Shown here piece after piece: positions 1 to 64,000 of a stretch of 64,000 nucleotides of DNA. Source of the DNA: Nocardia vulneris (lineage in GTDB: Bacteria; Actinomycetota; Actinomycetes; Mycobacteriales; Mycobacteriaceae); NCBI RefSeq assembly GCF_001613425.1, contig NZ_BDCI01000017.1, forward strand, positions 434,001-498,000, in the 5' to 3' direction. Numbering within the stretch: position 1 is the first letter of the stretch; every line of letters starts with the position of its first letter. The translations under genes and the position numbers were made by a program. Under the pieces are notes generated by a model. It had not been told where the DNA came from. It was given only the letters and a program-made list of their open reading frames with translations, and made no database searches.

Positions 1-242
1 CGCGGCCACCGCAGACTCAGCACCGCGAACGGCGGACCGCCGCAGACGACGCCCAGCGCGAACGCGGTGATGAGCAACCCCGCCGCGGACAGCGACACGT
101 CCAGGTCGACGGCCGCTTCCGGCAGGACCCCGGCCAGAAGGAACTCCGCGGTCCCCATCGCGAACAGGCTGAAGCCCAGTAGATAGACGCCCAGGGGCAG
201 CCGGTCGGTCCGGCGCTCGGTGAGCTGTGCGGTGGCGCTCAT
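1..242 (-). CDS. MFS transporter, N-terminal part (runs off window)
   Basis: Only the first 80 or so residues lie in the window; the gene continues past base 1. The start is ATG at 242 with an AGGGAG ribosome site seven bases upstream on the minus strand. The visible protein has a short polar N-terminus, then a first membrane helix with the sequence FAMGTAEFLLAGVLPE and a second helix rich in Leu, Ala and Gly (LLITAFALGVVCGGP). This is the hallmark start of DHA1-type drug exporters of the major facilitator superfamily (established knowledge). It is divergent from the XRE-cupin regulator at 400, and a strong operator lies between them, so that regulator probably controls it. The substrate cannot be read from this fragment. 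Confidence 0.88.
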   Translation of the reverse strand, partial: MSATAQLTERRTDRLPLGVYLLGFSLFAMGTAEFLLAGVLPEAAVDLDVSLSAAGLLITAFALGVVCGGPPFAVLSLRWP

Positions 243-343
243 CGCCGGACTCCCTCGATAAGCGCGTCCCGCGCGAATTGCGTTGCCGTATCCGTTGTTC
301 GATTCATGTCGGATCACCTCCGAGCCGAGCATCGGCCCCGCCG

Positions 344-377
344 CCCGATATCGGCAAAGGATGTTGCCGATATCGGG
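344..377. promoter_or_regulatory. Perfect inverted repeat between MFS gene and XRE regulator
   Basis: Two 14-base arms, CCCGATATCGGCAA at 344-357 and TTGCCGATATCGGG at 364-377, form a perfect inverted repeat around a six-base spacer. Each arm also contains its own 10-base palindrome, CCGATATCGG, so the site offers two identical half-sites 22 bases apart, about two helical turns. It lies 23 bases upstream of the regulator start and about 100 bases upstream of the divergent MFS start. The inference is an autoregulatory operator bound by a dimer of dimers. Confidence 0.75.
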
Positions 378-399
378 ACGGATTGGTTTACTCGGCCCC

Positions 400-987
400 A
401 TGGATGATCAACCGAGCGTCGGCGCCGTGCTCGAGCAGATCGCACCGCGCCTGCGCCGGGCGCGGGAACGGCAGGGCTTCAGCCTGGCCGACCTGGCCCG
501 CGCCACCGGCCTGTCCACCAGCACGCTCTCGCGGCTGGAATCCGGCCAGCGCAAACCCAGCCTCGAACTGATCGTCCCGGTGACCGTCGCACTCGGCATC
601 CCGCTCGACGAGATCGTCGTGACGCCGCGCGTCGTCGATCCCCGCGTCCCGCAGCAACCCACCCAGCGCGACGGCCGGGTGCTCGTCCCGCTGTCGCGGC
701 ACCAAGCCGAACCGCGCGCCTACAAGATGATCATCCCCGCCGACGATCACGACCCCTACCTGCGCACGCACGACGGATACGAGTGGCTCTACGTGCTGCA
801 CGGGCGGCTCCGGGTCCGCCTCGCCGAGCACGACTTCCTCATGGGCCCGGGCGAAGCCGCCGAATTCGACTGCCAGATCCCGCACTGGTTCGGCTCCACC
901 GGCACCGCCGCCGTCGAAATCCTCAGTCTCTTCGGCAAACACGGCGAGCGTATTCACACGCGCGCCCGAACCCCCGGCCGCAATTAG
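400..987 (+). CDS. XRE-family regulator with C-terminal cupin domain
   Basis: A 195-residue transcription regulator. Residues about 15-75 form an XRE/Cro helix-turn-helix, with the motif LADLARATGLSTSTLSRLES at its core. Residues about 115-190 form a small cupin barrel (HDGYEWLYVLHGRLRVRL, then MGPGEAAEFDCQIPHWF), the usual ligand-sensing part of this two-domain family. I chose ATG 400 over an in-frame ATG at 283 because the longer start would run through the double-palindrome operator and adds 39 residues with no domain. The gene is divergent from an MFS exporter, the common arrangement for a local repressor of efflux. Its stop overlaps the stop of the convergent LysR gene by four bases. The ligand is unknown. 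Confidence 0.87.
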   Translation: MDDQPSVGAVLEQIAPRLRRARERQGFSLADLARATGLSTSTLSRLESGQRKPSLELIVPVTVALGIPLDEIVVTPRVVDPRVPQQPTQRDGRVLVPLSRHQAEPRAYKMIIPADDHDPYLRTHDGYEWLYVLHGRLRVRLAEHDFLMGPGEAAEFDCQIPHWFGSTGTAAVEILSLFGKHGERIHTRARTPGRN

Positions 988-1868
988 TCGCTCGGGCGCC
1001 GCCACCACGCCAGGAACTGCGCGAGCGCCGGAGTGTCGGCGTCGCCCATCCACGCCAGCCGGATGGAGATCTGCGGCGGATTCGCGCCGAACGGGATGAC
1101 GCAGATGTTCTCGTGCGCGATCCGAGTGGCCCGTTTCCGGTCGAGCACGCTGATTCCGGTGCCGGTGGACACCGAATCGAGGACCTGTTCGGCGTCGGAT
1201 TCCTCGGCGACCAGATTGGGGGCGCGATCGCCCCAGATGTGCGTGACGAGTTCGTCATAGAATTCCGGCCCGGTATGCCGGGACCAGAGCACGATCGGCT
1301 CATCGATGATGTCCGCGTTTTCCACGGTGGCGCGTCCGGCCAGCGGATGGTCGCGCGAGACGACCACCGCGGCCTCCTGCATCCCGATCAGATGCGTGTG
1401 GATTCGCGGATGCGCGATATTTCCGCGCACGAATGCGACGTCGATCTCACCCGACTCGAGCAGGTCCAGATTCCAGGAAGTCCAGCCGGTAATCGTGGAC
1501 ACCGTGATATCGGGAAATTCTTTGCGAAATGCCCTGATGCGCTGGGAAATATCGCTGTCGGAGCCCGAACGGGTGAACGCGACCTTCAGCTCACCGGTGG
1601 TGCCGGAGGCGCGCGCCCGCACGCCACGTTCCAACTCGGCGGCCGCGTCGAGCAGTTGCTGCGCGCCTGCCTGTAACGCGACACCGGCCGGGGTCAGCAC
1701 GAAGGAGCGGCCGTTGCGCGTCAAAAGCTCCACCCCCAACTCCCGCTCCAGCGCCTTGACCTGCTGCGACAGTGCGGGCTGGGTGATGTGCAACGCGTCG
1801 GCCGCCCGCCCGAAATGCCGATGCTCGGCGACTGCCAGAAAGTAACGAACCCGGCGCAGATCGTCCAC
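984..1868 (-). CDS. LysR-family transcriptional regulator
   Basis: A 294-residue LysR-type regulator. The N-terminal winged helix is clear (DLRRVRYFLAVAEHRHFGRAADALHITQPALSQQ, given here only as a landmark at residues 2-35), followed by a linker helix and a two-lobe substrate-binding domain from about residue 90. I chose the GTG at 1868 because the family normally starts just before the helix-turn-helix. The longer reading frame upstream runs antisense into the ThDP gene and carries no domain. The gene is divergent from the ThDP-ALAS operon, and a T-N11-A palindrome lies between the two. This layout is typical of a LysR activator of the divergent operon. The co-inducer is not readable. Confidence 0.9.
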   Translation of the reverse strand: MDDLRRVRYFLAVAEHRHFGRAADALHITQPALSQQVKALERELGVELLTRNGRSFVLTPAGVALQAGAQQLLDAAAELERGVRARASGTTGELKVAFTRSGSDSDISQRIRAFRKEFPDITVSTITGWTSWNLDLLESGEIDVAFVRGNIAHPRIHTHLIGMQEAAVVVSRDHPLAGRATVENADIIDEPIVLWSRHTGPEFYDELVTHIWGDRAPNLVAEESDAEQVLDSVSTGTGISVLDRKRATRIAHENICVIPFGANPPQISIRLAWMGDADTPALAQFLAWWRRPSD

Positions 1869-1885
1869 GCGGGTCAGCCTAGCCA

Positions 1886-1902
1886 GATAAGGAGACCTTA
1901 TC
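1886..1902. promoter_or_regulatory. LysR-type box (GATAAGG-AGA-CCTTATC)
   Basis: A perfect 7-base inverted repeat, GATAAGG at 1886-1892 and CCTTATC at 1896-1902. It holds the T-N11-A pattern typical of LysR binding sites (T1888, A1900). It sits 18 bases upstream of the LysR start and about 97 bases upstream of the ThDP gene. A second palindrome, GACCGGCCGGTC at 1925-1936, lies closer to the ThDP gene. Binding is inferred. Confidence 0.6.
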
Positions 1903-1998
1903 AATCGGAAGTAAAAACGTATTGGACCGGCCGGTCTCCGTGGCCCAAGACTGTAGCTACCGATCAGTCCACGCCCGCTACCGCGAAAAGGTGTTCCG

Positions 1999-3726
1999 AT
2001 GCCTACGACAGTCGCCACCGCCATAGCCGAGAGTCTGCGCGCCAGGGGAATAGCCGAATTCTTCGGGCAGAGCCTGCCCTCGCTGCTGGTTTTGGCCGCC
2101 GAGGATCTCGGCATCCGTCAGATCGTCTATCGCACCGAGAACGCGGGGGGCACGATGGCCGACGGTTTCGCTCGGGTATCGCGACATTGCTCGGTGGTCG
2201 TGGCGCAGAACGGTCCCGCCGCAACGCTTCTCGTGCCGCCGCTGACCGAGGCCGCCAAGGTGTCCATTCCGGTGGTCGCGTTCATCCAGGATGTACCGAG
2301 TCCGATTCGCAACAAAAATGCGTTTCAGGAAATTGATCACCAAAGTCTGTTCTCCGGCTGCGCCAAGTGGTTCGACCGGCTCGACGATCCGGATCGGGTG
2401 CACGAGTACCTCGACGCGGCCTTCCGCGCGGCGACCAGCGGCCGGCCCGGGCCCGCCGTCCTGATGCTGCCGAAGGACATCCTCGATCAGCCCGCTCCCC
2501 CGGTGCCGACGAGCCACTACCCGGGACCGCCCGAGTTCCCCCTCGACCGGATCCGCCCGCCCGCGGACGCCGTGCGCGGCGCGGCCGAACTGCTGGCCCG
2601 GGCCCGGCGCCCGCTCGTGGTCGCCGGCGGCGGCACGATCGCCTCCGATGCAAGTGCGGCGCTGGCCCGGTTGAGCGAGCTGGCCTCGCTGCCCGTCGCG
2701 ACCACACCGATGGGCAAGGGCGCGCTCCCGGACACCGCCGAGCTGAGCGTCGGCGTGGTCGGCAATTACATGGGCCCGCACGGGGTTTCGCACGGGATGC
2801 GGGACTGGATCGCCGGTGTCGACGTGGTGCTGTTCGCGGGGTCGCGCACCAACGAGAACGGCACCGACGGCTGGACCCTGTTCCCGGACGACGCCACGTT
2901 CATCCACCTCGATATCGATCCGGCCGAGATCGGCCGCAACTATCCGTCGCTGCGTCTGGTCGGCGACGTGCGTGCGGGCCTCGACGAGCTCACCGCGGCG
3001 CTGCGCGAGCTCGATCTGAGCGAACGGAGCGCGAGCCGCGCTGCGGTCACCGCGCAGATCGCCCGGTCCCGGGCCGCGTTCGAGACCACGACCGCCGCCG
3101 TGCGCACCGCGACCAGCGAGCCGCTGCGTCCCGAACGCATCGCGGACGAGATCAGCGCGCTGCTGCCGGACGACGCCATCGTGGTCGCCGACGCCAGCTA
3201 CTCCTCCATCTGGGTGGCCAACTACATCCGCGCCACCACGCACAGCCAGCGCTTCCTGCTGCCGCGCGGCATGGCCGGGCTGGGCTGGGGGCTGCCGCTG
3301 GCGCTCGGCGCCAAGGCCGCGCGGCCGTCCGCGCCCGTGCTGTGCGTGGTCGGCGACGGCGGCTTCGCGCACTGCTGGTCCGAGCTCGAGACGGCGGTGC
3401 GGGAGAACCTCGATGTCGTGGTGGTGGTGCTGAACAACGCCATCCTCGGCTTCCAGAAACACGCCGAGATCGTCCAGTTCGGCAGGCCGACCTCGGCCGT
3501 CGAACTGGGTCATGTCGATCACGCCCAAATCGCGACCGCGTGCGGTGCACGCGGTCAAACCATCCACAACGACGTGGAACTGCGCGAGGCCCTGTCCAAG
3601 GCGATCGTCGATCCGACGACCACCGTTCTGGACGTCTACACCGATCCCGACGCCTATCCACCCATCACGGGCTGGGATACCGCCCAGGCGTTGACGACTC
3701 ACCTCGCGCATCAACAGTCCCACTGA
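1999..3726 (+). CDS. ThDP-dependent enzyme, acetolactate synthase-like
   Basis: A 575-residue thiamine diphosphate enzyme with the standard three-domain layout: PYR domain about 1-170, central domain about 190-325, PP domain about 365-545. The cofactor motif GDG (452-454) followed by NN (479-480) is intact, and Glu47 in RTENAGGTMADG is in the place of the glutamate that activates the cofactor. The length matches the acetolactate synthase/decarboxylase superfamily, and no regulatory small subunit follows. The family joins or decarboxylates 2-oxo acids. The exact substrate cannot be told; 2-oxoglutarate decarboxylation or an acyloin-type ligation are possible. It is the first gene of the operon divergent from LysR, 37 bases before ALAS. 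The start has AAAGGTG upstream. Confidence 0.85.
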   Translation: MPTTVATAIAESLRARGIAEFFGQSLPSLLVLAAEDLGIRQIVYRTENAGGTMADGFARVSRHCSVVVAQNGPAATLLVPPLTEAAKVSIPVVAFIQDVPSPIRNKNAFQEIDHQSLFSGCAKWFDRLDDPDRVHEYLDAAFRAATSGRPGPAVLMLPKDILDQPAPPVPTSHYPGPPEFPLDRIRPPADAVRGAAELLARARRPLVVAGGGTIASDASAALARLSELASLPVATTPMGKGALPDTAELSVGVVGNYMGPHGVSHGMRDWIAGVDVVLFAGSRTNENGTDGWTLFPDDATFIHLDIDPAEIGRNYPSLRLVGDVRAGLDELTAALRELDLSERSASRAAVTAQIARSRAAFETTTAAVRTATSEPLRPERIADEISALLPDDAIVVADASYSSIWVANYIRATTHSQRFLLPRGMAGLGWGLPLALGAKAARPSAPVLCVVGDGGFAHCWSELETAVRENLDVVVVVLNNAILGFQKHAEIVQFGRPTSAVELGHVDHAQIATACGARGQTIHNDVELREALSKAIVDPTTTVLDVYTDPDAYPPITGWDTAQALTTHLAHQQSH

Positions 3727-3763
3727 AGAAAACGCAACACCCTTCGAGACAACGGAGATTCCC

Positions 3764-5026
3764 ATGGCTTTCGACTACACAGCCCATTTCGAGAGAAAGA
3801 TCGACGACATCCGGTCCTCGGGCCAGTACCGGACCTTTGTGGAAATCGAACGCCTGGCCGGGCGGTTTCCCCAAGCGGTGCACCATCATCGGGACGGCCT
3901 GCGCGAGATCACGGTGTGGTGCAGCAACGATCACCTCGGCATGGGTCAGTTCCCGAAGGTCGTCGAGGCCATGCACCGCTCGATCAATCGCTCCGGTGTC
4001 GCGGCGGGCGGATCGCGCAACATCTCCGGCAACAACCACACCCACATTCTGCTGGAACGGGAAGTGGCCCAACTACATCGGAAAGAAGCCGGCCTGACGT
4101 TCATCACCGGGTACGCGGTCAACGACGCCGTGCTCGGCGTGCTCGGCAAGCACCTGCCCGGCGTGATCTTCTTCTCCGACGAGCAGAACCACGCGTCGAT
4201 GATTCTCGGCATGCGGGCCTCGCGGGCCGAGCGGCAGATCTTCCGGCACAACGATGCCGCCCATCTCGACGAACTGCTCGCCGCCGCCGATCCGGACCGG
4301 CCCAAGGTGGTCGCGTTCGAATCCATCTACTCGATGGACGGCGATATCGCGCCGATGCCCGAATTATGTGCCGTGGCAAAGAAACACGGCGCGCTGGTGT
4401 ACGTCGACGAGGCGCATTCGGTCGGCATGTACGGTCCCGAGGGCTCGGGCATGGCGGCGCAGCTGGGCTGTGCGGACCAGGTCGATCTGCTGATGGGCAC
4501 CTTCGCCAAGGGTTACGGCACCCTCGGCGGCTACCTGACCGGTCCGGCGGCGATCCTCGACGCGGTGCGCAGTTTCGCGCCCGCGTTCATCTTCACCCTC
4601 GCCATGCCGCCCGCCCTCGCGGCCGCCGCGCTGGCCAGCGTGCGGCACCTGCGCGAGTCCGACAACGAGCGCATCCTGCTGTACCACCGCGCTCAGCTGC
4701 TGCAGGGCCTGCTGATGGACGCCCAGATTCCGCTGGTGTCCACCGAAAGTCACATCGTTCCCGTGCTCGTAGGCGATCCACACAAATGCAAACAACTGGC
4801 CGACATCCTGCTCGAAGAACACCACCAATACGCGCAACCGATCAACTTCCCTTCGGTCGCGCGCGGCACCGAACGCCTGCGGATCAACCCCTCACCGGTG
4901 CACAGCCCCGCCGCGGTACACAAGTTCGCCGAGATCATCGATTCCGTCTGGTCCCAGCTGAACCTGCCCCGCCGCCCGGCCCGACCGGTCGCCGCCCTCG
5001 ACACGCTGGAGAAGGTCTCGGTATGA
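3764..5026 (+). CDS. 5-aminolevulinate synthase (alpha-oxoamine synthase family)
   Basis: A 420-residue PLP enzyme that matches ALAS closely from end to end. ALAS condenses glycine and succinyl-CoA to 5-aminolevulinate and CO2. Visible landmarks are YRTF (Arg23), WCSNDHLGMG, GGSRNISG, His143 stacking on PLP, YSMDGD, DEAHSVGMYG, the PLP lysine in GTFAKGYG (Lys249) and RGTERLRINPSP. Against the Rhodobacter enzyme as I recall it, the succinyl-pocket threonines at 83 and 365 are both serine here (Ser84, Ser364), while Arg21, Asn85, Ile86 and Ser137 are kept. Actinomycetes normally make ALA from glutamyl-tRNA, so a Shemin-type ALAS points to specialised metabolism. Its stop overlaps the MFS start (ATGA). 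Start ATG has ACGGAG upstream. Confidence 0.93.
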   Translation: MAFDYTAHFERKIDDIRSSGQYRTFVEIERLAGRFPQAVHHHRDGLREITVWCSNDHLGMGQFPKVVEAMHRSINRSGVAAGGSRNISGNNHTHILLEREVAQLHRKEAGLTFITGYAVNDAVLGVLGKHLPGVIFFSDEQNHASMILGMRASRAERQIFRHNDAAHLDELLAAADPDRPKVVAFESIYSMDGDIAPMPELCAVAKKHGALVYVDEAHSVGMYGPEGSGMAAQLGCADQVDLLMGTFAKGYGTLGGYLTGPAAILDAVRSFAPAFIFTLAMPPALAAAALASVRHLRESDNERILLYHRAQLLQGLLMDAQIPLVSTESHIVPVLVGDPHKCKQLADILLEEHHQYAQPINFPSVARGTERLRINPSPVHSPAAVHKFAEIIDSVWSQLNLPRRPARPVAALDTLEKVSV

Positions 5027-6258
5027 CCGTCGAGGCGCGGCCCACCCGACTCCGGAACCTGCATCCGGTGGCGGACGCTGAGCCCACAACGCCGTGGGCT
5101 CAGCACGTCCTCCTGTATGCGGCGTTCTTCCTGATGGGCGCGGAGATGTATCTGGTCGCACCGATGCTGCCGGATATCGCCGAGTCGCTGCACGCCTCGG
5201 TGGCCGCCACGGCCACCATCGTCACCGCCTACGTGCTCGTCTACGCCGTCGCCGGGCCGCCGTTCGGCATCCTCGCCGACCGCTATCCGCGGCGCTGGTC
5301 GATCCTGCTCGGCTCGCTGGTGTTCATGCTCGGCAATCTGGCCTGCGCCGTGGCGGATTCGCTGACCATGCTGGTCGCGGGCCGCGGCATCACCGGCCTC
5401 GGCGCCGCGATCGCCGCGCCCGCGATCTGGGCCTACCTCGCCGAACGTACCCCGCAGCACCAGCGCGGGCGGGTGATCTCGCTCGGTGCGAGCGTCTATT
5501 CGCTCGGGCAGGTCCTGGGCGTCCCGCTCGGTGCGGCGCTCGCCGCGCTCACCAGCTGGCGGTGGCCGTTCCTGGCCGTCGGCCTGCTGATGATCGTGAC
5601 GTCCGCGGTGCTGTATGTCCGGCTCGAGCACGTACCGGTCACCGGGCAGTCGCGCGGTTTCCGCGCGCTGCTCGCGCCCTGGCGCCGGCCCCGAATCAGC
5701 TTGGGGCTCATCGCCACTCTGTTCCTGCAGGCCGCCCGGCTCGGTGCCTACACCTTCGTGGGGGTGATCTATGCGCAGCGCTTCGGCTTCGGCCTCAGCG
5801 CGCTCGGCCTGGTCGGCCTGCTCGTCGGCGCCGGATCGCTGGTCGGATCGCTCAGTGCCGGAACGATTCTCGATCGGCTGCACCGGCGCGGGGTCAGCGG
5901 TGTGTGGGTCTCCGTAGTCGCCGCGGTGGCGTTCATCCCCTGTGCCGTGGTCGCGTTGACCAATAACCAGGTGATCGTCGCGCTGGTCGCCTTGACCCTC
6001 TGGTGCGTTTTCGGCGGGGCCTTCTACTCCAGCCAGCAGGCTTACCTGTCCTCCGCCGACCCGACCCAGCGCGCCTCCGTCGTCGCCTGGAACAACTCGA
6101 TGATGAACGCGGGCATCGCCATCGGCACCACGCTGCTGGGCGCTCTCACGGTCGGCGGCGCGGTCTTCGCCGGTTGTACCGCGGTGTTCGGCCTCGTCGC
6201 GGCCGTGGTATCGGCCGTTCTGCTCGCACTCCTTCGAAAGGAACGTCAGCCAGCATGA
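5023..6258 (+). CDS. MFS transporter, ALAS cluster
   Basis: A 411-residue major facilitator with about 12 membrane helices and a 35-residue polar N-terminus. The inter-helix motif GILADRYPRRWSI after helix 2 is the conserved MFS loop, and the sequence resembles DHA1 exporters (AFFLMGAEMYLVAPMLPDIA). It overlaps ALAS by four bases (ATGA) and its last codons overlap the aminotransferase start (ATGA), so translation is probably coupled. The inference is export of the pathway product or of ALA; import is not excluded. Confidence 0.87.
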   Translation: MTVEARPTRLRNLHPVADAEPTTPWAQHVLLYAAFFLMGAEMYLVAPMLPDIAESLHASVAATATIVTAYVLVYAVAGPPFGILADRYPRRWSILLGSLVFMLGNLACAVADSLTMLVAGRGITGLGAAIAAPAIWAYLAERTPQHQRGRVISLGASVYSLGQVLGVPLGAALAALTSWRWPFLAVGLLMIVTSAVLYVRLEHVPVTGQSRGFRALLAPWRRPRISLGLIATLFLQAARLGAYTFVGVIYAQRFGFGLSALGLVGLLVGAGSLVGSLSAGTILDRLHRRGVSGVWVSVVAAVAFIPCAVVALTNNQVIVALVALTLWCVFGGAFYSSQQAYLSSADPTQRASVVAWNNSMMNAGIAIGTTLLGALTVGGAVFAGCTAVFGLVAAVVSAVLLALLRKERQPA

Positions 6259-7544
6259 TTCCCGCCTCCGCCGCGGTGGCCCCGAACCGGGCCGCCCTCC
6301 CCGTTGCCGCGTGGGCCCTGGGCCCCTACATCTACGACGCCGACGGCAAGGACTATCTCGACGGCTCCTCCGGGGTGCTCAACGTCAATGTCGGCCACGC
6401 CCATCCCACCGTGCTGCGCGCCGTCGAAAACCAGCTCCAGCAACTGACTTTCGTGCATCGCACGCAGTTCCGCAACGAACCCGCCCGCCAGCTCACCGAG
6501 CGGCTGCTCGCCATCGCGCCCGCGGGCACCGCCGCCATCGAGTACAGCAATTCCGGCTCCGAGGCCAACGAGTGCGCGCTGCGGCTGGCCTTCGCCTGCC
6601 AGCATCGGCGCGGCGATACCCAGCGCACCGTGATCCTGTCCGAAGAACCCAGCTACCACGGGATGACGGCGGCCGCGCTGTCCATCACCGGCAGCCCGAA
6701 CAAGCGCGACGCCTCGGTCGAGGCCCTGCTCGGCACCCCCAGCGCGAACCGAGTGCTGGTGCGTCCCAAGCCCGGACGGCGCCGGGCGACCCATGAGGAG
6801 TGGGCGCAGGCCATTCTCGGTGTCGGGCCGTCGAAGGTCGCGGCGATCGTCATCGAACCGCTCGGCGGCGCCTCCTCCGGCGCGGCCCCGATCGACGTGG
6901 AGACGATGCACTGGCTGCGCCGGGAGACGCAGAACAACGGCATCGTGCTCATCGCGGACGAGGTCATGTCCGGCTTCGGGCGCACCGGAAAGTGGTGGGC
7001 CTGCGACCATGCCACTATCGCCCCCGACATCCTCACCTCCGGCAAGGGCGTCACCGGCGGCTACACCAGCCTGGCCGTGACCATGGTCTCCAGCACGGTG
7101 ACCACCGCGATCGCCGAACCGCTCGGCCCGATCGCGCTGGGCCACACCATGTCCGCGAATCCGCTCGCCTGCGCGGCGGCCAACGCGGTGCTCAGCGTGC
7201 TCGAAGACGAGTCGCTGCTGGACAATGCCGCCGAGGTAGGCGCACTGCTCGGCGCCGAGCTGACCAAGCTGTGCGGGCACTACCCGGAGTTGCTCTCCGA
7301 CCAATCGGGTATCGGCCTGATGCGCGCGCTGCACGTCCGGCCCGGGCAGTCGGTGGACACCAACAAGCGAATTGTGGCCGCCGCCAAGGAAAACGGGCTG
7401 GTGCTGTGCTCCGCGGGCATCGGCGAGACGACCGACTCGGTGCTCGTCGCACCGCCGTTGAACAGTTCCCCGGGAATCATCGAGGAACTGGTGGAGCGCC
7501 TGGACAAGACGCTGGCGGCGGTGGCGGACGAACGCCGTCCCTGA
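6255..7544 (+). CDS. Class III (omega) aminotransferase
   Basis: A 429-residue fold-type I PLP aminotransferase of class III. Landmarks are LDGSSGVLNVNVGHAHP near the N-terminus, SNSGSEANECALRLA for PLP phosphate binding, IEPLGG, the cofactor aspartate in ADEVMSGFGRTGKWWA, and the PLP lysine in TSGKGVTGG (Lys264). The family includes GABA, beta-alanine and ornithine aminotransferases and glutamate-1-semialdehyde mutase. In this operon the terminal amine of 5-aminolevulinate is a natural candidate substrate, which would give 4,5-dioxovalerate; this is inference. The start overlaps the MFS stop. A strong stem-loop follows the gene. Confidence 0.88.
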   Translation: MIPASAAVAPNRAALPVAAWALGPYIYDADGKDYLDGSSGVLNVNVGHAHPTVLRAVENQLQQLTFVHRTQFRNEPARQLTERLLAIAPAGTAAIEYSNSGSEANECALRLAFACQHRRGDTQRTVILSEEPSYHGMTAAALSITGSPNKRDASVEALLGTPSANRVLVRPKPGRRRATHEEWAQAILGVGPSKVAAIVIEPLGGASSGAAPIDVETMHWLRRETQNNGIVLIADEVMSGFGRTGKWWACDHATIAPDILTSGKGVTGGYTSLAVTMVSSTVTTAIAEPLGPIALGHTMSANPLACAAANAVLSVLEDESLLDNAAEVGALLGAELTKLCGHYPELLSDQSGIGLMRALHVRPGQSVDTNKRIVAAAKENGLVLCSAGIGETTDSVLVAPPLNSSPGIIEELVERLDKTLAAVADERRP

Positions 7545-7550
7545 TATCCG

Positions 7551-7589
7551 GCACCCGAAACCGGTTGCCGATCAGCCGGTTTCGGGTGC
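7551..7589 (+). terminator. 14-bp stem-loop between aminotransferase and aldehyde dehydrogenase
   Basis: A perfect inverted repeat, GCACCCGAAACCGG at 7551-7564 and CCGGTTTCGGGTGC at 7576-7589, with an 11-base loop. It starts seven bases after the aminotransferase stop. There is no T-tract, so it could be a weak or factor-independent actinomycete terminator, an RNA-stabilising 3-prime structure, or an attenuator of the dehydrogenase gene that starts 31 bases later. Confidence 0.7.
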
Positions 7590-7619
7590 TCGAAGGCCGA
7601 GAACGAGGAGTACCCGACG

Positions 7620-9074
7620 ATGCGTGCCGTGCCCGACCTGCTCGCCGCGCTGCCGACCGGACTGTGGATCGGCGGCACCGCGGAACCCGCGAGCGACGGC
7701 CGCACCTTTTCCGTCGAGAATCCGGCCACCGGCGCGACCCTGCTCGAGGTCGCCGACGCCACGGCCGCCGACGGCGCCCGCGCGCTCGATGCGGCCGCCG
7801 CCGCGCAGGCGGGGTGGGCCCGCACACCGTCACGCGAGCGGGCCGAGATCTTGCGCCGCGCTTGGGAACTCGTGATCGCACGACGTGACGACTTCGCCCT
7901 GGTGATGACCCTGGAGATGGGCAAACCGCTGGCCGAGAGCTACGGCGAGCTCACCTACGGCGCGGAGTTCCTGCGCTGGTTCGCCGAGGAGGCCGTGCGC
8001 GTACACGGCCGATACACGCACTCCCCCACCGGCACCGGACGCATCCTGGTCACCAAGCGGCCGGTCGGCCCGACCCTGGCCATCACCCCGTGGAACTTCC
8101 CGCTGGCGATGGGTACCCGGAAGATCGCGCCCGCGCTCGCCGCGGGCTGCACGATGGTGCTCAAACCGGCCGCGGAGACACCGCTGACCATGCTGCTGCT
8201 CGGGCAGGTCTTCGCCGACGCGGGGTTGCCCGCGGGCGTGCTGTCGATCGTGCCGACGAGCGACGCGGCCCGGCTCACCGATCCGATGTTCCGCGACGAC
8301 CGGCTCCGCAAAGTGACCTTCACCGGATCCACGGCTGTCGGCAAACGCCTACTGGCGCAATCATCTTCGCGCGTGCTGCGCACCTCGATGGAGCTCGGTG
8401 GCAACGCGCCGTTCCTGGTGTTCGCCGACGCCGATATCGACGCCGCGGTGGCCGGCGCCATGGCCGCGAAAATGCGCAACACCGGCGAGGCCTGCACAGC
8501 AGCCAATCGCTTCCTGGTCGCGGACGCGGTGCGCGCGGAGTTCACCGCGAAGCTGACCGACCGCATGCGGGCATTGAAGATCGGCGCGGGCGACTCGGAC
8601 GGAGTCCAAGTCGGGCCGTTGATCAGCGCGAAACAGCGCGGCACCGTGTCCGAGCTGGTCCAGGACGCGACGGACAAGGGCGCGCAGGTGGCGACCGGGG
8701 GCGCGAGCCTGCCCGGCGCAGGCTACTTCTACGCGCCGACCGTACTGTCCGAAGTGCCGCCCACCGCCCGCATCCTGCGCGAGGAGGTGTTCGGCCCGGT
8801 CGCCGCGATCACCGGATTCGCCGACGAGGACGCCGCGATCGCCGCCGCCAATGACACCGAATATGGCTTGGCCGCATACCTTTACACCACCGACCTGGAT
8901 CGTGCGCTGCGGGTCGCCGAGCGTCTCGAAGCCGGCATGGTCGGCATCAATCGCGGCGTCGTCTCCGATGTGGCCGCGCCGTTCGGCGGCGTCAAGGAAT
9001 CCGGCCTCGGCCGGGAAGCGGGCACCGAAGGCATCGAGGAGTACCTCGAAACCACCTATCTCGCGCTGCCGTAA
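7620..9074 (+). CDS. NAD(P)-dependent aldehyde dehydrogenase, succinate-semialdehyde type
   Basis: A 484-residue aldehyde dehydrogenase. The Rossmann region shows ITPWNFPLAM and FTGSTAVGKRL; the catalytic glutamate lies in MELGGNAPF and the nucleophile is Cys292 in NTGEACTAANRF. The TAANRF context and the length fit the succinate-semialdehyde/glutarate-semialdehyde group (GabD-like). The family oxidises aldehydes to acids. If the upstream aminotransferase yields 4,5-dioxovalerate, this enzyme could give 2-oxoglutarate; succinic semialdehyde from a ThDP decarboxylase is another option. Start ATG 7620 has an AACGAGGAG ribosome site. Unlike the tight joins upstream, 75 bases and a stem-loop separate it from the aminotransferase. 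Confidence 0.88.
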   Translation: MRAVPDLLAALPTGLWIGGTAEPASDGRTFSVENPATGATLLEVADATAADGARALDAAAAAQAGWARTPSRERAEILRRAWELVIARRDDFALVMTLEMGKPLAESYGELTYGAEFLRWFAEEAVRVHGRYTHSPTGTGRILVTKRPVGPTLAITPWNFPLAMGTRKIAPALAAGCTMVLKPAAETPLTMLLLGQVFADAGLPAGVLSIVPTSDAARLTDPMFRDDRLRKVTFTGSTAVGKRLLAQSSSRVLRTSMELGGNAPFLVFADADIDAAVAGAMAAKMRNTGEACTAANRFLVADAVRAEFTAKLTDRMRALKIGAGDSDGVQVGPLISAKQRGTVSELVQDATDKGAQVATGGASLPGAGYFYAPTVLSEVPPTARILREEVFGPVAAITGFADEDAAIAAANDTEYGLAAYLYTTDLDRALRVAERLEAGMVGINRGVVSDVAAPFGGVKESGLGREAGTEGIEEYLETTYLALP

Positions 9075-9400
9075 CCGCGGGGAATATAACCCACGCGCGG
9101 GCCGCCCGTCGCACTTTCACCGACTGGGCAGCGGAACGTTATTCCTTGTTGCCCAATCGAATTCGTGTCGTTACCATCCGAATTAAAAGGTAAATATTGA
9201 TAATTCTGCTGCGCGCGGGGAGTTAGCGGGCATACGATCTGAGCTGTTCGAAACACACTGTCGGGTAACCAGATTCACCTGTGTTCAAACCCAGTTCGTG
9301 ACCGGCTCGCACGCCGGTTGCCGGTCCGTTGTGAATAATCCGAGGACTCGAACGCTCCACTATCGAACGTCCCGGGACAATTTCTAGGTGAGGATCAGCC
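9075..9400. other. 326-base intergenic region with AT-rich promoter-like stretch
   Basis: No gene is visible. Bases about 9140-9205 are much richer in A and T than the surroundings, including GAATTAAAAGGTAAATATTG, and probably hold the promoter of the encapsulin-geosmin operon. I cannot place -35 and -10 elements with confidence and see no clear operator or terminator hairpin. Confidence 0.4.
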
Positions 9401-10807
9401 ATGACAATGGAAATGTCCGCACATACCGAGACGACCGTGCGCAGGAGTCTCAGTACCACTGCCGCACACCAGTTGTCGACCACCACCAAGTCCGAACCCC
9501 AGATGCAGGGTATCACCTCGCGCTGGCTCACCCGCATGCTGCCATGGACGCAGGTCAACGGCGGTGTGTACCGGGTCAACCGGCGCCTCACGCACACCGT
9601 GGGCAACGGCGAGGTCGAGTTCGCCGTGGACGGCTCCACCGCCAAGGTGATCCCGCTGGAACTGTGTGAACTGCCCGCACTGCACGACTTCACCGATGAG
9701 GACGTGCTGCGCGCACTGGCCCGCCGGTTCGAACAGCGCGAATTCGAACCCGGCAGCGTGGTAGCCGAATTCGGCAATCCGATGAATCAGGTCATGCTGA
9801 TCGTGCACGGAAAATTGAGCAAGCTCGGCTCCGGCGAATACGGTGAAAACACACTCCTCGGTATGCTGGCCGGTGGCAATTTCTTCGGCGATCAGAGCCT
9901 CACGGACTCTTCCGCCATTTGGCCGGTCACCGTCAAGACGCAAACCAAAACCACGATGCTGGTGCTGAGCCGGCCGGCGCTGGAGGAAATACTCGACAAC
10001 GCGCCCGCGCTGCGCGAACACCTCGCCCGGGTCGCCGACGCCTCGTCACGGCCGCAGAACAAACAGGGCGAGGCCGCGATCGAGATCTCGTCCGGGCACA
10101 GCGGTGAGCCCGAATTGCTCGGCACCTTCGTCGATTACGACGCCAGCCCCCGCGAATACGAACTGAGCCTGGCGCAGAGCGTGCTGCGCGTGCACACCAG
10201 GGTCGCCGACCTGTTCAACGATCCGATGAACCAGACCCAGCAGCAGTTGCGGCTCACCATCGAGGCGCTCTACGAACGCCGCGAATACGATCTGCTCAAC
10301 AACGCCGACTTCGGCCTGCTGCACAACTGCGATCTCAAACAGCGCATCTACACCGAATCCGGCCCGCCCACCCCGGACGACATGGACGAACTGCTCAGCA
10401 TGCGCCGCAGCACGAAACTCTTTCTCGCACACCCGAAAGCCATCGCCGCCTTCGGACGCGAATGCAGCAAACGCGGCCTGTATCCCGACCCCGTCGACGT
10501 GGACGGCCACCGCGTACCCGCCTGGCGCGGGGTGCCGATCTTCCCGTGCAGCAAGATCCCGGTCAGCGACACCGCCACCACCTCGATCCTGGCCATGCGC
10601 ACCGGCGAGAAAGACCAGGGTGTCATCGGCCTGCACCAGACCGGGCTGCCGGACGAATACGAGCCCAGCCTCAACGTCCGGTTCAAGGGGATCGATGATC
10701 AATCGATCATCTCGTACCTGGTCAGCTGCTACTACTCCGCTGCCGTGCTGGTGCCCGACGCGCTCGGCGCGCTGGACAACGTCCTGGTCGCCCGGCCCAC
10801 CGACTGA
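9401..10807 (+). CDS. Family 2B encapsulin shell protein with cNMP-binding-like domain
   Basis: A 468-residue protein matching family 2B encapsulins: an HK97-fold shell protein of the SrpI type with a cyclic-nucleotide-binding-like domain inserted near the N-terminus. Residues about 105-200 form the cNMP-fold part ([39 protein letters not shown]). From about 230 on it is the shell domain ([32 protein letters not shown] as landmark across two lines, [40 protein letters not shown]). Such shells enclose terpenoid enzymes in actinomycetes (established). Here it opens an operon of prenyl synthase, geosmin synthase and MEP enzymes. Start ATG 9401 has GTGAGGAT upstream. Whether the cNMP domain binds a nucleotide is not evident. 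Confidence 0.88.
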
Positions 10808-10886
10808 CCGTCGCACAGCACCGTTCCCGGCGGGTGGACCAGCCGTCCCCCGCGTCACGACCCGATAGGGGGAGGTGGGTGGACCG

Positions 10887-15164
<4,278 letters not shown>

Positions 15165-15168
<4 letters not shown>

Positions 15169-16289
15169 CGATCGAGGAACTCGGCCTGCCCGCTGTGCGC
15201 ACGCGTGCGCGCAGCCGCCGGTTGAACATCGGCGGCGTCCCGGTCGGCGGCGGTGCACCCGTCTCCGTGCAGACCATGACCACCACGCGCACCGCGGACG
15301 TCGACGCCACCCTGCAGCAGATCGCGGCCGTGACGGCGGCGGGCTGCGATATCGTCCGGGTCGCCGTGCCCACCCCGGACGACGCGGCCGCGCTACCCGC
15401 CATCGTCGCCCGCTCGCCGCTGCCGGTGATCGCCGACATCCACTTCCAGCCGCGCTACGTCTTCGCCGCGATCGACGCGGGATGTGCCGCGGTGCGCGTG
15501 AATCCCGGCAATATCAAGCAATTCGACGATCGGGTCGGTGAGATCGCCACCGCCGCGAGCGCGGCGGGCATTCCGATCCGGGTCGGCGTGAACGCGGGCT
15601 CGCTCGACCCGCGGGTGCTCGCCAAACACGGCTCGGCGACCGCGGCCGCGCTCGCGGAATCCGCGCTGCACGAGGCGGCGCTGTTCGAGGAGCACGGATT
15701 CACCGATCTCAAGATCGCGGTCAAACACCACGATCCGCGCACCATGATCGCGGCGAATCGGCTACTCGCGCAACGCTGTGACTATCCGCTGCACCTCGGG
15801 GTCACCGAGGCGGGGCCGCTGTTCCAGGGCACCATCAAGTCGGCGGTCGCCTTCGCGATCCTGCTCGGCGAGGGGATCGGCGACACCATCCGGGTCTCGA
15901 TCTCCGCGCCGCCGGTCGAGCAGGTGAAGGCGGGCTGTCACATCCTGCAATCGCTCGGGCTGCGGCCGCGCAAGCTCGAGATCGTCTCCTGCCCGGGCTG
16001 CGGCCGATTGCAGGTCGATATCCATCGGCTGGCCGCCGAGGTGGAGGCGGCCTTCGACGGTTTCCCGCACCCGCTGCGCGTCGCGGTGATGGGCTGCGTC
16101 GTGAACGGGCCGGGCGAGGCGCGCGAGGCCGACCTCGGCGTCTCCTCCGGCAATGGGAAAGGGCAGATCTTCGTGCGGGGCAAGGTCATTCGCACGGTTC
16201 CGGAGAGTCAGATCGTCGAAACGCTGGTGGCCGAGGCGGTCGCGCTCACCCAGCACCTCGAACACACACCGGCGGAAGGGATCTCATGA
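15165..16289 (+). CDS. ispG: 4-hydroxy-3-methylbut-2-en-1-yl diphosphate synthase IspG
   Basis: A 374-residue iron-sulfur enzyme that makes HMBPP from MEcPP, the step before IspH. The N-terminal TIM-barrel part shows [14 protein letters not shown] and VIADIHF; the C-terminal cluster domain has Cys276 and Cys279 (SCPGCGR), Cys311 ([15 protein letters not shown]) and Glu318. This is the short two-domain bacterial form. The start overlaps the ispH stop and the stop overlaps the next gene (both ATGA), so translation is coupled through the run of isoprenoid genes. Confidence 0.96.
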
Positions 16290-17356
16290 CGACCACCCGG
16301 GTCGAGCAGGCACCCGTCGATCTGGCCGCGACCCGGATCAGAGTCGACGGTGTGCTGGACCGATTCCTGCGCGGCAAGGCGAGCGCCGATCCGACGCTGC
16401 CCGGGGAGATCACCGACACGCTGCGCGCGTTCCTGTTCGCGGGCGGCAAGCGGATTCGCCCGCTGCTCTGCGTGCTCGGCTGGCATGCCGCGCACGGCGC
16501 GACACCGGTGCCACAGCCGGTGATCCAGGTCGCCGCCGCGCTCGAACTGTTCCATGCGGCGGTGCTGATCCACGACGACATCATCGACAACAGCGATACC
16601 CGTCGCGACCACCCCACGGTGCACCGCGCGCTGACCGCGCTGCATCCCGAGCGCCGCGACCCGGCACGGTTCGGCAGGCACGCCGCGATCGTCCTCGGCG
16701 ATCTGGCCATGGTCTGGTCCGCGGAGCTGCTGCACACCGCGCGACTGACCGGGCGGCAACTGCGCACCGCGCTCGAGGTGCTCGACGGGATGCGCGCCGA
16801 CGTCATGTACGGCCAGTATCTCGATCTGCTCACCACCGCGTGCCCCTCCGGCGACCTCGACCGCGCGCTCGACATCATCCGGTACAAGACGGCGTCCTAC
16901 ACCTGCGAGCGCCCACTGGTCCTGGGCGCGCTGCTCGCCGATCCCGCGCCCGGCATTCCCGCGGCGCTGGCCGCGTACGCCCGGCCGCTCGGCGAGGCGT
17001 TCCAGCTCCGGGACGATCTGCTCGGCGTCTACGGCGATCCGGCGCGGACCGGCAAATCCAATATCGAGGATCTGCGCGAGGGCAAGCACACCGCGCTGGT
17101 CGCGCTGGCGTTCACGCACGCGGACCCCGAGCAGTCCGCACGGTTGTCCGCGATGCTCGGTGATCCGTCGCTCGACGAGCAGCAGGCTGCCGAATGTCGC
17201 GAAATCCTCTGCGCGACAGCGCTCGCGCGGGTCGAGGGCATGATCCGCACCAGGTCCGAGCAGGCGTATCAGGCGCTCGAGCAGGCACCGATCCCCCTCG
17301 CGGTGATCCGGACATTGCAGCACCTCGCGGACGACGCGATCGCCCGCACCGGATAG
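16286..17356 (+). CDS. Second polyprenyl diphosphate synthase (FPP/GGPP type)
   Basis: A 356-residue trans-prenyltransferase of the actinomycete IdsA/GGPP-synthase type. The first aspartate motif is [17 protein letters not shown] (Asp97, 98, 101) and the second is [13 protein letters not shown] (Asp243, 244), followed by [14 protein letters not shown]. It differs clearly from the prenyl synthase at 10887, for example by an Asn-Ser insertion after the first motif and a longer, more typical N-terminus. Two prenyl synthases in one operon suggest a division between free and encapsulated enzyme, or between chain lengths; sequence alone does not say which. ATGA overlap with ispG. Confidence 0.92.
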
Positions 17357-17417
17357 GGCGCGTCATGCCCACAGAATGCCGCGCACCGTTGGTGCCCAGA
17401 AGAATCGGAGCCCTGTC

Positions 17418-18179
17418 ATGATCGAAGAGATCGGCGTACCGCTCGCCGTCGGGGTGATCGCGGTACTCGTCTTCGTCGTCGGCGCACGATTGCGCGCGCT
17501 GGTGTGGCGCAAGCCGGAGAACGGGGACTCCGGGTCGGTGACGCTCGAGCTGATCAGCACGCTGTTCATGGCGGTCGCCGCGTTCGTGGTGGTGATCTGC
17601 TGGCAGCAATTCGACAACGCGCACAATCACACCGTCGCCGAATCGAAGTCGCTGGTCGACGTGTACTCGGCGGCGCACGCGATGCCCGAACCCGCACACA
17701 GCGAAATCCAAGGGCTGGTGCGCGAATACACCGAACAGGTGGTCACCACCGAATGGGCGGTGATGGACCGGGACCGTCGCCTCGATCAGGGCACCCAGGA
17801 CATCCTCGACACCCTGCGCGATACCGTGCTCGCCGTCCAGTCCGAGGATACCGCGGTCACCGATCAGCGCGAGATCGCGTTGGCGGCACTGGACGCGGCG
17901 GGCCAGGCACGGCACGACCGTGCTCTCGATGCACAGCTGGGCATGCCCGGATTCCTCTACGGCGCATTGTGGTTCGGCACGATCCTGCTGCTGTGCAGTT
18001 CGGTGCTGGCCGGCGTCGAGGTGAGCGCGCGCAGCGTGGCGATGACGGCGCTGCTGGGCGTCGTGATCGGCGCGGCGATCCTGGCGATCTACCGGCTCGA
18101 CCGGCCGTTCGCCGGCGGAAACGTCGTCTCCAAGGACGCTTTCGAACTGGCGCTGGCCCGCTTCCAGCACATCACCTAG
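17418..18179 (+). CDS. DUF4239-like membrane protein
   Basis: A 253-residue protein with one N-terminal membrane helix (PLAVGVIAVLVFVVGARL), a second near residue 45-65 (LISTLFMAVAAFVVVICW), a soluble stretch of about 110 residues and two C-terminal helices (LYGALWFGTILLLCSSVLAG, ALLGVVIGAAILAIY). This layout fits the DUF4239/bestrophin-like family, whose function is not established. ATG 17418 has CGGAG seven bases upstream, which favours it over an in-frame ATG at 17376. It lies 61 bases after the prenyl synthase on the same strand and could be the last gene of that transcript; no functional link is evident. Confidence 0.7.
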   Translation: MIEEIGVPLAVGVIAVLVFVVGARLRALVWRKPENGDSGSVTLELISTLFMAVAAFVVVICWQQFDNAHNHTVAESKSLVDVYSAAHAMPEPAHSEIQGLVREYTEQVVTTEWAVMDRDRRLDQGTQDILDTLRDTVLAVQSEDTAVTDQREIALAALDAAGQARHDRALDAQLGMPGFLYGALWFGTILLLCSSVLAGVEVSARSVAMTALLGVVIGAAILAIYRLDRPFAGGNVVSKDAFELALARFQHIT

Positions 18180-18215
18180 CGGCCCCGGCCAGTCACGAAA
18201 GATGGATGTCTGCAT

Positions 18216-19271
18216 ATGTCGCTGGATCCTGATGTACCTCGAACACGCAGGGCTACAAAAGGACTCGCCGTAGTGCCGGTTGCCTTCGCCCTACTGACCG
18301 GACACCCTGTAGTGTCCGCCGACCCGCACACCGATATTTGGCCGCCACTCGGCGAGATCGTCACGGGCAGTGCGTCGTCCGTTCCAGGAGCTGACAGCAT
18401 CCCCTCCGAGCCGGACTCGAGCACTGCGTCGTCGGGGCCGGACTCGAACAGTGCGTCTCCCGGGTGGGACACCGGCAGTTCGTCTCCGAGCCAGGGACCG
18501 GGCAGTGCGAGCCCTGACGGCATCGCGACCGGAAGCGCCTCTGTCGGTACCGAATTGAGTCTCGGACCGGCACCGGCTGCAGGATTGCCGCATAGCGGCA
18601 GTGCCGGAACGGGCAGTGCCGGAACGGAGGTTTCCGGTAGCGAGGTCGAACCCGCCGTCGGTATGGAACTCGCGCTTCCGGAACCGGCCGCGGCGCCTCC
18701 GGTCGCCGAGACTCCGCTCGTGCCACCGGATCTGGATTCCGACACGGTGCGAACCGCGTGCGCGGGCAGCGCTGTGGCGGGGCTGTCGTTGATCGTGGCG
18801 GGCATCCTCACCGGCAGCGGTCGCGGCGTCGGCTCCAGCCTCGGCTCCAGTTTGTCCGGACTCGGCAGCGCCGTGGGTAGCGCCGGCGTGGGCAGTGCCG
18901 CGGTCGGGAGCGCCGCGGTGGGCAGCGCGGCGGTCGGCAGCGCCATGACCGGCAGTGGGCTGGCCTGCCTGCTCTGGCCACAGGAGTTGCCGCCGTTCCC
19001 CGGCCTCCCCTTGGATCTCACTCCGCCCGCCGTCGCGGCCCCGATTCTGCCGACCCAGTTCCCCGACATCCTCGAAGCCCCACCGATCTCCCCACCCCTC
19101 CCCCGCCAGCAGCCGGTCCTATCCCCGCCCTCACTTCACCGCGAAGCGGTCCCCCCCGCCGGCGACCCGGTCGCCTGGAACATGCTGCAACTCGTCACGG
19201 TCATGCTGGTCGTCGTCATCGGCACCGTCCGCACCGGTGCCACCTACACTCGCAGGCACAAGCACGACTAG
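18216..19271 (+). CDS. Exported Ser/Gly/Ala-rich low-complexity protein
   Basis: Not recognised. A 351-residue reading frame with a signal-peptide-like N-terminus (basic residues, then LAVVPVAFALLTG, with a possible cut after VVSA), a long Ser-Gly-Ala-Pro-rich segment, a hydrophobic segment near residue 190-205, a run of GSAAV-type pentapeptides, a Pro-rich part, and a C-terminal membrane helix (LQLVTVMLVVVIGTVRTGA) ending in a basic tail. This suggests a cell-envelope protein. The opposite strand is also open over most of the length, so strand choice rests on the signal peptide and C-terminal anchor. The ribosome site is weak (GATGGA). Confidence 0.55.
   Translation: MSLDPDVPRTRRATKGLAVVPVAFALLTGHPVVSADPHTDIWPPLGEIVTGSASSVPGADSIPSEPDSSTASSGPDSNSASPGWDTGSSSPSQGPGSASPDGIATGSASVGTELSLGPAPAAGLPHSGSAGTGSAGTEVSGSEVEPAVGMELALPEPAAAPPVAETPLVPPDLDSDTVRTACAGSAVAGLSLIVAGILTGSGRGVGSSLGSSLSGLGSAVGSAGVGSAAVGSAAVGSAAVGSAMTGSGLACLLWPQELPPFPGLPLDLTPPAVAAPILPTQFPDILEAPPISPPLPRQQPVLSPPSLHREAVPPAGDPVAWNMLQLVTVMLVVVIGTVRTGATYTRRHKHD
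18876..18950 (+). repeat. Five 15-bp tandem repeats encoding GSAxV units
   Basis: Five consecutive 15-base units (GGYAGYGCCGSSGTS type) encode GSAGV, GSAAV, GSAAV, GSAAV and GSAMT; a 12-base unit precedes them at 18864. They differ mostly at third positions, which suggests selection on the encoded peptide rather than recent slippage. Confidence 0.75.
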
Positions 19272-19304
19272 CCGCCGTGTTTCCTGGGATTCCTTCCGTT
19301 CGGG

Positions 19305-20678
19305 CTAGTCCCGGGTTTGCCAGCCTGCTGGGTCGACGCCGCCGGGGATGGGGGCGGCGGGTTCGTAGGGGGCGCGGGTGAGGATGTAGCTGACGAGTTC
19401 GAGGCGTTGGGGGGTGCCTTGGGGGTCGCGGATGATGTCGAGGCGTTCGCCGGCGTAGTAGCCGTCCAGGCCGGTCCAGGAGCCGTCGGGTTCGGGGCGG
19501 AAGCGGGATTCGCGGCCGCCGTGGGCGAGGGCGGTGAGTTCGAGGTGGCCGTCGGCGCGCAGGCGCAGGGCGAGGGAGGCGGTGCCCCAGTACCAGGTTC
19601 CGGTGAGCGCCAACAGGTTCGGGTCCACTGCGGTGGCGGGGAGCCATTCTTCGGGCAACGTGGGTTCGTGCTCGGCCAGGATGTCGAGCAGGCCGGTGGC
19701 CAGTTTGCCCCGGATGCCGCCGTAGGTGGTGTTGCACAGGAACAGCACGCCTGTGCGGTCTTTGGGGTCGGCCCAGACGGTGGAGATGAAGCCGGGCATG
19801 GCTCCGGTGTGCCCGGCCAGCCGGCGGCCGTCGTGGCGCTGCAACTGGAAGCCGAGTCCGTAGCCGGAATTCCATTCGTCGCCGTCCTCGACCGTGGCGG
19901 GGGCACGCATCTCCTCGAGCGTGTCGGCGGCGAGCACGTCGCCGGTGTCGCCGCCGACGAACGCGGCCCAGCGCGCCAGATCGCTTACCGTGGACCACAG
20001 TTGGCCGGCCGCGCCCATCGCTCCGTTGTCGTGGGACGGCTCGGTCAGCACCACGTCGGCCCACGGGTGCACGGCCGCGCCGGTGGCGTGCGGGGCCACG
20101 GGTGCGGCGGTGGTGCGGTCCATGCCCAGCGGGGCAAGGACTTCGGCGCGCAAGGCCGCGAACCAGCTCTGCCCGCGCACCCGGGCGACCAGTTCGCCGA
20201 GCGCGGCGAAGCCGACGTTCGAGTAGTGGAACCGCCGGCCGGCGCGATGCAGCAGCGCCTTGCTGCCCGCGTCGACGTCCAAGCTGTCCGCGAGTTCGGC
20301 CCATTGCGGGCCCGCGGTGCGCTCCCACCAGTCGCCGGGCGATTCGGCGCGCAGTCCTGCGGTATGCGAAAGCAGTTGGGCCACAGTTCGATCCCCGACC
20401 GGCGCGCCGGGCACATGCTTGGCCACCGGGTCGGCCAGGTCGAGCTTGCCCTCGTCGCGCAGACGCAGCACCATGGTGGCCACCATCGACTTGGTGATCG
20501 AGCCGATGCGGTACTGGGTGTCGATGGTCGGCGCGCTCGCACCGACCCGCCCCCTGGCCCCCGACCACACCAGTTGCCCGTCTCGCACGACGGCGGCGAT
20601 CAGCGAGGGCACCCGGTACTCGGCCTGCTCGACGGCAACCCGATGCAGCAACGCCCGTTCGGTCGATGGCAACAGCAT
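19305..20678 (-). CDS. Serine hydrolase, class C beta-lactamase/esterase fold
   Basis: A 457-residue penicillin-binding-protein-like hydrolase. The SxxK nucleophile motif is Ser60-Ile-Thr-Lys63 (YRIGSITKSM), the YxN motif is Tyr152-Ser-Asn154 (FHYSNVGF), and HTG in LAGHTGAMPGF stands for the third motif. No signal peptide is seen, so the enzyme is probably cytoplasmic. The family ranges from DD-peptidases to esterases, and the C-terminal 120 residues form an extra beta-rich domain. Start ATG 20678 has GAAGGGAAG upstream. It is not in an obvious operon; the substrate is unknown. Confidence 0.87.
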   Translation of the reverse strand: MLLPSTERALLHRVAVEQAEYRVPSLIAAVVRDGQLVWSGARGRVGASAPTIDTQYRIGSITKSMVATMVLRLRDEGKLDLADPVAKHVPGAPVGDRTVAQLLSHTAGLRAESPGDWWERTAGPQWAELADSLDVDAGSKALLHRAGRRFHYSNVGFAALGELVARVRGQSWFAALRAEVLAPLGMDRTTAAPVAPHATGAAVHPWADVVLTEPSHDNGAMGAAGQLWSTVSDLARWAAFVGGDTGDVLAADTLEEMRAPATVEDGDEWNSGYGLGFQLQRHDGRRLAGHTGAMPGFISTVWADPKDRTGVLFLCNTTYGGIRGKLATGLLDILAEHEPTLPEEWLPATAVDPNLLALTGTWYWGTASLALRLRADGHLELTALAHGGRESRFRPEPDGSWTGLDGYYAGERLDIIRDPQGTPQRLELVSYILTRAPYEPAAPIPGGVDPAGWQTRD

Positions 20679-20902
20679 CTACGACTTCCCTTCACACGCT
20701 CGGTAATCAGCCCGACCGACCCGGGCACGGCAACTCCGCACGATCCGCCCCGCAGTAGGCCGACCCCAGAGTAGCGCCGAGGATGCCGCCCGGCCCGCCC
20801 CCGCAACGGGCTCGCGCCCCGCAACCCATGCGAGGTCGGCGTACTCCGCGCCGTCATAGGTCGGCGTCGAGGGCGCCGCTTCGACCCGCACACGCGGCGC
20901 GA

Positions 20903-22042
20903 TCACGTGGTGGGCTGGTGCGCCCGTAGCCAATTGGTGAGGTCGGTCAGGGGGCGGGAGTGGATGGGGGCGAGAGGGTCGTGGGCTGGATCTGGGGCGG
21001 GGCCCAGGGAATGGCCGGTGGCGGGGTAGGTGAGCAGGGTGTGGTCGGGGTTGGCGTGGGCGGCGAGGGCCTGGTCGATTCGGGTGGCGGCGGACAGTGG
21101 GATGTTGCTGTCTTGTTCGCCGTGCATGGTGAGTACGGGGATGTTGCGTAGCGCGGCGGCCTGTGCGGCGACGTCGGGCAGGGTGGAGGCGGAGCCGTAG
21201 AGGCGGAAGATGCCGCCGTCGAGTTGGGCGTCGATGAAAGATACTGCGGCGGAGGGCAGTTCGGTGGTGAGGTCGATTCGGCCGTTGCCGTCCGGGTCGA
21301 AGGCCGATTCGATGGCCGGTGTACCCGCGCCGAGCAGGCCGAGCAATTCGTGCACGACGACTCCGGGGCCGGCGCGCCAGGCCCGGTCGAGTTCCGCGAC
21401 GCCGACCGATCCGTCGACCGCGTAGTCGCGCAGGTAGGGAATCACCACGCGCTCCCACTGTGCGATCAGCCCGTCCCGCCACGGAATGCCCACTGCCCCC
21501 AGCAGTATCACTCCGCGCACGTTCGGCAGGCCGGGCGCGGCGGCGGCCACCACGGTGGTGCCTTCGCTCCAGCCGAGGAGATAGATCCGCTCCGGGTCGA
21601 TCCGCGGATCGCGTATCCCGGCCGCGACCGCGCTGTGCACATCGGTCACCAGCTGCGGCATCGTGAGCTCGGTGCCGAAACGCGGGTCGATATCGCCGAT
21701 GCCGTGCACGTAGTGCTTGTTGTAGCGCAACGTCGCGAACCCCTGATCGGCCAGGGCGCGCGCGATATCGGCGAACAGGTGTCCGCGCGAGGTGCCGCCC
21801 TCGCCGGCATCGTCGCCGTTCCTGTCCTCCGGCCCGGAACCGCCGACGAGCACCACCAACGGCGCCGGTTCCGTGCCGGGGACCATCAGCTCCGCGTCGG
21901 CGACGAAATCGCCGAACGAGATCGACAGCGCCGAACTCCGCACTCCCCCACCCGATTCGGTCGCCGCGGTACAGCCGGACGCGACGACGACGACACCGAA
22001 CAGAAGGACGACACCGAACAGAGGCACGAGCAGTGAACGCAT
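20903..22042 (-). CDS. Alpha/beta hydrolase lipoprotein
   Basis: A 379-residue hydrolase with a lipoprotein signal (hydrophobic stretch then VVASGC, Cys about 24). The nucleophile elbow is GWSEG, preceded by RIYLL, and the histidine lies in PATGHSLGP; LVGGSGPEDRNG is the oxyanion region. It fits the dienelactone-hydrolase/BAAT-like esterase group. A DPDGNGRIDL segment in the lid resembles an EF-hand calcium loop, though the final glutamate is one residue late. I chose ATG 22042 over 22081 because it starts directly at the signal peptide. It should act on the outer face of the membrane; substrate unknown. Confidence 0.82.
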   Translation of the reverse strand: MRSLLVPLFGVVLLFGVVVVASGCTAATESGGGVRSSALSISFGDFVADAELMVPGTEPAPLVVLVGGSGPEDRNGDDAGEGGTSRGHLFADIARALADQGFATLRYNKHYVHGIGDIDPRFGTELTMPQLVTDVHSAVAAGIRDPRIDPERIYLLGWSEGTTVVAAAAPGLPNVRGVILLGAVGIPWRDGLIAQWERVVIPYLRDYAVDGSVGVAELDRAWRAGPGVVVHELLGLLGAGTPAIESAFDPDGNGRIDLTTELPSAAVSFIDAQLDGGIFRLYGSASTLPDVAAQAAALRNIPVLTMHGEQDSNIPLSAATRIDQALAAHANPDHTLLTYPATGHSLGPAPDPAHDPLAPIHSRPLTDLTNWLRAHQPTT

Positions 22043-22114
22043 ATCCGCGACGCTATCCAGCACCGCGCCGATGGTCCTCACGCCACGGGGCGAGCCCCGC
22101 GCAGTACCGCCGTA

Positions 22115-23443
22115 CTACCCACTGTCCTTGTCCACCACCCGCGATCGGGCGCCGCGCGGCCGGTACAGCCAGACGATCGCCGCGAGCAGCGCGCCGACGG
22201 CAAGGATGGTGTACGAATCGCCGAGCAGGAATTGCGTGAGCGTCCAATGGAATTCGCGCCCGTTGGTCTGCGGGACATACCAGACCAGTCCCTGCGGGAG
22301 CAGCGGCAGATCCGGATCCCACCAGCCGACCCGGTCGACGCGCATCGGCCAGGCGAAGGCGAACAGATAGATCAGCGCGGGCACCGCGATCCGCACGGCA
22401 CGGCGACGATGCCGCAGCGCGTGCCCGATCCACAGCAGCGCGGGCACGATCCAGACCCAGTAGTGCGTCCACGAGATCGGCGAGGCCAGCAGCATCACGG
22501 TGGCCGCGAGCAGCGCGCCGAGCAGTTCGTCCCCGCGCAGGTAGGCGCTGCGGGCGGCGGCGATGCCGGCCAGCCCCAGCAGCCCCGCACAGACCAGCGA
22601 ACCGGTGCTGTCGTCCCAGGTGGACCATTGCAACCGGCCGAACAGTCCGTTGATCGATTGGTTCTGCACATAGGCGAACCCGATGCGGTTCTGCGAGGTC
22701 ATCGTCGTCGTCCAGAACTCCCACGCCTGGGCGGGCCGATACCAGAACCCGATGGCGACCGTCGCGGCGAAGGCCGCGCACGCGGTGGCCGCCGCCCGGA
22801 ACTGCCGGGTGATCAGCAGGTAGACGACGAAGACGGCGGGGGTGAGCTTCAGCCCAGTCGCCAGGCCGATGAGAATGCCGCGGTACCAACGATTCTTGGG
22901 CATTGCCAGGTCGGCGAGCACGAACGCCATGAGCAGCACACTGAGCTGACCGAACTGCAGCGTCTGCTGGACCGGCTCCAACCAGAGCGCCGCGGCGGCC
23001 ACGGCGGTCGCCAGCGCGACCGAACGGACACCGGGTCGCCGTCGCTGGAGTAAACCGGCGCTCCACACGCTGACCCAGAGCGATCCCAGCGTCAGCAGCG
23101 TGATGCCGGTCCCGACATAGTTGATCGGGAAGCGCGCCAGCTCCGCGCAGATCCACGCGGCGAAGACGGGATAGAGGAAGGGCAGGCCCAGCGGACCGCG
23201 CCCGTCGTACAGCAGTTCGGGGTGCAGCGCGGCCATCGAGCCGCCCCACATGTAGACCTGAAGATCGACCTGGTGCCAGTACATCTCCCAGTTCGGCCGC
23301 ACGAAGGCCAACCAGGCACCGACAGAGCAGCAGGCGAAGACGAGCGCAGCGGCGAGCACCGTGAACGTGTGCGGGGCACGAGGTTTCACCACCTCGACCA
23401 CACCGGTACCGCGCTGTTCTTCCGTGTGCAGGACGACAGCCAT
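22115..23443 (-). CDS. GT87-family mannosyltransferase (polyprenol-phosphate-mannose type)
   Basis: A 442-residue integral membrane glycosyltransferase of the GT-C type with about 10-12 helices. The first outer loop holds WHQVDLQVYMWGG with an aspartate in the place expected for catalysis, followed by LLYDGRGPLGLPFLYPVFAAW, both typical of the DUF2029/GT87 alpha-mannosyltransferases. In Mycobacteriales these add alpha-1,2 mannose to lipomannan and lipoarabinomannan from polyprenyl-phosphate-mannose (established for the family). The exact linkage cannot be read here. The gene stands alone, 72 bases after the end of its upstream minus-strand neighbour's start. Confidence 0.86.
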   Translation of the reverse strand: MAVVLHTEEQRGTGVVEVVKPRAPHTFTVLAAALVFACCSVGAWLAFVRPNWEMYWHQVDLQVYMWGGSMAALHPELLYDGRGPLGLPFLYPVFAAWICAELARFPINYVGTGITLLTLGSLWVSVWSAGLLQRRRPGVRSVALATAVAAAALWLEPVQQTLQFGQLSVLLMAFVLADLAMPKNRWYRGILIGLATGLKLTPAVFVVYLLITRQFRAAATACAAFAATVAIGFWYRPAQAWEFWTTTMTSQNRIGFAYVQNQSINGLFGRLQWSTWDDSTGSLVCAGLLGLAGIAAARSAYLRGDELLGALLAATVMLLASPISWTHYWVWIVPALLWIGHALRHRRRAVRIAVPALIYLFAFAWPMRVDRVGWWDPDLPLLPQGLVWYVPQTNGREFHWTLTQFLLGDSYTILAVGALLAAIVWLYRPRGARSRVVDKDSG

Positions 23444-23495
23444 GGAGTTGTTTTTTCCTTCATCAGGTGAGGCACAACACGCAGACCAGCAAATG

Positions 23496-23510
23496 CTTAG
23501 CTAAACTAAG
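23496..23510. promoter_or_regulatory. Inverted repeat CTTAG-CTAAA-CTAAG in divergent gap
   Basis: Five-base perfect arms in an unusually AT-rich patch, 53 bases upstream of the GT87 start and about 180 upstream of the P450. It may be an operator for either gene. It loosely recalls the TTAG/CTAA halves of DtxR/IdeR iron boxes but does not match the 19-base consensus. Confidence 0.3.
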
Positions 23511-23691
23511 TGAAGTCATCCTAGCATCGGCCCCGGCTATGGCAGACCCCAATTCTGCGGGCGCGACGGCGTGCCGTGATGCCGATAACATGCGGCAGAG
23601 AGGACTGCGCAGAGGCAGCCACAACTGAACAACGAACGATCGACTGACCATCGAGTCAGACTTCGGTGACGAGCCAGGGAGGAATCGTCAG

Positions 23692-25092
23692 TTGAATGAC
23701 GATCGGGCGGGGGAAACAGGGGAAACTGCAAGACTGCACCACGGACGTGGCGGGGTACTCGGGCTGGGCACCACGATCCGATGGTTCCGCGATCCGCTGG
23801 GCGTGATGCGGCGGCTCGCGGACGAGCACGGCCCGGTCGCGGGCTTCCAGATCGGCCTGTGGCCCGCGGCGCTGGTGACCGGGCCCGCCGAGATCCACGA
23901 GGTGCTGGTCTCGCGCGCCGCGGACTACCGCCGGGCGCGGGCGGTGACCGGCACACTGTGGCCCGCATTGCGCGAAGGCTTGATCATTTCCGAGGGCGAG
24001 GTACATCGCAGCCAGCGTGCGCTGGTCGGGCCGCTGTTCACCGCGCGGCGCGTACCGAAATACGTCGACGTGATCGCCGCCCGCATGCAGCCGCACCTGC
24101 GCCGCTGGCAGGCCGCGGGCGAGGTGGATCTGCTGCCCGCCGTGCAGGAGATGATGCACGACGTCATCGCCGGACTGCTGGTGGACGAGCCGATCGAGGC
24201 CTACCGGGAGGTGCTCGACGCGGCCAACCGCATCTTCGACTGGGAGATGCGCGCGATGTCGCGCCCGATCGTGGCCCCGCTCAACATTCCGACGAAACGC
24301 AACCGCACGTTCATCCGCGACCTCGGCGTGGTCCGCGACTGGGCCACCGCCATGGTCGACGCGCGGCGCCGCAAGCCGGGCGCGGACATCGTGTCCGCGC
24401 TGCTCGCCCAGCGCGACCGCGACGGCGCACCGATGCCCACCGAGCGAGTGATCGACGAGGTGATCAACCTCTGGGCCGCGGCACACGAGACCAGCGCCGA
24501 CGCCATGTTCTGGACCGCGTACGCGCTGTCGCGCCATCCGGTCGCCGCCGACCGGGCACGCGGCGAGGTGGACCGGGTCCTCGGCGGCGCGTTGCCGACG
24601 GCGGAAGATCTCGCGCTGCTGCCGTACTGCCTGCAGGTGTTCAAGGAGTCGATGCGGCTGTATCCGCCCTCCCCCGCGTTCCTGCGCGAAGCCGCGCGCG
24701 ACACGCGCCTCGGCACACACGAGATCGCCGCGGGCACCATCGTTTTCGTCGCGCCCTACGTCATGCACCGATCCGCCGCGCGCTATCCCGATCCCGAAGC
24801 GTTCCGGCCGGACCGCTTCGCCGCCGAGGCCGACCGCAGCTGGGAACGCCTGTCCTACTTGCCCTTCGGCGCGGGTGAGCACGTCTGCGTCGGTTCCGCG
24901 CTCGCCCTGCTGGAGGGACAGATCTTCACCGCGCTGCTGCTCGACGGCGGCACCGTGCGAACAGCGGGCGACCCCGGGATGAAGCTGACCATCAATCTGC
25001 GTCCCAAGCGCCGGCTCCGCACCACGTATCTGCCTCGCACTACCGCGCCGAACCGGCAGCTGTCCGGGGCCGAAGCCAGAGACTCCAGATGA
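23692..25092 (+). CDS. Cytochrome P450
   Basis: A 466-residue soluble P450. The heme-cysteine motif is FGAGEHVCVG (Cys399), the helix-K motif is ESMR, the PERF-like region is FRPDRF, and the I-helix shows AAHETSAD with the conserved Thr. No redox partner gene lies beside it. The start is TTG at 23692, with AGGGAGG nine bases upstream; no ATG or GTG in this frame is better placed. It overlaps the following sensor kinase by four bases (ATGA), an unusual partnership. The general sequence is closest to the CYP102/CYP110-like fatty-acid or terpene oxidising groups in feel, but I cannot assign a family or substrate. Confidence 0.9.
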   Translation: MNDDRAGETGETARLHHGRGGVLGLGTTIRWFRDPLGVMRRLADEHGPVAGFQIGLWPAALVTGPAEIHEVLVSRAADYRRARAVTGTLWPALREGLIISEGEVHRSQRALVGPLFTARRVPKYVDVIAARMQPHLRRWQAAGEVDLLPAVQEMMHDVIAGLLVDEPIEAYREVLDAANRIFDWEMRAMSRPIVAPLNIPTKRNRTFIRDLGVVRDWATAMVDARRRKPGADIVSALLAQRDRDGAPMPTERVIDEVINLWAAAHETSADAMFWTAYALSRHPVAADRARGEVDRVLGGALPTAEDLALLPYCLQVFKESMRLYPPSPAFLREAARDTRLGTHEIAAGTIVFVAPYVMHRSAARYPDPEAFRPDRFAAEADRSWERLSYLPFGAGEHVCVGSALALLEGQIFTALLLDGGTVRTAGDPGMKLTINLRPKRRLRTTYLPRTTAPNRQLSGAEARDSR

Positions 25093-26336
25093 CTTCGCTG
25101 CGGCAAGCCCTGCGGTACCGCGCGAGCGCCCTGTTGCCGAATTGCTGGCGGCAACGAACCGCGCCCGCACGGGCCGCGGGGGAACGGGTGGATCGCATCA
25201 TCGCCTTCGCATTGGGCGCGGGCACGTGGATTTTCGGCATCGGGGACGCCGCCGAGATCGCCGAGCAGTCGCGTCATTACGCGCCGTGGTGGACCGTGGT
25301 GGCCATGTGCGGGGTGTTCGGCACCGCGCTGGTGCTGGCGGCCACCACGCTGTTCGTGCCGTTCCCCGCGGTCCGGGTGCTCGCGGCCACGCACGCAACG
25401 GTTTTCGCCGTGGTGATCGGGCTGTCCGGTTTCGCGGTGACCTCCGGGCAGATCACCAACGACGTGGAATGGATCTATCGGCTGGTGCCGCTGGGCGGGG
25501 TCGCGGCCACAGTCGTCTGGCGCACCCCGGTGACGGCGCTCTACCTGCTCGTGGTCGCGGTGCTGGCCGCGTGGTCCAACGGTCAGGTCAAGAACGATCT
25601 CGGCTCGATCGAGTTCTTCCTCACCTGGCTGCGCATCTTCGGCATATCGGTGGGCTTCGTGTACATCACCAGGATGACGCGGCGCGCCGCCCAACTGCTG
25701 GACCTGGAGCGGACGCGGGCCCAGCAGCAAGCCACGCTCGCGGCGGCCGCGGAGGCGCGGGCCGGCGAGCGCGCGCTGTTCGCGGGCGTGATCCACGACA
25801 AGGTGCTCGCCACGCTGCTCGACACCTCCCGCGGCGGCTGCCCGACGATGCTGGCCAGGCAGGCCGAACAGGCGCTCGGCCAGTTCGCCGCGATCGGGCG
25901 GATCAACGAATTGTGCACCGGCGCCGAGGCTATCGAGACGATCACCACCGAGGTCACCACGGCCACCGAAACCTCACTGCGCGTGCAGGTCCGCCACGAT
26001 CGGCGCGCGAGCGAACTGCGCATCGACTCGGCCGCGGTGAGCGCCCTCGCGCAGGCCGCCGCGGAAGCCGTGCGCAACAGCGTGCGGCACGCGGACGTGC
26101 CGGAGCGCACGATCACCCGCGACGTCACGATCGCGGCGCGGGAATGCGGCCTCACCGTGGTCGTCGCCGACGACGGCGCCGGATTCGATCCGGCCGCGGT
26201 CGCGCCCAACCGCCTCGGCCTCACGGTCAGCATCGTGCAGCGGATGCGTGAGGTCGGCGGCCGCGCCGTCATCGACGCCGCACCCGGCGCCGGAACCCGG
26301 ATCATATTGGAATGGGACGCACCTGATGACGCCTGA
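25089..26336 (+). CDS. Membrane sensor histidine kinase (HisKA_3/HATPase type)
   Basis: A 415-residue protein with five or six membrane helices (about 35-195), a coiled segment (LERTRAQQQATLAAAAEARAG across the junction) and a kinase-like domain. IHDKVLATLL around residue 237 looks like the phospho-acceptor helix of the NarL-type kinases. The ATPase part shows the N box EAVRNSVRHA, the G1 box VADDGAGFDP and RLGLTVSIVQRM. No response regulator gene is adjacent on either side. It overlaps the P450 by four bases and the following gene by 11, so the three form one transcript. Confidence 0.83.
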   Translation: MTSLRQALRYRASALLPNCWRQRTAPARAAGERVDRIIAFALGAGTWIFGIGDAAEIAEQSRHYAPWWTVVAMCGVFGTALVLAATTLFVPFPAVRVLAATHATVFAVVIGLSGFAVTSGQITNDVEWIYRLVPLGGVAATVVWRTPVTALYLLVVAVLAAWSNGQVKNDLGSIEFFLTWLRIFGISVGFVYITRMTRRAAQLLDLERTRAQQQATLAAAAEARAGERALFAGVIHDKVLATLLDTSRGGCPTMLARQAEQALGQFAAIGRINELCTGAEAIETITTEVTTATETSLRVQVRHDRRASELRIDSAAVSALAQAAAEAVRNSVRHADVPERTITRDVTIAARECGLTVVVADDGAGFDPAAVAPNRLGLTVSIVQRMREVGGRAVIDAAPGAGTRIILEWDAPDDA

Positions 26337-27399
26337 CCACGGCGACCTGAGCCGGCTACTCAGCGGGCAGCGCTCCACCATGATGACGATCATCGTGGTG
26401 GCGCTGGCCACCGATGCCGCGGTGATGATCCGTTCCGTGCGGCTGGCCGGAATACCGCTGTCCCTCACGCTTTTCCTGGCCGCGGCACTGCTCGCCGCGA
26501 GTACCGTCCTCGTCGTGCTCGACCCCGGCGTGCCGATCCGCACCTCCTCGGCCCTGCTGGTCGCCGCCGCCGGGCCGGTCGCCACCCTGATCGTGCGCGA
26601 TCAGGTCACCGCGCAGTTGGCCGCGCACACCAGCATGTGGACCGCATATACCGCGGGCATCACGCTCGCCCTGCTGGTGCTGCGCGGCCGGAACCTGTTG
26701 GCCTGGGCGGGAACCGTGGCCACCTGGCTCGCCGTCGTCGCCGCCGCGGGCGGTGCGTCGACCGCGTTCGTGCAGGGGGTGGTGCCGCTGGTCAATGTCG
26801 TCATCGCCGCCGCGTTCGCCGCGATCATGCGTCCCACCCTGCGCTCACTGCACGAACTCGAGGCCGAATCGACCACGCGCGCCGCGAATCGGGCCCGGCT
26901 CGACGCGCAGAAGGCCGAGCGTAAACGCCAGCTCGACCGGCTCGACCTGCGCGCGCGTCCGATGCTCGAACGCATCGCCAGCGCGGTCCCGTTCCAGCCC
27001 GAGGAACGCGAGGAATGCCGGCTGCTCGAAGCCGAACTCCGGGACGAGTTGCGCGCACCGCAATTGTCGACGAGCGAGGTGCTCGCCGCGGCCCGCGCCG
27101 CGCGCCGCCGTGGCGTCGAGGTGATGCTGCTCGACGACGGCGGTTTGGAAACCGCATCCCTCGCGCTGCGTGATCTGGTGCGCGACATCGCCGTTCAGGA
27201 ACTGGACAACACCGACCGCGGCCATGTCACGGTCCGGGTGCTGCCCCCGGGACGCCGCAATCTGGCCACCGTGCTCGTGGACGCGGACGACCGCAACCGC
27301 CGGACCGAAATCGACTGCGCCGGAACGGTTACCGCCACGTTGGACCGTTCGGCGGGTGCGCAGGCGGCAGAGGTGCCGCTGCCCAGCCACATCTACTGA
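26326..27399 (+). CDS. Membrane protein resembling a degenerate sensor kinase
   Basis: A 357-residue protein with about five N-terminal membrane helices, a charged coiled coil (about 190-235, ELEAESTTRAANRARLDAQK region) and a soluble C-terminal domain of about 120 residues. The layout copies the kinase just upstream, but I see no phospho-acceptor histidine and no N or G box, so ATP binding is unlikely. It may pair with the kinase as a co-sensor or be a decayed duplicate. Start ATG 26326 overlaps the kinase end by 11 bases. Its stop lies only three bases from the stop of the convergent gene. Confidence 0.68.
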   Translation: MTPDHGDLSRLLSGQRSTMMTIIVVALATDAAVMIRSVRLAGIPLSLTLFLAAALLAASTVLVVLDPGVPIRTSSALLVAAAGPVATLIVRDQVTAQLAAHTSMWTAYTAGITLALLVLRGRNLLAWAGTVATWLAVVAAAGGASTAFVQGVVPLVNVVIAAAFAAIMRPTLRSLHELEAESTTRAANRARLDAQKAERKRQLDRLDLRARPMLERIASAVPFQPEEREECRLLEAELRDELRAPQLSTSEVLAAARAARRRGVEVMLLDDGGLETASLALRDLVRDIAVQELDNTDRGHVTVRVLPPGRRNLATVLVDADDRNRRTEIDCAGTVTATLDRSAGAQAAEVPLPSHIY

Positions 27400-27402
27400 G
27401 AC

Positions 27403-27945
27403 TCACACCGATAACGGCTTGCCGCCGGGCCGGGTGCGCCGCCAGGCGATCGTGAGGAAACCGAGCAGCCCGAGCAGCGGCAAGGCGGCGATCGACCAGC
27501 TCAGCGGCAGCGGCGGGCCGGGCTGGTCCAGCACCTGCAGCCCATCCAGGGTGCCTTCGCCGTGCCCGAGCGGGCCATCGATGGTGAAGGCGAAGCGGTA
27601 GCTGCCGGGATCGTCGACCGCGAAGATGTCCAGGCCCCACGAGTCGCGCTTGCGCGGGTGCCGGACGAACTTCGCGGGCCGCCGCCAATTCAGCCCGGGC
27701 CCGGTGAGTTTCAGCGTCCCGGACTTGTCCGCGATGCCGCCGTCGGGCATGAAGGTGAAGTCCAGCGACTGCATCGCCCGGATCGGCCAGGTGGAGAAGC
27801 CGACGGTCAGGCCGTACGGTCCGGCCTGCACGCGCTCGGTGTGCACGATGTCGACCGGCGCGTACGCGGACGCGGGGCTGATCGCGACCAGCGACAGCGT
27901 GATCGCCGCCAGCACGGTGAGCGCGAATCTGCGCAGGATGGTCAT
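27403..27945 (-). CDS. Exported membrane-anchored protein, FixH/CopC-like context
   Basis: A 180-residue protein with a signal peptide (LRRFALTVLAAITLSLVAISPASA), a beta-rich exported domain and a C-terminal membrane helix (AALPLLGLLGFLTIAWRR) with a basic tail. No family motif is certain; the beta-rich part with PGSYRFAFTIDGP resembles immunoglobulin-like YtkA/CopC domains. It is the last gene of a four-gene run and overlaps the membrane gene upstream by four bases. Context suggests a metal or respiratory role in the cell envelope (inference). Confidence 0.7.
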   Translation of the reverse strand: MTILRRFALTVLAAITLSLVAISPASAYAPVDIVHTERVQAGPYGLTVGFSTWPIRAMQSLDFTFMPDGGIADKSGTLKLTGPGLNWRRPAKFVRHPRKRDSWGLDIFAVDDPGSYRFAFTIDGPLGHGEGTLDGLQVLDQPGPPLPLSWSIAALPLLGLLGFLTIAWRRTRPGGKPLSV

Positions 27946-29111
27946 CGGAGATCTCCCGGTGTGGGCAGCATGCGGACGAATCGGCCGGCGAGGAAACCCG
28001 CCAGCAGCCCCAGTGGCAGTCCCAGCGCGGTCGAGATCAGGACGTCACCGGGCCCGACACCCGAGAAGAAGTGGGTGAGCTGCAGTTGTAGCGGGAACGT
28101 CACGCCGACCACGATTCCGGCGAAGCCACCGGCCAGCACGACGACCTTTCGCGCGTCGAAGCCGCGGGTGCGCACCGACCAGAACAGGGCCTCGATCCCG
28201 GCCGCTGCGAGGAGCAGGAACATCGGCATGATCGCGGGCAGCGAGGGCGGGCGCGCGCCGAGCCCGTCGCGCAGCGGCAGGCCGATCGAATCGGCGTACG
28301 CCTCGGCGGCCCAGGGCGAGAACCACCACAGAATCCCTTGCAGCACACCGAGGGCCACCGCGATGGCCAGCGCGGCGCCGGGCCGCGCCAGCACGGCCGC
28401 GCCCAGGACGAGCAGCAGCGGGCCGAAGAACAGCACGCCGAGAATGGTCGAATCCACCGGCAGGTCCAGGTTGTCCAGGGCCTGCGCGAGGATCGGCGCG
28501 AAGGTGATCAGGATCGGGACCGCCGCGACGATGCCGAGCCGGCCCCACCGGTGGTCGCGATGCGCCGCGAACACGATGATGCTGCCGATCATGGTCACCG
28601 TGATCGACAGGAACAGCGCCACATGCGACGGCGTGTTCAGCACCGCGTCGAAGCCGTAGATCGAATGCCATTCCAGATCGAGCAGACCGTAGAGCAGAAA
28701 CAGGGCCGCGCCCGCCCCGGCGATCATGTAGCCGAGCGGCGCGGTCAGGGCGCTGCCGAAGACACGAATGGGCGTGCCGCCCAGCCGTGGCACGGGTCGC
28801 CCGGCCCGCTGCGCGGCGGTGGCCAGGAACACCATCGCCAGACTGACGAACCCGGAGATGGCACTGCCGGAATACAGGAACAGGTGCGGCAGCGTGAAGA
28901 ACGTATCCGGCCCGACATCGTTGTGCCACTGGATGTCCCAGCTCAACCCGACCAACGTGACGGCGGTGCCCGCCAGTACGCCCCAGGCGCCCGCCCGCGC
29001 GGCGGCGCTGCTGTCCGATGCCGTGTGGTCCGGCGCGGGCCGGGCCGCGACGGTGTCCACCGCCGGTCCGGCTCGCCCTTCGCTCGCGTCGAACGCTGCC
29101 GAGCTGTCCAT
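27942..29111 (-). CDS. Polytopic membrane protein with paired histidine motifs
   Basis: A 389-residue protein with about ten membrane helices. Two repeated His motifs stand out: WDIQWHNDVG followed by LPHLFLYSG, and LEWHSIYGF followed by TPSHVALFLS. This WH...PH/SH pattern in helices suggests a buried metal or heme site. I do not recognise a characterised family. The start is ATG 29111, which has GAGGAGG upstream; a longer frame from 29237 would overlap the next gene with low-complexity sequence. It is coupled to the exported protein downstream (ATGA overlap) and preceded by the YtkA-like gene. Confidence 0.75.
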   Translation of the reverse strand: MDSSAAFDASEGRAGPAVDTVAARPAPDHTASDSSAAARAGAWGVLAGTAVTLVGLSWDIQWHNDVGPDTFFTLPHLFLYSGSAISGFVSLAMVFLATAAQRAGRPVPRLGGTPIRVFGSALTAPLGYMIAGAGAALFLLYGLLDLEWHSIYGFDAVLNTPSHVALFLSITVTMIGSIIVFAAHRDHRWGRLGIVAAVPILITFAPILAQALDNLDLPVDSTILGVLFFGPLLLVLGAAVLARPGAALAIAVALGVLQGILWWFSPWAAEAYADSIGLPLRDGLGARPPSLPAIMPMFLLLAAAGIEALFWSVRTRGFDARKVVVLAGGFAGIVVGVTFPLQLQLTHFFSGVGPGDVLISTALGLPLGLLAGFLAGRFVRMLPTPGDLR

Positions 29112-29161
29112 CCGCTGCCCTCCTCGGTGCCTCGTCGAATCTTGTGTGCCGCGTGTCTGTT

Positions 29162-29596
29162 TCAGTTGCCCACCCACAGCGGCACGGTGATCTGGTCGAC
29201 GCCGCCGTGCGCGTCGATCGTCAGGCGCAGTTCCCACGGACCGGTCATCATCAGCGACACCGAGTCGGCGTGGAAGCGACCGTCGCCCGCGGCGGTCAGC
29301 GCGACAGGTGGGCCGGCGTGGCCCATCAGCAGCTGGGTCGCCTGCAGGGTGACGGTGGCATGCGCGGTAGGCGCTCCGGCTCGATCGGTGACCGCGACGT
29401 CGACGGCGGTGTCGCCCAGTCGGACTCGCTCGAGGGTGAGCGTCACCAGGTGGCGTTCGGTGCCCGAGCGCAGGGCCACCGCTTGCGCCGAACCCGGCCA
29501 GAGCAGCCAGCCGAGTACCGCGAGCACGACGACCAATGCGGCGGCGATGATCAGCGGACGGCGCGAGCGAGTCGTGCGCGTGCTCGTTTCGTTCAT
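29162..29596 (-). CDS. YtkA/FixH-like domain protein
   Basis: A 144-residue protein with one N-terminal membrane anchor (PLIIAAALVVVLAVLGWLLW) and a single exported beta-sandwich domain. The segments LMGHAGPP, GRFHADSVSLMMTGPWELRL are typical of the YtkA/FixH-like domain, found in copper and respiratory-oxidase assembly settings. Its start overlaps the stop of the large Met/His-rich protein (ATGA), so the two are translationally coupled. It probably acts with that protein on the outer face of the membrane. Confidence 0.78.
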   Translation of the reverse strand: MNETSTRTTRSRRPLIIAAALVVVLAVLGWLLWPGSAQAVALRSGTERHLVTLTLERVRLGDTAVDVAVTDRAGAPTAHATVTLQATQLLMGHAGPPVALTAAGDGRFHADSVSLMMTGPWELRLTIDAHGGVDQITVPLWVGN

Positions 29597-31284
29597 CGCC
29601 GCGCCTCCGCGACCTCGAGCTCCACCGGAATGGTCAGTACGGTGAAGCGTCGTTCGACCTGAATCCAGAGCCGGTATCGGCCTGCGGCCGGAAAGGTGTA
29701 GGTGAAGGGCACGTCCGGTCCGTAGGCGGCCACGGTTTCGTCGGGTGGGCTCTGTCCGTTGGCAGGTGGCATGAGCATCACGCCGCGACTGCCCGCGGGC
29801 TCGGTGACCGCGCCCGGCATGCCGTGCGGCCCTGCGTGCTCCATGCCCGGCATGTGGTGTGCTCCTGACGCATGGTCCATTTCAGGCAGGTCCGCCATAC
29901 CCTGCATCGATGTCGGCCCCATCGAGTGGCCGTGCCCCCAGATGGCCGAATCGTGCACGGCCGCCGCGATATCGGTGCTGCCGTCCGGTATCGGCCCCGC
30001 CATGATCAGGTGACCGACCATGCCGAGCCACGGTTGCAGTTCGGCGGCGTCGCCGACCTCGGCGGTGATCGTGGTCGGCTGCCCGGCCACGGTGGCGGTC
30101 GTCTCGACCTCGATGGGAGTGCCGTCGAGCACCAGCGACGCGGACGTCACCGGACCGCCGAGCGATACCGGGGCGGGTGGCGGCGCGGCGCGGCCGGGCG
30201 CGCCCGGCAGAACGGTGACACCGGTGGCGGCGCGAGCCATCTGCACACCACCGCCGCGACGCGCGAGTTCCGCGGACAGCGCGTAGCGCCCGGGTTCGGT
30301 TGCCGTCGAACGCACCTGGTAGCGCCCGGGGCCGGTCCGGATCGGATGCAGATGGGACAGGCCGCCCGACGGCCCGACCATGAGCAGATGCACCAGCGCG
30401 CTGTCGTGCACCACGAGGTCGTCGACGGGCGCACCGGTGGCGGCGTCGAGCAGGGCCAGGTCGATATCGCCGGGCTGCCCCGCGGTCAACGGTCCGCTCG
30501 CCACGGTCAGCAGCACCGGCGGGCGCGAGAAGTCCGCGATCGTGGGCTGATTCACCGCGTAGGGATCGGTGACGTTGTCCAGGGTGGGATCGAGCTGGCC
30601 ACCCGGTTGCGGCGGCAGCGGGAGCGAGGCCGAGAGCAGCGCCGCGGTCACCGAGACCGTGATGCCCGCGACCATTCCGCCCGCGGGGAGCAGAGCCCAC
30701 GCGGGACGCTTGGCGCGCACGGCGATCAGCACGGCAACCGGCAACAGCACACCGGCCACCAGAAAGCCGCGATAGACCAGGCGTTCCGGCGGCGAGGTGA
30801 CCTGTGCGGGCACGACGAACGGGATCCGGGCGACCCGGGTGCCGTCACCGATGGTCAGTTCCCACGGCCCGGGCCGGTCCATGTCGAGGGTCGCGGAGTA
30901 CATCCCCGGCGTCGCACCGAGCTCGATGCTGGTCTCCGCCACGGGAACACCGGGCGCGGACAGCGTGGAATCGACGTCGACCGCACCCGCGGGGACGGCG
31001 GCGAGGGCGAGTCTCCCCGCGGCGGTACCGGTGTGGGTGACGACGTCGACCCGCAGCGGCCCCGGCACACTGGTCACCCGGCGCAGGATCACGGTCAGTT
31101 CCCGGTCGCCGAGGGATTGGGCGATCGAGAGATCCGCGCCCGCGGCGGCCGAATCAGCGAGCGCGGGCGCCGCCCCGGCGCCCAGCAGCAGGAGCCATCC
31201 CGCGAACAACAGGACGCGATATCGAGCAGCACGGGCGACGGGCACTTCCGCAACCCTAGGGACACCGCGCCGCGAGATCATCAC
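29593..31284 (-). CDS. Exported protein with CopC/YtkA-like domains and Met/His-rich segment
   Basis: A 563-residue membrane-anchored protein. It has a signal peptide ending near ALA, a first beta-sandwich domain (about 45-160, ending in GMYSATLDMDRPGPWELTIG), one or two membrane helices (about 170-225), a second beta-rich domain (about 240-450), then a segment of about 50 residues dense in Met and His (MGPTSMQGMADLPEMDHASG, MPGMEHAGPHGMPG), and a short final domain. Met/His clusters of this sort bind copper in periplasmic handling proteins. Function inferred: extracytoplasmic copper binding or delivery. It is the first gene of the four-gene run. Confidence 0.75.
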   Translation of the reverse strand: MMISRRGVPRVAEVPVARAARYRVLLFAGWLLLLGAGAAPALADSAAAGADLSIAQSLGDRELTVILRRVTSVPGPLRVDVVTHTGTAAGRLALAAVPAGAVDVDSTLSAPGVPVAETSIELGATPGMYSATLDMDRPGPWELTIGDGTRVARIPFVVPAQVTSPPERLVYRGFLVAGVLLPVAVLIAVRAKRPAWALLPAGGMVAGITVSVTAALLSASLPLPPQPGGQLDPTLDNVTDPYAVNQPTIADFSRPPVLLTVASGPLTAGQPGDIDLALLDAATGAPVDDLVVHDSALVHLLMVGPSGGLSHLHPIRTGPGRYQVRSTATEPGRYALSAELARRGGGVQMARAATGVTVLPGAPGRAAPPPAPVSLGGPVTSASLVLDGTPIEVETTATVAGQPTTITAEVGDAAELQPWLGMVGHLIMAGPIPDGSTDIAAAVHDSAIWGHGHSMGPTSMQGMADLPEMDHASGAHHMPGMEHAGPHGMPGAVTEPAGSRGVMLMPPANGQSPPDETVAAYGPDVPFTYTFPAAGRYRLWIQVERRFTVLTIPVELEVAEARR

Positions 31285-31361
31285 CTGCTGAGGGGATCCG
31301 GTCTACCCCGCTGGGTTGATGTCCGAATAGGGGAAGTTCCGGAGAATGCCCGCCTGCCGCG

Positions 31362-31888
31362 TCACCGTGGCACCGGGCACGCGTCCACCGCCGCGGCGAC
31401 CACCTGGGGCGTGTCGGGAACCGGTGGGCGGGCGCCGGATTCGTACTCGGCGCCGACCACCGGCGCGACGGCCGCCAGCGCCTCGTTCTCCGCGGCCGTG
31501 AATGCCCTTGCCCGGCTGAGGAAGCGCCAGCCCTCCGGCGCTTCCAGGCTGAAGCCGGACCCGCGGCCGGGCACCACGTCGATGACGAGTTGCGTGTGCT
31601 TCCACGCCTGGAACTGGGAGCCGGAGATCCATACCGGCACCGCGTCCAGTTCGTCGCCGGGCAGCGTCGTCGGCACCTCGCCCACCGCGAGGCGCAGATC
31701 GATGATGCCGACCAGCACGTCGCGGTCGCCGATGATGAACTCCCCCAGCGGATAACACATCGGCGAGGACCCGTCGCAGCAGCCGCCGGACTGGTGCATC
31801 ATCAGCGCGCCGTGCGCGGTACGGAGGCGGCGCAGCAGCTGCGCCGCCGCCGTGGTCGCCACCAGCCGGGGCGGGGCGGGCTGTGCCA

Positions 31889-31889
<1 letters not shown>
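31362..31889 (-). CDS. DUF779 protein, partner of aldehyde dehydrogenase
   Basis: A 175-residue protein of the DUF779 family. The family mark is a cysteine-rich stretch near residue 38 (HQSGGCCDGSSPMCYPLG), followed by VWISGSQFQAWKHTQLVIDV and a FSLE...RFLSRARAF ending. It starts one base inside the stop of the aldehyde dehydrogenase (TGATG), a pairing widely conserved in actinomycetes and proteobacteria. The job of DUF779 is not established; the cysteines suggest metal or redox function. Confidence 0.88.
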
Positions 31890-33412
<1,523 letters not shown>

Positions 33413-33439
33413 CGAAGCTCCTCGCGGTCGAGACGGCAC

Positions 33440-33499
33440 TGTCGTGGGACACGACATGTGATCCACGACACTAGAACGCCAACGTTGCATCACCGTTGG
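33440..33499. promoter_or_regulatory. Operator repeats upstream of aldehyde dehydrogenase
   Basis: TGTCGTG-GGA-CACGACA at 33440-33456 is a perfect 7-base inverted repeat. CACGACA occurs again at 33464-33470 as a direct repeat. A second inverted repeat, CCAACG (33479-33484) and CGTTGG (33494-33499), lies beyond. All fall in the 94 bases between the dehydrogenase start and the regulator stop. The TGTC-N9-GACA form resembles sites of AcoR-type activators; assignment is inferred. Confidence 0.6.
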
Positions 33500-33506
33500 G
33501 AACCGT

Positions 33507-34784
33507 TCAGCAGCCGCCCAACTCGCGATCGAGCATCCGCAGCTGCGCCGCCACCTGCGCGTACAACGACGAATCCCGGTCCAGCGAGGCGAGATAGGCG
33601 GCCCACGCGCCGCGGTCCTCGCGGCCGTCGACGGAGCCGATCCACCAACCGAGTATTGCCGGATCGCGAGACTTGAGCACTGCGGCACGCATTCGGGCCC
33701 GCAGCGCCTCCCGCACCCGGCCGACGCCGGGCGCGCGCGAGGCGGGCAGCAGTTGCCCGCGGTACCCCGCGACGGCCGCGGCGATATCGCCGCGGCGCAG
33801 CGCGCGACGCAACTCTGCGACATCCGAATCGAGTTCGGTCAGCAAGCGATACGGTCGTGATCCCAGCGTGGCGCCGCCGAGAATGCGGCGCAGGCGCGAG
33901 ATTTCGGCGCGGACGGTCACCGCGTCGAGGTCACGCTCGTCCAGCAGCACCGCGATGTGCTCGGTCGAGAGCCCCTCGGGATGTTCCAGCAGCAGGAGCA
34001 GGATCTCCGAGTGCCTGCGCGACAGCGCGATTCGCTCGTGGCCGAACCGCAGCGCGGGACCGGCGCCGAGCAGTTCGACCCGCGGCGTGGCCGGTGCCGG
34101 GGCCGGATGGGCGCGCAGCTCGGATTCGGCGACGGCGACGGTCGCCTTGATCAGCGAGAGCACTTCGGGGACGGCGACCCGCGGCCCGCCGGTGATGTCG
34201 ATCGTGCCCAGCACCCGTCCCGTCGCGGGATCGTGCACCGGGCCCGCCGCGCAGCTCCACGGATGCACCACCCGGCTGTAGTGCTCGGCGCCGAAGATCT
34301 GCACGCAATGATCAAGTGCCAGTGCGGTTCCCGGGGCGTTGGTACCGACCGCGGCCTCGCTCCAGTCCGCGCCGTCGGCGAAGTTCATCTGCGCGGCGCG
34401 GTCCTTGGCCGCCGCGTCGCCCTCCACCCACAGCAGCCGGCCCCGCGCATCGCTCAGCGCGACCAGCAGTCCGGTGTCCTGTGCGTCCTCGACCAACAGC
34501 TTCTGCACCACCGGGCGCACCGCCGCCATCGGATGCGCGCGCCGATAGCGCTCCAATTCGAGGCCGGTGAGCGAGGTCCGGCCGATCTGACAGTCCGGGT
34601 CGATGCCGTTGCCGCGACTGCGCAACCAGGACGCCTCGATCACCCGGCGCACGCTGCGGGGCGCCTCGCCGCGCGCGACGAACAATTCGTGTGCGGCCGA
34701 AACGTGGTGGCTCACCCGCTCCGCGTCGTCTTCCGGGCCCAGCGCCACCCAGGGATTCACCCGAGCGCTGGATCCGATGGCCAC
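33507..34784 (-). CDS. GAF-domain regulator of aldehyde/alcohol metabolism (AcoR-like N-terminus)
   Basis: A 425-residue regulator. Residues about 1-270 resemble the N-terminal sensor region of AcoR-type activators ([63 protein letters not shown]). The AAA+ sigma-54 domain of classical AcoR is absent. Instead the C-terminus has a winged-helix-like part ([34 protein letters not shown]). I chose GTG 34784, which has GGGAGG seven bases upstream. It is placed upstream of the aldehyde dehydrogenase-DUF779 pair on the same strand and divergent from the SDR gene. Confidence 0.82.
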
Positions 34785-34873
34785 CTCTCCATCCTCCCTT
34801 GCGAGCCGGACCCGGGCAATGCGCCCGCCGGGGCGGGTGATGAATTCCGGCGACCAGGACCGTCTGTAGAGAC

Positions 34874-35626
34874 ATGCGACTGAACAACAAGAACGCGGTG
34901 GTCTACGGGGCAGCGGGGAGTATGGGCGGGGCCGTCGCCAGAGCCTTCGCCGCGGCGGGGGCACACGTGCATCTGGTGGGCCGGACCGAGCCGACCTTGG
35001 CGGCGGTGGCCGCGGAGATCATCGGCCGCGGCGGCCGGGCCACCGTCGCGCCGGTCGATGTCTTCGATCAGGCGGCTGTCGAGGCGCATGCCGACCGCGT
35101 GGTCGCGCAGGACGGCACGCTCGACATCTCGTTCAACGCGGTGGGCATGCACGCGGTCCAGGACGTGCCGCTCATCGATCTGACCTTGGACGACTTCATG
35201 ACCCCGATCGTCGAGGCCGCCCGCTCGCATTTCATCACCACGACCGCCGCCGCCCGGCGGATGACCGCGCAGGGCAGCGGCGTCATCCTGCTGCTGTCGG
35301 CCACCGCCGCCGCCGAATCCCGGTATCGGATGGGCGGATTCAACCTCGCCTGCGCCGGAATCGAAGCGCTCAATCGCAGTTTGGCCGGTGAGGTGGGCAG
35401 GCACGGTGTCCGGGTGCTCTGCCTGCGCGCCAATTTCACCCCCGACACGGTGCCCGGTCTCGCCTCCGACGACGAATCTATCACCGCCCTGCTCGACGAC
35501 ACCAAGCTCGCCCGTCTTCCCCGCCTGGCCGAGGTCGCCGAAACCGCCGTCTACGCCGTCTCCGACGCGGCAGGCGCGATGACCGGCGCGATCCTCAACC
35601 TCTCCTGCGGCGCCCTCGTGGATTGA
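34874..35626 (+). CDS. SDR-fold protein lacking the catalytic Tyr-x3-Lys pair
   Basis: A 250-residue short-chain dehydrogenase fold. The NAD(P) motif is near the N-terminus (VVYGAAGSMGGAVARAF), and NAVG stands for the structural NNAG motif. The serine is in LLLSATAAAE, but where YSASK is expected the sequence is GFNLACAG, so both the catalytic Tyr and Lys appear replaced (by Phe and Cys). The protein may bind a nucleotide without oxidoreductase activity, or use another mechanism. It is divergent from the GAF regulator 89 bases away and may share its control. Confidence 0.83.
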   Translation: MRLNNKNAVVYGAAGSMGGAVARAFAAAGAHVHLVGRTEPTLAAVAAEIIGRGGRATVAPVDVFDQAAVEAHADRVVAQDGTLDISFNAVGMHAVQDVPLIDLTLDDFMTPIVEAARSHFITTTAAARRMTAQGSGVILLLSATAAAESRYRMGGFNLACAGIEALNRSLAGEVGRHGVRVLCLRANFTPDTVPGLASDDESITALLDDTKLARLPRLAEVAETAVYAVSDAAGAMTGAILNLSCGALVD

Positions 35627-35637
35627 CCGGCCGCGCA

Positions 35638-36582
35638 CTATCTACCGGCCAGGGCTACGGCGTAGCGCGGGATCAGTTGGCAGCCGAGGCGGGCTTTGAC
35701 GTCGGGGAGCCCTTTACCCCAGACGAGGCCTTGCTTTTCGACGGCCGCCGCCCAGGCGACGGTGCGGCGGAAGGCGTCGAAGTAGAGGTGTTTGCGGCCG
35801 CCCTCGTCGACCGGGAGCGCGCCCCAGCGGTGTACCAGAGGCCAGCTGGGGTGGTCCAGAATGGTGAACGCGGCCAACAGGTTTCGGTCGGTGTCGTGGT
35901 AGTGCATCGCGTGCACGTCGGGGTGCACCAGCACGCGATAGAGCCATTCGTCGGGCATGCGCGGTGCGCGGCCGAGCCCGTCGTACTTCTCCTCGGTCCG
36001 CCGGAACAGTCCGACCAGCTGATCGACGTCCAACTCGCTCGCGGGCCCGAAACCGGCGATCAGATCGTGATCGCGGGCCAGCCACCGGGCTTCGGCGCGC
36101 AGGCTGCGCCGGCGATTCGAGGACAGCGTGCCCAGCCAGCCGTCTTCGTCCGGCCACGCCACCGGCAGGATCGCGGTCGGGTTGACCTCCCTGGTGATAC
36201 GCGGGCCCCCGAAGGCCGCCACCTGCTCGCGGGACAGTTCCCGCCACAGCGTGCCGAGCACGGCGTACCGGAAGCGCGCCCGCAGGCCTGCGGCGAGCAC
36301 GCCGAACAGCTCGTGCGCCCGTGCGGCGTCGGCCACCCACCATCCCGGCTGGCCGGTGCTGCCCGGCGCAGCGACGTTCAGCACGCCTGCCGTCCACCGC
36401 GCGGCGGCCAGCGCGACGACGTCCACGCCGTCGAACACCACCGCGATGCCGAGCCGGGGTCCGGCCGCGGCGAGCACCTCCCAGGACCAGGTCGCGCGCA
36501 GCCCCGCGGTGCGCCGCACCGTGTCCCACCACGGCGGCTCGGCGTCGCGGAAGGGATCGAAGACATCGACGCGCACACCCAT
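35638..36582 (-). CDS. GNAT/FemAB-like acyltransferase
   Basis: A 314-residue protein with the double-GNAT look of FemAB/BioF2-like transferases: an N-terminal half (WSWEVLAAAGPRLGIAVVFD), then LSSNRRRSLRAEARWLARDHD and a C-terminal half with LLAAFTILDHPSWPLVHRWGALP and YFDAFRRTVAWAAA. Such enzymes add acyl or aminoacyl groups to peptidoglycan or surface glycans. It is the last gene of a six-gene minus-strand operon and starts one base inside the preceding stop (TGATG). The donor and acceptor are unknown. Confidence 0.72.
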   Translation of the reverse strand: MGVRVDVFDPFRDAEPPWWDTVRRTAGLRATWSWEVLAAAGPRLGIAVVFDGVDVVALAAARWTAGVLNVAAPGSTGQPGWWVADAARAHELFGVLAAGLRARFRYAVLGTLWRELSREQVAAFGGPRITREVNPTAILPVAWPDEDGWLGTLSSNRRRSLRAEARWLARDHDLIAGFGPASELDVDQLVGLFRRTEEKYDGLGRAPRMPDEWLYRVLVHPDVHAMHYHDTDRNLLAAFTILDHPSWPLVHRWGALPVDEGGRKHLYFDAFRRTVAWAAAVEKQGLVWGKGLPDVKARLGCQLIPRYAVALAGR

Positions 36583-37802
36583 CACCGCTTTCCGGGACCG
36601 CGACGTCGCGCTACCACACGGGACGCTCGGCTGAGCCGTGGCAGGGTCGACGCCGCGAGCACAGCATAGGAAGCGACCAGTGCGGTGAGCGCGCCGGGCG
36701 GACCGTGCGCGGGCACCAGCACCGCCGCACCCAGCGCGACCGCGGCGAATTGCGTTGCGGCACCGGCGGCGGCGACCGTCAGCTCGCGCCGACCCGTGTT
36801 CTCCAGCAGGAACAGCGCCAGACTCACCAGCGCGTGCACCGGGATCTCGAAACCCAGCAGCACCGCGACAAGCACTGCGGCCGTGACCTTCCCGGCCAGC
36901 GCGACCGCGAGCACGCTGCCGAGCAGGCCGGCGCCGAGGGCGGCGACGAGCAGTCGGCGGGCCAGTCCGATCCCGGCCCGCGCGCCTGCACCGCGCAGCC
37001 GCAGCGACGACACGGGCTGATAGATCCGCAGCAGGTACAGCGTGCCCGAGCCGACCACGCTCGATATCAGCAGCGCCACATAGAGTGTCGTGCTGCTGTC
37101 GCGCTGACCGCTCAGCGCCAAGGCCGCGTACAGCACGCCGACGGCCGCGCTGCCCAGCGGCTCGTACAGGCCGAGCAGCAGTTGGGCTCGCACGATCGCC
37201 GTGGCGGTTCCCCGTCGCGGCCGCACCGTCAGCGACGGGAGGCCGCGGGCCGACCAGCCGGCCACCCCCAGCGTCACCACCAAGAGCACGGCGAGCTGCC
37301 CGGCGGGTGAAAGCCCGACTACCGCACCGACTCCCACCGCCGCGATGATGGCCGCGGCGAGCAGCAGGAAGCCGTGGCTGTCGCGTTCCGGGCGCCCGGC
37401 CCCGCGATGTACCGCCACCACGACCGTCAACAGCCCGAGACCGGCGCTCCAGGCAGCGGCCAGCGGGTAGACCACGAACGCCGAGCCCGCGGTCACCGCA
37501 CTCACGAGCAGGGCGAGCACCAGCGGCACGGCCGCGGTCAGCACCGCGGTCCGCACCACGACCGCGCCCGTGTGCCGCAGTCGCGGCACCAGTTTCAGCA
37601 CGGACTTCTCCGGACCGGAGCTGAGCAGCGCGATCCAGGCCGTGGCGCCGACCGCGCTGGCGTACACCGCGAACTGGTCCGGGCCCCAGATCGCCAGCAG
37701 CACAAGCGCTATGCCGTGATAGGCGAGCCGAAACCCGCCCCGCCCGGCGAGCAGCGACAGCACGGTGGCCGGTGCGGGCAACGTGGCGGGCGGGGACACC
37801 AT
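36582..37802 (-). CDS. Polysaccharide flippase-like membrane protein
   Basis: A 406-residue membrane protein with about 12 hydrophobic helices and short basic loops, in the style of the MATE/Wzx-like oligosaccharide exporters. The N-terminal FRLAYHGIALVLLAIWGPDQFAVYAS and the later LYLLRIYQPVSS are typical in pattern but not a strict signature. The start is ATG 37802, overlapping the previous stop (TGATG); the frame upstream of it is antisense filler. It would move a lipid-linked glycan across the membrane if the operon builds one. Confidence 0.72.
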   Translation of the reverse strand: MVSPPATLPAPATVLSLLAGRGGFRLAYHGIALVLLAIWGPDQFAVYASAVGATAWIALLSSGPEKSVLKLVPRLRHTGAVVVRTAVLTAAVPLVLALLVSAVTAGSAFVVYPLAAAWSAGLGLLTVVVAVHRGAGRPERDSHGFLLLAAAIIAAVGVGAVVGLSPAGQLAVLLVVTLGVAGWSARGLPSLTVRPRRGTATAIVRAQLLLGLYEPLGSAAVGVLYAALALSGQRDSSTTLYVALLISSVVGSGTLYLLRIYQPVSSLRLRGAGARAGIGLARRLLVAALGAGLLGSVLAVALAGKVTAAVLVAVLLGFEIPVHALVSLALFLLENTGRRELTVAAAGAATQFAAVALGAAVLVPAHGPPGALTALVASYAVLAASTLPRLSRASRVVARRRGPGKR

Positions 37803-38488
37803 CAGCGGTGACGCGCGCCCGCTCGTTGCCGGACCGCGACCGCGCGCCGCCGCACATCGCCGCCGCGCCGCCGCAGGCCGTCGCCGATCCGCTGCCAGTA
37901 CCGGTCGGGCAGCACCAGCACCACCGCGGCCAGGACCAGATGCACCACGATGAAGGCCAGCGCCTCGTTCCGGCTCGCCACATGGCCGAGCCGAACCGTC
38001 ATGTGGTCGGCCCAATCCCACTGCGCGGCCAGTGGTTTACCGCGCAGCAGCTGGAACGCGAGGTCCTCGATGCCGGAGAGCATGACGAGGATGCCCACGT
38101 AGCCGACCCGGCGGGCCACGGCCGGGCCCGCGCCGCCCAGTCGCAGCATGAGTGCCAGACACAGGATCAGCAGCGGCACCAATATCCGCATCCACGAATA
38201 CAACCGGCTGAAATCGTCGTCCAGTGCGGCGGCGAAGATCTTCGGGACCAGGAAGCAGAATACGACGAGAAACGCGGCGAGTGCACACATCTCGACCACC
38301 CGTCCGCGCCGGAACCAGTCGGGTCGCAGGCTCGCGATCGTCTCGGTCGCCAAGACGAACGGGATCAGCGAGGCCAGCAGCGCCCACACACTAGGCACAC
38401 CGTGCTCCCGGCCGGTCGTCCCCCAGACCAGCCCGGCCGCGACCACGGCCGCGCCGCCGAGCAGCGCGCTGCGCACCGCCGGACTCAT
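37802..38488 (-). CDS. Six-helix membrane protein of glycan operon
   Basis: Not recognised. A 228-residue protein with six predicted membrane helices (AALLGG..., WALLASLIPFVLATETIAS, CALAAFLVVFCFLVPKIF, ILVPLLILCLALML, VGILVMLSGIEDLAFQLL, FIVVHLVLAAVVLVL) and a basic C-terminal tail. A conserved-looking IEDLAF in helix 5 and QWDWADHMTVRLGH in the next loop may be functional. It lies between the ATP-grasp and flippase-like genes, overlapping both, which ties it to the same process. Confidence 0.68.
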   Translation of the reverse strand: MSPAVRSALLGGAAVVAAGLVWGTTGREHGVPSVWALLASLIPFVLATETIASLRPDWFRRGRVVEMCALAAFLVVFCFLVPKIFAAALDDDFSRLYSWMRILVPLLILCLALMLRLGGAGPAVARRVGYVGILVMLSGIEDLAFQLLRGKPLAAQWDWADHMTVRLGHVASRNEALAFIVVHLVLAAVVLVLPDRYWQRIGDGLRRRGGDVRRRAVAVRQRAGARHR

Positions 38489-39690
38489 GCCGCCCCGCTC
38501 AGGTCGAACCGCAACCTGGCCCGCACCGCGTCCGCCGCCGCGGCCGCCCGGTCCGGCAGATCGGCGACGACGATGAAGTGGCCCAGCTTGTTCGCCGCGT
38601 TGTGATAGGGCCGCACCTCCTGGCCCGGCCGGACGAAGAGCACCAGCTCCGCCAGCTCGGGGATCGCCGCGGCCGCGTCGTCGGCGCCGCGCACCTCGGC
38701 GATCACCCCGGCGTCGTCGGTGTAGAGGACGCCGGACACGGTGGCGCGGGACCGGGTCGGCATGACATCGACCGCGCCGCCCGTCGCGGCGGCGATCGAT
38801 GCCCCGACGGTGTCCACTCCGTAAGCGTGCCGGAACAATTCGCCGAGCCCGTTGCCACCGACCCGGGCGCCCATCTCGATCAGATGCAGGGTGCCGAACG
38901 AGTCGACGATCAGATCGACGGTCAACGGGCCGCGCCGATAGCCGAGTTCGGTGATCAGCTCGTTCAGCATGTCGGTCAGCTCCCACCGTTGTTCGACGGC
39001 GAGGTCGGCGGGCACCCGGTGCTCGACGGTCACGAAATGCGGCGCGGGGGTGAGCGTGCGGCCACTGACCCCGATGAACACGATCCGTCCACGATCGACG
39101 AACACCTCTGCGCTGTAATGCTTTCCGGCGATCTGCTCCTCCACGATCACGCCGCCGTCGCTGGCGAACCGGGCCGCCTCCCGCGCCGCCGCCGCGACCT
39201 CGGACACCTCCGCGCACACCTGGATCCCCCGACTGCTCTGCGCGTCCAGCGGTTTCACCAGCACGGGGAACCGCAGTGTCGCCGCGCGCAACGCGAGCTC
39301 CGCGTCGGCCCGCCCCGCGACGTACCCGTAGCTGTCGAAACCGAGCCGGCGGCACACCGCCCGGAAGGAGGACTTGTCCTGCGAGGCGTGCACGACCTGC
39401 GCGGCAAGCGGATCCGGCAGCTCCCAGTGCCGCGCCAGCCAGCGTTGCGCGGACAGCCCGGTATCGCTGGCCGGCGACAGCACGCCGACGATATCGGCGC
39501 GCCCGTCCAGCGCGGCGGCGATCGCGACGGGGTCCCGAATACTGACGTGCACGAATTCGTCGGCCAGCGACCGCGCCACCGCATCGGCGCACCGGTCGAC
39601 GCAGACGGTGCGGTAGCCGAGTTCGCGGGCTCGGCGATAGGTGGACGTCGAGCCGTCCGCACCACCGAGGATGACCACCGTGCCCGTCAC
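38485..39690 (-). CDS. ATP-grasp ligase
   Basis: A 401-residue ATP-grasp enzyme. The N-terminal pre-ATP-grasp domain begins TGTVVILGGADGSTSTYRRA; the central ATP part shows FPVLVKPLDAQSSRGIQV, GGVIVEEQIAGKHYSAEVF and the metal-binding LIEMGARVGGNG. The C-terminal domain follows. The family joins a carboxylate to an amine through an acyl phosphate, as in carbamoyl phosphate synthetase, PurT/PurK and L-amino acid ligases. Here it may add an amino acid to a sugar or make a carboxylate-activated building block. Start is GTG 39690 with GGAGGTGC upstream; overlaps both neighbours. Confidence 0.88.
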   Translation of the reverse strand: MTGTVVILGGADGSTSTYRRARELGYRTVCVDRCADAVARSLADEFVHVSIRDPVAIAAALDGRADIVGVLSPASDTGLSAQRWLARHWELPDPLAAQVVHASQDKSSFRAVCRRLGFDSYGYVAGRADAELALRAATLRFPVLVKPLDAQSSRGIQVCAEVSEVAAAAREAARFASDGGVIVEEQIAGKHYSAEVFVDRGRIVFIGVSGRTLTPAPHFVTVEHRVPADLAVEQRWELTDMLNELITELGYRRGPLTVDLIVDSFGTLHLIEMGARVGGNGLGELFRHAYGVDTVGASIAAATGGAVDVMPTRSRATVSGVLYTDDAGVIAEVRGADDAAAAIPELAELVLFVRPGQEVRPYHNAANKLGHFIVVADLPDRAAAAADAVRARLRFDLSGAA

Positions 39691-40649
39691 AACGCACCTC
39701 CACCCACCACGGACCGCCCCAGCTGCAGCCGGTCGGCCGCGTCGATGGGCAGGTCGGACTCTCGTATGTAATACAGCGCGCGCACGCCACGACCGGCCGT
39801 GAGCACCGAATAACGCAGCAGCAGAGCCAAGGCCGGCATGGTCGCGAGCACGGCGCACAGCAGCGCGGCGAGTACCGCACCGCCACCCACCACGCCCGCG
39901 CCGAACAGGACGAGCACCGCGCACGCGCCCAACGCGATCGCCACCAGCAGCAGTGCCGCGCCGGCCGCCGGTGCGCCGGAATGCCCGATGTACAGGTCCA
40001 GCGCGTGCCGGGCCAGTCCCGCGACGGTGAACTTGGACGCTCCCGCCGCCCGGGCCCGGTGGGCCGTCCGCACAGTGGTGTAGCGATTCGTGACGGCGGG
40101 CAGCGACGCCATGAAGTACGGTGCAGGACGGCGCAATTCGACGACCCGGCGGGCGACGCCGGTGCGCACCAGACGGAATGTCGTGGCGCCCCGGGGCATT
40201 TCGATCCCGAGCAGGCGACGCGCGATCAGCTCCGACAGCGCGGAGCCCCACCGCCGCAGCGCCGGATCGGCGCGCTCGTCGCGCACCCCGAACACCGCGT
40301 CCACCCGGTCCGATGCGGCGGCGATCAACTTGTGCGCCTGACTCGGATGACTCTGCAGATCAGCGTCCAGGTGCAGGATCCACGGCTTGCTCGCGTATTT
40401 ATAGCCCGCGGCGAAGGCCGCCTCGAAACCGAAATTGCGCGCGAACGAGATGTAGTGCACCCGTGCGTCTTCCGCGGCCAGCCCGGTCACCAGCGCCAGC
40501 GTGGCATCGGTGCTGCCGTCGTCGACGAACAGCAGCTCGATATCGTGCTCGCCGAGCTCGGCGACGACGGCCGCGTGCGCCGCGACGACATTGACCTCTT
40601 CGTCGCGGCACGGCACCACGACGGTGAGGCCGAACCCGGCGGGGGCCAT
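39687..40649 (-). CDS. Family 2 glycosyltransferase, DPM1/ArnC-like
   Basis: A 320-residue GT2 enzyme. The GT-A nucleotide part has TVVVPCRDEEVNV, LLFVDDGSTD and the metal-binding DADLQSHP, with ISFARNFGFEAAFAAGYKYA typical of polyprenyl-phosphate sugar transferases. Two C-terminal membrane helices (AALLLVAIALGACAVLVLFG, AVLAALLCAVLATMPALALLL) match the ArnC/GtrB layout. It would load a sugar onto a polyprenyl phosphate. It starts one base inside the epimerase stop (TGATG) and overlaps the ATP-grasp gene by four bases. Confidence 0.9.
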   Translation of the reverse strand: MAPAGFGLTVVVPCRDEEVNVVAAHAAVVAELGEHDIELLFVDDGSTDATLALVTGLAAEDARVHYISFARNFGFEAAFAAGYKYASKPWILHLDADLQSHPSQAHKLIAAASDRVDAVFGVRDERADPALRRWGSALSELIARRLLGIEMPRGATTFRLVRTGVARRVVELRRPAPYFMASLPAVTNRYTTVRTAHRARAAGASKFTVAGLARHALDLYIGHSGAPAAGAALLLVAIALGACAVLVLFGAGVVGGGAVLAALLCAVLATMPALALLLRYSVLTAGRGVRALYYIRESDLPIDAADRLQLGRSVVGGGAL

Positions 40650-41602
40650 CACGCCGTGGCCGTCTCGCAGGGCTCCGGCACACCCCAATGCGTGCCGCGG
40701 GTCTCGATGAACCATTCGATGGTGCGCCGCATACCGTCGTCGAGCGGCAGCAGCGATTCGGGGTCGACGCCGACGGCGGACAGCGTCGCCGGATCGGCCC
40801 GCACGACCGCGCCGGGCTCCTCGCCCGGCCGCATGGGCAGACCGACGATCGGCACCCGCGGATACCCGAATTCGGCGCACTGGTCGATGATCAGCTCGGC
40901 GACGGAGCGGATCGACTGGGAGCGGGCCGGACCGACCTCGAGCACGACCTCCGGGACGAGGCCCTGTTCGGCCGACTCCAACGCCGAAACCAGCACGCGC
41001 GCAACATCACCCACCCAGACCATGTCGGACAGCTGCACCCCGCCGCCGTAGAGCTCGACGGGTTGACCGGCCAGCGCCCGGCAGATCACCGCGGGCGTGA
41101 ACTTGCGTACCTTGCCCGCCCCGAACGGCGCGGCCGCCAGCTGGCGCGGACCGTAGGCGTTGACCACCCGCACGTTCGTCACCCGGGTACCGCGATACGC
41201 GTTGAACATGTGCACGAATCGCTCGACCGCGGTCTTGGAGATCGAGTAGCTGTTGTTCATCCAGTGGTTGCCGACGCAGATGTACACGCCGGGCAGATCG
41301 TACTGCGCCACCGACTCCAGGAAGTTCAGTCCGCCAACCAGATTCGTCTCCGCGGCGGGCCGGGGCCGGCTGATCGTCTCCTGCGTGCCGAGCACCGCGG
41401 CGAGATGGATGATGCCCTCACAGTGTGCGGCGAGCTCGGCCATCGCGGTGGCGTCCCGGATATCGCCGAGCATCACCTCGTAGGGCTGCGCACCCGCCCG
41501 TCGTCGATGGTCGAAGATCACCGGCTCGTGGTTGCGCCGCACCAGTTCTTCGCAGACATAGGAGCCGATGAATCCCGACCCGCCCGTGACCCCGACCTTC
41601 AT
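40649..41602 (-). CDS. NAD-dependent epimerase/dehydratase (extended SDR)
   Basis: A 317-residue nucleotide-sugar epimerase or dehydratase. The NAD motif is at the start (MKVGVTGGSGFIGSY), the central IIHLAAVLG and the catalytic pair in SYSISKTAVE are intact, followed by VNAYGPRQ and YGGGVQLSDMVWVGDVARV. It is the first gene of the six-gene glycan operon. ATG 41602 is chosen because the fold begins there; a longer frame to 41740 adds nothing recognisable. It would supply a modified nucleotide sugar; the sugar is unknown. Confidence 0.9.
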   Translation of the reverse strand: MKVGVTGGSGFIGSYVCEELVRRNHEPVIFDHRRRAGAQPYEVMLGDIRDATAMAELAAHCEGIIHLAAVLGTQETISRPRPAAETNLVGGLNFLESVAQYDLPGVYICVGNHWMNNSYSISKTAVERFVHMFNAYRGTRVTNVRVVNAYGPRQLAAAPFGAGKVRKFTPAVICRALAGQPVELYGGGVQLSDMVWVGDVARVLVSALESAEQGLVPEVVLEVGPARSQSIRSVAELIIDQCAEFGYPRVPIVGLPMRPGEEPGAVVRADPATLSAVGVDPESLLPLDDGMRRTIEWFIETRGTHWGVPEPCETATA

Positions 41603-41808
41603 TCTGTTGTCCCACCTTGCGCTATCTATCCGGTGACCCGCCGGTGGTACCGGCAGGATAACCGTGGGTGTCCGCATCGTCCGGATTTTGTCCGGATCCA
41701 CGCACCCGCGGACAGCGGACGCGTGGATGATGTGCGGCACAGCCTAGGCAGCTTCGGAAGGTCGCCGATAGCCATAGTTTTCGGGGCCGAGGATTTCACC
41801 CCGAGGAT

Positions 41809-42903
41809 TCACAGAGTGTGCATCAACCACTGCGCCGTGCGACGCCAGATCGCGCTGCCCGGATCGATCACGGCGAAGTGATCGGCGGGCAGCTCGAGTA
41901 GCTCCACCGAATCCTGTTTCGTCCGAGCCAGATCCGTATAGTTCCTGCTGAACTCCAGCAGATCGGGTTCGTCGTCGAGGCCGCACACGATCAGTTGCGG
42001 GATACCGAGCGGCAATCGGTCGATCGGTGCGGCCGAGCGGTAGACGGCCGAGTCCGGCGAGTAGCGGTGGCCGAGCGCGAGCGCCACCGCCCCGTCGCCG
42101 AGTTCGCGGCGATCCGCCGTCCGCAGATCGAGCACGCCCGCGAGACTCACCGCCGCAGCAGGCCGCAAGTCGCCGCCCCGCAAGTCGCCGCCCCGTGCGT
42201 CGGCGGCCAGGCGCAACGCCAGCTGCGCGCCGGCCGAATGGCCGAGCACGGCAATCCGATCGAGGTCGAGCCGATGCGCCTCGGCCGCCGGCGCCAGCGC
42301 GGCGAAGGCGTCGGCGACATCGGCAACGGTTGCGTCCCAGCCCGATTCGGCCGGTCGCCGATATTCGACGTTCCACGTCGCACAGCCGCGGGCGGTGAGA
42401 TCGACCGCCAGGGCGTGCATGAGGTCGCTGTCCCACCACGGCTTCCAGTACCCGCCGTGGAGCAGCACGGCCACCGGGAACGGGCCGGGGCCCGCCGGTG
42501 TCCGCAGGTAGACCCGTTGATACGGATGCGTGCCGTAGGTCAGCATCGTCGCGGGGTGGCGCCGGTGGAAATACCAGTCGGCCACGGCGTACCGGAGACC
42601 GGCCAGGCCCCGGCCACGGATATGCGTGCGCACACCGGCGGACCGGTCGGCGGCGCATCGCTCGAAGTCCACCCGGATCATCCGCCGCGGGACCTCCCGT
42701 GGCAGCGCGGCCGCACCCGGTACCACCACGAACTCCTCGTCCGGGGCGGCGGCACGGCAGGCCGCGGCGAACTCGGCCGGATCGGCGGTGCGTACCGGCA
42801 CCGCCGTGACGTCGTAGGCGGCGCAGGCCGCGACCAGCAGTTCGGCGGCGGTCGCCCAGTGCGTGACGGCGTCCGGCCCGAAGACGATCCGCAGGTCGCT
42901 CAT
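41809..42903 (-). CDS. kynB: Kynurenine formamidase-type hydrolase with dehydroquinase-like N-terminal domain
   Basis: A 364-residue fusion-like protein. Residues about 115-364 form an alpha/beta hydrolase with the HGG oxyanion motif (LLHGGYWKPWW), nucleophile GHSAG and a late His in LPADHFAVI; with kynA and kynU next door it is most likely the formamidase that turns N-formylkynurenine into kynurenine. Residues 1-115 look like type II dehydroquinase (FGPDAV..., VVVPGAAAL, then RTHIRGRGLAGLRYAVADW), but the lid Arg/Tyr and the catalytic His positions are not kept, so that part is probably not a working dehydroquinase. It is divergent from kynA by 91 bases. The gene symbol is by function, not by homology to the metal-type KynB. 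Confidence 0.72.
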   Translation of the reverse strand: MSDLRIVFGPDAVTHWATAAELLVAACAAYDVTAVPVRTADPAEFAAACRAAAPDEEFVVVPGAAALPREVPRRMIRVDFERCAADRSAGVRTHIRGRGLAGLRYAVADWYFHRRHPATMLTYGTHPYQRVYLRTPAGPGPFPVAVLLHGGYWKPWWDSDLMHALAVDLTARGCATWNVEYRRPAESGWDATVADVADAFAALAPAAEAHRLDLDRIAVLGHSAGAQLALRLAADARGGDLRGGDLRPAAAVSLAGVLDLRTADRRELGDGAVALALGHRYSPDSAVYRSAAPIDRLPLGIPQLIVCGLDDEPDLLEFSRNYTDLARTKQDSVELLELPADHFAVIDPGSAIWRRTAQWLMHTL

Positions 42904-42915
42904 CGCGCGCCTCCC

Positions 42916-42968
42916 ATGACATCGATCTAGCGAACGTCACGATAATGTCATACCCTGGCGGCACCAGG
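42916..42968. promoter_or_regulatory. Divergent kynA promoter with operator-like repeats
   Basis: GATAAT at 42941-42946 is a good -10 for kynA, with ATGACA at 42916-42921 as a possible -35 (19-base spacing). ATGACAT (42916-42922) and ATGTCAT (42945-42951) form an inverted repeat 22 bases apart that would cover this promoter. CCTGG (42954-42958) and CCAGG (42964-42968) form a second one just downstream. The PaaX-type regulator encoded in the operon is a candidate binder (inference). Confidence 0.5.
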
Positions 42969-42994
42969 TAGTACCCGATCAGTGGGGATTTCGC

Positions 42995-43849
42995 ATGACC
43001 GTCGAGCACAACACCCGGGCACTCGAACACGACATCGTCACCGACTTCAGCTCCCGCATGAGCTACGGCGGATACCTCGATCTGCCCACCCTGCTCAGCG
43101 CGCAGCATCCGGTGAGCAGGCCCGAGCATCACGACGAGTTGCTGTTCATCATCCAGCACCAGACCACTGAGCTGTGGCTCAAACTCGTGCTGCACGAGAC
43201 CAGGGCGGCCCGGGCCGCGTTCGACGCCGACGACACCGGCGTGGCGCTCAAATGCATTGCGCGGGTGAAACATATCCAGAAGACGCTGACCGAGCAGTGG
43301 TCTGTGCTGGCCACCCTGACGCCCACCGAATACGCCCAGTTCCGCGGCGTGCTCGGCAACTCGTCGGGCTTCCAGTCCTATCAGTACCGGGCGATCGAGT
43401 TCATTCTCGGCAACAAGAACGCGTCCATGCTGCGCGTCTTCGAGGCAGATCCGGTGGCGCACAAAGAATTGGACACCCTGCTGCACGAACCGAGCCTCTA
43501 CGATTCGTTCTGGCGCCATGTCGCGCGCAGCGGCCTGGCCGTGCCGCGCTCGACGCTGGACCGGGACGTGACGAAGGCCTACGTGCTCGACCCCGAACTC
43601 GTTCCGCTGGTGAAATCCATTTATCAAGCCCCACAGCAGCACTGGTCGATCTATGAGACGTTCGAGGAACTGGTCGATCTCGAGGAGAACTTCCAGCTCT
43701 GGCGGTTCCGGCACATGCGCACCGTGCTGCGCACCATCGGCACCAAGCGCGGCACCGGCGGTTCCAGCGGCGTCGGCTTCCTGCAGCGCGCGCTCGACCT
43801 CACCTTCTTCCCGGAGCTGTTCGCCGTTCGTACCGAGCTCGGAGGCTGA
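42995..43849 (+). CDS. kynA: Tryptophan 2,3-dioxygenase
   Basis: A 284-residue heme dioxygenase that opens the tryptophan ring to N-formylkynurenine. Key stretches are SYGGYLDLPTLLSAQHP, ELLFIIQHQTTELWLKL with the distal-side His, GNSSGFQSYQYRAIEFILGN for substrate contact, and WRFRHMRTVLRTIG with the proximal heme His; GTGGSSGVGFL closes the active site. The length is normal for bacterial KynA. It heads the kynA-kynU-paaX operon, four bases before kynU. Confidence 0.96.
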   Translation: MTVEHNTRALEHDIVTDFSSRMSYGGYLDLPTLLSAQHPVSRPEHHDELLFIIQHQTTELWLKLVLHETRAARAAFDADDTGVALKCIARVKHIQKTLTEQWSVLATLTPTEYAQFRGVLGNSSGFQSYQYRAIEFILGNKNASMLRVFEADPVAHKELDTLLHEPSLYDSFWRHVARSGLAVPRSTLDRDVTKAYVLDPELVPLVKSIYQAPQQHWSIYETFEELVDLEENFQLWRFRHMRTVLRTIGTKRGTGGSSGVGFLQRALDLTFFPELFAVRTELGG

Positions 43850-43852
43850 GCC

Positions 43853-45097
43853 ATGACCACCGACGCCATGACCACCGACGACTTCGCCACGCGCGCGAAA
43901 GCCCTCGACCAAGCCGACCCGCTGCGCGAGTACCCGAACCGCTTCCTCGGCAGCGACGATCCCGAGATCGTCGCCTACCTCGACGGCAACTCGCTGGGCA
44001 GGCCGACCAGGGCGAGCGCCGACCGCCTCGCCGAGTTCGTCACCGAGGCCTGGGGCGGCAGGCTCATCCGGGGCTGGGACGAACAGTGGTACGAGCTGCC
44101 GTTGACGATCGGCGATCGGATCGGCGCCACGGTGCTGGGCGCGGCCGCCGGGCAGACCACCATCGGCGATTCCACCACCGTGCTGCTCTACAAGCTGGCC
44201 CGGGGCGCGCTCGCACTGCGGCCCGGCCGCACCGAGATCGTGCTGGACCGCGACAACTTCCCCACCGATCGGTACCTGCTCGAATCGATCGCGGCCGACC
44301 TCGGACTGCGCTTGCGCTGGATAGAACCGGAATTCACCGGCGGGGTCACCGCCGGCGAACTGGCACAGGCCGTTTCCGAACGCACCGCACTGGTCGTGCT
44401 CAGTCACGTCGCCTATCGATCCGGCTATCTGCTGGACGCGCCCGCGATCGCGGCCGTCACCCACGACGCGGGCGCCCTGCTGCTGCTCGACCTGTGCCAC
44501 TCGGTGGGCGCGGTGCCGCTCGAACTCGACTCGTGGGGCATCGATTTCGCCGTCGGCTGCACCTACAAGTACCTCAACGGCGGCCCCGGCGCACCGGCGT
44601 TCGGCTATATCCACAGCACGCATCTCGCCGATTTCAGCCAGCCCATCTGGGGTTGGATGGGCCGCGAAGATCCCTTCGCGATGGCGCAGGGCTACCGGCC
44701 CGCACCCGGTATCCGGCGGTTGATCAGCGGGACGCCCGCGATCGTCGGCATGCTGCCGGTCCAGGACATGCTCGACCTGATCGCGGCGGCCGGTATGCCG
44801 GCGGTGCGCGCGAAATCGCTGGCACTCACCGATTTCGCGCTCGACCTTGCGCATGCGTGGCTGGTGCCGTTGGGTGTAACGGTGTCCTCGCCAGCAGATC
44901 CGGCCCGCCGCGGCAGCCACGTGACCATCGATCATCCCCGATTCCAGCAGGTCACGGCACGACTCTGGGAGCGCGGCGTCATTCCCGATTTCCGTCCGCC
45001 GCACGGTATCCGGATCGGCTTGAGCCCGCTCAGCACCACCTTCGCCGAAGTGCTCACCGGGGTATCGGCCATTCGCGATGAACTCACCGCATCCTGA
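43853..45097 (+). CDS. kynU: Kynureninase
   Basis: A 414-residue PLP enzyme that cuts kynurenine to anthranilate and alanine. Landmarks are LDGNSLGRPTR near the N-terminus, WGGRLIRGWDEQWYELP, LLDLCHSVGAVPLELDSW, the PLP lysine in GCTYKYLNGGPGAPAF, WGWMGREDPFAM, and the C-terminal RGSHVTIDH. The start at 43853 follows kynA closely; a second ATG lies six codons in. No kynurenine monooxygenase follows, so the visible route ends at anthranilate. Confidence 0.95.
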   Translation: MTTDAMTTDDFATRAKALDQADPLREYPNRFLGSDDPEIVAYLDGNSLGRPTRASADRLAEFVTEAWGGRLIRGWDEQWYELPLTIGDRIGATVLGAAAGQTTIGDSTTVLLYKLARGALALRPGRTEIVLDRDNFPTDRYLLESIAADLGLRLRWIEPEFTGGVTAGELAQAVSERTALVVLSHVAYRSGYLLDAPAIAAVTHDAGALLLLDLCHSVGAVPLELDSWGIDFAVGCTYKYLNGGPGAPAFGYIHSTHLADFSQPIWGWMGREDPFAMAQGYRPAPGIRRLISGTPAIVGMLPVQDMLDLIAAAGMPAVRAKSLALTDFALDLAHAWLVPLGVTVSSPADPARRGSHVTIDHPRFQQVTARLWERGVIPDFRPPHGIRIGLSPLSTTFAEVLTGVSAIRDELTAS

Positions 45098-45935
45098 TCC
45101 CGCGACCGCCGGTGCCGTCCTCGACGACATCGACTCGCGGCCGGGCAGCGCCACCTCGCTCGCCCGGACGGTACTCGGCGCCTACGTCCGTGATCTCGGC
45201 GGCTGGATCGCGATCGCCGATTTCGGCGCGCTGCTCACCCGGCTCGGCGTGCCGGAGCCGAGTACCAGGACGGCGGTCGCCCGCCTCAAGAACAAAGGTG
45301 TGCTGGCGGCCGAATCCCGTGGCGGGCGTAGCGGTTACCGCGTCACCGCGGCCGCCGAGGCGATGTACCTGCGCGGCGATCCGCGCATCTTCGGCTTCCG
45401 GCAGATGGCCGACACCGATGCGTGGCACCTGATCTCGTTCGGTATCCCGGAAGCCGAGCGCGCCGCCCGGCACCAGCTGCGGCGGCGGCTGACCTCGATC
45501 GGTTGCGGCACCGTCTCGCCCGGGCTGTGGATCTGCCCGGAGTACCTGGCCGACGAGGTCACCGCCATCGTGCGCGCGCTCGGGCTCGACGCGTACGTGA
45601 CCACCTTTCGCGCGGTGGATCTTTCGGTGCCCGGCCCACTGGCAGCGGTGGCGGCGCAGTGGTGGGACCTGCCCGCCCTCGCCGCGCGGTACCGCGCCTT
45701 CCTCGCCCGGCATCGCGGTCTGCTCGATCCGGCCGAGCTCGGCGACCGGGACGCCTTCGAACGGTTCGTGCCCGCGCTCGACGAATGGCGCGTGATCCCC
45801 TATCTCGATCCCGGTCTGCCGCAGCGGATGCTGCCCGCGGCGTGGCCGGGCCCGGCGGCGGTCCGGCTCTTCGCCGACGCGCAGCACCGCTGCCTGGCAC
45901 CGAGCCGGCGCTGGGTGAAATCGATGGTGTCCTGA
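45078..45935 (+). CDS. PaaX-family transcriptional regulator
   Basis: A 285-residue regulator of the PaaX type. The N-terminal winged helix (WIAIADFGALLTRLGVPEPSTRTAVARLKNKGVL region, residues 42-75) is followed by the central PaaX domain (WHLISFGIPEAERAARHQLRRRL, SPGLWICPEYL) and a C-terminal part. Members of the family repress aromatic catabolism genes and sense their CoA-activated intermediates. It overlaps kynU by 20 bases, so it is co-transcribed with the tryptophan genes and likely controls them. Confidence 0.85.
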   Translation: MNSPHPDPATAGAVLDDIDSRPGSATSLARTVLGAYVRDLGGWIAIADFGALLTRLGVPEPSTRTAVARLKNKGVLAAESRGGRSGYRVTAAAEAMYLRGDPRIFGFRQMADTDAWHLISFGIPEAERAARHQLRRRLTSIGCGTVSPGLWICPEYLADEVTAIVRALGLDAYVTTFRAVDLSVPGPLAAVAAQWWDLPALAARYRAFLARHRGLLDPAELGDRDAFERFVPALDEWRVIPYLDPGLPQRMLPAAWPGPAAVRLFADAQHRCLAPSRRWVKSMVS

Positions 45936-46004
45936 GGCCCGCGCGCCGCCCAGCTTGTCGAGACCACCCAGGGCTTTGGCACCCCACGCGGCGACCATTG
46001 CGCC

Positions 46005-47381
46005 TCAACGGTTCTCGGGCGGGATGTTCTGGTTGAGATGGAATACATTGTCCGGATCGACCGCGCGCTTGAGCCGCACCAGCCGCTGCCAGGCGGGTTC
46101 GCCGTAGGCCTCCCGGATGCGGTGCTCGCCTTCGTCGCCCAGGTGGTTGACATAGCCGCCGCCCGCCGACCACGGGCGCATCGCTTCCCACGTCGCCCGG
46201 GTCCAATTGCGATGGGCCGCACTGTCGTCGGTCGCGTCCGGCCAGACGGCGGCGACGGTGAGCAGCGCGGTGGCGGTGCGGAAGCGGAAGGCTGCGGACT
46301 CGGCGGGCGTGTCCGCGATCGCGCCACCCGCGATGCGCACCAGCAGCTGCGACATCGGCGAAGTGCTGTGTTCGGCTGCCGCGACCAAGCAGTCGACCGC
46401 CGTATCATCCAGCGGGCCCAGCCATTCCGAGCGACCGTAGGCACAGCGTCCCGGTACGGCGGCGTCGTCCACCATGGCTTGCAGCGCGGTGTAGGGCATC
46501 GGCCCGAACAGATCGGCGAGCGGTGTTCCCGCCGTGCGCAGCGGCCGGACCAGCTCCTGCGCGGTCGCGAAATCGCCGGTGTGACAGGCTGCCAGCGCCA
46601 CCACCGGCTTTCCGTGGAACTGCGGCGGCACGAACGGCGCCGGCGGCGCGGTGATCAGCGCGGCGTTCAATCCGAGTTCGGGCGGGGCGGTCCGGGCCAC
46701 GTCCAGGAACACCGAAAGTGGTTCCGCCGCGAGCGGATACAGCACCGCCCCGGCGAACATCGGCACCGGGATCGGATGCAGCCGCAGCGTGAACCGGGTG
46801 ACGACCCCGAAGTTCCCGCCGCCCCCGCGCAGCCCCCACAGCAGTTCCGGGTGAGTTTCCGCGGTCATCTCCACGATCTCACCGTCCGCCGTGACGAGCT
46901 GAGCGGCGATCAGGTTGTCGCAGCTGAGACCGTAACGACGGGACAGCCAGCCGATTCCGCCGCCGAGGGTCAGGCCGGCGACGCCGGTGTGCGAGACCTC
47001 GCCGCCGGGCACCGCCAGCCCGACCGCCTCGGCCGCCGCGTCCAGCTGCTGCCACAGCACCCCGGGCTGCACCCGGGCGACCCGGGCACGCGGATCGATC
47101 TCGACCGCGCGCATCGCACTCAGGTCGATGACCAGGCCGCCCTCGCACATGGACAGCCCGGAAAAGCTGTGCCCGCCGCCGCGCACCGCAATGGCCAGTT
47201 CGTGCCTGCGGCCGAACTGCACCGCCAGCGCGACATCGGCCGCGCTCCGGCAGCGCGCGATGACGGCCGGGTATCGATCGATGGCGCCGTTCCAGAGCCG
47301 GCGCGCGGCGTGATAGTCCGGGTCATCGGGCCGGATGAGGGTGCCGGTGAAGCCGGACAGCCCGGCGGCGTAACTGGTCAT
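46005..47381 (-). CDS. FAD-dependent oxidoreductase, berberine-bridge type
   Basis: A 458-residue flavoprotein of the VAO/BBE family. RGGGHSFSG with His71 is the covalent FAD link, [24 protein letters not shown] is the second FAD contact, and NVFHLNQNI near the end is the BBE C-terminal mark. Where bicovalent members have Cys (HCG), this one has HTG, so the flavin is probably held by one bond. Family members oxidise alkaloids, sugars and polyketides. ATG 47381 is chosen at the fold start; the longer frame runs antisense into the LuxR gene. Substrate unknown. Confidence 0.88.
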
Positions 47382-47469
47382 GCGAAAAAGCCTCGCCAGC
47401 AAGGCCGGGCGCGGCCATCCCCGATTCCGGGGGTTCGGCACGGGCGCACGGCGGACGATACTGAGACCC

Positions 47470-48567
47470 ATGCCGGAGAAATCCCTGGACTGGGTGACCG
47501 CGGGCGTCGAGCGCGTCTGCCGGACCGTGTCCGGCGCGGTCGAACTGGAGCGCGCCGTGACCGCGGTGCTGCGCGAGGCCGTGCCCTTCGACGCGTGGTG
47601 CGTGCTGACCGTCGACCCCGGTTCGGTGCTGCCGACCGGTGGCTGCCATCGCAACGGCCTGCCGCTCGAGTACATGGATGCGATGCTCGCGATCGAGGCG
47701 GGCGGTCAGGACGCGCTCGCATTGCCGATCCTGGCTCGCGGGCCGCACCGGGCGATGACCTTGAGCGCGGCCACCGACGGGCATCCGGAGCGCAGCAGGC
47801 ACTACCGGGAGATTCTGGTGCCGAGCGGAATGACCCGCGAGATGCGCATCCTCTTCGGCGACAAGGGCAACGTGTGGGGTGCGCTGGTGCTGTTCCGCGG
47901 CGCGGACGTCCCGGACTTCGCCACGGCCGACGCCGAACTCGCCGGCGCGGCCACCACCTCGGTGGCCGCCGCCATCCGCCGCGAGATGGTGCTCACCGAG
48001 ATCGCCACCGAGGACGCGGTCACCGGGCCGGGACTGTTGCTGCTGACGCCCGAGCTGCACCCGGTCACCATGACCGCGGCGGCCGCGCATTGGCTGGCGC
48101 AGATCGACGACGGCGTCGACCCGGACCGCGAAATCCCTTTCTGCGTCATGACATTGGCGCATCAAGCCTGGTCTCGCCCCGGCCCGGCGCGGGCCAGGAC
48201 CCGGACCAGGAGCGGGCGCTGGACGACCTTGCACGCGGAGCGGCTACCAGACGCCGCCGATCAGCTCTCGGTGATCATCGAGGCCACTCGCCCGGTGGAG
48301 ATCGCGGCGCTGGTCGCCGACACCTACCGGCTCACCCCGCGCGAGCGGGACGTGGTCGGGCTGCTCGCCCGCGGCTATGCCCGGAGCGAGATCGCCAAGT
48401 TGCTCACGTTGTCCGCGCACACCGTCGACGATCACGTCAAACGGATCTTCGGCAAGCTCGAGGTGCGCAGCCGGGCCGAGCTGACCGCCAAACTGTTCTT
48501 CGACCAGCATGTGCCGCGCATGCAGCAGGAGATACCGGTCGGCAGCACCGGATGGTATCTGCGCTGA
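47470..48567 (+). CDS. LuxR-family regulator with N-terminal GAF-like domain
   Basis: A 365-residue regulator. The N-terminal 170 residues look like a GAF sensor ([32 protein letters not shown]). The C-terminal LuxR helix-turn-helix is clear ([46 protein letters not shown] as landmark from about 290 to 335). It is divergent from the FAD oxidoreductase by 88 bases and may control it. The frame upstream of ATG 47470 lies over that gene and is not used. Its stop is four bases from the convergent GntR stop. Confidence 0.87.
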
Positions 48568-48571
48568 CCGC

Positions 48572-49279
48572 TCAGGCGACCACGCGCGTGTAGGCGGACC
48601 GGATATGCGTTTCGGCGTCGGTGAGATACTCGGCCAGCATCTGTTCGGCCACCGCACCGCGACCGTCGAGCAGCGCGCGGTGGATCTCGTGATTGCGGGC
48701 CAGATAGGGCTCGTGGAAGGTGAGCGGATCGGCCATCACGTGGAAGACCAGGCGCAGTTCGTTCCACACGCTCGACATCATCTGGTCGAGGCGCTTACTG
48801 CGATTGAGGGCGGCGATCGCCTTGTGGAAATCGATGTCCGCGGTGCCGACCCCGGTCCAATCCTGTTCCGCGGCGCAGGCGTCGGCGCGCGCGAGCGCGG
48901 CCGCGAGCTCGTCGGATTCGGTTGCCGCGCGGTCGAATCCGCGGATCGCCGCGCACTCGACGATCCGCCGGCACTGGTACAGCTCGGCGACATCGTCGGA
49001 GGTGGGCACCCGGACGAAGGCGCCGCGGTTGAGTTCGTGGGTCACCAGTCGCTCTTCGATCAGCGAGCGGAAGGCCTCGCGCAGGGTATTGCGCGAAACA
49101 CCGAGCGCCGCACAGATATCGGGCTCGGAAAGGCGGGAACCGGGCCGCAGCGAGCCGTCCAGGATGCTCGCGCGGACGATATCGGCGGTCTGTGAGCTGC
49201 GGCTGGACCGGGTCAGCAGACCTTTGTGTTCGGAAAGGGCCGTGTAGACGGGATCGGGCCGATCTACCGGTGTCGTCAT
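48572..49279 (-). CDS. GntR-family regulator, FadR/FCD type
   Basis: A 235-residue regulator. Residues about 20-90 form the GntR winged helix (VRASILDGSLRPGSRLSEPD, ALGVSRNTLREAFRSLIEE). The C-terminal FCD helical domain keeps histidines for a metal-bound ligand site (DIDFHKAI, FHVMAD, RNHEIHRALL). ATG 49279 has GGAGG upstream and is preferred over 49318. It is divergent from the MFS-pxpBC operon, with a matching operator in between, so it most likely represses that operon until an organic acid is present. Confidence 0.9.
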   Translation of the reverse strand: MTTPVDRPDPVYTALSEHKGLLTRSSRSSQTADIVRASILDGSLRPGSRLSEPDICAALGVSRNTLREAFRSLIEERLVTHELNRGAFVRVPTSDDVAELYQCRRIVECAAIRGFDRAATESDELAAALARADACAAEQDWTGVGTADIDFHKAIAALNRSKRLDQMMSSVWNELRLVFHVMADPLTFHEPYLARNHEIHRALLDGRGAVAEQMLAEYLTDAETHIRSAYTRVVA

Positions 49280-49365
49280 CCAAACCTCCGCGGACCTGTG
49301 GCTTTGCCGTTCGAGCATAGCTCAGATCGCACCGCCAGCCGACGATCCGACTTTAGGATTGCAGA

Positions 49366-49378
49366 ATCGTTCAACGAT
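49366..49378. promoter_or_regulatory. FadR-subfamily GntR operator ATCGTT-C-AACGAT
   Basis: A perfect 6-base inverted repeat with a single central base. Its core TCGTTCAACGA fits the TNGTNNNACNA pattern described for FadR-type GntR regulators. It lies 86 bases upstream of the GntR start and 55 upstream of the MFS start. Confidence 0.65.
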
Positions 49379-49433
49379 CCGTACGCTGCTGTGACGTAGG
49401 TCGCTCTCCTGAGCTAGAGATTTGTGAGGCAGC

Positions 49434-50711
49434 ATGACCATTTCCACCGACACTCCGGCGGACTCCGCCGGGACCTCGCAGCCGTTCGACTGGTTCCGCA
49501 CCATGAGCGCCAAGGGCAAACGCGCCTTCCTCGGCGCTTTCGGCGGATATGGCTTGGACGCCTACGACTTCCAGGTGCTGCCGCTGGCGCTCGGCGCGAT
49601 CACGTCGTACTTCGCCATCAGCTCCGGCAAGGCCGGGCTGCTCACCACCGTGACGCTGCTGGTGTCCGCACTCGGCGGCGCGCTGGCGGGTGTGCTGGCC
49701 GACAAGATCGGACGGGTGCGGACGCTGCAGCTCACCGTCGCGACCTACACCCTGTTCACCGTATTGTGCGGTTTCGCACCGAATTTCGAGACGTTGCTGG
49801 TGTTCCGGGCGTTTCAGGGCCTCGGCTTCGGCGGTGAATGGGCGGCCGGCGCCATCCTGGTCGCCGAGTACGCCCAGTCCAAATACCGGGGGCGGGCGGT
49901 GGCCTATGTGCAGAGCGCGTGGGCCGCGGGCTGGGGTCTGGCGGTGCTCGTCTACACCTTGGTCTTCCACTTCGTCGACGAGGATCTGGCCTGGCGGGTG
50001 CTGTTCTGGACCGGCGCATTGCCCGCGCTGCTGATCGTCTGGGTGCGGCGCAATCTGACCGATTCCGAAGCCGTGACCCAGCGCCGCGAATCGGCGGGCA
50101 AGCAGGCCGGATCGTTCTCCGCGATCTTCCGGCGCGACCTGCTGCGGACCACCCTGTTCGCCTCGCTGCTGGCCACCGGCGTGCAGGGCGGCTACTACAC
50201 CCTCGCGACCTGGCTGCCGACCTATCTGAAGAAGAGCAGGCACCTGAATGTCGTTGGCACGGGCGGTTATCTGTTCCTGCTGATCGGCGGCGCGTTCCTC
50301 GGCTACGTCACCGGCGGTATCCTCGCCGACCGGCTCGGGCGCAAGCGCACGATCCAGTTGTTCGCCGTGCTGTCCCTGGCCTTCATGATCGCCTACATCC
50401 AGGTCCCCGAGGGGGCGAACACCCTGGTGCTGATCCTGGGCTTCCCACTCGGATTCTGCACCGCGGCCATCTTCTCCAGCTTCGGGTCGTTCCTGTCCGA
50501 GCTGTATCCGACCGCGTCGCGCGGCACCGGACAGGGCTTCACCTACAACTTCGGGCGCGGCGTCGGCGCGATCTTCCCCACGGCCGTCGGGTTTCTGGCG
50601 TCCACCGCGTTCGGTCTGACCGGCGCGATGATGTTCGGCGCACTCGGCTACCTGATCGCCGTGCTGGCACTGTTCGGCCTGCCGGAGACCCGTGGCCGCG
50701 AACTGGCTTGA
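49434..50711 (+). CDS. MFS transporter, organic-acid symporter type
   Basis: A 425-residue major facilitator with about 12 helices. The N-terminal GAFGGYGLDAYDFQVLPLAL carries the Asp pair seen in the sialate/aromatic-acid H+ symporter groups, and GVLADKIGRVRTL is the conserved loop between helices 2 and 3; GILADRLGRKRTIQ repeats it in the second half. It leads into pxpB 10 bases downstream, and the GntR gene and operator lie just upstream. The inference is uptake of 5-oxoproline or a related carboxylate. Confidence 0.88.
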   Translation: MTISTDTPADSAGTSQPFDWFRTMSAKGKRAFLGAFGGYGLDAYDFQVLPLALGAITSYFAISSGKAGLLTTVTLLVSALGGALAGVLADKIGRVRTLQLTVATYTLFTVLCGFAPNFETLLVFRAFQGLGFGGEWAAGAILVAEYAQSKYRGRAVAYVQSAWAAGWGLAVLVYTLVFHFVDEDLAWRVLFWTGALPALLIVWVRRNLTDSEAVTQRRESAGKQAGSFSAIFRRDLLRTTLFASLLATGVQGGYYTLATWLPTYLKKSRHLNVVGTGGYLFLLIGGAFLGYVTGGILADRLGRKRTIQLFAVLSLAFMIAYIQVPEGANTLVLILGFPLGFCTAAIFSSFGSFLSELYPTASRGTGQGFTYNFGRGVGAIFPTAVGFLASTAFGLTGAMMFGALGYLIAVLALFGLPETRGRELA

Positions 50712-50721
50712 GCGAGAAGGG

Positions 50722-51378
50722 ATGCCGGTGATCACCGTGCCGCTGCGGATACTGCCCGCGGGTGACCGTTCGCTGCTGGTCGCCCCCGCGGACCACGCCG
50801 ATCTCGTCGCCTTCGTCGACCTGTTGCGGTGCGAATTGCCCGACGGGGTGCACGATGTGCTGCCCGCGGCGCAGACGGTGCTGGTCACCCTGACCGACAC
50901 CGCGGACGGCCGGGCCGTGGAAAACGGCCTGCGCCAACTGTTCCGGCGCGCGCAGTCACCCGAGCGGGCGACATCCGAAGCGCCGGTGCCCGCCGCGATC
51001 ATCATCCCGGTCCGCTACGACGGACCGGACCTGGCCGCCGTCGCGGCACTGCTCGGCACCGACACCCGCGCGGTCGTCGAGGCCCACACGAAGGCGCAAT
51101 GGCGGTGCGCCTTCGTGGGATTCGCGCCGGGCTTCGGTTATCTGGAGAGCACGGACACCGGGCTCGCGGTGCCGCGGCGAGCCGAGTCCCGCACCTCGGT
51201 GCCCGCGGGCTCGGTAGCATTGGCCGACGGGTACAGCGCCGTCTATCCGCGGCGCTCACCCGGCGGCTGGCAGATCATCGGCACCACCGACTTTCGCCTG
51301 TGGGACCTCACCCGGACCGAACCGTCCCTGTTACGTCCGGGCACCCGAGTCCGTTTCACCGAGGAGGCCGCCGCGTGA
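50722..51378 (+). CDS. pxpB: 5-oxoprolinase subunit B (PxpB)
   Basis: A 218-residue protein of the PxpB/KipI/allophanate-hydrolase-subunit-1 family. The mark GFAPGFGYL is present, with VPRRAESRTSVPAGSVALADGYSAVYPRRSPGGW as the second conserved block (landmark about 148-180). PxpA, PxpB and PxpC together hydrolyse 5-oxoproline to glutamate with ATP; PxpB and PxpC form a complex. I chose ATG 50722 because it follows AGAAGGG and the MFS stop; an in-frame ATG at 50692 lies inside the MFS gene. Overlaps pxpC by four bases. Confidence 0.9.
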   Translation: MPVITVPLRILPAGDRSLLVAPADHADLVAFVDLLRCELPDGVHDVLPAAQTVLVTLTDTADGRAVENGLRQLFRRAQSPERATSEAPVPAAIIIPVRYDGPDLAAVAALLGTDTRAVVEAHTKAQWRCAFVGFAPGFGYLESTDTGLAVPRRAESRTSVPAGSVALADGYSAVYPRRSPGGWQIIGTTDFRLWDLTRTEPSLLRPGTRVRFTEEAAA

Positions 51379-52259
51379 GTGCGGGACATGCCGCGTTACG
51401 GGTCGACGCCGCCGGGGCATTGAGCACCATCCAGGATCTGGGCCGGCCCGGCTGGTTCGCCATCGGCGTCGGCGTGTCCGGTGCGGCCGACCGCGGTGCG
51501 CTGAAGCTGGCCAATCGGCTGGTCGGTAACCCCGAGCACGCGGCGGGCATCGAAACACTGCTCGGCGGACTGGAATTGACGGCTCTCGCGCCGATCCTGC
51601 TGACGGTCACCGGCGCCGACGCGCCGATCACGGTGGACGGCGTCCCGCAGGCGCGCGCCGCCGTGCTCGCGCTGGCGGCCGGTGAGCAGCTGAAGCTCGG
51701 CATGGCCGCGGCGGGCCTGCGGGCCTACGTGGGGGTGCGCGGCGGCATCGCGGCCGAACCGGTGCTCGGCTCGTGCAGTACGGACACGCTGGCCGGGCTG
51801 GGGCCGGCGGCACTGGCGGACGGGGCCGAGCTCGCGGTGGGATCCGCGCGGACCTACCCGTGGCCGAATGTCGCTGTGGCACCGGTGCCTTCGCCCGACA
51901 CCGCGACCGTCGAGGTCCGCGTGCTACTCGGCCCGCGCGACGACTGGTTCACCGATCCGCGGGCGCTGTGCACCGGCACCTGGGCGATGACCGACCGCGC
52001 CGATCGCGTCGGTGTGCGGCTGACCCGGGTGGGCGAGCATCCCCCGCTGACCCGGATCAACGACAAGGAACTGCCCACCGAGGGCATGGCACTCGGCGCC
52101 ATCCAGGTACAGCCGAGCGGTGAACCCGTCGTCTTCCTCGCCGACCACCCGATCACCGGCGGCTATCCGGTCGTCGGCACGGTCGTCAGCGCCGATGTGG
52201 ACCTACTGGCCCAGTTGCGGCCGGGCCAGCAGTTGCGGTTCCGGCTCGTCGCGCCCTGA
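51375..52259 (+). CDS. pxpC: 5-oxoprolinase subunit C / biotin-dependent carboxylase-like (PxpC)
   Basis: A 294-residue protein of the PxpC/KipA/AHS2 family. Characteristic stretches are STIQDLGRPGWFAIGVGVSGAAD, ANRLVGNPEHAAGIE, YVGVRGGI and the C-terminal IQVQPSGEPVVFLADHPITGGYPVVG (landmarks). The GTG start overlaps the pxpB stop (GTGA). PxpA (LamB/YcsF family) is not in the window, so the complete enzyme would need a distant pxpA or the pair acts on another lactam or urea-like substrate. Confidence 0.9.
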   Translation: MSAGHAALRVDAAGALSTIQDLGRPGWFAIGVGVSGAADRGALKLANRLVGNPEHAAGIETLLGGLELTALAPILLTVTGADAPITVDGVPQARAAVLALAAGEQLKLGMAAAGLRAYVGVRGGIAAEPVLGSCSTDTLAGLGPAALADGAELAVGSARTYPWPNVAVAPVPSPDTATVEVRVLLGPRDDWFTDPRALCTGTWAMTDRADRVGVRLTRVGEHPPLTRINDKELPTEGMALGAIQVQPSGEPVVFLADHPITGGYPVVGTVVSADVDLLAQLRPGQQLRFRLVAP

Positions 52260-52306
52260 GAACCGCCCGCACGCGCGTCGGCGCGCTCGGACACTCGGGG
52301 CAATAT

Positions 52307-52336
52307 CTGTGCATTTACGGTTACATATATGCACAG
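52307..52336. promoter_or_regulatory. Inverted repeat CTGTGCAT-N14-ATGCACAG
   Basis: Perfect 8-base arms at 52307-52314 and 52329-52336 in an AT-rich stretch, about 175 bases upstream of the secreted lipase gene. It is the strongest dyad in this 250-base gap and may be an operator for the lipase. Confidence 0.5.
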
Positions 52337-52509
52337 TGCACAGCGGAGGATGGGCAAATACTGAGCGAGTGCGTAGTGACACCCAGGTAACGGGTCGGGT
52401 GGAATGAGTGCTCGTTCGGTCGGTCGGGCACTCCCCCTGAGTCCCGGTTGGCGGCCGCCGCGCGCGGCCCCTGGCTCAGGTGCCCATCAAAGCTCATGAG
52501 GAAGACGCA

Positions 52510-53826
52510 ATGCTGCCCTGCTTTCGTTCTGCGACCTTCGCCGTCGGTCTCACCCTCGCTGCCGCGCTCACCGTGACCGGGACGGCGACCGCCGCCCCGG
52601 ATGCGCCCGGAAATCCGGCGCCCACCTGGCCGAACCGGCCGGACGAGAACCAATTCCCGCCGCTGCCCAGCGAAACCGATATCTACCGGTTCATCCCGGT
52701 GCCCATGCCGGGCGAGGACCGGTGGTACGACGATCCGGCCGACCTCGGCGCCTACGCGAACGGCGATGTCATCCGCAAACGGGTGGTGACGAGCTATCTG
52801 CTCGGCGTGCCGTGGCCGCCGGTGCACACCGAACAGATCCTCTACCGCAGCACCGACAGCCACGATCGGCCGATCACCACCGCGACCACCGTGCTGATCC
52901 CGGGCATCCCCTGGCTCGGGCCCACGCCGCGGCCGGTCATCTCTTACCAGGAAGCGATCGACGGCCTCGATCCGGCGTGCAATCCCTCGCACACGCTGCG
53001 CGCGGGCACGATGAAGGAAACCCAGCTGCTGCTGCAGTTCCTCGCCGAAGGCATGGCGGTGTCGGTGCCCGACTTCAATGGCAAGACCAGCACCACGCTC
53101 GCGCCGAGCGAGGGCCGGATGGTGCTCGACGGCGCTCGGGCGGTCCGCCGGGCCGGACTCGGGCTGGCCGACGCGCCGGTGGGGCTGTGGGGCTACTCCG
53201 GTGGTGGCAGCGCCACGGCCTGGGCGGCCGAGCTGCATCGCAGCTACGCCCCGGAACTGCCGGTCAAGGGCAGCGCCCAGGGCGGTGTGCCCGGAGACAA
53301 GCACGCGATGACGCAGTTCGCCATGGACGCGGGCCCCGGCATCGCGGGACAGTCCGATTTCGTCGGCTGGATCTGGCTGATCGGGCTGTCCAGAGAGTTC
53401 CCGGACGAGCTGCCGCTGGAAAAGTTCCTCACCCCCGACGGCATGACCGTCGCCAACGACATCTCGCACCGCTGCCTCTACACCGCGGCGGCCACCGGAG
53501 CGTGGCGACCACTGAAGAACTACCTGAAGGACCCGCAGGCCTTCCTCGACCCGGATGTCCAGTCGGTGTTGCAACGCGACAGCCTCGGCTACGGGGACAC
53601 ACCGGATGTGCCGATCGCCATGTGGCACTCCACCACCGATCCGATCATCCCGATCCCCTCGATCGAACCGGTCGTGCAGCGTTACTGCGCCGCGGGCGCC
53701 AACCTGCGCTTCTTCAGAGTCCCCGCCTCGGAACATATTTCGGCCGAACTCCTCGGCTACGAACCCTCGTTGCTGTGGCTCACCGCGGTCGTCGCGGGCG
53801 CCGATCCCGGCCCGACCACCTGCTGA
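52510..53826 (+). CDS. Secreted lipase (LIP family)
   Basis: A 438-residue exported hydrolase. A signal peptide is clear (FAVGLTLAAALTVTGTATA, cut near ATAAP). The nucleophile elbow is GYSGGG, preceded by PVGLWGY; an aspartate in STTDPIIPI and a histidine in ASEHISAE complete a likely triad. The layout matches the Candida-lipase-A-like secretory lipases common in Nocardia and mycobacteria. ATG 52510 has GAGGAAG upstream and begins at the signal peptide; the in-frame ATG at 52480 adds ten polar residues. Confidence 0.9.
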   Translation: MLPCFRSATFAVGLTLAAALTVTGTATAAPDAPGNPAPTWPNRPDENQFPPLPSETDIYRFIPVPMPGEDRWYDDPADLGAYANGDVIRKRVVTSYLLGVPWPPVHTEQILYRSTDSHDRPITTATTVLIPGIPWLGPTPRPVISYQEAIDGLDPACNPSHTLRAGTMKETQLLLQFLAEGMAVSVPDFNGKTSTTLAPSEGRMVLDGARAVRRAGLGLADAPVGLWGYSGGGSATAWAAELHRSYAPELPVKGSAQGGVPGDKHAMTQFAMDAGPGIAGQSDFVGWIWLIGLSREFPDELPLEKFLTPDGMTVANDISHRCLYTAAATGAWRPLKNYLKDPQAFLDPDVQSVLQRDSLGYGDTPDVPIAMWHSTTDPIIPIPSIEPVVQRYCAAGANLRFFRVPASEHISAELLGYEPSLLWLTAVVAGADPGPTTC

Positions 53827-54009
53827 TCCCCCGGTTTCCCCGCAGCACAGCTCTAGCACGACCGTCCCAGTCAGTCGTATGATCGAACTCGTTTCCCGCT
53901 CGGCCCTGTAGACAGCAATGTAATTGCCACGCCGACAAGCGAATTCGCCGGATGGGGACGTCCGAAGTGCTTGTCGCGCCGGCTATTCGAGGACTTCGAG
54001 GAGAGCATC

Positions 54010-54903
54010 ATGCGTACCGAAGGTGATACCTGGGACATCGTCAGCAGCGTGGGGATGACCGCGCTGCAGGTCGCGGCCGCCCGCGCGATCGAGACCGGAC
54101 GGCCCGACGCCCTGATCCGCGACGAATACGCCGCGCTGTTCGTCGAGGCGGCCGGCGACCCGGCCACGATAGCGTTGATCCGAGACGCCCAACGGTCGCA
54201 GGGCACGCCGCTGATGGACGGTTACCTCGGCTTACGCAGCAAGTTCTTCGACGATCTGTTCCTGTCCGCGGGACAGTCGGGCGTCCGGCAGGCGGTGATC
54301 CTGGCCGCGGGGCTGGACGCGCGCGCCTACCGGCTGGACTGGCCGCAAGGTTCGACCGTCTACGAGATCGACCAACCGCAGGTACTCGACTTCAAACGCC
54401 AGGTGCTCACCGCGGCCGGCGCCGTCCCCCGCGCGGATCGCCGGGAAGTCGCCGTCGATCTCCGCGACGATTGGCCCGCCGCACTCCTGGCCGCCGGGTT
54501 CGATCCGGCCGTCCCCACGGTCTGGTCGGCCGAGGGGCTGCTCCCCTATCTGCCGGGGGCGGCGCAGGACGCCCTGTTCCACCGCATCGATCACCTGTCC
54601 GCACCGGGCAGCAGTCTGGCCACCGACACCTTCGACAACTCGGTCGATCTGCATCAGGTCACCGCATACCAAGCCGAACACCTGCGCGACACGGTTTATG
54701 ACAAGGTCGACTTCGGCGCTCTCTTCTACACCGACGACCGCGCCGACGCCGAAAGCTGGCTCATCGCGCAGGGGTGGACCGCCAGCGCACTCCGGCCCGA
54801 GCAGCTGACCGAGATCTACCACCGAGCCGCTCCGGTGCTCCCGGAACCGTTCAGTCGGATGATGGACGGCATCCGATACCTGAGCGCCCGCAAACCCGCT
54901 TGA
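54010..54903 (+). CDS. SAM-dependent methyltransferase (leucine carboxyl methyltransferase-like)
   Basis: A 297-residue methyltransferase of the mycobacterial-type TIGR00027/LCMT-like family, of which Mycobacteriales carry many copies. Typical segments are SVGMTALQVAAARAIETGRPDALIRDEYA (landmark, 14-42), LAAGLDARAYRLDWP for SAM binding, VYEIDQPQVLDFK with the acidic SAM contact, and WSAEGLLPYLP. ATG 54010 has GAGGAG upstream. It stands alone between the lipase and the convergent DinB gene. The methyl acceptor is unknown. Confidence 0.9.
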   Translation: MRTEGDTWDIVSSVGMTALQVAAARAIETGRPDALIRDEYAALFVEAAGDPATIALIRDAQRSQGTPLMDGYLGLRSKFFDDLFLSAGQSGVRQAVILAAGLDARAYRLDWPQGSTVYEIDQPQVLDFKRQVLTAAGAVPRADRREVAVDLRDDWPAALLAAGFDPAVPTVWSAEGLLPYLPGAAQDALFHRIDHLSAPGSSLATDTFDNSVDLHQVTAYQAEHLRDTVYDKVDFGALFYTDDRADAESWLIAQGWTASALRPEQLTEIYHRAAPVLPEPFSRMMDGIRYLSARKPA

Positions 54904-54933
54904 GTAGTCACCAGCCGTGCGCGGGCGGCCCGT

Positions 54934-55581
54934 TCATCGCCGGTCGGCCAGCACCGCGGCCCCCGGCCCGGTGAGCAGTGCGTCCGCGGGGCGGCCGGTA
55001 GCGAGCAGCAGCAGCGCCCCCGCGGTACCGTGCACCTGCGCTCCCGCACCCGCGGACCACTCGGCGTCGGTGGCGACCAGCTGCACGCCCGCCAACCGCT
55101 CGGCGATCCCGAACCGGCCCGCCGTCGCCCAGACCCGTTGCAGCGCAACCTTTGCCGCCGCCGCGGGCATCGGGTGCTCGAGGCCCAGCGGTACGGCGAC
55201 GTCCTGAGCGTGCACCAGCACGTCCAGCAGCCGGTCGGCGGGTACGGTGCCGATCGGGACGAACCGCGCGGGCACGCTCGCGCGCAGTTGCGCGAGCAAC
55301 TCCCGTGTCCCGACCCGGTCCGCGTGCCGGATCGCGACCTCACACAGCGCCCGGTCGACATTGCCACGCGCCCGGGCCAGATTCACCAGGATCCAGCCGA
55401 GATGGGCGCGGGTGGTCTGCACGGTGTGCGCGACCACGTCGCGGACCCGCCACTGCGAGCAGAGAGACGGGTGATCCCATTGCTCCTCGGTGAGTCCCGC
55501 CAGCAGGTCCGCGAGTGCGGCTCGTTCGGCGGCGGTCGCCCGCCAAATGTCCTCGGTGGTCATGGATCCGGTGTGTCGCAT
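54934..55581 (-). CDS. DinB/mycothiol-dependent maleylpyruvate isomerase family protein
   Basis: A 215-residue protein of the TIGR03083/DinB_2 type. The N-terminal helix bundle shows ERAALADLLAGLTEEQWDHPSLCSQWRVRDVVAHT, with His of VVAH as a likely metal ligand, and DVLVHAQDVAVPLG with the second His region. The family uses mycothiol as cofactor in some members. The start at 55581 follows a GAGAGGGAC ribosome site; starts at 55602 and 55563 lack one. It is divergent from a MerR regulator with a shared dyad-rich region. Confidence 0.83.
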   Translation of the reverse strand: MRHTGSMTTEDIWRATAAERAALADLLAGLTEEQWDHPSLCSQWRVRDVVAHTVQTTRAHLGWILVNLARARGNVDRALCEVAIRHADRVGTRELLAQLRASVPARFVPIGTVPADRLLDVLVHAQDVAVPLGLEHPMPAAAAKVALQRVWATAGRFGIAERLAGVQLVATDAEWSAGAGAQVHGTAGALLLLATGRPADALLTGPGAAVLADRR

Positions 55582-55604
55582 CGGTAAGTCCCTCTCGCTC
55601 ATGG

Positions 55605-55643
55605 TTGCACTACCTTAGGAACTCCAGCCGAGTGGAGGTGCAA
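55605..55643. promoter_or_regulatory. Nested dyad between DinB-type gene and MerR regulator
   Basis: Outer arms TTGCAC (55605-55610) and GTGCAA (55638-55643), inner arms CTCCA (55622-55626) and TGGAG (55633-55637), all symmetric about nearly the same centre. MerR regulators bind dyads within a long-spaced promoter, so this is the likely control site. The inner right arm also forms part of the regulator's ribosome site. Confidence 0.5.
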
Positions 55644-55649
55644 GCTGCT

Positions 55650-56570
55650 GTGACCGAGGACACATCCACCCGGGTGGCCGGCATCGGCGAAGTGGCCGAG
55701 CGGACCGGCGTTTCCGTGCGCACCATCCGGTTCTATTGCGACAGTGGCGTTCTCGACCACCGCCGGACCGGGGCCGGCCACCGGGTCTTCGACCTGCCGG
55801 CCGCGATCGATCAAGTGCTGCTGGTGCGCAGGCTGCGGGCACTCGATGTGCCGCTGCCCACGATCGTGCGGGTGCTCGGCGGCGCCGAATCCCTCGGCAC
55901 GGCGGTCGCGGTAGAGCGGGCGGCCGTCGAAGCCGAGCTCGACGCGTTGCGGTGGCGCCGGGCGGCATTGCTCGCCATCGAGCACGCATCCCCTGACGCA
56001 CGCACCGAGCGCGTGGCTCTGCTTGCGGCAGCGCATGATCGGGACACCGTGCTCGATACGCTGGTCGCGCTGTGGCGTCCCATCCTCGGCACCCTGCCCG
56101 GCGGACTGTTCGATTCGTTCATCGATATGCACGCGCCGCTACCGGGGGAACCGGAGCCGGGACACGTGCTCGCATATGCCGAACTCAGCGCTCTCGCGAC
56201 CGACGCGCACGTCAAAACCGCAATGGCACACCAGATCTGGCGATCCAACCGAGCGGACGTCGGCGATCAGCGACAGCTGGTGACGGCGGTGGCACAGGTC
56301 TGCGAAGCGGCGGCACCGCTCGTCGCCGCGGCGGAACAGCCGCGCGCCGGAACCGTACTCGACCAGTACGTGGCCGCGCACGCGGCGGCCCGCGGGCGCC
56401 GAGACACGCCGCGATTCCGCCGGGAACTGCTCGTCGACGCGACGGACCCGGATCCCCGGCTACAGCGCTACTGGCGACTCACCGCGCAGGTCACGGGCGT
56501 CACCGCCACGATCGGCGCGATCCACCACTGGATGTTCGACGCGTTGCGCTGCTCGGTGCGCACCGAGTAA
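55650..56570 (+). CDS. MerR-family transcriptional regulator
   Basis: A 306-residue regulator. The N-terminal MerR winged helix is clear (GIGEVAERTGVSVRTIRFYCDSGVL, HRVFDLPAAIDQVLLVRRLRALD), followed by a coiled coil and a helical C-terminal effector domain of about 180 residues. The start is GTG 55650, which has GGAGG 11 bases upstream; the frame is open further upstream but over the divergent gene. It most likely controls itself and the divergent DinB-type gene. Confidence 0.88.
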   Translation: MTEDTSTRVAGIGEVAERTGVSVRTIRFYCDSGVLDHRRTGAGHRVFDLPAAIDQVLLVRRLRALDVPLPTIVRVLGGAESLGTAVAVERAAVEAELDALRWRRAALLAIEHASPDARTERVALLAAAHDRDTVLDTLVALWRPILGTLPGGLFDSFIDMHAPLPGEPEPGHVLAYAELSALATDAHVKTAMAHQIWRSNRADVGDQRQLVTAVAQVCEAAAPLVAAAEQPRAGTVLDQYVAAHAAARGRRDTPRFRRELLVDATDPDPRLQRYWRLTAQVTGVTATIGAIHHWMFDALRCSVRTE

Positions 56571-56607
56571 CGAAGCGGGCCGGACGATCCGGTTTCCCGT
56601 TCCGCGC

Positions 56608-58209
56608 TCAGCGATCGCGTCCCGCGGCGGGCGAGGTCTTGCGGTTGGTGCGGGCCCGCCGACGTGCCGCCTGCAGTTCGGCGAGTTCCTGCTCGAGGAT
56701 CTCGGCGATGCGGAACTGGCCGGTGTCGTGGATCTCCGGGGTCGGCAGCGCATCCTTGGCATCGGCTGCCCCGCCGGGCTTTTCGGTGTCCGGACGCTTG
56801 ATCGCCGCCGTCGTCGCGGCGGCCGACTGTGCCGCGGCGGCCGGCTTCGTCACCGGGGTGGCCGGCTTGGCCGGGGTCACCTCCGGTGCAGCGGGCTTGA
56901 CGGCGCCGTTCTTGGCCGCCGGGCTCGCCGCGGCCGGCTTGGGCTCGGCCGTACGCTTCTCGGTGCTCGCCGCGGCGGGCTTGCTCTTCGCGGCGGGCAG
57001 CTCGGCGGACTTCCCGTTCCTGGCCGGCGCCGTGGCGGCGACCTCGGTGCCGTTCGGCACCGTGCGGAGCTCGGAATCGCCTGCGGTGCGCCCGTTCTCG
57101 GCGGTGGCCGCGAACGCGGTGGCGCTGTCGGCCTCGACGAGCTTGTCCAGCGCGGCGAGCTTCTCGTAGGTCGAGGTCGCCTCGAACGCGGTCGCGCCGC
57201 GGAACGCCGAGCCCGACACCGCGGGCTTCTTCTCGGTGACGGCGTCGTCGTCCTGCACCACGACATCGATCTCCGGATCGACGACGGCGGTACTCGGGCC
57301 GGCGCCCAACTCCGCCAGCGGATCCGGCTCCGGCTCGACGGTGAGTTCGGCGATCGCGCTCGCCGCCATCACATCCGAGGTCCGGCGGTCCATCCGGTAG
57401 CTGGCGATCGGCGGCAGCGTGCGCCGGATCTGCTCGGCCGGATCGGGCAGGTCGCGCACCTGCTCGGTGGCCCGGTGGATCGCGAGACCGTAGCGGGCGC
57501 TGGCCGCGTCGTGAATCAGCAGTGCCACACCGATCATCACGGGCGCGACGGCGTGCACGGCGGCGTCGTACCACTGCTCCGCGCGCACGTACGGGTAGGT
57601 GTTCAGGGTGACGGTCAGCGACAGCAGCGCGACCTCGGCGGCGACGACCTGCTTGCGGTTGTCGACGATGCCCCATTCGGCCACCTTGTTGGTGCCGATC
57701 ATGATGATGATCAAGCAGACGCTGATCATCGCCTCCAGCAGATAGCTGAACCAGAACAGCGGATCGTCGGCCCCGCCGGGCGCGATGTTCTGCTGCACGT
57801 TCACTGCCGACCACAGCATGCCCGCGCCGACGACGCCCGCCAGGGCGCGCAACGACCAGGACCGATGCCGGTACAACGAGGCCAGTTTGGCATGCGGGCT
57901 CGACTCACGGCGCTGTGACGCAATGGCCTTGCGGGCCATCAGGAGATCTCGCATGTCGGCCTTTTCGATGGCTTCGGTGGTCTGCCTGGCGCGGTCGGCC
58001 GCCGACGCGGCGGCCTGAGCCTCTTTCCAGCGCTGACCACGATCCTGGCCGCGAATCCGCTCGGCTAGCTCGCGTTCCGCCTGCAGCTCGTCCTCGGACA
58101 GCGCTTCGGTCAACGCGGGATCGAATTGGTATGCCAGCCGGCCACGAGCCTTTTCGACCCGCTTCGCCAGCTGCGTGACCTCGTCCTCGATGGGATGCTG
58201 GATGGTCAT
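56608..58209 (-). CDS. DUF2637-like membrane protein with Ala/Pro/Lys-rich tail
   Basis: A 533-residue protein. It has an N-terminal charged helical part (about 1-105), four membrane helices (about 115-235, including LAGVVGAGMLWSAVNVQQNIA, FWFSYLLEAMISVCLIIIMIG), then a soluble segment and a 170-residue tail rich in Ala, Pro and Lys (KPAAASTEKRTAEPKPAAAS type). The NVQQNIAPGG...WFSYLLEAMISV core recalls the DUF2637/transfer proteins of actinomycete conjugative elements, but no relaxase, FtsK-type translocase or integrase accompanies it here. Function unknown; the tail resembles histone-like linkers. Start ATG 58209 has no strong ribosome site. Confidence 0.72.
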   Translation of the reverse strand: MTIQHPIEDEVTQLAKRVEKARGRLAYQFDPALTEALSEDELQAERELAERIRGQDRGQRWKEAQAAASAADRARQTTEAIEKADMRDLLMARKAIASQRRESSPHAKLASLYRHRSWSLRALAGVVGAGMLWSAVNVQQNIAPGGADDPLFWFSYLLEAMISVCLIIIMIGTNKVAEWGIVDNRKQVVAAEVALLSLTVTLNTYPYVRAEQWYDAAVHAVAPVMIGVALLIHDAASARYGLAIHRATEQVRDLPDPAEQIRRTLPPIASYRMDRRTSDVMAASAIAELTVEPEPDPLAELGAGPSTAVVDPEIDVVVQDDDAVTEKKPAVSGSAFRGATAFEATSTYEKLAALDKLVEADSATAFAATAENGRTAGDSELRTVPNGTEVAATAPARNGKSAELPAAKSKPAAASTEKRTAEPKPAAASPAAKNGAVKPAAPEVTPAKPATPVTKPAAAAQSAAATTAAIKRPDTEKPGGAADAKDALPTPEIHDTGQFRIAEILEQELAELQAARRRARTNRKTSPAAGRDR

Positions 58210-58465
58210 TTAGGCTCCAGGAGGAGATTCGATGGCAGACAAGTGATCACGCGGGAGAAGGCTACATCGCATTTCCGGACGACGCACCGTTGCCAGCGAA
58301 AAGTGTCGATTTGCCGGGTGAATGCGGCGTGCCGCGACACGGTTTTCGCCGGTGCCCGTACCAGACTGAACGGTTCACGATGACCGTGTCGCGGGCACGA
58401 CGCGCCGAAACGCCCGATGTTCGCTACGGGGTTTCTGGGCCGCGCGGACGCGGCCGGGCAAAGCC
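58210..58465. other. 256-base gap, nothing recognised
   Basis: Between the DUF2637-like gene and the thiolase. No gene on either strand has good support. It probably holds the promoter of the DUF2637-like gene at its left end and the end of the catabolic operon at its right end; I see no clear terminator hairpin. Confidence 0.4.
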
Positions 58466-59707
58466 TCACTCGTTCGGGCGCGTCGCGGCCTCGACCACGA
58501 AACTCGCTGCGGTCGTGGCGCTCCCGCCGATGTTGAGGGTGGCGAATCGACGCGCGTCCGGCACTTGATAATCTCCTGCCTGCCCGGTCACCTGCTTGTA
58601 CGCGTCGAGCACCATACGCACCCCGGTCGCCCCCACGGGATGGCCACCCCCGATCAATCCGCCACCCGGGTTGACAGCAAGCCTGCCGTTTCGCCCGATT
58701 TCGCCCGTTTCCACCGCTTTCCAGCTCTCCCCGGGCCCCGTGATACCGAGATGATCGATCGCCATGTACTCCGACATGGCGAAGCAGTCGTGTACCTCGA
58801 CGCCGTCCACGGCGTCGATCGCGGGCAAGCCGGCGCGGCCCAGCGCGTCCAGGACGGTCGCGCGCACATGCGGGAAGACATAGGGGTCGTCCGCCGCGAC
58901 CCGCAGTTTCCCCGCCAGCGACAGCCCGGCCGTGCGATGCCCCCAGCCGCTGATCACCGCGCGGCGTTCCGGCCGTAACTCGGTGCGCCGCGCCAGGAAT
59001 CGGTCCGACACCACGACGACGGCCGCGGCTCCGTCGGTCATCTGGCTGCAATCCTGGCGGCGCAACCGGCCCGCCACCCGCGGGTTCGCGGTGTCGTCGG
59101 CGGCGAAGCTGTCCCGGGAGTAGGTCCAGTTCCTGGTCTGCGCGGCCGGGTTGGCGCGGGCATTGGTGATGTTGAGTTCGCTGATCGCGCGCAGATGCGC
59201 GTCGTCGAGGCCGTAGCGGCGGTCGTATTCGTCGGCGAGGGCGGCAAACATGGTCGGCCACACGAACTTCACGTCCGGCGCCTCGTGTCCCACCCAGGCC
59301 GCGGCCCCCAGGTAACCCGCCGCCTGCTCCCCCGGCACGGTCTTCTCCAGCTCGGCGCCGAGCACCAGCGCGCAGTCGTAGCGGCCCGCCGCCAGGTCTG
59401 CCATCGCGGCCAGCAGCGCCATACTGCCCGAGGCACAGGCGGCTTCGTGCCTGCTCGCCGGTACCCCCCACAGCTCGGGGCAGACGGTGGCGGGCATGGC
59501 GCCGAGCTGCCCCTGCCCGGTGAACAACTGCCCGAAGGCATTACCGACGTGGATCACCTCGATCTCGTCCGGTGCCACGCCGGTGGCCTCGAAGGTCGGG
59601 GCGAGCACGGCCGCGACGAGCGCGTCGAAGCCGAGGCCGGACCGATGCCAGTTGACCGCGAAATCGGTCTGGCTGCCGCCGAGTAGGTGAATGGTGCTGG
59701 TGGACAT
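58466..59707 (-). CDS. Thiolase, SCP2/acetyl-CoA acetyltransferase-like
   Basis: A 413-residue thiolase of the SCP-x type. The nucleophile is Cys in RHEAACASGSMAL, GVEVHDCFAMSEYMA gives the central block and GGGLIGGGHPVGATG the active-site His. SCP-x thiolases act on branched or ring-derived acyl-CoA, and in Mycobacteriales often in sterol or terpenoid breakdown. It is the last gene of the minus-strand catabolic operon, 47 bases after the ligase. Confidence 0.9.
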   Translation of the reverse strand: MSTSTIHLLGGSQTDFAVNWHRSGLGFDALVAAVLAPTFEATGVAPDEIEVIHVGNAFGQLFTGQGQLGAMPATVCPELWGVPASRHEAACASGSMALLAAMADLAAGRYDCALVLGAELEKTVPGEQAAGYLGAAAWVGHEAPDVKFVWPTMFAALADEYDRRYGLDDAHLRAISELNITNARANPAAQTRNWTYSRDSFAADDTANPRVAGRLRRQDCSQMTDGAAAVVVVSDRFLARRTELRPERRAVISGWGHRTAGLSLAGKLRVAADDPYVFPHVRATVLDALGRAGLPAIDAVDGVEVHDCFAMSEYMAIDHLGITGPGESWKAVETGEIGRNGRLAVNPGGGLIGGGHPVGATGVRMVLDAYKQVTGQAGDYQVPDARRFATLNIGGSATTAASFVVEAATRPNE

Positions 59708-59754
59708 GAGTACTCCGGTCTCTCGTGCGGGTCTCGGGTGCGGCGGGCACCCGG

Positions 59755-61494
59755 TCAGGTCTCGACGCCGTTGCCCCGCAGCGTTTCTCGCAGCTCGCGC
59801 CGCAGCAGCTTGCCGACCGGGTTGCGCGGCAGCGCCTCGACCAGCTCCAGCCGCTCGGGCAGCTTGAACGAGGCCACCTCGCGCTCGCGCAGCTGCTCGA
59901 CCAGCTCGGCCAGCGTGACCGTGGTACCGGGCGCCGGAACCACGAAGACGCAGCACTTCTCGCCGAGTACCGCGTCGGGGTAGCCGACGACCGCGACATC
60001 GGCGACGGCCGGGTGATCGGCCAGCAGGCCCTCGATCTCGGCGGGCGCGATGTTCATTCCGCCGCGGATGATGATCTCCTTGATCCGGTCCACGAACCGC
60101 AGATACCGGCCGTCGACGCCGCACAGCTCGAAGACGTCTCCGCTGCACAGGAATCCGTCCGCGTCGAACGGCTCGCTCGTCGCGGTGCCGGGCAGGTAGC
60201 CGCCGAACACCGCGGGCCCGGCCAGCCGCAGTTCCCCGGTGCCGCCGATGGCGGTCACCGCGGCGCCGGTACCGACCTCGACGAGTTTCACCGTCGTGCT
60301 CCGCGCGAGCCGGGTGGCCCAGCGCACGCCGGGCGCGCCGTAATGCGGCAGATGCTGTGCGCGAGTGAGCGGATCGGGGATGTCCACGGGCGCGCCCAGC
60401 AAACAGACGCCCTCGTTGGAGCCGAAGAAATTCAGCACCTCGATGCCGAGGTCGTCCTGCCAGCCGCGGACCACGCTCGGCGGCAACGGTGCGCCGCCCG
60501 AGCCGACCCGCTGCAACGAGCTGAGGTCGGCGGACGCGCGCAGGCTCTCGTTGTGCAGCAGCATCGTCAGCAACGCGGGCGGCATGCTGGTGTGCGTCAC
60601 CCGATGCCGCGCGATCTGAGCGAGGAACACGGGCAAGTCCAGTGGCTGATGCTGCACCAGGTGCCCGCCGACGAGCAGCCACGGCAGGAACGCCGCCGCG
60701 AAACCGGCCATGTTGACCATCGGAAAGGGGTTGAGCAGCACCGATTCCGGGGTGAGGCACAGCCCGTCCTGCACGCCCCACGCCATGGCGAGCCAGTCGC
60801 CGTGACAGCGCGGCACCCCCTTCGGCGCGGCCTCGGTGCCACTGGTCCAGCAGACGGTGACCCGATCGTTGACCGAGACCGTCAGCCCGCGCTCATAGAA
60901 CCGCAGCCGTTCGCGGTCCGCCGCGGCCACCGGGCCGTCCAGCGGGATCGCCCCGTCCGGTACGCCGGGGCCGAAGGCGAACACGGTGTTCGCCACTTCC
61001 AGTGCGTCCCCGGCCAGTTCGCGACCGGACAACGTGCCCACCGTGATCACCGCGGTGGCGCCGGATGCGGCGACGATGCCGGACAGCTCGTGGCGGCGGA
61101 ACGAGGCGGGCATCGGTGTCGCGATCGCGCCGAGGCGCCACAGCGCGAAATACGTGGCGGTCAACGCGATCGAATTCGGGAGTTGCACCGCCACGGTGTC
61201 GCCCTGCCGAATCCCGTTGCGGTACAGCAGTGCCGCCAGATCGGCGCTGTGCTCGTCCATTGCGCGCCACGCGAGGGTGCGCGGCGCCGCGCCGGTCAGC
61301 GCCGCGAGGTTGGCCGGATCGGAGATCGCCGGCGCCTCCGGTGCCGCCTGGACCCGCTGCCGGAGCAGGTCGGGCAGTGTTTCCGGCTGCCACCAACCCC
61401 GGGCCAGATACTCGCGGACCGTATCCGCGGGATGACAGGTGGGCACCTGCGTGCGGGCGCCGGTATCGGTTGCGGTGGTGGACGACTCGGACAT
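59755..61494 (-). CDS. Acyl-CoA synthetase (AMP-forming)
   Basis: A 579-residue ANL-family ligase that activates a carboxylic acid to its CoA ester through an acyl-AMP. The P-loop-like motif is TVCWTSGTEAAPKGV, the A5 block is VLNFFGSNEGVC, the A8 hinge is RYLRFVDRIKEIIIRGGMNIAP and the A10 lysine is in NPVGKLLRRELR. ATG 61494 has AAGGA eight bases upstream; the frame beyond lies over the second thiolase. It links the LLM oxidoreductase and thiolases into an acid-degradation route. Confidence 0.92.
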   Translation of the reverse strand: MSESSTTATDTGARTQVPTCHPADTVREYLARGWWQPETLPDLLRQRVQAAPEAPAISDPANLAALTGAAPRTLAWRAMDEHSADLAALLYRNGIRQGDTVAVQLPNSIALTATYFALWRLGAIATPMPASFRRHELSGIVAASGATAVITVGTLSGRELAGDALEVANTVFAFGPGVPDGAIPLDGPVAAADRERLRFYERGLTVSVNDRVTVCWTSGTEAAPKGVPRCHGDWLAMAWGVQDGLCLTPESVLLNPFPMVNMAGFAAAFLPWLLVGGHLVQHQPLDLPVFLAQIARHRVTHTSMPPALLTMLLHNESLRASADLSSLQRVGSGGAPLPPSVVRGWQDDLGIEVLNFFGSNEGVCLLGAPVDIPDPLTRAQHLPHYGAPGVRWATRLARSTTVKLVEVGTGAAVTAIGGTGELRLAGPAVFGGYLPGTATSEPFDADGFLCSGDVFELCGVDGRYLRFVDRIKEIIIRGGMNIAPAEIEGLLADHPAVADVAVVGYPDAVLGEKCCVFVVPAPGTTVTLAELVEQLREREVASFKLPERLELVEALPRNPVGKLLRRELRETLRGNGVET

Positions 61495-61504
61495 GGGCGT
61501 TCCT

Positions 61505-62701
61505 TCAGCGGAGAAGCCGCAGCACCAGCGCGGAGCCGAGCCCCAGTGCGGCGGGAATGGCGACGAGTGCGTGTTCGCCACCCGTACGAGTGAGCGCGTC
61601 GAGCGCTTGGACGATCAGGTTGCCGCCCGTCGCGCCGAGCGGATGCCCGACCGCGAGGGCGCCACCGGCCGGATTGACCCGGGCCGGATCCACGCCTAGC
61701 TCCCGGGTGAGCAGAATCGGTGTGACAGCGAAGGATTCGCTGATCTCGAGCACGTCGAGATCAGCGGCGGCGAGCCCGGCCCGGTCGAGCGCCAGCCGGG
61801 CGGCGGTGCTCGGCGCGGTGAGCAGCGGCGAACGCACGGCCGTCTGCGCGCTGCCGACGATCTGGGCGCGCGGCGGGCTGCCGAGCCGTTGCTCCGCCCG
61901 CCTGCTGCCGAGGACCAGCGCGGACGCGCCGTCGGCCAGCTGCGGCGCGGTCGCGATCGTGTGCAGGCCGTCGGCCGGACGTGGCGCGCCGGGCAGGCGG
62001 CGCGCCACCCGCTGCCACGCCGGATCATCGCCGAACAGAGTGGGCAGTGCCGCGAAGGCCGCGGTACTCGCGTCGGCCCGCGCGCCCTCGTCGGCGGCGA
62101 GCAACACCGTCCCGCCTTTGCGTACCGGCACCACCGATCCGGAAGTTGTTGCGGCCGTCGCACGTTGATGCGACGACACCGCGTACTCGTCGAGTTCGGT
62201 GCGGGTGATGCCCGCGGCGGCCGCGGTGAGATCGGCCGAGACGCCGATCGTCACGAAGCCCGTGCGCTCCCCGAGGTCGGCATCGGTGGCGATGGCGGGC
62301 CGGTCCGTGAGCATCGGCACCCGGGACATCGATTCGACACCACCCGCGACGATGAGGTCCGCGTACCCGGCGGCCACGCGGGCGGCGGCCGTCTCGACCG
62401 CGTCCAGCCCGGAGCAGCACAGCCGCGACACCACCCCGCCGGGCACGCGGTCCGGCCAACCCGCCCACAGCGCGGCGGCCCGCGCGAGGTCGCCACCCTG
62501 CTCCCCCAGCACCGTGCTGATCCCGACCACGATGTCGTCCACGGAATCCGGTGGCAGCGAACGGCTTTCGAGTGCGCTCAACAGCTGACCGAACAGCTCA
62601 TAGGGCGGCACCTCCGCGAGCGTGCCCCCGCCTTTGCGCACCCGACCGCGCGGCAGGCGGACAGCGTCGTAAATATAAGCGCCGGACGGTGTGTCAGGCA
62701 T
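61505..62701 (-). CDS. Acetyl-CoA acyltransferase-like thiolase with altered C-terminal active site
   Basis: A 398-residue FadA-type thiolase. The nucleophile region SRLCCSGLDAVETA, GGVESMSRVPML, the central block EISESFAVTPILL and the active-site His in GHPLGATGGNL are present. The C-terminal acid/base cysteine, normally in a CIGGGQG motif, is replaced: the sequence there is VAIPAALGLGSAL. The enzyme may be slow, specialised or acting with another subunit. It starts inside the end of the LLM gene (eight-base overlap). Confidence 0.88.
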   Translation of the reverse strand: MPDTPSGAYIYDAVRLPRGRVRKGGGTLAEVPPYELFGQLLSALESRSLPPDSVDDIVVGISTVLGEQGGDLARAAALWAGWPDRVPGGVVSRLCCSGLDAVETAAARVAAGYADLIVAGGVESMSRVPMLTDRPAIATDADLGERTGFVTIGVSADLTAAAAGITRTELDEYAVSSHQRATAATTSGSVVPVRKGGTVLLAADEGARADASTAAFAALPTLFGDDPAWQRVARRLPGAPRPADGLHTIATAPQLADGASALVLGSRRAEQRLGSPPRAQIVGSAQTAVRSPLLTAPSTAARLALDRAGLAAADLDVLEISESFAVTPILLTRELGVDPARVNPAGGALAVGHPLGATGGNLIVQALDALTRTGGEHALVAIPAALGLGSALVLRLLR

Positions 62702-63686
62702 GGTCGATCCTTGCGAGGGTGGCCAGCGTGTGCTGGGCGGCGGGGTCTGCCGCCGACGTGGCGGGAACGATGACGATTTCGTCCGCGCCCGCGGCGCGAT
62801 AGGCGGCGACACGGTGGTGCAGTGCGGTCTCGTCGCCGAAGATGCCCACGGCGGCCGGTAATTCGTCCGGGACGGCCGCGAACACGTCGCGGGGGTGCGC
62901 ACCGGTGTGCGCGAGCCGGACCAGATCGCCGAAACCCGCTTCGGCGAACATCGCGTCGTAGCCGGGTGCGCGCAGGTAGCCCACGACACCGCGGCGGACG
63001 GTGGCGAGGATGTCCGCGGACGGATCCGCGGCGGCGGTGACCCACACCGAGATCGCCGGATCGGGCAGGCCCGCCCGGCGCGCGGCGGCCTGCACGGATT
63101 CGGCGCAGCGCGAGACCTGTTCCGGTGTCACGAGATTCAGTACGACCCGGTCGGCGGTGCGGGCCGCGGCGGCCAGTGCGCGGGGTCCGAAGGCGGCGAC
63201 GGTGATCGACGAGGACGGTGCGCCCAGGCGCAGCCGGTATCCCGACGTGCGCTCGACCGTGCCGGTGAAGTCGACCTTCTTTCCCGCGAGCAGGCCGCGC
63301 AGGATCTGCGCCGACTCCGCCAGATGCATTGCGGTGCCCCGTCTTTCCCGGCCGTGCCAGCCGCGCACCACGACAGTGCTGGAACTGCCGATGGCGACGT
63401 CGACCACACGGCCGGTGAGCGCGGCCACGCTCGCGACACCCATGGCGATCGTCGCGGGGGTGCGCACGTCGACGGCGAGCGGTCCGATGCACAGCGGCAT
63501 CCGGCCCGACGCACGGCCGATCGCGGTGGCCAGCGCGAACGCGTCGAACGTCGCCATCTCCCCGACCCACAACCGGTCGAAGCCGAGATGTTCGGCGGCC
63601 GCGGCGACGGCGAGTGCGTCCAGCGGATCCCGATCCTGCCAATACGGCAGGCTCACACTCAATTCCGGGCGATCAGGCGCGCTCAT
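62694..63686 (-). CDS. LLM-class F420-dependent oxidoreductase
   Basis: A 330-residue TIM-barrel oxidoreductase of the luciferase-like monooxygenase class. Visible blocks are LGFDRLWVGEMATFDAF, RMPLCIGPLAVDVRTPATIAMGVASVAALTGRVVDVAIG (landmark) and the C-terminal YRAAGADEIVIVPATS. Most Mycobacteriales members with this pattern use coenzyme F420. The start is ATG 63686. It lies 29 bases after the carotenoid-oxygenase-type gene and overlaps the thiolase, so all are one operon. The substrate is not known. Confidence 0.88.
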   Translation of the reverse strand: MSAPDRPELSVSLPYWQDRDPLDALAVAAAAEHLGFDRLWVGEMATFDAFALATAIGRASGRMPLCIGPLAVDVRTPATIAMGVASVAALTGRVVDVAIGSSSTVVVRGWHGRERRGTAMHLAESAQILRGLLAGKKVDFTGTVERTSGYRLRLGAPSSSITVAAFGPRALAAAARTADRVVLNLVTPEQVSRCAESVQAAARRAGLPDPAISVWVTAAADPSADILATVRRGVVGYLRAPGYDAMFAEAGFGDLVRLAHTGAHPRDVFAAVPDELPAAVGIFGDETALHHRVAAYRAAGADEIVIVPATSAADPAAQHTLATLARIDHA

Positions 63687-63715
63687 CGCCGCACCCGCCT
63701 CGGAGCGCACCGCGC

Positions 63716-64000
63716 TCACTCGACCGGCTGTGCGGCCGCACGCATACGCTCGCCACTGACCCATGTGGCATGGAAACCCAACGGCACCCGGACCGGCAGG
63801 CCCAGGCGGCACACCGGACCGGCGGCGAGATCGGCGGCGTGGTAGATCCATACCTCGGACAGCCGGGTATGGCTGTTGAACGCGAACATCGTCAGCCAGG
63901 CGTCGTCCTCGTCGACGGCGCCCGCCCGGGGCACCACGGTGAGTTCGCTGCCGAAGCACCCGTCGCCGAACGGCTGGGTCTGCTTGGCGCCGGTGCGTAC
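63716..64000 (-). CDS. Carotenoid oxygenase-type protein, C-terminal part (runs off window)
   Basis: Only the last 94 codons are in the window; the gene continues beyond base 64000. The visible part, with FGDGCFGSELTVVPRAG, EDDAWLTMFAFN, SEVWIYHAADLAAGPVCRL and LPVRVPLGFHATWV, matches the C-terminal end of the carotenoid cleavage oxygenase/RPE65 family, where GFHATW carries the last of the four iron-binding histidines. Such enzymes split carotenoids or stilbenes at a double bond. It is the first visible gene of the catabolic operon. Confidence 0.86.
   Translation of the reverse strand, partial: VRTGAKQTQPFGDGCFGSELTVVPRAGAVDEDDAWLTMFAFNSHTRLSEVWIYHAADLAAGPVCRLGLPVRVPLGFHATWVSGERMRAAAQPVE

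What the first reader, a model, noticed from the sequence alone, without database searches (positions are those of the whole stretch)
1886..9074. ALAS gene cluster without the C5N partner genes
A Shemin-type ALAS in an actinomycete normally works with an acyl-CoA ligase and an amide synthase to make the 2-amino-3-hydroxycyclopentenone (C5N) unit. Here neither is present within the window. ALAS is instead embedded, with ATGA overlaps, among a ThDP enzyme, MFS transporter, class III aminotransferase and semialdehyde-type dehydrogenase under a LysR regulator. One reading is a succinate-glycine (Shemin) cycle: ALA is transaminated to 4,5-dioxovalerate and oxidised to 2-oxoglutarate, with the ThDP enzyme acting on 2-oxoglutarate or adding an acyl unit. 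Another is a new ALA-derived natural product. Either would be an undescribed use of ALAS.
Basis: partly seen in the sequence, partly recalled or inferred. Interest (0 to 1): 0.85.

Follow-up and report, generated by a model that had tools for sequence, protein, structure and literature searches.

The report
ALA synthase paired with an exporter
A group of Nocardia species, including the one this DNA comes from, carries a conserved operon in which a separate branch of the haem-precursor enzyme ALA synthase is tied to its own exporter and an aminotransferase, so it probably makes and secretes a small ALA-derived compound that has not been identified.

Summary
The genes are real: divergent LysR, then ThDP enzyme, ALAS, MFS exporter, class III aminotransferase and, after a 75-nt hairpin gap, an SSADH-like dehydrogenase. 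No C5N ligase or amide synthase is nearby, and the best genome-wide matches (34-39%) are not orthologues. The ThDP-ALAS-MFS-AT core is in 9 of 150 Nocardia genomes and in Tsukamurella; three Streptomyces keep only ALAS+MFS. These 13 ALASs form one clade (100/100), sister to a group with the cyclising C5N ALASs. Catalytic residues are kept, but three positions invariant in the other 24 ALASs compared have changed (Y56H, G79A, T278L). An adenylating enzyme adjoins ALAS in 15/15 C5N-clade loci and 0/13 here. The dehydrogenase is missing or broken in three relatives with intact cores; N. tenerifensis lacks ALAS-MFS-AT together. A conserved palindrome GATAAG-N5-CTTATC lies between LysR and the operon. 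This favours a secreted ALA-type small molecule with ALAS+exporter as core, and speaks against a closed succinate-glycine cycle. The product is unknown; 4,5-diaminovalerate is my guess. ALAS genes outside C5N clusters are already reported, so this is a new variant, not a new category.

The parts
984..1868 (-). LysR-type regulator, divergent from the operon (294 aa)
   Evidence: AlsR/CynR-like, all below curated cut-offs; orthologue divergent from ThDP in every block read, 85-99% in Nocardia, 53% in Tsukamurella; start set
1886..1902 (.). putative LysR operator GATAAG-GAGAC-CTTATC (contains T-N11-A)
   Evidence: once in the window, expected 0.0003; arms conserved and centre variable in all eight Nocardia intergenic regions scanned besides the window, N. 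tenerifensis included
1999..3726 (+). ThDP enzyme of the acetolactate-synthase family (575 aa); catalytic Glu and GDG...NN motif present
   Evidence: NF004772/PRK06112, 795.7 bits, cut-off 673; motifs
3764..5026 (+). 5-aminolevulinate synthase of a separate subfamily (420 aa)
   Evidence: TIGR01821 564 bits; active-site residues kept, clade-specific changes; tree; model TM 0.91-0.93 to bacterial ALAS
5023..6258 (+). MFS transporter, export-type by its nearest models (411 aa)
   Evidence: MFS_1; Cmx/CmrA, AraJ, MxcK efflux models, below cut-offs; partner of ALAS in all 13 loci
6255..7544 (+). class III PLP aminotransferase (429 aa), substrate unassigned
   Evidence: below all curated cut-offs; PRK06917 293, BioA 267, daptide aminotransferase 235 bits; found in the same 9 Nocardia genomes as the clade ALAS
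7550..7590 (+). hairpin between AT and SSADH; no T run
   Evidence: MFE -37.8, z -4.7; the gap is absent in four other Nocardia species where AT and SSADH overlap by 8 nt
7620..9074 (+). succinate-semialdehyde-dehydrogenase-like ALDH (484 aa); accessory
   Evidence: TIGR01780 548 bits, cut-off 646; 467 bits to E. coli NADP-SSADH 3jz4 with its anchor residues aligned; lost or broken in G030, G031, G032

Best explanation
A small-molecule biosynthesis-and-export operon. Its core is a specialised ALAS plus a dedicated MFS exporter. The ALAS condenses succinyl-CoA with glycine, or possibly a close analogue, to 5-aminolevulinate or a near relative (inferred from family and conserved residues). In Nocardia and Tsukamurella the class III aminotransferase then acts on this alpha-aminoketone. 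My best guess is that it aminates C4 to give the vicinal diamine 4,5-diaminovalerate, as BioA does after BioF in biotin synthesis; the alternative is 4,5-dioxovalerate by removal of the 5-amino group. The MFS protein exports the product. ThDP enzyme and SSADH form a separable accessory pair, perhaps 2-oxoglutarate to succinic semialdehyde to succinate, refilling the C4 pool; the pair is found without ALAS in N. tenerifensis, and SSADH can be lost while the rest stays. LysR acts at the conserved palindrome 1886-1902. Shown: gene content, synteny, clade, residue changes, loss patterns, palindrome. Inferred: every catalytic step, the direction of transport, the operator role and the product.
For: ALAS and MFS are paired in all 13 clade members, and three Streptomyces loci have only that pair. 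The nearest MFS models are efflux pumps. Clade AT and clade ALAS are found in the same 9 Nocardia genomes. Four-nt overlaps ALAS/MFS/AT in the window and in all eight other Nocardia block copies tabulated. ALAS is the most constrained protein (92-94% identity to four other Nocardia species against 80-86% for the rest; dN/dS 0.02-0.09). The clade is monophyletic at 100/100 with a long stem (0.42) and changed residues. An adenylating enzyme is adjacent in 0/13 loci against 15/15 in the C5N clade. The genome has glutamyl-tRNA reductase (441 bits, cut-off 209.55), so ALAS is not needed for haem. BioA and the daptide aminotransferase, which by general knowledge act on alpha-aminoketones, are among the best models for AT.
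Against: No biochemical or metabolite data. AT is below every curated cut-off, so the BioA analogy is weak. The ThDP substrate is unknown; its relatives sit in varied, partly catabolic neighbourhoods. A LysR + ThDP + AT + ALDH set is also typical of catabolic operons. Clade-specific ALAS changes could mean a different acyl-CoA or amino acid.
Confidence: 0.45

Rival explanations
1. Succinate-glycine (Shemin) cycle: ALA is transaminated to 4,5-dioxovalerate, oxidised to 2-oxoglutarate by the SSADH-like enzyme, and the ThDP enzyme acts on 2-oxoglutarate, so the block oxidises glycine.
For: ALAS, class III AT, SSADH-like ALDH and ThDP enzyme in one ancestral operon.
Against: SSADH lost or broken in three genomes with intact cores and not next to the Tsukamurella core; Streptomyces loci keep ALAS+MFS only; an exporter would leak the intermediate; N. 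tenerifensis has ThDP-SSADH without ALAS.
Confidence: 0.1
2. Alaremycin-like pathway: the ALAS uses L-serine or alanine instead of glycine, giving an ALA analogue that inhibits porphobilinogen synthase.
For: Ser at R. capsulatus position 83, a position reported to direct amino acid specificity; remodelled residues; exporter present. Other actinobacterial ALAS loci have an alaremycin-like gene set (L104: ALAS, acetyltransferase, MocA-type oxidoreductase; L102/L138: ALAS, SerA-like, MocA-type, Asn synthase).
Against: No N-acetyltransferase or MocA oxidoreductase here; the L104 ALAS is on a distant branch and lacks S365; S83 is shared with all actinobacterial ALASs examined.
Confidence: 0.12
3. 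Catabolic operon: an alpha-amino-beta-keto compound is taken up and cleaved by the ALAS-family enzyme running in reverse (as 2-amino-3-ketobutyrate CoA ligase can), with AT, ThDP enzyme and SSADH handling the fragments.
For: LysR control; catabolic look of ThDP/AT/ALDH; V216A gives the residue usual in KBL/AONS (KBL residue from general knowledge).
Against: Nearest MFS models are efflux pumps; TIGR01821 far above KBL models (564 against 223-267 bits); the Streptomyces pair lacks all processing enzymes.
Confidence: 0.13
4. A cyclising ALAS feeding a C5N unit made with a ligase and amide synthase encoded elsewhere.
For: S83 and S365 as in published cALAS markers; close to the cALAS clade in the tree (98/95).
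Against: No orthologues of either partner: best genome matches 34-36% (amide synthase) and 39% (ligase), against 51% and 57-66% between C5N loci. M149 and other changes set the clade apart.
Confidence: 0.06
5. Supplementary ALA supply for tetrapyrroles (haem, cobalamin) by an acquired classical ALAS.
For: Catalytic residues intact; model matches bacterial ALAS.
Against: Glutamyl-tRNA reductase present in the genome; exporter and AT would drain ALA; the ALAS is not of the classical clade.
Confidence: 0.06

Closest known systems
C5N operons with cyclising ALAS (asukamycin/manumycin/moenomycin type; PMC4525017)
   Same: Actinobacterial ALAS with S83 and S365; neighbouring clade
   Different: No adjacent adenylating ligase or amide synthase; M149, H56, A79, I113, A216, L278; an exporter and aminotransferase instead
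Alaremycin pathway (Streptomyces sp. A012304; Okui 2025, paper not held; gene contents from memory)
   Same: ALAS-family enzyme plus transporter making an ALA-like compound outside C5N chemistry
   Different: Different ALAS branch (L104 type); no acetyltransferase or MocA oxidoreductase; ThDP enzyme and aminotransferase instead
BioF-BioA steps of biotin synthesis
   Same: Alpha-oxoamine synthase followed by a class III aminotransferase; BioA is among the AT's best models
   Different: ALAS rather than BioF family; AT below the BioA cut-off (267 against 405 bits); no other biotin genes in the block
'Black box' non-C5N hemA genes of actinomycetes (blue branches, PMC4525017)
   Same: ALAS genes without C5N partners, one of them from Nocardia
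   Different: That paper found no conserved context and no cALAS characteristics there; here the context is conserved and S83/S365 are present

Membership tests
5-aminolevulinate synthase (TIGR01821) | Score above the curated cut-off over full length | tested here: met
   564.1 bits against 338.55
5-aminolevulinate synthase (TIGR01821) | PLP lysine and substrate residues R21, N54, N85, I86, S137, H142, D214, H217, K248, R374 | tested here: met
5-aminolevulinate synthase (TIGR01821) | Makes ALA from glycine and succinyl-CoA | not testable with these tools
   needs an enzyme assay
Cyclising ALAS (C5N) | Marker substitutions T83S, T365S, I149L/V | tested here: inconclusive
   S83 and S365 met, position 149 is Met
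Cyclising ALAS (C5N) | Adjacent ALA-CoA ligase and amide synthase | tested here: not met
   adenylating enzyme adjacent in 0/13 clade loci against 15/15 C5N-clade loci; no orthologues in the genome
Alaremycin-type cluster | ALAS with N-acetyltransferase and MocA-type oxidoreductase | tested here: not met
   neither is among the operon genes nor seen in the Streptomyces pair loci read; present in L104 (feature set partly from memory)
Succinate-glycine cycle | Conserved enzyme for 4,5-dioxovalerate oxidation linked to ALAS | tested here: not met
   SSADH-like gene lost or broken in G030, G031, G032, not adjacent in Tsukamurella, absent from the Streptomyces pairs
PRK06112 ThDP enzymes | Score above cut-off, catalytic Glu, GDG...NN motif | tested here: met
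   795.7 against 673; motifs; the family's function is not established
Succinate-semialdehyde dehydrogenase | Curated score and carboxylate-binding Arg/Arg/Ser | tested here: inconclusive
   548 bits, below the 646 cut-off; anchor residues align with E. coli GabD (residue roles from general knowledge)

The most novel reading that the evidence does not exclude
A new ALAS subfamily devoted to export: organisms that do not need ALAS for haem make an ALA-derived compound (for example 4,5-diaminovalerate, or ALA itself in the Streptomyces pair) and secrete it, possibly as an antimetabolite or signal directed at tetrapyrrole metabolism of neighbours.
Probability: 0.35. Interest if true: 0.75.

Novelty: new variant of a known kind. 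Interest (0 to 1): 0.55.

Why it matters
ALAS outside haem synthesis is known mainly from C5N antibiotics. A separate, strongly constrained ALAS branch tied to an exporter would show that ALA-type chemistry has been turned into secreted metabolites more than once, and it offers a short, easily cloned operon (four core genes, a regulator and a likely operator) from which to find the compound.

Tried and rejected
SSADH as part of the core: rejected by its repeated loss. C5N ligase hidden nearby: the only adenylating enzyme seen upstream (L009:6105-7493) is 26% identical to a C5N ligase and lies about 9.5 kb from the operon. Reading the ThDP substrate from the neighbours of its relatives: varied contexts (hydantoinase-like, TctC transporters, 2-hydroxyacid dehydrogenase, thiolase), no single answer. 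Viral contigs: nothing. Papers: nothing for primocarcin; the alaremycin biosynthesis paper is not held; the Nocardia comparative-genomics paper does not mention ALA. Promoter and T-run terminator scan: no sites. The AT search over 296 genomes of the phylum found only the window genome at E<=1e-90.
Full report
OBSERVATION. The window is contig C17:434001-498000 of a 9.38-Mb genome whose block is 97-100% identical to that of Nocardia brasiliensis NBRC 14402. The region holds a LysR gene (984-1868, minus) and, divergently, a ThDP enzyme (1999-3726), ALAS (3764-5026), an MFS transporter (5023-6258), a class III aminotransferase (6255-7544) and an SSADH-like dehydrogenase (7620-9074). ALAS/MFS and MFS/AT overlap by 4 nt; ThDP-ALAS is a 37-nt gap; AT-SSADH is 75 nt and carries a strong hairpin without a T run. 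So the description is right, except that SSADH is not in the overlapping chain and the LysR boundary is 18 bp off.

CONSERVATION. Scanning 150 Nocardia genomes gave 13 with an ALAS hit at E<=1e-80; 9 have this ALAS at 92-100% identity, the other 4 are at 51-55%. The aminotransferase is found in exactly the same 9 genomes. The block LysR | ThDP-ALAS-MFS-AT is syntenic in these and in Tsukamurella sp. 8F (78/67/60% for ALAS/MFS/AT). The 4-nt overlaps are present in the window and in all eight other Nocardia block copies tabulated. Three Streptomyces genomes (G539, G574, G784) have a 68-69% ALAS followed by a 49-51% MFS and nothing else of the block; their best AT matches genome-wide are 33-38%. 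ALAS is the most constrained protein of the block (dN/dS 0.02-0.09 within Nocardia).

MODULES. The ancestral Nocardia operon seems to have had AT and SSADH overlapping by 8 nt (four species). In the N. brasiliensis group a hairpin-bearing gap separates them, and SSADH is missing in G030 and G032 and broken in G031, with different remnants, while the core stays 90-100% identical. N. tenerifensis (G130, L029/L056) has LysR and ThDP followed directly by SSADH, with a leader resembling that of ALAS now in front of SSADH: ALAS-MFS-AT are absent together. ALAS-MFS-AT and ThDP-SSADH thus behave as separable modules. That the state in N. tenerifensis is a deletion and not an ancestral lack is my inference; its assembly is fragmented and ThDP is split over two contigs.

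ALAS SUBFAMILY. In a maximum-likelihood tree the 10 Nocardia/Tsukamurella ALASs (100/99) plus the three Streptomyces ones form a clade at 100/100 with a stem of 0.42 changes per site, next (98/95) to a group holding the C5N ALASs and L102/L138. Catalytic residues are all kept; S83 and S365 are shared with cALAS (published markers), but position 149 is Met, and Y56H, G79A and T278L are changes at positions invariant in the other 24 ALASs compared; I113 and A216 also mark the clade. The predicted structure (pLDDT 88.5) matches Rhodopseudomonas and Rhodobacter ALAS at TM 0.91-0.93. Positions 216 and 278 lie at the cofactor by general knowledge of the family; I could not measure distances.

C5N TEST. 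An adenylating enzyme lies next to ALAS in all 15 loci of the C5N clade and in none of the 13 loci of this clade (motif-based). Searching the window's genome with an amide synthase and a ligase from a C5N locus gave best identities of 34-36% and 39%, against 51% and 57-66% between C5N loci. The genome has a glutamyl-tRNA reductase (441 bits), so ALAS is not needed for haem.

REGULATION. GATAAG-N5-CTTATC occurs once in the window (1886-1902; 0.0003 expected), just upstream of the LysR start, and its arms are identical in all eight other Nocardia intergenic regions scanned while the centre varies; Tsukamurella keeps only part of it. This is a likely LysR operator (inference).

MECHANISM. The invariant pair is ALAS + MFS, and the nearest MFS models are efflux pumps. 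I therefore read the unit as make-and-export. AT is below every curated cut-off; among its best models are BioA and the daptide aminotransferase, which by general knowledge aminate alpha-aminoketones to vicinal diamines. ALA to 4,5-diaminovalerate would be the parallel; 4,5-diaminovalerate is a known intermediate of glutamate-1-semialdehyde aminomutase (general knowledge; papers listed). ThDP and SSADH could supply C4 units from 2-oxoglutarate, but the ThDP substrate is unknown and relatives do not settle it. All catalytic steps are inference.

COMPARISON. Non-C5N ALAS genes in actinomycetes were noted in 2015 as a 'black box' without conserved context (PMC4525017), and alaremycin biosynthesis is reported (Okui 2025; reference seen, paper not held). 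L104 here looks like an alaremycin-type locus and L102/L138 like a further ALAS cluster type. The present block is therefore a new variant of ALAS-based specialised metabolism with a conserved context, not the first departure from C5N.

Noticed in passing
window 9401-17356: Family 2B encapsulin shell gene followed by a GGPP synthase (IdsB-like), a family 2 encapsulin cargo terpene cyclase, GcpE and a second polyprenyl synthase: an encapsulated-terpenoid operon next to, but apparently independent of, the ALAS block.
   Followed up: partly
window 9442-9936, minus strand: Rfam Sernc350 (Saccharopolyspora sRNA) hit, 83 bits, antisense to the encapsulin coding sequence; may only reflect the conserved coding region.
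   Followed up: no
window 42995-45097: Tryptophan 2,3-dioxygenase-like and kynureninase-like genes side by side, possibly part of another biosynthetic cluster.
   Followed up: no
L102:8398-14858 and L138: Another ALAS cluster type without adjacent ligase: ALAS, SerA-like dehydrogenase, MocA-type oxidoreductase and an asparagine synthase 83% identical between the two loci; an MFS gene lies nearby.
   Followed up: partly
L104:7214-10278: Streptomyces locus with ALAS, a GNAT-like acetyltransferase (judged by eye) and a MocA-type oxidoreductase, resembling the alaremycin gene set as I remember it.
   Followed up: partly
L029 and L056 (N. tenerifensis): LysR-ThDP-SSADH without ALAS-MFS-AT, with an ALAS-like leader now in front of SSADH.
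   Followed up: yes
L024:10001-15217 (Streptomyces rugosispiralis): Relative of the ThDP enzyme (58%) followed by a GSA-aminotransferase-like class III enzyme and a hydantoinase-like protein, beside an ABC transporter: probably a catabolic use of PRK06112 (annotation by eye).
   Followed up: no
window 283-987: XRE-cupin type regulator upstream of the LysR gene; seen only in the N. brasiliensis group.
   Followed up: no

Follow-up and report, generated by a model that had tools for sequence, protein, structure and literature searches.

Six overlapping genes of Nocardia vulneris, located in the 64,000-nucleotide stretch of DNA analysed here (the window), on balance appear to encode a pathway for a lipid-linked, amino-acid-bearing glycan, with substrates, order of steps and amino acid that we infer below. 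The gene content of the unit, the coupling of its genes, the gene fusions in relatives, the flippase fold and the sequence families of the ATP-grasp and glycosyltransferase proteins are direct observations. A search for the set in other genomes found it recurring, in the same order, in distant ones, and the unit is therefore not a chance one. Conservation in three phyla, glycosyltransferase-ATP-grasp fusions, and lysine halogenase and lysyl-tRNA synthetase partners go beyond the original prediction made for this DNA.

Gene layout and encoded proteins

The unit runs from 41602 to 35638 on the minus strand and consists of six ORFs that overlap by 1, 4, 4, 1 and 1 nt across the five junctions, bearing out the predicted overlap at every junction (1-4 nt). 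Identical overlaps were called by a simple gene caller in relatives of the N. brasiliensis group, such as at locus L045. A 206-bp gap (41603..41808, minus strand) between the first gene and an alpha/beta hydrolase gene is the presumed promoter region; a scan of it found no sigma-70-like promoter. The other boundary, according to the gene calls, is a convergent SDR gene on the plus strand that ends at 35626. When the window proteins were searched singly, EPI, GT2 and the ATP-grasp protein passed Pfam cut-offs, and none of TM6, FLIP and FEM reached the cut-off of any Pfam or NCBIfam model.

EPI (40649..41602, minus strand like all six genes; 317 aa) is an NAD-dependent epimerase/dehydratase-family SDR matching PF01370 (7.9e-38), with NCBIfam scores far under the cut-offs and sugar epimerases/dehydratases as its relatives in the PDB. 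Motif alignment shows a retained YSISK and the loss of the stretch before YxxxK that usually bears the catalytic S/T, and the predicted epimerase thus stands at superfamily level only. GT2 (39687..40649; 320 aa) is an ArnC/GtrB/PgfS-like glycosyltransferase with C-terminal hydrophobic segments that matches PF00535 (1.4e-26). Its nearest solved relatives by phmmer against the PDB are ArnC (9bhc, 4.5e-21) and sll0501 (5ekp, 2.8e-18), which we take to be GtrB-type; the catalytic domain is, by sequence, related to ArnC/GtrB, as the ArnC-like label had proposed. The best NCBIfam scores, to PgfS (105 bits) and ArnC (78 bits), are both under cut-off, and since the latter is far under the ArnC cut-off of 529, GT2 is not ArnC itself.

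The third gene, ATPG (38485..39690; 401 aa, GTG start), encodes an ATP-grasp protein of L-amino-acid-ligase type (LAL_C2), with matches to PF18603 (8.9e-16, 58.4 bits, cut-off 29.4) and PF13535 (6.3e-15, 55.6 bits, cut-off 27). Profile searches of the PDB retrieved 4dim (1.5e-51) and 3vot (2.9e-38), the latter being the amino acid ligase BL00235, the nearest characterised ATP-grasp enzyme; this match and the LAL_C2 domain confirm the label of ATP-grasp ligase. Seven residues are invariant in an alignment of 18 sequences (K146, E184, E185, D259, E272, R276 and N280), the first six of which we take to be ATP/Mg residues. By sequence ATPG belongs with the L-amino-acid ligases, and formation of an amide with an amino acid is predicted. 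The ATP-grasp fold, LAL_C2 domain and an E-x-G-A-R motif are common to both proteins; however, BL00235 is a soluble dipeptide maker, whereas the ATPG gene adjoins that of a membrane GT2 or is joined to it in one frame. A lone relative of ATPG lies on a Streptomyces plasmid, between rfbB and a DegT aminotransferase gene.

TM6 (37802..38488; 228 aa) is a six-helix membrane protein with Y97, R116, D142, W159, H162 and H183 invariant among 44 sequences. Its AlphaFold2 model (pLDDT 91, pTM 0.82) gave nothing at E ≤ 0.001 in Foldseek (best E 0.92), and thus no clear solved relative; the best VIA-align match has Z 8.1 over 57 residues, and the matches of this aligner, which resemble helix packings seen in many proteins, were set aside. 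Neither the novelty of the fold nor a lack of relatives follows from these model-based searches; an exosortase- or ceramidase-like enzyme is one conjecture for TM6. FLIP (36582..37802; 406 aa) is a MOP-superfamily (Wzx/MurJ/MATE-like) flippase, and its AlphaFold2 model (pLDDT 94.4, pTM 0.91) yielded 18 Foldseek matches at E ≤ 0.001, to WzxE and MATE proteins. WzxE was ranked first by both structural aligners (9g9p, E 4.1e-6 and TM 0.70 in Foldseek; Z 25.8 and rmsd 3.7 over 356 aligned residues at 18% identity in VIA-align), and the modelled fold is that of a MOP protein like the lipid III flippase WzxE, which upholds the flippase-like label. Profile searches of the PDB by sequence returned nothing useful for FLIP or TM6.

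FEM (35638..36582; 314 aa) is the FemAB/GNAT-like transferase of the original prediction, an assignment that is likely from the matches of its relatives, the window protein itself having no Pfam match. Among 29 aligned members, 10 match Acetyltransf_6 and 7 match FemAB_like at Pfam E ≤ 0.1; three distant counterparts from Chloroflexota and Kiloniella match both families above cut-off, and one distant counterpart matches the lysyltransferase family LPG_synthase_C. The only PDB match of the FEM profile is a weak one to 9wqy (E 0.012), an aminoacyl-tRNA-dependent peptide synthase, and FemX is absent among the PDB matches of FEM profiles. K296 and G289 are invariant in alignments of 29 and of 20 sequences, and K296 is a candidate counterpart of Lys305, described for FemX as a reactive lysine in the C-terminal GNAT domain (PMC12945691). 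Because FEM is shortened to 129 aa in N. crassostreae and was not found at 6 of 67 loci with adjacent GT2 and ATP-grasp genes, the pathway may do without it or draw on a copy encoded at another site.

Distribution and genomic partners of the module

Of 150 Nocardia genomes, 8 carry the set, the one studied here among them, and within the genus the set is a trait of the N. brasiliensis group. TM6 was found in 2 of 396 genomes sampled across the phylum, this one included, and prevalence outside the listed genera is therefore low in an even sample. Relatives were gathered as 80 loci picked by an ATP-grasp profile, so that the presence of ATPG in them is no evidence; any other gene counted as present when tblastn placed it within about 21 kb at E ≤ 1e-5, truncation of a locus by a contig end was no ground for exclusion, and genes in relatives were called with the simple gene caller. 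GT2 lies immediately upstream of the ATP-grasp gene at 67 of the 80 loci, where TM6 was found at all 67, FLIP at 66, FEM at 61, and FLIP and FEM together at 60. TM6, FLIP and FEM are all missing from nine distant ATP-grasp loci low in the list (L138, L141-L148). The module ranges from Actinomycetota, including Streptomyces, to Chloroflexota and Kiloniella (Alphaproteobacteria), and by this sequence comparison the Nocardia set represents the compact version of a system with a far broader reach.

GT2 and ATPG are fused into a single open frame in Amycolatopsis, a Kineosporiaceae MAG and Actinokineospora, together 10 of the 68 named loci. Distances of GT2, ATPG and TM6 are correlated across 70 rows, with rho of 0.83, 0.58 and 0.63 against 0.17, 0.11 and 0.09 for the best of 500 permutations. 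Four of six Amycolatopsis-type (g62) loci share a sulphate-assimilation/hemN flank, with genes named by eye, and one of the remaining two is without the module. In another Nocardia genome (G604) the kynurenine operon and the hydrolase gene are present and the six genes are not; its far flank differs too, and it therefore gives no clean insertion point.

A gene of the HalB family (HalB/BesD lysine halogenases) lies directly upstream of GT2 at 13 of the 80 loci, one of which encodes SwHalB itself (251 of 251 residues identical). A lysyl-tRNA synthetase (LysRS) of class I, in which HIGH-like and KISGS/KVSGS-like motifs are present, is encoded at several loci as well. With a lysine chlorinase and such a LysRS both present in a sister lineage, lysine is likely the favoured amino acid on the basis of the relatives. 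For Nocardia lysine would be an extrapolation: no class I LysRS was found in the genome studied here, which has one weak HalD match (PF23169, 41.5 bits) on another contig; the genes called beside the Nocardia set include no HalB. Other neighbours in relatives are CapK-like, SnoaL-like, C6 and NodU-like carbamoyltransferase genes, where CapK, C6 and SnoaL are labels for protein clusters; two CapK-like proteins match AMP-binding under its cut-off and a third matches nothing. In open-access literature (titles and abstract starts) we found no account of the gene set or of the HalB neighbourhood, the context of which the original HalB paper may mention, and no report of a natural product of HalB. 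The nostochlorosides are chlorinated glycolipids from what is described as a PKS/CylC-type cluster with gulose, and were set aside as unrelated (PMC10849952).

Proposed pathway and alternative explanations

In the pathway that we favour, EPI would prepare a nucleotide sugar, and GT2, acting like ArnC and GtrB on the inner side of the membrane, would load the sugar onto polyprenyl phosphate. The ATP-grasp enzyme, beside or fused to GT2, would link an amino acid to the sugar by an amide bond, at an amino group or a uronic acid; FEM would then attach another aminoacyl group, with aminoacyl-tRNA as the probable donor, and the Wzx-like MOP flippase would carry the product outward. TM6, with its invariant Asp, Arg, Tyr and two His residues, may be a membrane enzyme or a subunit of a GT2/ATP-grasp complex. 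The surface location and polyprenyl-linked state of the glycan are likewise what we infer.

The closest tested system is the type B flagellin glycan of C. difficile, which likewise depends on a GT2 and an ATP-grasp protein and where the described part of the locus (CDR20291_0243-0247) has adjoining GT2-family, FemAB-like and ATP-grasp_4 genes and the ATP-grasp mutant is reported to be without the terminal peptidylamido-sugar (PMC5207246). The cap is described as taurine, alanine and glycine on a glycan ending in Fuc3N (PMC5207245). GT2, FemAB-like (here the candidate FEM) and ATP-grasp genes are thus common to both systems; however, the C. difficile system acts on flagellin and has ornithine-cyclodeaminase-like and FdtB-like genes, and the account of its locus names no flippase and no TM6 (PMC5207246). 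Neither OCD-like nor FdtB-like genes were found among the six genes and seven flanking proteins searched. With the Ara4N and O-antigen glucosylation pathways of ArnC and GtrB the likeness lies in GT2; in those pathways flipping is done by small GtrA/ArnEF proteins and a GT-C transferase takes part, whereas the Nocardia set adds an ATP-grasp protein, TM6 and a MOP flippase. Together, the LAL-type ATP-grasp, the ArnC/GtrB-like GT2, the WzxE fold and the C. difficile analogue partly support the original prediction of an aminoacylated or amide-bearing glycan, which is still the best reading. The set contains no polymerase or final transferase, EPI is without its usual catalytic stretch, and FEM has neither a Pfam match nor FemX among its profile matches, all of which count against the pathway. 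The pairing of a MOP flippase with an ArnC-type GT2 does so as well, because MOP flippases mostly carry polyprenyl-diphosphate glycans and ArnC-type GT2s make monophosphates.

The patchy spread of the set across phylum and genus would also suit a secreted specialised metabolite, an aminoacylated amino-sugar natural product exported by a drug-type MOP protein, and the HalB, CapK-like, SnoaL-like and carbamoyltransferase genes of relatives resemble tailoring genes. The plasmid-borne ATP-grasp relative and a fold common to MATE drug transporters point the same way; however, the first rank of WzxE in both aligners, the ArnC/GtrB-like GT2 and the g62 flank, as for a stable chromosomal trait, make this explanation an unlikely one. 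A slightly poorer prospect is a glycan that is acylated rather than aminoacylated, in which FEM would be an acyl-CoA acetyltransferase of the CelD type and the ATP-grasp enzyme would join an amino sugar to a carboxylate other than an amino acid. The more frequent Acetyltransf_6 matches among FEM relatives would fit, as would the CapK-like proteins and C6 for activation of something other than an amino acid, but the halogenase and LysRS partners, the FemAB_like and LPG_synthase_C matches of distant FEM counterparts and the kinship of ATPG with BL00235 argue against it.

The host is a mycolate actinomycete, and GT2 has a distant likeness to PpgS, a polyprenyl-phosphate sugar synthase (21.8 bits in NCBIfam, cut-off 370), which might suggest a branch of the arabinogalactan or lipomannan/LAM route. 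The set is, however, sparse in Nocardia and also present in Streptomyces, Chloroflexota and Alphaproteobacteria; it is therefore not part of a conserved mycolate-wall route, and such a branch, which the original prediction had dismissed, was rejected on distribution alone as very improbable.

A bolder form of the glycan pathway, which we put forward tentatively and hold to be doubtful as a whole, is that the six genes form the smallest core of a hitherto undescribed pathway, spread over three phyla, in which a GT2/ATP-grasp/TM6 membrane complex couples lysine to a polyprenyl-phosphate sugar, a FemAB protein extends it and the product is exported. The lysine would be chlorinated by HalB in Streptomyces, Streptosporangiaceae and Actinoplanes, the missing product of the HalB radical halogenases would be a glycolipid or envelope glycan that bears chlorolysine, and TM6 would be a new membrane enzyme family. 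If the favoured pathway is right, actinomycetes and other bacteria would have in common a route to lipid-linked glycans decorated with amino acids. HalB, a lysine halogenase of known crystal structure, would gain a biological home, and the presence in Streptomyces relatives of this enzyme, which is known to chlorinate lysine, would make the product searchable. The natural GT2-ATP-grasp fusions could then be used for biochemistry, TM6 would add one more membrane family, and the N. brasiliensis group, one member of which causes mycetoma, would have in the set a candidate surface trait that is absent from most Nocardia.

Organization of the six-gene unit

The six genes of the original prediction are borne out as open reading frames on the minus strand (41602-35638), in the order EPI (epimerase-like, 41602-40649), GT2 (glycosyltransferase, 40649-39687), ATPG (ATP-grasp, 39690-38485), TM6 (six-helix protein, 38488-37802), FLIP (flippase-like, 37802-36582) and FEM (FemAB/GNAT-like, 36582-35638). 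The overlap predicted at every junction is also present, and its sizes from EPI to FEM (1, 4, 4, 1 and 1 nt) are as would be expected of translationally coupled genes. A convergent SDR gene on the plus strand (34874-35626) borders the unit on the FEM side. On the EPI side, a 206-bp gap is followed by an alpha/beta hydrolase gene adjoining an operon for tryptophan 2,3-dioxygenase, kynureninase and a PaaX-type regulator (42995-45935). The host genome comprises 9.38 Mb in 74 contigs, and among named organisms Nocardia brasiliensis is closest to it (ATPG 96%).

With the host's own genome counted, FEM matches occur in 8 of 150 genus genomes, one of them partial, and TM6 matches occur in 1/201 family genomes, 28/397 order genomes (including weak matches down to 6e-4) and 2/396 phylum genomes at E<=1e-6. 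Because the dioxygenase/kynureninase flank is common to seven of the eight Nocardia loci, the six genes lie at a different site in N. crassostreae (with FEM shortened to 129 aa), and one sampled Nocardia genome lacking the set still carries the kynurenine operon and hydrolase, EPI to FEM behave as a single unit. In N. crassostreae the reduced FEM (L067:9312-9701 / L073:13305-13694) accompanies five recognisable genes, and TM6 is called shorter, at 178 aa.

Elsewhere in the window, positions 9407-17356 carry an encapsulin-terpene cluster. Its encapsulin shell gene is of Family 2A and SrpI-like, and includes a cNMP-binding domain (PF19307, 1.8e-135); next come a polyprenyl synthetase gene, a gene for a terpene synthase of 755 aa in which two stretches were matched, the LytB (ispH) and GcpE (ispG) genes, and another polyprenyl synthetase gene. 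A single run at 1999-7544, encoding a TPP enzyme, a class I/II aminotransferase, a transporter-like protein (by eye) and a class III aminotransferase, is possibly a small amino-acid-derived metabolite cluster.

Protein families and predicted folds

EPI, GT2 and ATPG pass Pfam cut-offs, and no Pfam or NCBIfam model scores above cut-off for TM6, FLIP or FEM of the window. EPI is an SDR protein whose subgroup, including Nocardia, Actinophytocola, Dactylosporangium and Nonomuraea corallina in the aligned rows, retains YxxxK but lacks the stretch bearing the usual S/T; the predicted epimerase therefore stands as a superfamily label only. The closest PDB relatives of GT2 are ArnC and sll0501, the latter a GtrB-type enzyme. 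ATPG combines ATP-grasp_4 with an L-amino-acid-ligase C-terminal domain (Pfam), and a profile of 18 relatives matched PDB 4dim (1.5e-51) and 3vot (2.9e-38), the latter being the amino acid ligase BL00235. At E<=0.1, Acetyltransf_6 was matched by 10 of 29 FEM relatives and FemAB_like by 7 of 29, with the Kiloniella and Chloroflexota counterparts exceeding both cut-offs. Alignments of FEM relatives contain an invariant Gly and Lys close to the C-terminus; FemX uses Lys305 in this region according to a review (PMC12945691), a possible counterpart of the FEM Lys.

The AlphaFold2 model of FLIP (alignment of 37 FLIP proteins; pLDDT 94.4) had WzxE (E 4.1e-6, TM 0.70) and MATE transporters as top Foldseek matches, and VIA-align superposed it on WzxE over 356 residues (Z 25.8, rmsd 3.7). 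The modelled fold therefore makes FLIP a MOP-superfamily flippase, in agreement with its predicted flippase-like character. The TM6 model (44 sequences; pLDDT 91.0, pTM 0.82) had no Foldseek match at E<=0.001, and the top rows of the VIA-align search were short helical matches only. Residues invariant across the 44 sequences, including Y97, R116, D142, W159, H162 and H183, suggest an enzymatic role for TM6, not that of a passive anchor.

The conserved module and a proposed glycan pathway

Scanning a genome collection (84,980 species per its description) with the ATPG profile retained 80 loci. The gene set recurs among them: in 67, ATPG is immediately preceded by GT2, and of these all 67 carry TM6, 66 FLIP, 61 FEM and 60 both FLIP and FEM. 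TM6, FLIP and FEM are all absent from nine distant ATP-grasp loci listed late in the scan (L138, L141-L148). Three Kiloniella and three Chloroflexota loci share the order GT2, ATPG, TM6, FemAB-like, flippase, and in Kiloniella this run is preceded by two epimerase genes. A single open frame spans GT2 and ATPG in 10 of the 68 named loci; eight of these come from Amycolatopsis, one from a Kineosporiaceae MAG and one from Actinokineospora. Across 70 rows the three core proteins show correlated distances, values that genome relatedness alone also raises. In Acrocarpospora (L099, L133), two differing versions of the GT2-ATPG-TM6 module sit next to each other within one locus, one with the carbamoyltransferase and the other with an epimerase.

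In the proposed pathway, EPI would provide a nucleotide sugar, which GT2 would move onto polyprenyl phosphate; ATPG, which three lineages carry as a fusion with GT2, would amide-link an amino acid at the membrane, with TM6 as putative partner of both. FEM may perform an additional aminoacyl transfer, and FLIP would export the product. The set resembles an aminoacyl- or peptidyl-glycan pathway that opens with an ArnC-like step and closes with Wzx-like export; this partly supports the predicted aminoacylated or amide-bearing glycan, and no single known system matches it in full. The closest tested analogue is the type B flagellin locus of C. difficile, which likewise has GT2-family, FemAB-like and ATP-grasp genes (PMC5207246). 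Its GT3 and ATP-grasp mutants lack the terminal peptidylamido-sugar (PMC5207246), whose cap contains taurine, alanine and glycine (PMC5207245). It is a distinct system, however, since its target is flagellin and the accessible text names neither a flippase nor TM6 (PMC5207246).

Partner genes and choice of amino acid

The strongest new point is the location of the lysine halogenase HalB in the GT2-ATPG-TM6 module, and the HalB product therefore becomes a testable question. In 13 of the 80 loci the gene immediately upstream of GT2 belongs to the HalD/BesD family; L053 shows the same arrangement, and all 13 proteins carry the HWG metal-site sequence, the halogenase form. The S. wuyuanensis protein agrees with PDB 7u6i, 'Halogenase B', at 251 of 251 residues, and SwHalB chlorinates lysine according to a review (PMC8407142). 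In the ATPG tree, HalB loci fall on one side of a branch (100/98), with Nocardia and the other labelled groups opposite.

LysRS-like (lysyl-tRNA synthetase) sequence occurs in 18/80 loci. Long class I genes with HIGH-like and KISGS/KVSGS-like motifs are found in L112 (3.5e-45 to PF01921), L113 and L118, and Actinokineospora (L049-L051 and others, cluster C22) retains only a C-terminal piece, possibly reflecting a change of function. For the sister lineage, these HalB and LysRS partner genes favour lysine as the amino acid. For Nocardia we only infer lysine, since no class I LysRS was found in the host genome and the neighbourhood of the six genes contains nothing HalB-like.

A NodU/CmcH-type carbamoyltransferase (31/80 loci) is an extra gene of Amycolatopsis-type loci, which also add three or four FEM copies and C6, a protein of ~250 aa (L055:16287-17063 and homologues) encoded near FEM in 49/80 loci and matching no Pfam family. 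By eye, the C6 N-terminus resembles that of CapK/PaaK ligases. On a Streptomyces plasmid, a lone ATP-grasp relative (31%) is flanked by rfbB and a DegT aminotransferase gene, a setting that fits an amino sugar as the ligation partner.
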